18,157 bases of DNA, taken from positions 1-18,157 of the forward strand of contig JAUQXD010001133.1 of NCBI GenBank assembly GCA_030834835.1. The letters run 5' to 3'. The notes beneath the pieces are model-generated. The model did not search any database. It was not told the DNA's origin and saw only the letters and a list, made by a program, of their open reading frames with translations. Every line of letters begins with the position of its first letter. Position 1 is the first letter of the stretch. Positions 1 through 18,157 of this stretch are shown here, one piece after another. The position numbers were made by a program, and so were the translations under genes. This stretch comes from Thermoflexales bacterium. Lineage in GTDB: Bacteria; Chloroflexota; Anaerolineae; Fen-1058.

Positions 1-2
1 TC

Positions 3-3000
3 TTCGGCGTGAACGCCGATTTTGGCGGCCAGCTGCCGTCTGATTATGATGGCACGACCCCGCCGCCCGCCGGCACTCCCAACTATTTTGCGGAAGTGGA
101 CGACGACGGCGTAGCGCCTGCCCTTGGCCCGGATGCCATGCGCATCTGGAAGTTCCACGTCGATTGGACGACGCCAGCCAACTCGACCTTCGGTGTGAAC
201 GGCACACCCAACTACACGTTGACCGTCTCGCCGTTTGCGCAAATCTGCCCGACGACGCGCAGCTGCGTTCCGCAGCCCGGCACGACGTCCCGGCTCGACG
301 CGATTGGCGATCGGGTGATGTTCCGCGGCGCCTACCGCAACGTCAACGGCCATGAAACTTTGCTGTTGAATCACTCGGTCGATGCCGGCAGCAGCCGCTC
401 GGGCATTCGCTGGTATGAAGTGCGCGACCTGGGCACGGCGCCCGTGATTTATCAGCAAAGCACCTATGCGCCGGCCGACACCGAGCATCGCTGGATGGGC
501 AGCATCGCCATGGATCACGTCGGCAACATCGCGCTCGGCTATAGCGTAGCCAGCGGCACCGTGTATCCATCGGTTCGGTACACCGGCCGCCTCGCCGGTG
601 ATCCCCTGGGTGTCATGGCGCAGGGTGAATCCAACATCATCTCTGGCACCGGCTCTCAGACCGACAGCGCTGCGCGCTGGGGCGACTACAGTTCGATGAC
701 GCTCGATCCGGTGGACGACTGCACCTTCTGGTACACGCAAGAGTATTATGCCGTGACGTCGGCGCGTGACTGGCAGACCCGGATCGCGTCGTTCAGGTTC
801 CCCAACTGCTCGATCGGGCCGCAGGGCGCGCTTGTGGGTAAAGTAACCAATGCGGCCAACAGCAACCCGATCGTGGGTGCGCGCATCGACGCGGCCAGCA
901 GCCCGACGATGACGTATGTGGCCTATGCCAACGGCAGCGGCGACTACACGCACATCCTGCCGGCGGGCGTGCCCTACACCGTCACCGGTTCGGCTTACGG
1001 TTACTTGCCCGCCACCTTCACTAACGTGAGCGTGGTCTCCGGCACGACCACCACGCAGAACATTTCGCTGACGGTTGCGCCCACTTACGTGATCTCTGGC
1101 TACGTCAAAGACAGCGCCACGAATGATCCGCTCATGGCGACCGTCGCCGTCATCGGCACGCCGTTCAACCCGCCGTTCGCGTCAGTGGATACCGACCCGG
1201 CGACCGGCTACTACAGTATGACGCTGGCCGGCGGCCAGTCGTATACGCTCACCGCTTCGGCGCTGCTGCACACCGCCGCCGCGCAGGGCGTGACGCCTGT
1301 CGCTAACACCAATGTCAACTTCAACCTGGTCGCGACGACGCAAAATGGCGGCTTCATCGGTTACGTGCGCAACTACTACACCAACGCTCCCGTACCCAAC
1401 GCCACCGTCACCGTTGCCACCGGCGGCAATCCCAGCGATCAGACGGATGCCAACGGCTACTTCGAGATCTTCAATCTGGTGCCCGGCACGTACACCGCCA
1501 CGGCTACAGCCAATCTGTACAGCCCGGTGTCCATCAGCAACATCCAGGTGCTCAGCAGCAACATCGCCATGCGTACCTTCTTGCTGCCCACCAGCCAGTT
1601 GAACTACGACCCGGCCGCGCTCAACAAGACGCTGACCTTCGGGAGCGTAGCGACCGATACGGCTGGTCTGGTCATCAGCAATACCGGCTTGGGCGCGCTC
1701 AACTTCTCACTGCAAGAGCAGAAGGGTGGCTTTGCGCCGCTGCGCCCGACGGTGGGCAACATCCTGGTCGTCGATCGCACATCGGCTTCGGCCGCGCGCG
1801 CGATCACAACCGCGTTGACCAGCCTAGGGTACACGTATGACTATGTGTCGAACACGGTGTTTGAAGGTTACTCGCTGGCAACCCTGCAGCAGTATCAGGC
1901 TGTGATGTATGCCGGGAACACCGGCACGTCCGACACCAGCGCCAGCAACGTGAAACTGCAAGCGTACCTGGACGCGGGCGGCAAGTTGTTGATTGCCGAC
2001 AACGACCTGGGTTACTTCAACGACGGCTTCGCGCTGTATGACACTTACCTTCAGAGTGTCTGGGTGGGCGACGACGCGCTGTCCAACCTCACCGGTTCAG
2101 TGGTGGGTGAAGGCATCATGTCCGGCCTGAGCGGTGACGTCTCAGGCGATCCGTTCCCCGACTACTATACGGCGCGCTCGGCTGAAAACACGCCCATCTT
2201 CAAGTACTCCACCACGGGCGCGGGCAACAATCAGCCGGCCGGATCGATGATCGTCCGCAATGGCTACAAAGCCGTTTACCTGGCCTTTGACTACTACTAT
2301 CTGGGCGGCTCAGCCATCGGTGAGCAAATCGAAACCGATGTGATGCAGCGCGTTCTGACCTTCCTGGGCGGCGGCGGCCCGGTCGACACTGTGCCGTGGT
2401 TCAACCAGACTCCGTTGACGGGCACCCTGTCCACTGGCGCTTCACAAGACATCCAGATCGGTTGGGATGCCAGCGTGGCCGACATCGCGCAGCCTGGCAC
2501 CTACACCGCGACGCTGCGGATTGACAACAACGATCCGTTGGCGCAGAACACGGCGTTGCCGGTGGCGTTGACGGTGTTGCCCGCGGCCAATCAGCGCTTC
2601 CTGACCGGCGTCGTCTCGACGACGGGCGTCTGCGATGTGAACGTGGCGCCGCTCAATGGTGCGACCGTCGTCATTCAGGGTAGCGCCGGCTTTGGCATTA
2701 CCGTGACGACGAATGCGGCTGGCCAATACGGCTACTGGCTCGATGCGGGCCAAAGCCCGTACACGGCGACCGTCTCGTACCCCGATCATCCGACCACGGC
2801 TGTCAGCGTGGACGTGACCGGCGGCCTCACCACGACGCAGAACTTCACGCTGCGCCTGCAGAAGCCCTGCATCGCCACCAACCCCAACAGCCTATCGGCG
2901 ACTGCGCAGCTAGGCTCCAGCGCCCCGAATCAGACCATCGCTGTGACCAGCAGTGGCGCGCTGCCGTTGGACTTCAATGTGTTTGAAGTTCCGTCCAGCC

Positions 3001-5012
3001 TGGCAGTCGGCGGCGGCCCGGATGCTTATGGTTATACGTGGATCACTTCTACGTATAACTATATCCCGGCGAATGACGGCACGGCCCTGGCCCTGGGCGA
3101 CGACGAGGAAGCAAACATCACGCTGCCGTTCTCGTTCTCGTTCTACGGCGCGAGCTCGACCAACCTGCGCATCGGCAACAACGGCGCAGTCCTGTTCAAT
3201 GCAACCGCCGGCGACGTGAGCACGGCCAATACGGCCATGAGCGCAGCCCCCAACTACTTCATCGCGCCGTTCTGGGATGACATTGACAGCGACACCGGCA
3301 GTGTCTACTGGAAGACGGTCGGGGTATCGCCCAACCGCAAGGTCGTGATCGAGTGGTACAACCGCCCGCACTACAGCAATGTGGGCAGCGGGACGTTTGA
3401 ACTGGTGTTGTTCGAGAACGGCAATATCCAGTATCAGTATCTGGACACCGACTTTGGCAACGCACTGTACAACTTCGGGGCGGGCGCCACATCCGGTATC
3501 CGTGGCACTGATACGGCCAACAGCCTGCAGTACTCGTTCGACCAGGCCAAACTGACCAACGGTCTGTCGCTGTGCTTCGTCAGGCCGGGCAACGCCCCGT
3601 GCGACGCAGTGGATGTGCCGTGGCTGACCGTGACGCCGACCAGCACGGTCGGTTTGACGGGCACGCCGCCCAGCAGCCAACTGCTGACGGTGGGCTTCGA
3701 TTCAGCCTCGCTGCCGCTGCCGGGCACCTACTCGGCTTTCGTGTTGCTCTCGCACAATGCGCCGCAGCCGGCCGTTAGCATCCCCGTCACCTTCAACGTG
3801 ACGGCGCCGGCGACCTACGGCCAGATCAATGGCGTGGTCAACGGCCTTGCCGTCTGCGACGCCCCAGGCGCGCCGCTGCAAGGCGCGGATGTCGCGATTA
3901 CGGGTGGCACAGTGGCGACGGCAACCACCGCGGCCAACGGCCAGTACAACTACTACCTGTTGGGCGGCAGCGCCTACACGCTGACGGTGTCCAAAGCGGG
4001 CTATGTGTCGCAATCAACCGTTGTGACCGTGACCGCGCAGCAGACGACGACGACCAACTTCAACCTGCGGCTGCTCGCACCGTGCCAGTCACTGTCGACC
4101 TCGGCCTTCACGGTCACACAGCAGACGAACAAGGTGACGACGCAAACGCTGACCGTGCAGAACACGGGCACGACGCCGCTGGTCTGGAACATCCAGGAAC
4201 TGGCCCCGGCGCTATTAGCCGCACCCGACGCGGAAATCGACAGCCGGGTGTCGCGCTATATCCCGGTCGCCAACATCTCGCTGGCCGCTCCGTTGGTTAA
4301 CGCCATTCAGGATGGCAGCTTCGAGGCGACCAACGGCACGACCTACGCCAACCCGTACTGGGGCCAGGATTCTACGACCTTCGGCACCATCCTGTGCAAC
4401 GCGGCGTGCGCCTCATCGGGTACTGTAACGGCGCGTACGGGTCTGTTCTTCGCCTGGTTTGGTGGCAACGCCACGGGTGACGTTGGCTATATCCAGCAGA
4501 CGACAGTCCTGACGCCCGGCGTATCCTCACTAAGCTTCTACTTGCGGATGACGGGCAATTCGGCTGCCGGCAACTTCATGAAGGTCTCGATCGACGGGAC
4601 GCCAGTTTTCACGGCGACCACCGCCGTTCAGGGCAGCTATGCCGATTACACGCTCGTGACGGTGGATGTGACCTCGTTCGCCAACGGCGCGTCGCGCGTG
4701 TTGCGTTTCGACTCCACGACAACCGATGGCGGTAACTTCTTCGTGGACGATGTGGCGCTGGACATCACAGGCCCGGCCTGCGAGCCGAACTCGCTGCCGT
4801 GGGTGACGGCCGTACCGGTCAGCGGCACGGTCGCAGCCGGTGGCAGCGCCAACGTCAGCCTGGTCTTCAACTCGACTGCGCTGGCGGGTGGTACGTACTC
4901 GGGCACGCTGTGCTATGCCAGCAACGACTCGATCGCGCCGAGTGTGCAGATTCCGGTGACACTGAAAGTGATCACCGAATACAAGCTGTATCTGCCCGTC
5001 GTGCGCCGCTAA
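3..5012 (+). CDS. Large secreted multidomain protein, 5' end cut by window edge
   Basis: The reading frame is open from the first base, so this is the C-terminal part of a longer gene; the GTG at 9 is not a credible start. Residues are counted from 9. Residues 1-270 look like beta-rich repeat sequence (a WGDYSSM stretch, as in large secreted BNR/propeller-type proteins). Then come three carboxypeptidase-regulatory-like (CarbD_reg) domains (about 273-360, 359-445, 447-528), an alpha/beta glutamine amidotransferase-like domain (583-788, starting NILVVDRT), a BACON-like sandwich (795-858), a fourth CarbD_reg (865-955), a nidogen-like domain (1009-1190), another BACON-like unit (1202-1266), a fifth CarbD_reg (1271-1357), a DUF642/CBM-like jelly roll starting QDGSFEATNG (1431-1590), a last BACON-like unit, and the tail YKLYLPVVRR. 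No catalytic motif is visible; an enzyme head may lie upstream of the window. It is probably exported and surface-associated. Domain names are by eye. Confidence 0.85.
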   Translation, partial: FGVNADFGGQLPSDYDGTTPPPAGTPNYFAEVDDDGVAPALGPDAMRIWKFHVDWTTPANSTFGVNGTPNYTLTVSPFAQICPTTRSCVPQPGTTSRLDAIGDRVMFRGAYRNVNGHETLLLNHSVDAGSSRSGIRWYEVRDLGTAPVIYQQSTYAPADTEHRWMGSIAMDHVGNIALGYSVASGTVYPSVRYTGRLAGDPLGVMAQGESNIISGTGSQTDSAARWGDYSSMTLDPVDDCTFWYTQEYYAVTSARDWQTRIASFRFPNCSIGPQGALVGKVTNAANSNPIVGARIDAASSPTMTYVAYANGSGDYTHILPAGVPYTVTGSAYGYLPATFTNVSVVSGTTTTQNISLTVAPTYVISGYVKDSATNDPLMATVAVIGTPFNPPFASVDTDPATGYYSMTLAGGQSYTLTASALLHTAAAQGVTPVANTNVNFNLVATTQNGGFIGYVRNYYTNAPVPNATVTVATGGNPSDQTDANGYFEIFNLVPGTYTATATANLYSPVSISNIQVLSSNIAMRTFLLPTSQLNYDPAALNKTLTFGSVATDTAGLVISNTGLGALNFSLQEQKGGFAPLRPTVGNILVVDRTSASAARAITTALTSLGYTYDYVSNTVFEGYSLATLQQYQAVMYAGNTGTSDTSASNVKLQAYLDAGGKLLIADNDLGYFNDGFALYDTYLQSVWVGDDALSNLTGSVVGEGIMSGLSGDVSGDPFPDYYTARSAENTPIFKYSTTGAGNNQPAGSMIVRNGYKAVYLAFDYYYLGGSAIGEQIETDVMQRVLTFLGGGGPVDTVPWFNQTPLTGTLSTGASQDIQIGWDASVADIAQPGTYTATLRIDNNDPLAQNTALPVALTVLPAANQRFLTGVVSTTGVCDVNVAPLNGATVVIQGSAGFGITVTTNAAGQYGYWLDAGQSPYTATVSYPDHPTTAVSVDVTGGLTTTQNFTLRLQKPCIATNPNSLSATAQLGSSAPNQTIAVTSSGALPLDFNVFEVPSSLAVGGGPDAYGYTWITSTYNYIPANDGTALALGDDEEANITLPFSFSFYGASSTNLRIGNNGAVLFNATAGDVSTANTAMSAAPNYFIAPFWDDIDSDTGSVYWKTVGVSPNRKVVIEWYNRPHYSNVGSGTFELVLFENGNIQYQYLDTDFGNALYNFGAGATSGIRGTDTANSLQYSFDQAKLTNGLSLCFVRPGNAPCDAVDVPWLTVTPTSTVGLTGTPPSSQLLTVGFDSASLPLPGTYSAFVLLSHNAPQPAVSIPVTFNVTAPATYGQINGVVNGLAVCDAPGAPLQGADVAITGGTVATATTAANGQYNYYLLGGSAYTLTVSKAGYVSQSTVVTVTAQQTTTTNFNLRLLAPCQSLSTSAFTVTQQTNKVTTQTLTVQNTGTTPLVWNIQELAPALLAAPDAEIDSRVSRYIPVANISLAAPLVNAIQDGSFEATNGTTYANPYWGQDSTTFGTILCNAACASSGTVTARTGLFFAWFGGNATGDVGYIQQTTVLTPGVSSLSFYLRMTGNSAAGNFMKVSIDGTPVFTATTAVQGSYADYTLVTVDVTSFANGASRVLRFDSTTTDGGNFFVDDVALDITGPACEPNSLPWVTAVPVSGTVAAGGSANVSLVFNSTALAGGTYSGTLCYASNDSIAPSVQIPVTLKVITEYKLYLPVVRR

Positions 5013-5027
5013 GTATCCCGACCGACT

Positions 5028-5057
5028 GTTCCGGCGCAGTTCTCGCTGCGCCGGAAC
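5028..5057 (+). terminator. Hairpin after the first gene
   Basis: There is a perfect 12-bp inverted repeat (5028-5039 with 5046-5057) and a 6-nt loop, starting 16 nt after the stop codon. No T-run follows, so it may stop transcription by another route or protect the mRNA 3' end. Confidence 0.5.
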
Positions 5058-5073
5058 ACGCTTGACCTTGAAA

Positions 5074-5111
5074 CTGCCGCCCGCGCGTAGGTCTTTTCGT
5101 GCGGGCGGCAG
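5074..5111. repeat. Second hairpin in the same intergenic gap
   Basis: Arms 5074-5087 and 5098-5111 pair over 14 bp with one G.U pair. The 10-nt loop ends in TTTT. It follows the hairpin at 5028-5057 directly, so it could be a second terminator or part of the leader of the subtilase gene. Confidence 0.5.
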
Positions 5112-5118
5112 TAATATA

Positions 5119-5136
5119 GGGCCGCAGCTGCGGCCC
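5119..5136. repeat. Perfect 18-bp palindrome in subtilase leader
   Basis: GGGCCGCAGCTGCGGCCC is its own reverse complement. It lies 34 bp upstream of the subtilase start codon, just before the AAAGGA ribosome site. It could be an operator for a dimeric regulator or a leader hairpin; the sequence does not decide which. Confidence 0.45.
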
Positions 5137-5169
5137 GTACCTTCACTTCACCAGAAAGGAAGTCTCACG

Positions 5170-8070
5170 ATGATTCACTCACGTATTCGCGCCCTGATTC
5201 TCCCGGGAATTATCCTGCTGTTATTGATCGCGACCACCGCGATCGGTGCGGCGCAGTTCTCGCAGCCGCGCACCGTGCTTGACAAGATTCAACCGTGGAT
5301 CATCGATCAGACCGCCGACGGCGCACAGGCCGAGTTCCTCGTTGTGCTGGCTGATCAGGCTGACCTGAGCGCTGCCGATAAACTGCCCACCAAATTGGAA
5401 AAAGGCCGGTATGTTTATAAGACGTTGTATGACACAGCGCAGGCTACGCAAGGTTCGATTCTGAAGTGGTTGCAAGAGCGCGGCGTTGAACATCGCGCCT
5501 ACTACATCGTCAACTTGATCTGGGTGAAGGGCGATCGGGACACCGCGCTTGCGCTCGCGGGCCGATCGGATGTGGCGCGGCTCGAAGGCAATCCCCACGT
5601 CCGATTGATTCCGGAGCCGACCACGGCCAGCGATCCAGCCGCGCCCAATGTGCCCAATGGCATCGAGACCGGTATCAACAACACCAAAGCGCCGCAAGTC
5701 TGGGCGATGGGCTACACCGGCCAGGGGATTGTGGTCGGCGGGCAGGACACCGGCATTCAGTGGGATCATCCGGCGTTGAAGAATCATTATCGCGGCTGGA
5801 ACACGGCGACGTTGACCGTGACCCATGACTACAACTGGCACGATTCAATTCATGAGACCGGTAGTTCCTGCGGCGCAAACTCGCCCATGCCGTGCGACGA
5901 CAACAGTCACGGCACGCACACGATGGGCACAGCGGTCGGTGACGATGGCGGGTCCAATCAGATCGGTATGGCGCCTGGCGCAAAGTTCATCGGCTGTCGC
6001 AATATGAATGCCGGCGTCGGTACACCGGCCACGTATCTCGAATGCTTCGAATTCTTCCTCGCGCCGTATCCGGTGGCGGGCACGCCCGCGCAGGGCGACC
6101 CTGATCTGTCGCCGGACGTGACCAATAACAGTTGGGGCTGCCCCTTTGGCGCGCCGCCCGCCGGCGAAGGCTGTGTGCCCGATTCGTTGCTGCTGGCCCT
6201 GCAAGCGCAGCGCGCGGCCGGCATCATGACTGTTGTCTCGGCGGGCAACGACGGCCCCAGTTGCTCCACTGCGGATGATCCGCCGTCGTATCACGACGAG
6301 GCGTACACGGTGGGCGCGTTGGGCACGGGCACCGATACGATCGCTTCGTTCAGCAGTCGCGGCCCGGTGGATTCCGATGGCAGCGGCCGCCGCAAGCCGG
6401 ACATTGCCGCGCCGGGTACCAGTGTCCGGTCAAGTGTGCCGGGCGGCGGCTACAGTTCTGCCTTTAGCGGCACTTCGATGGCGAGTCCGCATGTAGCGGG
6501 CGCAGTGGCGCTGCTGTGGTCGGCGCGTCCGCAATTGAGAAACAGCCTCGATCTGACCGAGCAGATGCTTAACAACTCGGCATTCCACATCAACAGTGCG
6601 GCGTGCGATCCGGTCGGGACGACGTGGCCCAACAACACCTACGGCTATGGGCGATTGGACGTCAAAGCGGCCGTCGATCTGGCCCCGGCGAACAACAGTG
6701 CGCTGATCGGCACCGTGACCAACGCCCTCAGCGCCGCGCCGATTGCGAACGTGGCGATTACGGCCACGGCCAGCGTGACGCTGACGGGCAGTACGACGAC
6801 CAGCGCCAGCGGCGCATACACGCTGCCTTTGATCAACGGCACGTACACCGTCGATGCGGCCGCCTACGGTTATCAACCCGCGCAGATCACGGGCGTAAGT
6901 TTGATTTCCGGCACGACGACCACGTTGAATATCACGCTGACGCCGACGCTGTTTTACACAATCTCTGGTGTGGTGAAGGACGCACTGACGGGCGCGCCGT
7001 TGACGGCGACGATTGCGATTACGGGCTATCCGGGCAGTCCCGTCACCACGGATGTCGACGGGCAGTATGCTGTGTCGCTGGCGGCAGGCGTGAGCTACAC
7101 CCTGCGAGCCGCCGCGAATGTGCCGAGCTACACGGCCGTCACGCGCTCGTTGGGAGCGCTGACTGCCGATCGGGTGGAGAACTTCGATCTAGCGCCTGAT
7201 CTGGTGGCCTGCATTGCGCCCGGCTACACCTTATTCGGCGTAAGCGAATCGTTCAGCAGCGGCGTAACACCCACCAACTGGATCGTCAGCAGCACCGTGC
7301 CGGCAGTGAGTTGGCGCTTCAACAATCCCGGCGGCAAGACCAACTTGACCGGCGGCGCGGGCGGCATGGCGATTGGCGACAGCGACTTCTTCGGTCCCGG
7401 CCAGAATCTGAATAGCGAACTGCGCACACCACCGATGAATCTTTCGACGTTGACGACGGTGACTTTGCGCTTCAAGACCGACTTCAACTACTATTCGGGC
7501 GGTTCGGCGGAAGTGGCCGAGGTGGACGTGAGTGTGAACGGCGGCAGCAGCTGGACGAACGTGTGGCACAAGGTCGAGAGTTATCGCGGCCCGGTCGAAT
7601 TGGATTTGTCGGCGCAAGCCGCCGGCCAATCCGATGTGCGTGTGCGCTTCCACTACTACAACGCGATCTTTGACGGCTGGTGGCAAGTCGATGATGTACA
7701 GTTGGGTTACTGTGCGCCGCCGTCGTTTAGCCGCCCGAACCTGACACCGGCGACGGCCGCGCAAAGCGGCACACCTGGCACGAGCGTGGTGTTCGATCTC
7801 GTGATGGAGAATCTGAGCAGCGTGACGAATACCTACACGCTGACAGCGCAAGCCGATTGGGCGACCGCGCTTTCGACGAGCCTCATCACCATGACGCCGC
7901 ACCTCACCTCGACGTTGACGGTGAGTGTGACGGTGCCCATCACCACTGAAGGGCGCAGCGACATCGCGACGATCTCCATGCAGGGCAGCAATGGCACGGC
8001 GACTAGCACGCTGACGACGACGGCGCACTGGCCGTATGCGATCTATTTGCCGCTAGTCGTGCAGGACTAG
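5170..8070 (+). CDS. Secreted subtilisin-family protease (S8A, bacillopeptidase F-like)
   Basis: This is a 966-residue secreted endoprotease. The start ATG at 5170 is chosen because AAAGGA (5155-5160) precedes it and a signal peptide follows (hydrophobic LILPGIILLLLIATTAIGAA, likely cut near residue 27); an in-frame TTG at 5062 has neither. An I9-like propeptide covers about 38-155. The catalytic domain (about 165-500) has all the expected residues: Asp193 in GGQDTGIQWDHP, His247 in DDNSHGTH, oxyanion Asn360 in SAGND and Ser436 in SGTSMASPH. The NNSWG and CDDNSHGTHTMGT stretches resemble bacillopeptidase F. Then follow two CarbD_reg domains (508-595, 598-676), a jelly-roll 'choice-of-anchor J/cleaved adhesin'-like domain bounded by Cys681 and Cys848, an NEW3-like sandwich (855-950) and the tail YAIYLPLVVQD. 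It is flanked by genes for other secreted peptidases with the same C-terminal module. Family assignment is firm; the roles of the accessory domains are inferred. Confidence 0.95.
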   Translation: MIHSRIRALILPGIILLLLIATTAIGAAQFSQPRTVLDKIQPWIIDQTADGAQAEFLVVLADQADLSAADKLPTKLEKGRYVYKTLYDTAQATQGSILKWLQERGVEHRAYYIVNLIWVKGDRDTALALAGRSDVARLEGNPHVRLIPEPTTASDPAAPNVPNGIETGINNTKAPQVWAMGYTGQGIVVGGQDTGIQWDHPALKNHYRGWNTATLTVTHDYNWHDSIHETGSSCGANSPMPCDDNSHGTHTMGTAVGDDGGSNQIGMAPGAKFIGCRNMNAGVGTPATYLECFEFFLAPYPVAGTPAQGDPDLSPDVTNNSWGCPFGAPPAGEGCVPDSLLLALQAQRAAGIMTVVSAGNDGPSCSTADDPPSYHDEAYTVGALGTGTDTIASFSSRGPVDSDGSGRRKPDIAAPGTSVRSSVPGGGYSSAFSGTSMASPHVAGAVALLWSARPQLRNSLDLTEQMLNNSAFHINSAACDPVGTTWPNNTYGYGRLDVKAAVDLAPANNSALIGTVTNALSAAPIANVAITATASVTLTGSTTTSASGAYTLPLINGTYTVDAAAYGYQPAQITGVSLISGTTTTLNITLTPTLFYTISGVVKDALTGAPLTATIAITGYPGSPVTTDVDGQYAVSLAAGVSYTLRAAANVPSYTAVTRSLGALTADRVENFDLAPDLVACIAPGYTLFGVSESFSSGVTPTNWIVSSTVPAVSWRFNNPGGKTNLTGGAGGMAIGDSDFFGPGQNLNSELRTPPMNLSTLTTVTLRFKTDFNYYSGGSAEVAEVDVSVNGGSSWTNVWHKVESYRGPVELDLSAQAAGQSDVRVRFHYYNAIFDGWWQVDDVQLGYCAPPSFSRPNLTPATAAQSGTPGTSVVFDLVMENLSSVTNTYTLTAQADWATALSTSLITMTPHLTSTLTVSVTVPITTEGRSDIATISMQGSNGTATSTLTTTAHWPYAIYLPLVVQD

Positions 8071-8085
8071 TGAAGTGTTTGATTG

Positions 8086-8121
8086 GACCTGTCGGGGTAG
8101 CAGCAACCCGACAGGTCTTTT
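8086..8121 (+). terminator. Rho-independent terminator after the subtilase gene
   Basis: A perfect 11-bp stem (8086-8096 with 8107-8117) closes a 10-nt loop and is followed at once by TTTT, 16 nt after the stop codon. It is the most canonical intrinsic terminator in the window and suggests that the subtilase and the next gene are separate transcripts. Confidence 0.8.
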
Positions 8122-8155
8122 GATCTACTGTACATCAATCATCTCGAGGTAATCC

Positions 8156-10897
8156 ATGAATCGACGCAAGTGGCTGCTCATCGTGCTCGTCCTCGCCAGC
8201 GTGATCGGCGTGGCGGGTTCGGTCCAGGCTCAGAGTACACCGATCGCGCAGGCATCAGCAGGCATCACCATCGCGCGCGTCTACTATGCCGATCGCACGC
8301 AGCTGGTCCAACTGACCGGGCGCTACGACGTGTGGGAAGTCCGATCGGCTGAGGGGTACGCGGTCGTCGCGTTATCGCAAGCCGAATACACCGCGCTCAG
8401 CGCGCAGGGTTATCGGCTCTCGATCGATCTGGCGAAAACGATCGAGGCCAACCTGCCGCGCGTGAGCCTGCCAGGACAGATCAACGGCATCCCCGGCTAT
8501 GCGTGCTATCGCACCGTGGAAGAGACGTACACCACGGCGCAAAACATCGTGGCCGCGCACCCTGATCTGGCGGAATGGATCGACATCGGCGATAGCTGGG
8601 ATAAGATCACCCTGGGCGGCGCGGCCGGTTACGATCTGATGGTGCTGAAACTGACCAATCAGAATCGACCCGGCCCCAAACCCGTCTACTTCGGTATGTC
8701 GTCGGTGCACGCCCGCGAATATGCACCTGCGGAGTTGAACACGCGCCTGGCCGAATACCTGATTAACAACTATGGCACCAATCCCGACGTGACGTGGCTG
8801 TTGGACTACACCGAAGTGCATCTGCTGTTGCAGGCCAATCCAGACGGGCGCAAGCAGGCGGAAGCGGGTTACTCGTGGCGCAAGAACACCAACGGTGATT
8901 ACTGCGGGGTCACCAGTACCAGTCGCGGTGCGGACCTCAATCGCAATTGGCCGTTCATGTGGAACTCGTGCGCGGGCTGCTCCAGCGGCGTTCAGTGCGA
9001 TCTGACCTATCGCGGTCCAACGGCCGCGTCTGAGCCGGAAACGCAGGCCACGGTCAACTACGTCCGATCGATCTTCACCGATTACCGACCCGTCGACGAT
9101 TTGACCACACCGGTGCCTGTCACGGCTACGGGCATGTTCTTCGATTTGCACAGTTACAGCGAACTGGTGTTGTGGCCGTGGGGGTTCACATCCAATACCG
9201 CGCCGAATGCCACGGCGCTGCAAACGCTGGGCCGCAAACTGGCCTACTTCAACAACTACGATCCGGGGCAGTCGGTGGGGCTGTATCCGACCGATGGTAC
9301 CACCGACGATACGACCTATGGTGAGCTGGGCATTCCCGCTTACACCATCGAGATGGGGACGAGCTTCTTTCAGGATTGTGCGTCCTTTGAATCTACGATC
9401 TATCCGACGAATCTGAATGCGCTGGTGTACGCCCTCAAAGCGACGCACCGCCCGTATCAACGCCCGGCCGGGCCGGACGTGCTGTCATTGGCGGCGACAC
9501 CGGCCTCAGCGGCGGCGGGCGCGCTGATCACACTGAATGCCAGCGCCAACGACACGCGCTATTCCAACGTGGGCGGCGCCGAGCCGACGCAGGCCATCGC
9601 CGCGGCGCGCTATTCGATCGATGCACCATCATGGTTGGGCGCGACGACGTATGCCATGTCGGCGAATGATGGATCGTACAACGCGACCATCGAGGCGATC
9701 ACGGTGCAGATCAACACGGCCGGCTTGACGCCCGGCCGTCACACGATCTTCGTCGAGGCGCAGGATGCCGCCGGCAACTGGGGCGTGCCTACCGCCGTGT
9801 TCGTCACGATCACGGCAGACAGCGCGCTCGATGGCACGGTGCGCGATGCGGCGACGACGCTACCCATCGCCGACGCGCTGATTCAAGTGAGCGCCAGTCC
9901 CACGCAGACGGGCAGCCTGAACACGAACGTGGCCGGGCAATACCTGCTGGCCCTGACCAGCGGCACATACACGCTGACAGCTTCGGCCTACGGTTATGCA
10001 CCGCAGACCATCGGCGGCATCACACTGACGACCGGCCTGACCACGACGCGCGACATCAGCCTGACGGCAGTGGCAACTTACACGATCACCGGTAGCGTGC
10101 GCGATGGGCTGACGAATCTGCCCTTGAGCGCGACACTCACCATCAGCGGCTATCCACACAATCCGATCGTGACCAACCCGATCGGCCAATACGCGATCAC
10201 GCTGGCCGAGGGCGGGCCGTACACGTTGACGATGAGCGCGCCGGGGTACGTGACGCAGCAACGTCCGATCGGGCCGCTGACGACCGATCGAGTGGAGGAC
10301 TTCGCGTTGAACGTCGATGTGGAGGCGTGCAACGCTCCCGGCTATGAGTGGTTTGGCGTGCGTGAATCGTTCGCGACGACGATCACGCCGACGAATTGGC
10401 TCGTGAGCAGCACGTTGAGCAGCGCGGCCTGGCGTTTCAATAACCCGGGTAACAGGACCAACCTCACGGGCGGCGCGGGTGGTTTCGCCATCGCGGACAG
10501 TGACTACGCGGGGGCGGGCGTCAATATGAACACGGAACTGCGCTCGCCGCTGATGAACCTCACAACGGTGACGACGCCGACGTTGACGTTTAAGACCGAC
10601 TTCAATTACTTCGACGGCGGCTCCAGTGAAGTGGCCGACGTGGATGTGAGCGTCGACGATGGCGCAACGTGGAACAACATCTGGCAACGAACGGCGAGTT
10701 ATCGCGGCCCGCAGACGGTCACGATCGATCTGGCGCAGGCCGCCGGGCAGTCGCAAGTCCGCGTGCGCTTCCACTACTACAACGCCGTGTGGGATGCGTG
10801 GTGGCAAGTGGACGATGTGAGCCTGGGAATGTGCGCGCCCACCGTGATGCCGACGTGGCGATATGTGTATCTGCCGCTGGCGTTGAGCGGAGACTAA
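8156..10897 (+). CDS. Secreted zinc carboxypeptidase (M14, carboxypeptidase T-like)
   Basis: This is a 913-residue secreted metallocarboxypeptidase predicted to remove C-terminal residues from peptides. The ATG has GAGGT 5 nt upstream (8146-8150) and opens a signal peptide (RRK, then a hydrophobic stretch, likely cut near VQA-Q, residue 26). A short propeptide-like region runs to about 100. The M14 domain (about 105-430) has zinc ligands His185 and Glu188 (HARE) and His332 (DLHSYS), substrate-binding Arg242 and Asn262-Arg263 (DLNRNW), the NPDG turn, the TYRGP...SEPET signature, and catalytic Glu399 (YTIEMG). After it come an Ig-like domain (441-556), two CarbD_reg domains (556-642, 641-722), a jelly roll bounded by Cys725 and Cys893, and the tail YVYLPLALSGD. 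The C-terminal half is closely related to that of the next gene, which starts 83 nt later with no clear terminator between, so the two may be co-transcribed. The catalytic set is complete, so activity is likely. Confidence 0.95.
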   Translation: MNRRKWLLIVLVLASVIGVAGSVQAQSTPIAQASAGITIARVYYADRTQLVQLTGRYDVWEVRSAEGYAVVALSQAEYTALSAQGYRLSIDLAKTIEANLPRVSLPGQINGIPGYACYRTVEETYTTAQNIVAAHPDLAEWIDIGDSWDKITLGGAAGYDLMVLKLTNQNRPGPKPVYFGMSSVHAREYAPAELNTRLAEYLINNYGTNPDVTWLLDYTEVHLLLQANPDGRKQAEAGYSWRKNTNGDYCGVTSTSRGADLNRNWPFMWNSCAGCSSGVQCDLTYRGPTAASEPETQATVNYVRSIFTDYRPVDDLTTPVPVTATGMFFDLHSYSELVLWPWGFTSNTAPNATALQTLGRKLAYFNNYDPGQSVGLYPTDGTTDDTTYGELGIPAYTIEMGTSFFQDCASFESTIYPTNLNALVYALKATHRPYQRPAGPDVLSLAATPASAAAGALITLNASANDTRYSNVGGAEPTQAIAAARYSIDAPSWLGATTYAMSANDGSYNATIEAITVQINTAGLTPGRHTIFVEAQDAAGNWGVPTAVFVTITADSALDGTVRDAATTLPIADALIQVSASPTQTGSLNTNVAGQYLLALTSGTYTLTASAYGYAPQTIGGITLTTGLTTTRDISLTAVATYTITGSVRDGLTNLPLSATLTISGYPHNPIVTNPIGQYAITLAEGGPYTLTMSAPGYVTQQRPIGPLTTDRVEDFALNVDVEACNAPGYEWFGVRESFATTITPTNWLVSSTLSSAAWRFNNPGNRTNLTGGAGGFAIADSDYAGAGVNMNTELRSPLMNLTTVTTPTLTFKTDFNYFDGGSSEVADVDVSVDDGATWNNIWQRTASYRGPQTVTIDLAQAAGQSQVRVRFHYYNAVWDAWWQVDDVSLGMCAPTVMPTWRYVYLPLALSGD
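10328..10834 (+). repeat. Jelly-roll module, copy in M14 gene
   Basis: This encodes the Cys-to-Cys jelly-roll domain of the carboxypeptidase. It is closely similar at DNA level to 12493-12987 in the M28 gene and more distantly to 7210-7713 in the subtilase gene. The stretch 10736-10806 matches 12889-12959 at 70 of 71 bases by hand alignment. Confidence 0.8.
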
Positions 10898-10980
10898 GCG
10901 CCTCACCCCCACGCGCTTGCGCGGCGGCCGATGACGCACAGGCAATTTGAAAATCTGCGGGGGCAGACCGAGGTCAAGTG

Positions 10981-13047
10981 ATGAAGCGATCCTTAAGCGC
11001 AGCGGTTCTGTTGGCGGTGGCGTGGTGGCTGGCCTTGACGCTGGGCGTTCCGGCGATGGCTCGCGCGGTCACGGCTCCTGATCCATTCTATCAATCCGTC
11101 GTCGCCGCGATGGTCGGTCGAGTGTCACAGGCCACGGTGTACAACTACGATGCGCAGCTCAGCGGCGAGGTGGCGGTGCCGATCGGTGGGCAGCCATATA
11201 CCCTCACCACGCGCCACACCCGATCGGGCGTGCCGATTGAAAAGGCTACGCAGCTGGTGTACGAACGCCTGCAGCAAGAGGGCCTGAGCGTAAGTTATCA
11301 CACCTGGAGCGCGTGCTCGACTTCGGGGCGGAATGTGATCGGCACGCTGCCGGGGCTGGTGAAGCCGCAGGAGATCGTGTTAATCACGGCGCACCTCGAC
11401 GACATGCCGTCCACCGGCGTGGCCCCTGGCGCAGACGACAATGCCAGCGGCTCGGTGGGCGTCATGCTGGCCGCCGAGATTCTGAGCGATTATCGCTTTG
11501 AGCGCACGCTGCGCTTTGTCTATTTCACCGGCGAAGAGCAGGGCCTGTGCGGCAGCAATGCCTATTCCGCCGAGCGGCTGACCGCCGGGGACAACATCGT
11601 GGCCGTGTATAACATGGACATGATCGCCTGGGACGCGGTGGGCGATCCGACGCTGCGACTGCATATTCGCACCAGCGGCAACCCCGGTTATGCCGCCGAT
11701 CTGGCAATAGCGGGCGTGTTCACCAATGTCGTACAGTCGTATGGCCTGAGCAGTGCGCTAATGCCCATCGTCGACGCCGACGGCGAAAGCGCCAGCGATC
11801 ACGCGTCTTTCTGGCAGCGCGGCTACCCGGCCGTTCTGGCGATTGAGGACGATGACGACGACTTCAACGACTACTATCACACCGCCAACGATCGCCTGGC
11901 AAACCTGAATCTGCCGTATTTTACGGCTTTTGTGAAAGCCTCGGTGGGCACGGCCGCGCACCTGGCGCGCCCCTTTGGGACTGGCGCGGCGCAGGGCATG
12001 ATCACGTCCGGCGGAGCGCCAATTGGTCAGGCGCAGATCGTGGCCACGCTTGATGTGACGCGCGGCGGTCAGACCCAATCGACCGCCAACGGCGAGTATG
12101 TGCTGTATTTGAGTGAAGGGTCATACACCTTCACGGTTACGGCCTACGGCTTCGCGCCGCAGCTGATCTATCCGGTCACGATTCAACCGAATGTTACGAC
12201 CACACAAAACTTCACGCTGACGCCGGTACCCACTCACACGGTATCAGGCTCGATCACCGATGGATTAACCGGGCAGCCGCTCAGCGCGACAATCGACATT
12301 GACGGGTATCCCTACGGCCCGATCGCGACGGAGCCGCTCAACGGCCACTACGCCAGCGCGCTGGCGACAGGCGTGCCTTACACTTTCCACGTCAGGGCGA
12401 ATGTGCCCGGCTACCTGGTCAGCGATCGGATCATCGGGTTGCTGAGTGCCGATCGAGTGGAGGACTTTGTGCTGACAGCCGATCAGGCGGCATGCAGCGC
12501 GCCCGGTTACGAATGGATCGGTGTGCATGAATTGTTCGCGACGACGATCACGCCAACGAACTGGCTGGTGAGTGGCGTGGGGTGGCGCTTCAATAATCCG
12601 GGCGGGCGGCAAAATCTCACGGGTGGCACAGGCAGTTTTGCCATCGCGGATAGCGACGATGCTGGCCCGGGTGTCAACATGAACACGGAACTGCGCTCGC
12701 CGCAGATGAACCTCTCGACCGTCACGACACCGGCGCTGACGTTTAGGACCGACTTTAATTACTTCGACGGCGGCTCCAGCGAAGTGGCGGATGTGGATGT
12801 GAGCGTGGACGACGGCTCAACGTGGAGCAACGTCTGGCGCAAGACGGCGAGTTATCGCGGCCCACAGACCGTCTCGATCAATCTGCCACAGGCCGCCGGG
12901 CAGTCGCAAGTCCGTGTGCGCTTCCACTACTACAACGCCGTGTGGGATGCGTGGTGGCAGGTGGATGATGTGAGCCTGGGGGAGTGCCGCTTACCGCAGC
13001 CGGCGCCGCACTGGTCAGTGTATTTGCCGGTGGTAGTGGGACAATAA
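10981..13047 (+). CDS. Secreted M28-family aminopeptidase
   Basis: This is a 688-residue secreted zinc peptidase, predicted to act as an aminopeptidase. The ATG at 10981 is preferred over the GTG directly before it because GAGGT (10970-10974) is then 6 nt away. A signal peptide follows (KRSLSAAVLLAVAWWLALTL, probable cut near ARA, about residue 30). The M28 domain has the co-catalytic metal set: His138 and Asp140 (AHLDD), Asp152 (GADDNASG), Glu185/Glu186 (TGEEQG), Asp213 (NMDM) and His300 (YYHTANDR), with SDHASF before the last. Two CarbD_reg domains (337-420, 420-503), a jelly roll between Cys505 and Cys669, and the tail WSVYLPVVVGQ complete it. Unlike the M14 neighbour it has no Ig-like spacer. 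Together with the S8 and M14 enzymes it would complete extracellular protein breakdown. Family assignment is firm; substrate preference is not visible. Confidence 0.95.
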   Translation: MKRSLSAAVLLAVAWWLALTLGVPAMARAVTAPDPFYQSVVAAMVGRVSQATVYNYDAQLSGEVAVPIGGQPYTLTTRHTRSGVPIEKATQLVYERLQQEGLSVSYHTWSACSTSGRNVIGTLPGLVKPQEIVLITAHLDDMPSTGVAPGADDNASGSVGVMLAAEILSDYRFERTLRFVYFTGEEQGLCGSNAYSAERLTAGDNIVAVYNMDMIAWDAVGDPTLRLHIRTSGNPGYAADLAIAGVFTNVVQSYGLSSALMPIVDADGESASDHASFWQRGYPAVLAIEDDDDDFNDYYHTANDRLANLNLPYFTAFVKASVGTAAHLARPFGTGAAQGMITSGGAPIGQAQIVATLDVTRGGQTQSTANGEYVLYLSEGSYTFTVTAYGFAPQLIYPVTIQPNVTTTQNFTLTPVPTHTVSGSITDGLTGQPLSATIDIDGYPYGPIATEPLNGHYASALATGVPYTFHVRANVPGYLVSDRIIGLLSADRVEDFVLTADQAACSAPGYEWIGVHELFATTITPTNWLVSGVGWRFNNPGGRQNLTGGTGSFAIADSDDAGPGVNMNTELRSPQMNLSTVTTPALTFRTDFNYFDGGSSEVADVDVSVDDGSTWSNVWRKTASYRGPQTVSINLPQAAGQSQVRVRFHYYNAVWDAWWQVDDVSLGECRLPQPAPHWSVYLPVVVGQ
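12493..12987 (+). repeat. Jelly-roll module, copy in M28 gene
   Basis: This is the second copy of the module at 10328-10834, four residues shorter near its N-terminal part (the SSTLSSA stretch of the M14 copy is reduced to SG). All three copies in the window keep RFHYYNA, WWQVDDV and the two flanking cysteines, which probably form a disulphide. Confidence 0.8.
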
Positions 13048-13164
13048 CTGAGACTGAAAGTCAACCGCTCATGAACGCGAACACACGCCCGGCGCGTCCC
13101 CGCCGCTGCTCGGCGGACCGGACGTGCGGTGCAGTGCGCCCGTCATCGCGAATAAGACTGCGTA

Positions 13165-13212
13165 AACCACCGCGCCCCGATCGATTTCTCAATCGATCGG
13201 GGCGCGGTGGTT
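13165..13212. terminator. Bidirectional terminator hairpin between convergent genes
   Basis: A perfect 21-bp inverted repeat (13165-13185 with 13192-13212) has a 6-nt loop, TTCTCA. It lies 117 nt after the M28 gene, and its right arm touches the stop codon of the convergent regulator gene. Very GC-rich outer arms and an ATCGAT inner part make it extremely stable. There is no good T-run on either side, but the position fits a two-way terminator. Confidence 0.75.
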
Positions 13213-16200
13213 CATGGTGTGCTGTGTGAAGTGACATGACCATATGCTGGGCTGCGATTCAGCCAGGGCGGATCGAGGTGCGGCTGCTCGCGTGTCCAGA
13301 TCTCTTCACAAATCTCGTCCAGCTGGCGCAACTGTCCACGCTGTTGAGCGGCGGCAGCGACGTGCGGTTCCAGTTCCGGTTCAATCTGCTGGCACAGCTG
13401 CCCGGCGCGGTCTCTGAACTCTCGCTCAGTGACGGGATGATTCATCACAAACGCCAGCAATTCAAGGGCCTGTTCGGCTTGACCCTGGCGATGCCAGAAG
13501 GCGGCGATGCCGACCAGCACGCTCAAGGTGAGCGGCGTGGCCTGCGTTTCCAGCGCGGCGACCAGAGCCTGCAAATAGTACGCGATGGCTTCGGACGGCT
13601 GACTGAGCGCACTGGTCATCTCGCCCAGACTATTCAACGTGTAGACACTGCCAACCAGATCGCCGATTTCTTTCCGGATAGTCAGGCTCCATTGCAGGAG
13701 CCACTTGGCGTCCTGGTTGTTACCGGCGGCCAGCGCGACATCGGCCAGGTTGGTCAGTACCATCGCCGCGCCGCGGCGATCGTCGATTTTGGTCTGGATG
13801 GTCAGGCTTTCTTCGTACAGATATTTGGCTCGCTCGTAGTTGCGGCGCAGGAAGGCGATCCCGCCCAGGTTGTTGAGCACCAGCGACTGCCCGATGTGAT
13901 CGCCGATTTCGCGCTGAATGGTCAAACTGTTGCGATAGAGTTCTTCGGCCGAGTCATAGTCCCCGCGGATGGATGCCACGATGCCCAGGCTGTTGAGCGT
14001 GCGCGCCAGCAGATAACCGTCGCCGCTGCCCGTGCAAATCTCGACGCTTTCACTCAACAGATGATAGGCCAGCTCGTATTCACCCGTCATCCAGCATAGA
14101 TCGCCGAGATAGGTGCGTGCAAAGGCGCTCTCGCGGCGCGCGCCGAGGCGCGTGTGCAGGTCAAGACTCTGTTGATAGAGCGGCCGGGCCTGATCTAAAC
14201 GGCCCAGCCGGTGAAGCAACCGGGCCTGTCGGGCAAGGAGGCTGCCCAGCAGTCGTTCGTCGATCGCGTGACCGGCGCGGGCGGAATCGGCCAGTCGTGC
14301 GGCGGCTGCCGCGAACGAGTCGGCGCCCTCCTGAACCAGGCCGCGCAGATCGTAGAAGAAAAACAGGCTTTCAACGTACTGCTCGATCAAGTTCCAGTAA
14401 GCTTGATCGATCGACCATTGCCACGCCGCCCGGATATTGTCGATCTCGTCGCTAATGTCCGCCAGGATTTCGGGTTGTCGTCCGGCTCGCCAGTACTTCT
14501 CGCGCTGACTCAGAAAATCAGCATAGTACCGGCAGAAGTTTTCGCGGACGGCCTGTTCGCGTGCCGGATTCTCTTCCAACTTCTTGATCAGATACTGTCG
14601 CAGCAGCTCGTGCAATTCGAAGCGGCCAGTCGCCGTTCGCCGCAAAAACGATTTGTCCACCAGCGTTGACAACAATTCGATCGAAGCGCCGGCCACCTGT
14701 TCGGCGATCTCGCGCTGAAAACCGCGGCGAAATATCGCCAGGCCCAGCACCGCCCCTCGTTCGTCTTCGGCCAGCAAATTCCAGGAGTGGTCAAACACAG
14801 TGCGCAGGTTGCGATGGCGCGTCGGCACATTGTGCTCGTTCGTCACCAGGAAGCCGGTATCCCTTCGAACTTCGCGCGCGATCTCCTTCAACGACAGCGT
14901 GCGCACCCAGGCCGCCGCCAGTTCAATGGCCAGCGGCATCCCCTCCACCAGCTGGCAGATGCGGGCGATGTGCGGCAGATCGGCATCTGAGAAAACCAGC
15001 GTGATGTCATGCCGCCGCGCACAGCTGATAAACAGCCTGAGCGCGCTGTAGTGCGCGCTCCCATTTTGCCGGGCAGTTGCCGGGTAATCAAGCCCGCAGA
15101 TCTCCAGCAGCCACTCGCCCTGCACGTTGAGCCGCTCGCGCGAGGTCACGAGCATCTTCACGCGCGGCGCATTCTGCAAGATCTCAACCAGCAGCGGCGC
15201 GCCGTCGGTCAGGTGCTCAAAGTTGTCCAGCACCAGCAGCAGCTCTTTTTCACGGAGAAAGCTAATGAGCTGAGTTCTGGGTTCGTTCGCCCCATAAAAG
15301 GTAAACTGAAGCGCGTCCGCGAGCGCCGGCACCAGATGCTCAGGCGATCGCAACGGCGCCAGGGCGACAAAGTACACGCCGTTTCGAAACGCCGCCATGT
15401 GTTGCGCGGCGGACTGAATGGCCAATCGGGTTTTGCCGATGCCGCCTGGCCCGACCAGTGTTATCAGGCGACCGGCGGGCAGCGCCAGCAGCTGCTCGAT
15501 CTGGGTCAGTTCGCCCTCGCGCCCGATAAACGGTGTGAGCTGCACCGGCAAATTATGCCGGCCGGAGGCCGACGCAGCGAGCGGCGCCGGCAGATAGCGA
15601 TCCGGCGGTGCTGGCAGACGATTGGACTTGATGTCCTCATACAGCCCGGTTGTTGCTTCTTCGGGCGGCAGGCCCATTTCTTTATCCAGAATGTCGCAAC
15701 AGGCGCGATACTGGCCCAGGGCATGCGTCACCTGCCCATTCCACACGTAGAGCTTCATGAGCACACGCTGCGCCTCTTCGTTGAAGACGTCCAGCATCAG
15801 CCAGCGTCGCGCATAAGTGATCGCCGCTTCAAACTCGCGCTGTGCGCTATGGCCGTCGACGAGGCGCGCGAGTGCGCCAGATACCAGGCGGCGGAAGTCC
15901 TCGGCCTGGAACATCTGCCATTCTTCAAAGGCAGGGCTGTCCGGCAGACTGAAGCCCGTCAGGAAGTCGCCACGCGAGAGATTGACCGCCTCGCTCAATG
16001 GCGTCAGGCAGCCCAGGCAAACATCTGTTGACGGATGACCGTGCGCCCTGCAGTCGGCAAGGTAGCGCTGCAAGTCGTCGATATCGGTTCGAAGATCAGC
16101 GTCCGGCATGAGGCCGATCAGATCACGATCGACCTCCAGCCATTCTTCGCCAATGTCCTTTTTCAATGCAGCCAGTGTGCGCCGCAGAGAGGCGCGGGCG

Positions 16201-16376
16201 GAGGTCTGGCTGAAATCCGGCCAGAACAGGGCGGCGAGTTCGTCGCGGCTATGTCGGCGGCGTGCAATCGCCAGATAGACGAGGAGCGCAATTGACTTGC
16301 GGCGCTCAAGCGTCACCGGCAGACCGTCACGCTCAATTCGGGGCGGGCCGAGAAGCAACAGTCGCAAGGCAGACAT
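13212..16376 (-). CDS. SARP/AfsR-like transcriptional activator (wHTH-BTAD, NB-ARC ATPase, TPR)
   Basis: A 1054-residue cytoplasmic regulator. The N-terminus (about 1-95, from MSALRLLLLG) is an OmpR-type winged helix, followed by a bacterial transcriptional activation domain (about 95-260). That includes His112, His114, Cys120 and Cys123 in an HxH-x5-CxxC pattern. An NB-ARC/AAA-type ATPase follows, with Walker A GPGGIGKT at 309-316 and Walker B LLLVLDN with Asp384. The C-terminal third (about 710-1000) is tetratricopeptide repeats (for example ALNSLG/VLNNLG-type helices and YEESLTIQ). By family, nucleotide binding and a TPR-sensed ligand control DNA binding. The ATG at 16376 is chosen over the in-frame GTG at 16442: the promoter at 16459-16487 would start RNA near 16452, leaving GTG almost leaderless, and family similarity begins at MSALRLL. 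It diverges from the S41 peptidase operon, its likeliest target; the secreted peptidase genes are alternative targets. Confidence 0.9.
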   Translation of the reverse strand: MSALRLLLLGPPRIERDGLPVTLERRKSIALLVYLAIARRRHSRDELAALFWPDFSQTSARASLRRTLAALKKDIGEEWLEVDRDLIGLMPDADLRTDIDDLQRYLADCRAHGHPSTDVCLGCLTPLSEAVNLSRGDFLTGFSLPDSPAFEEWQMFQAEDFRRLVSGALARLVDGHSAQREFEAAITYARRWLMLDVFNEEAQRVLMKLYVWNGQVTHALGQYRACCDILDKEMGLPPEEATTGLYEDIKSNRLPAPPDRYLPAPLAASASGRHNLPVQLTPFIGREGELTQIEQLLALPAGRLITLVGPGGIGKTRLAIQSAAQHMAAFRNGVYFVALAPLRSPEHLVPALADALQFTFYGANEPRTQLISFLREKELLLVLDNFEHLTDGAPLLVEILQNAPRVKMLVTSRERLNVQGEWLLEICGLDYPATARQNGSAHYSALRLFISCARRHDITLVFSDADLPHIARICQLVEGMPLAIELAAAWVRTLSLKEIAREVRRDTGFLVTNEHNVPTRHRNLRTVFDHSWNLLAEDERGAVLGLAIFRRGFQREIAEQVAGASIELLSTLVDKSFLRRTATGRFELHELLRQYLIKKLEENPAREQAVRENFCRYYADFLSQREKYWRAGRQPEILADISDEIDNIRAAWQWSIDQAYWNLIEQYVESLFFFYDLRGLVQEGADSFAAAAARLADSARAGHAIDERLLGSLLARQARLLHRLGRLDQARPLYQQSLDLHTRLGARRESAFARTYLGDLCWMTGEYELAYHLLSESVEICTGSGDGYLLARTLNSLGIVASIRGDYDSAEELYRNSLTIQREIGDHIGQSLVLNNLGGIAFLRRNYERAKYLYEESLTIQTKIDDRRGAAMVLTNLADVALAAGNNQDAKWLLQWSLTIRKEIGDLVGSVYTLNSLGEMTSALSQPSEAIAYYLQALVAALETQATPLTLSVLVGIAAFWHRQGQAEQALELLAFVMNHPVTEREFRDRAGQLCQQIEPELEPHVAAAAQQRGQLRQLDEICEEIWTREQPHLDPPWLNRSPAYGHVTSHSTP

Positions 16377-16458
16377 GACCAACAGGGCCTCAGAACGGAG
16401 TGTTCGACAAGAATGTGTCCGGGCGTGGGCGTGGCTTAGCACGTGTCAGTCGCGAGGC

Positions 16459-16487
16459 ATTATACGGCAAAGGACACTAACCGACAA
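16459..16487 (-). promoter_or_regulatory. Sigma70-type promoter of the regulator gene
   Basis: On the minus strand, TTGTCG (16487-16482, 4 of 6 consensus) is followed by exactly 17 nt and TATAAT (16464-16459, 6 of 6). It predicts an RNA start near 16452 and a leader of about 76 nt to the ATG at 16376. Confidence 0.7.
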
Positions 16488-16546
16488 CGGCGGCCACGGC
16501 CTTGCGATCAGATCATTGCTCCCGGCAAAGCACAGCTGCGATTGTT

Positions 16547-16568
16547 TTGGGACGATCTTGGGACGATC
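16547..16568. promoter_or_regulatory. Tandem 11-bp direct repeat, candidate SARP operator
   Basis: TTGGGACGATC occurs twice back to back (16547-16557 and 16558-16568). SARP/AfsR-type activators bind direct repeats at 11-bp period just upstream of the -10 box. The repeat lies between the regulator and the S41 peptidase gene, 6 bp before a -10-like TAGATT. The operator role is an inference from position and period. Confidence 0.5.
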
Positions 16569-16574
16569 CCGTAG

Positions 16575-16580
16575 TAGATT
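16575..16580 (+). promoter_or_regulatory. Possible -10 box for the S41 peptidase operon
   Basis: TAGATT matches 4 of 6 consensus positions and has no recognisable -35 at 16-18 bp; that place is occupied by the 11-bp repeat. This would fit an activator-dependent promoter, but the box is weak and others nearby cannot be excluded. Confidence 0.3.
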
Positions 16581-16655
16581 ACCCTCATCATAGCGTCGGA
16601 CAGTGTCATTAACCTGATGAATCAGCAAAAACAATGTTGTGCCAGCCGTCCCAAC

Positions 16656-16660
16656 AGGAG
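16656..16660 (+). promoter_or_regulatory. Ribosome binding site deciding the S41 start
   Basis: AGGAG lies 8 nt before the GTG at 16669. The in-frame GTG at 16639 has no such site upstream. Confidence 0.65.
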
Positions 16661-16668
16661 CAGCTCTC

Positions 16669-17805
16669 GTGTCCTGGTCTAAACGTCTTCCGTGGCTTGT
16701 GTTGATGGTGGCTGCATTTGCGGGCGGGTGGCTGGCCCGTACGGTTACGCAGCCGGCGGCCGATCCCGCCCTGACCCTGATTGGCCGGGCCGGTCAGATT
16801 ATCAGCGAGGAATACTACGGCGAGGTGCCCGCTCCGCGCCAGCTGGCCTATGCGGCCATCCGGGGCATGCTGGCGGAGCTGGGCGACAAGTATGCGACGT
16901 TCTTCGAACCCACTGCGGCCGCGCGCGAGGGCCTGGGAGCCAATGGTAATGACGCCGTGATCGGCCTGCGCGGTGAAGTACGCGATGGACTATTCGTCGT
17001 GACGGATGTCCTGCCCGATGGGCCAGCGGCTCGAGCCGGGCTGCAAATGGGTGACGTCATCCAGACCATTGATGGCTGGACTATTTCCCGCGGCTCCTCC
17101 TCGTCCGAAATCCATGCCATGATTCGCGGCGCGGTCGGATCAACTGCGCACTTGACGGTTCGGCGTGGCGACACTGTGCTGTCGCTGGAGGCGGAGCGTG
17201 AACCCTTCCAGGAAGTCACGACTCAGCGCTTTGGCGAGATCGCCTATCTTCGTTTCGATCGATTCACGAGCCAGACGCCGCAGCAGATCGACGCGTCACT
17301 GACGCAACTCTTGACGAACACCACCACCGGCCTCATTCTGGATTTGCGCTACAACGGCGGCGGACTGATGAATTCAGCCCGCGAGATTCTCGATCTCTTT
17401 CTGGATAAGGGTGTCGCGTTCTATGCCCGCACCCGGCAGGGCGACTTGCTTCCCTACCTCACCCGGGCAGACGGTGACATCGCCGAAACAATCCCGCTCG
17501 TCGTGTTGATCAGCCCGCATACTTATTCTGCGCCGGAAACGGTGGCGGCGGCGATTGCCGATCGCGGTCGAGGCGAATTGATCGGCGAACGAACGCACGG
17601 CAAAGGCTCGATCAATACGACTGCCAATCTGGGTGATGGCTCGGCCATCCGCATTACGGTCGCGCAGTGGCTGTCGCCCGTTCAACAACGGTCATTTGAA
17701 GGCATTGGCGTGGCGCCCGACATCGCCGTCACGAATAGCCCCGACGACGGCCAGGACACGGTCTTGCTCTATGCCATCGACTATCTGCGCGACATGCAAC
17801 CCTAA
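16669..17805 (+). CDS. Membrane-anchored S41 C-terminal processing peptidase (CtpA/Prc-like)
   Basis: This is a 378-residue protease of the tail-specific S41 family, which cleaves proteins near their C-termini outside the cytoplasmic membrane. Start GTG 16669 is chosen for the AGGAG 8 nt upstream. A short basic N-terminus and one hydrophobic segment (about residues 7-23, LPWLVLMVAAFAGGWLA) suggest a membrane anchor. A PDZ domain (about 100-180, starting VIGLRGEVRDGLFVV) is followed by the protease domain. Ser287 (YSAPE) and Lys312 (THGKGS) are 25 residues apart, the same distance as Ser430 and Lys455 of E. coli Prc, so the dyad is intact. The usual GSASASE and DLRNNPGG motifs are changed to HTYSAPE and DLRYNGGG. 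The stop lies 25 nt before the NWGG-repeat gene, so the two form an operon. The repeat protein is the obvious candidate substrate or partner, but this is inference from proximity. Confidence 0.92.
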   Translation: MSWSKRLPWLVLMVAAFAGGWLARTVTQPAADPALTLIGRAGQIISEEYYGEVPAPRQLAYAAIRGMLAELGDKYATFFEPTAAAREGLGANGNDAVIGLRGEVRDGLFVVTDVLPDGPAARAGLQMGDVIQTIDGWTISRGSSSSEIHAMIRGAVGSTAHLTVRRGDTVLSLEAEREPFQEVTTQRFGEIAYLRFDRFTSQTPQQIDASLTQLLTNTTTGLILDLRYNGGGLMNSAREILDLFLDKGVAFYARTRQGDLLPYLTRADGDIAETIPLVVLISPHTYSAPETVAAAIADRGRGELIGERTHGKGSINTTANLGDGSAIRITVAQWLSPVQQRSFEGIGVAPDIAVTNSPDDGQDTVLLYAIDYLRDMQP

Positions 17806-17818
17806 ACTGACACTGTTC

Positions 17819-17825
17819 AAGGAGG
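17819..17825 (+). promoter_or_regulatory. Perfect Shine-Dalgarno site AAGGAGG
   Basis: AAGGAGG sits 5 nt before the ATG at 17831. It is the strongest ribosome site in the window (the other genes have AAAGGA, GAGGT or AGGAG) and fixes the start of the small gene, suggesting high translation. Confidence 0.85.
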
Positions 17826-17830
17826 AAGTC

Positions 17831-18067
17831 ATGAAAAACCTGTACTATGTTCGAGAGGAAAATTTGCGGAAGGTTCTGGTCGGCATTGCGATCGTGATCG
17901 TTGTGATCAGCGCGTTTTTCGCCGCGGCCGGGCGCGATCCGGTTGCGAATGCCAGCAACGTCAACTGGGGTGGCAGCGTTAACTGGGGCGGCAGCGTTAA
18001 CTGGGGCGGTTCAGTCAACTGGGGCGGCTCTGTTAACTGGGGTGGCAGCGTCAACTGGGGCGGATAA
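17831..18067 (+). CDS. 78-residue secreted or membrane protein with six NWGG repeats
   Basis: I do not recognise a family. Residues 1-14 are polar and charged (MKNLYYVREENLRK), 15-33 are strongly hydrophobic (VLVGIAIVIVVISAFFAAA), then GRDPVANAS leads into six VNWGG units (residues 44-78) joined by Ser. An AxA-type signal peptidase site (ANA, 39-41) would release a 37-residue peptide built only from Ser, Asn, Val, Trp and Gly, with no charge. If uncleaved, the repeats would sit outside the cell on a single membrane anchor. The gene has a perfect AAGGAGG site, follows the S41 peptidase gene by 25 nt and is followed by a strong hairpin. The peptide could be a structural or adhesive surface peptide, a signal, a peptide toxin, or a modified (RiPP) precursor; no modifying enzyme is in view. 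That it is a real gene is well supported; the function is unknown. Confidence 0.85.
   Translation: MKNLYYVREENLRKVLVGIAIVIVVISAFFAAAGRDPVANASNVNWGGSVNWGGSVNWGGSVNWGGSVNWGGSVNWGG
17960..18064 (+). repeat. Six tandem 18-nt units encoding VNWGGS
   Basis: Five full 18-nt units and a last 15-nt unit encode identical residues. Units differ only at synonymous positions (GTC/GTT, GGT/GGC/GGA, AGC/TCA/TCT), and no two full units are identical in DNA. Length variation between strains would be expected. Confidence 0.95.
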
Positions 18068-18107
18068 TTCGCGCTGTCCAATCTCTTCCTGACCGATAAC
18101 GATCAAT

Positions 18108-18139
18108 GCGGCGGCGATGTGATTTCACGTCGCCGCTGC
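18108..18139 (+). terminator. Hairpin after the NWGG-repeat gene
   Basis: A 15-bp stem (18108-18122 with 18125-18139, two G.U pairs) begins 41 nt after the stop codon. As drawn it has a 2-nt loop; in practice one or two pairs would open. No T-run follows, so it could end transcription or protect the 3' end. The remaining bases to the window end show nothing further. Confidence 0.55.
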
Positions 18140-18157
18140 CATGTTGCACCAGTGCCA

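Follow-up and report, generated by a model that had tools for sequence, protein, structure and literature searches.

The described proteins closest to the peptidase considered here are CtpA, CtpB and Prc/Tsp of family S41. Like these, it combines S41 and PDZ domains with a catalytic serine and lysine; unlike them, it has asparagine in the place of the triad glutamine (valine in the only other genome of the genus compared), a TYSAPE motif around the serine, a score below the cut-off of the subfamily model TIGR00225, and a peptide gene next door. In CtpB, the triad glutamine orients the lysine, and the Q338E substitution abolished activity (PMC3808539, in the part of that article consulted).

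The peptide is best compared with a group of AprX-like S8 subtilases that end in SVQWG tails: these carry a Trp-Gly motif as well, and their N-terminal SVNWGG is the very repeat unit of the peptide, which differs from them in having no protease domain and in being encoded elsewhere in the genome. Cyanobactin-type multi-core RiPP precursors, which are cut by the PatA/PatG proteases, resemble the peptide in having a leader followed by identical repeated units, with S8 proteases in the same genome. Here, however, the repeats also form enzyme tails, and a scan of the proteins encoded upstream in the window (whose contig stops 90 nt past the peptide gene) and of those beside the related pair showed no RiPP modifying enzyme. 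YSIRK/GXXS signal peptides are linked to the LPXTG anchors of Gram-positive surface proteins; as far as the excerpted sources go, they too put a short conserved motif into the n-region of proteins with a C-terminal surface signal. Any likeness to the subtilases would be in manner of working only: the motif and the phylum are different, and the subtilases have no sortase-type LPXTG. Class IIa (pediocin-like) bacteriocins are defined by a YGNGV box and a cysteine pair. Some of them contain SVNWG (PMC7409045, excerpted text), once, behind the YGNGV-type box and cysteine; the window peptide has neither, and the likeness is taken as coincidence.

The S41 peptidase, the subtilase and the low-complexity repeat are each of a known kind; the pair and the paired subtilase motifs were not found in print in an open-access search. 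That search, by motif letters and topic, turned up no description of a bacterial repeat or tail made of these motifs (subscription papers lie mostly outside its scope).

The two-gene locus

The window, that is the whole stretch of 18,157 nt that was analysed, is the entire contig C743 of a fragmented Thermoflexales genome (G000). The contig stops 90 nt past the peptide gene, so the downstream neighbour is unreadable in this genome. An earlier note on this DNA described an S41 gene followed after 25 nt by the gene for a 78-aa peptide with six VNWGG units, and the sequence bears out this layout with its coordinates. The peptidase gene (16669..17805, + strand) has a GTG start at 16669 and a stop codon at 17803-17805, and encodes 378 aa: an N-terminal hydrophobic stretch; a PDZ domain at residues 97-174 (16957..17190, +; PF13180, PDZ_2, 2e-12, 47.7 bits against a gathering score of 27); and the S41 catalytic domain at residues 191-354 (17239..17730, +; PF03572, 4.9e-42, 143.7 bits against a gathering score of 24). 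On the same strand lie the codons of the catalytic Ser287 (17527..17529) and Lys312 (17602..17604), and of Asn316 (17614..17616) at the place of the triad glutamine.

The 25-nt gap contains a strong Shine-Dalgarno sequence, AAGGAGGA (17819..17826, +; read by eye), and the peptide gene follows (17831..18067, +). Residues 1-41 form a leader (17831..17953, +) with a charged start, a hydrophobic helix at 3-33 in the predicted model, and a possible signal peptidase site, ANA/SN. Beyond it, Gly, Trp, Ser and Ala make up nearly the whole chain, Val, Asn or Tyr being few, and there is no cysteine, no YGNGV and no PF00082 domain; the SV[NQ]WG motif is present in the form SVNWGG. The model gives the leader helix alone, with low confidence in the repeat region. 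The six VNWGG units (17960..18064, +) make up a tandem array with a period of 18 nt (6.1 copies), the only tandem VNWGG array in this genome. As protein the units are identical; their DNA varies by synonymous codons only, serine for example being written AGC, TCA and TCT. As just 11 of the 54 single-base changes possible per unit are synonymous, such a pattern is more than chance would give.

Folding places a strong 14-bp hairpin without a T run after the peptide gene (18108..18139, +; z −4.2 for the whole 90-nt stretch), possibly the end of the transcript, though a repeat finder reported no inverted repeats in 17800-18157. A consensus scan called neither a promoter on the + strand nor a terminator after the peptide gene, and Rfam gave no match. 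The divergent neighbour upstream, a SARP-like regulator (BTAD, ATPase and TPR; 13212..16442, −), is left out of the unit because it is absent beside the second pair, described below.

Conservation of the pair

Within the genus the comparison covers a single further genome, G001, in which the best match to the window S41 is followed, after a gap of 12 nt, by the gene for a 97-aa protein made of a signal peptide and repeats. Its repeats are of the type W[SA]G[GA] with a period of seven, and the units are not identical to each other; the C-termini also differ, NWGG in the window peptide versus MNYAH in this one. Ribosome sites precede both peptide genes. A hairpin whose foot is rich in A and T follows the G001 peptide gene, where the terminator scan called nothing. 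The contig concerned (C421) shares the S41 match and the peptide DNA with JAGOBP010000104.1, from a Thermoflexales MAG.

The pair is thus present in both congeners, or two of five family genomes; it was not found in the other three. Its surroundings are not the same: upstream lies the SARP-like regulator in the window versus a long, probably secreted protein in G001, and downstream G001 has an oxidoreductase, whose 80% identical orthologue in G000 is on another contig, among other genes and with a response regulator-like gene after it. As the flanks differ, the pair has stayed together while its surroundings changed, and has been kept as a unit; in this sense the pairing noted earlier is real.

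Its reach is narrower than was first proposed. A small Trp-repeat ORF follows the S41 gene in both congeners, but none was seen in 28 further S41 loci and 18 further regions (some overlap), which cover part of the class S41 matches. In a draw of 400 phylum genomes, with at most four candidates scored per genome and G001 not drawn, no S41 except that of the window reached E 1e-66; the notion of a general Chloroflexota system does not hold up against this result.

The window peptide (P0001) has few relatives. Among 5.8 billion proteins, with P0001 itself unlisted, it had one weak match, P0002 (E 0.84), a 110-aa metagenome protein, probably secreted, with repeated SVNWG motifs. Phages gave no match to P0001, and plasmids none to P0002; a codon pattern for two tandem SVNWGG-type units had 0 matches in genome_contigs, a collection from which the window's own genome is possibly left out. 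P0001 matches in two phylum genomes (G446 and G603) were discarded as Arg-rich simple repeats at contig ends. P0001 also matched a short SVAWGA array from another family (L130; G039:C23, 80758-80850), which lies in a possibly coding open frame of 119 aa.

Close relatives of the G001 peptide include two metagenome proteins, P0006 and P0007; P0006 is without four of the units of P0004. A degenerate stand-alone relative, with a signal peptide, AWSGGFG and then a stop, lies at about 1568-1717 (−) of G002:C193 (L100), a contig with no S41 match.

A divergent S41 peptidase

A tandem of two ordinary S41 genes is common among members of the class and often precedes an smpB-like gene (by eye). In G000 such a tandem lies on contig C233, which makes the window S41 the third copy. 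A tree of 70 S41s, built by a quick method and rooted at its midpoint, with one outlier row that is very long, unites the window and G001 proteins in one clade with SH-aLRT 99 and a long stem. Their identity is 55.3% in the alignment (56% by search), versus 89.1% and 81.7% for the ordinary copies. Read from these sequences, the window S41 is a fast-evolving, genus-restricted paralogue. Its best solved relatives are carboxyl-terminal proteases, for example 7rpq and CtpB 4c2c, and with the prc subfamily NCBIfam model TIGR00225 it scores 183.5 bits, below the cut-off of 218.6.

The active site has changed as well. The earlier note spoke of an intact Ser287/Lys312 dyad, and both residues are indeed present and kept in G001; the third member of the triad, however, is not glutamine. 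The serine is found in all 70 S41s aligned, in the window within TYSAPE where xASA[SA]E is usual, and a proline two residues after it occurs in the window and G001 proteins only. Among the other 68, 61 have lysine with glutamine four residues on, six have threonine with leucine, and one has asparagine with valine. At the glutamine position, then, the window has Asn and G001 has Val, where each of the 61 other class S41s with lysine has Gln. With this residue lost, the enzyme may be altered, weak or dead.

The six proteins with threonine and leucine form a separate S41 group, from six class genomes (L121, L068, L113, L123, L115 and L116), with the motif GTGT[VI]L: the serine is kept, threonine replaces the catalytic lysine and leucine the triad glutamine. 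By these residues they are probably inactive or changed proteins.

Trp-Gly repeats as tails of subtilases

Where else do such repeats occur? A codon pattern for two NWGG units matched five of 298 class genomes, namely the window's own and four of one other family (f23). There the repeat, of eight VNWG units, is the tail of a subtilase-like protein in three of the four genomes; in the fourth it is truncated by the end of the contig. With the G001 peptide as query, 40 of 199 class genomes gave a match at E<=0.01, many of these weak and of low complexity; the strong ones that were read are SWSGGY-type arrays, which in G002, G004, G010 and G077 lie close to the C-terminal end of a long protein. 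G001 itself has such an array, truncated where its contig stops, and G003 has one at a contig edge only. The tailed protein of G004 is S8 by Pfam (3.5e-50), and a search found the S8 domain to be common to the tailed proteins of G001, G002 and G004; those of f23, G010 and G077 were called subtilases by eye.

In G000, residues 1-90 of the G001 subtilase, used as query, found no match; its catalytic domain led to contig C1143 (L141), where two subtilases lie in tandem (429-1979, −, and 2112-5243, −) and end in SVQWG arrays plus SDYWG. Pfam confirmed S8 for one of them (P0008).

The earlier note held that its proposal would be refuted if the repeat gene lay mostly away from S41 genes. The answer is divided. 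As a module, the Trp-Gly repeat is mostly the C-terminal tail of S8 subtilases, away from S41 genes, and a repeat specific to S41 is not supported; as a stand-alone gene it adjoins S41 in two genomes, with the one degenerate relative in G002:C193 having no S41 beside it.

Each congener's free peptide resembles the tail of its own genome more than that of the other. For the G000 peptide, z is 5.1 and 5.6 with the two tails of G000 but 2.7 with that of G001; for the G001 peptide it is 13.8 with its own tail and −1.7 and −1.6 with those of G000. The match is not exclusive: the VNWGG tail of f23, from another family, fits the G000 peptide better (z 7.2) than its own genome's tails do, and for the G001 peptide the tail from G004 (z 12.7) is almost as good a fit as its own.

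A search with the G000 tail region returned 51 proteins including itself, all 51 with PF00082; two are named Anaerolineae bacterium and one Chloroflexi. Together with the second G000 copy, 52 subtilases were compared, and all of them entered the counts. Of these, 48 terminate exactly in SDYWGP, a figure partly built in because the search used the tail. The N-terminus was not part of the query, and near it 38 of the 52 have [SA]VNW[GC]G, in 36 cases exactly the SVNWGG of the window repeat. The first residue of this motif stands at position 11 in 33 of the 38. Of the 14 proteins that lack it, ten seem truncated or atypical at this end; P0028, P0029, P0044 and P0059 have a normal start and no motif. 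Over 37 of the 38 motif-bearing starts, aligned, the six motif columns carry 4.1-4.3 bits each. Six of the nine columns before them carry 1.1-1.8 bits, and the remaining ones are Asn at −9 (2.6), Ile at −3 (3.2) and Arg at −2 (3.6). The 23 proteins of alignment A2 are 56-83% identical to the first; an AlphaFold model of P0031 from 23 close rows was set aside (pLDDT 38.1). No NCBIfam model reached its cut-off with the three subtilases tested.

In G000 the codon pattern for SVNWGG has five copies in the window peptide, one at the start of a C1143 subtilase and another in a short adjoining frame; a further one, on C1194, reads CVNWGG. The other C1143 subtilase has SVNWCG. G001 gave none. Over 31 genomes there were 16 matches, half of them in G000, and the reversed control gave four.

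Both P0010-P0059 and the L141 proteins are AprX-like subtilases, 38 of the 52 with SVNWGG, in the loose form, in the n-region of the signal peptide. From their sequences, the N-terminal SVNWGG and the SVQWG array ending in SDYWGP are possibly an undescribed paired signal of the two termini. The short frame, MSDSFKRIRPSVNWGGRTTGQSST, around position 275 (−) of C1143, downstream of the tandem subtilases, resembles the remnant start of a third.

Perspectives on function

The pair itself, its conservation, its close layout, the motif common to it and the subtilases, and the changed active site can all be read from the DNA and its translations; together with the motif on other secreted proteases of the cell, the pair hints at an undescribed surface-protein module.

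The best explanation of the locus sees in it a free-standing mimic of the subtilase tails together with a dedicated, altered tail protease, a reading to which we give a probability of about 0.4. The pair would be a two-gene operon read as one transcript and restricted, within the genomes tested, to a single genus of Anaerolineae; it would make an exported peptide of almost nothing but Trp-Gly repeats and a divergent, surface-anchored S41. The peptide would be the free form of a motif that the same cells put on AprX-like subtilases, in G000 as SVNWGG in the n-region and SVQWG arrays at the C-terminus. Most likely it would work outside the cell, occupying whatever holds the subtilase tails, or co-assembling with that partner; the S41 would bind and trim tail-type C-termini, those of the peptide, of the subtilases or of both, and so tune how much of these proteins stays on the surface. 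A separate, fast-evolving S41 clade is what would be expected if the enzyme follows a fast-changing substrate. Also in favour are the retention of the pair amid different neighbours, the short gaps with ribosome sites and the hairpins after both peptide genes, the SVQWG arrays that end two G000 subtilases, the recurrence of the repeat unit near the N-terminus of their group, and the better match of each free peptide to the tail of its own genome.

Several findings count against this perspective: the pair is known from two genomes only; the f23 tail, though from another family, fits the G000 peptide better (z 7.2) than the G000 tails do; the two peptides differ in their C-termini; the triad glutamine is lost; the G001 units are not identical; and no terminator was called after either peptide. 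Moreover, the tails are not dependent on this S41, since tailed subtilases live in genomes that lack it. An SVNWGG in the n-region is expected on the cytoplasmic side and the peptide repeats outside, so these two copies of the motif may not meet. A bolder extension supposes a surface-protein code of Anaerolineae, with SVNWGG in the n-region and (SVQWG)n-SDYWGP at the C-terminus, to which the S41 and the SVNWGG array would be an accessory unit, tail protease plus soluble mimic, co-evolving with the subtilase tails; we hold this to be doubtful. If true, Chloroflexota would have their own protein-sorting signal, one linked to proteases and to a minimal repeat peptide in free form; there would be a natural S41 that has kept Ser and Lys but not the triad Gln, next to a gene for its candidate substrate; and how tail-specific proteases find tails would become directly testable.

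A second perspective takes the peptide for a structural or adhesive low-complexity polymer of the surface, with the S41 as its quality-control protease. The composition after the leader, the varying number of units (P0006 versus P0004) and the low model confidence of the repeat would all suit such a polymer; the strict conservation of the VNWGG units in the window does not, and the place of the motif at the precise ends of subtilases suggests recognition rather than bulk. This makes it an unlikely account.

A third, close to that of the earlier note, supposes a multi-copy precursor that the S41, perhaps with a subtilase, cuts into short SVNWGG-type peptides, which are released and may serve as a signal. 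In its favour, the six units are identical and constrained at the protein level, a protease gene adjoins them, and the subtilases are weakly similar to PatA/PatG (E 3e-14, far below the cut-off). However, the G001 units are not identical, the same motif belongs mostly to large proteases, genes for a modifying enzyme, a transporter or a receptor were not seen next to either pair, and the triad glutamine is lost; processing by an active S41 also fits poorly with two peptides that have no common C-terminus. On balance, a precursor seems rather improbable.

Much the same may be said of the view that there is no functional tie, and that the genes are neighbours transcribed together by chance. It would account for a pair seen in two genomes only, for the degenerate stand-alone relative in G002:C193 with no adjoining S41, and for tailed subtilases that live without this enzyme; but the pair stays together where its neighbours change, and both peptides are of the same odd kind though their repeats differ, which leaves mere adjacency with poor odds. 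Least probable of all is an S41 that is no longer a protease, its PDZ domain holding or escorting Trp-Gly tails with the peptide as regulator: the replaced glutamine, the changed serine motif in both genomes, the fast evolution and the Thr/Leu group, which indicates that loss of activity happens in this family, speak for it, and the retention of Ser and Lys in both genomes despite 55% identity speaks the other way.

Neighbouring genes

A regulatory link was considered and set aside: neither a SARP nor a cyclase-AAA gene adjoins the G001 pair, and the G001 genome has 16 matches to the window SARP (best 38% identity), so that adjacency by chance is likely. SARP or cyclase-AAA genes adjoin tailed subtilases in G003, G004, G010, G002 and G077 (L102-L106); such genes are numerous in these genomes. 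In f23 (L055, L056, L057 and L058), the gene after that of the VNWGG-tailed subtilase encodes a GGDEF/HD protein of about 910 aa, a call made by Pfam on the G026 copy and by similar ORF and position for the other copies.

The first part of the window encodes four successive large proteins (3-5012, 5062-8070, 8156-10897 and 10978-13047, all +), three of them with S8, M14 and M28 peptidase domains. All four end in a YLP[VL] motif (YLPVVRR, YLPLVVQD, YLPLALSGD and YLPVVVGQ), and the protein upstream of the G001 pair ends in YLPLVRR; from these endings, the motif is perhaps a C-terminal surface tag.
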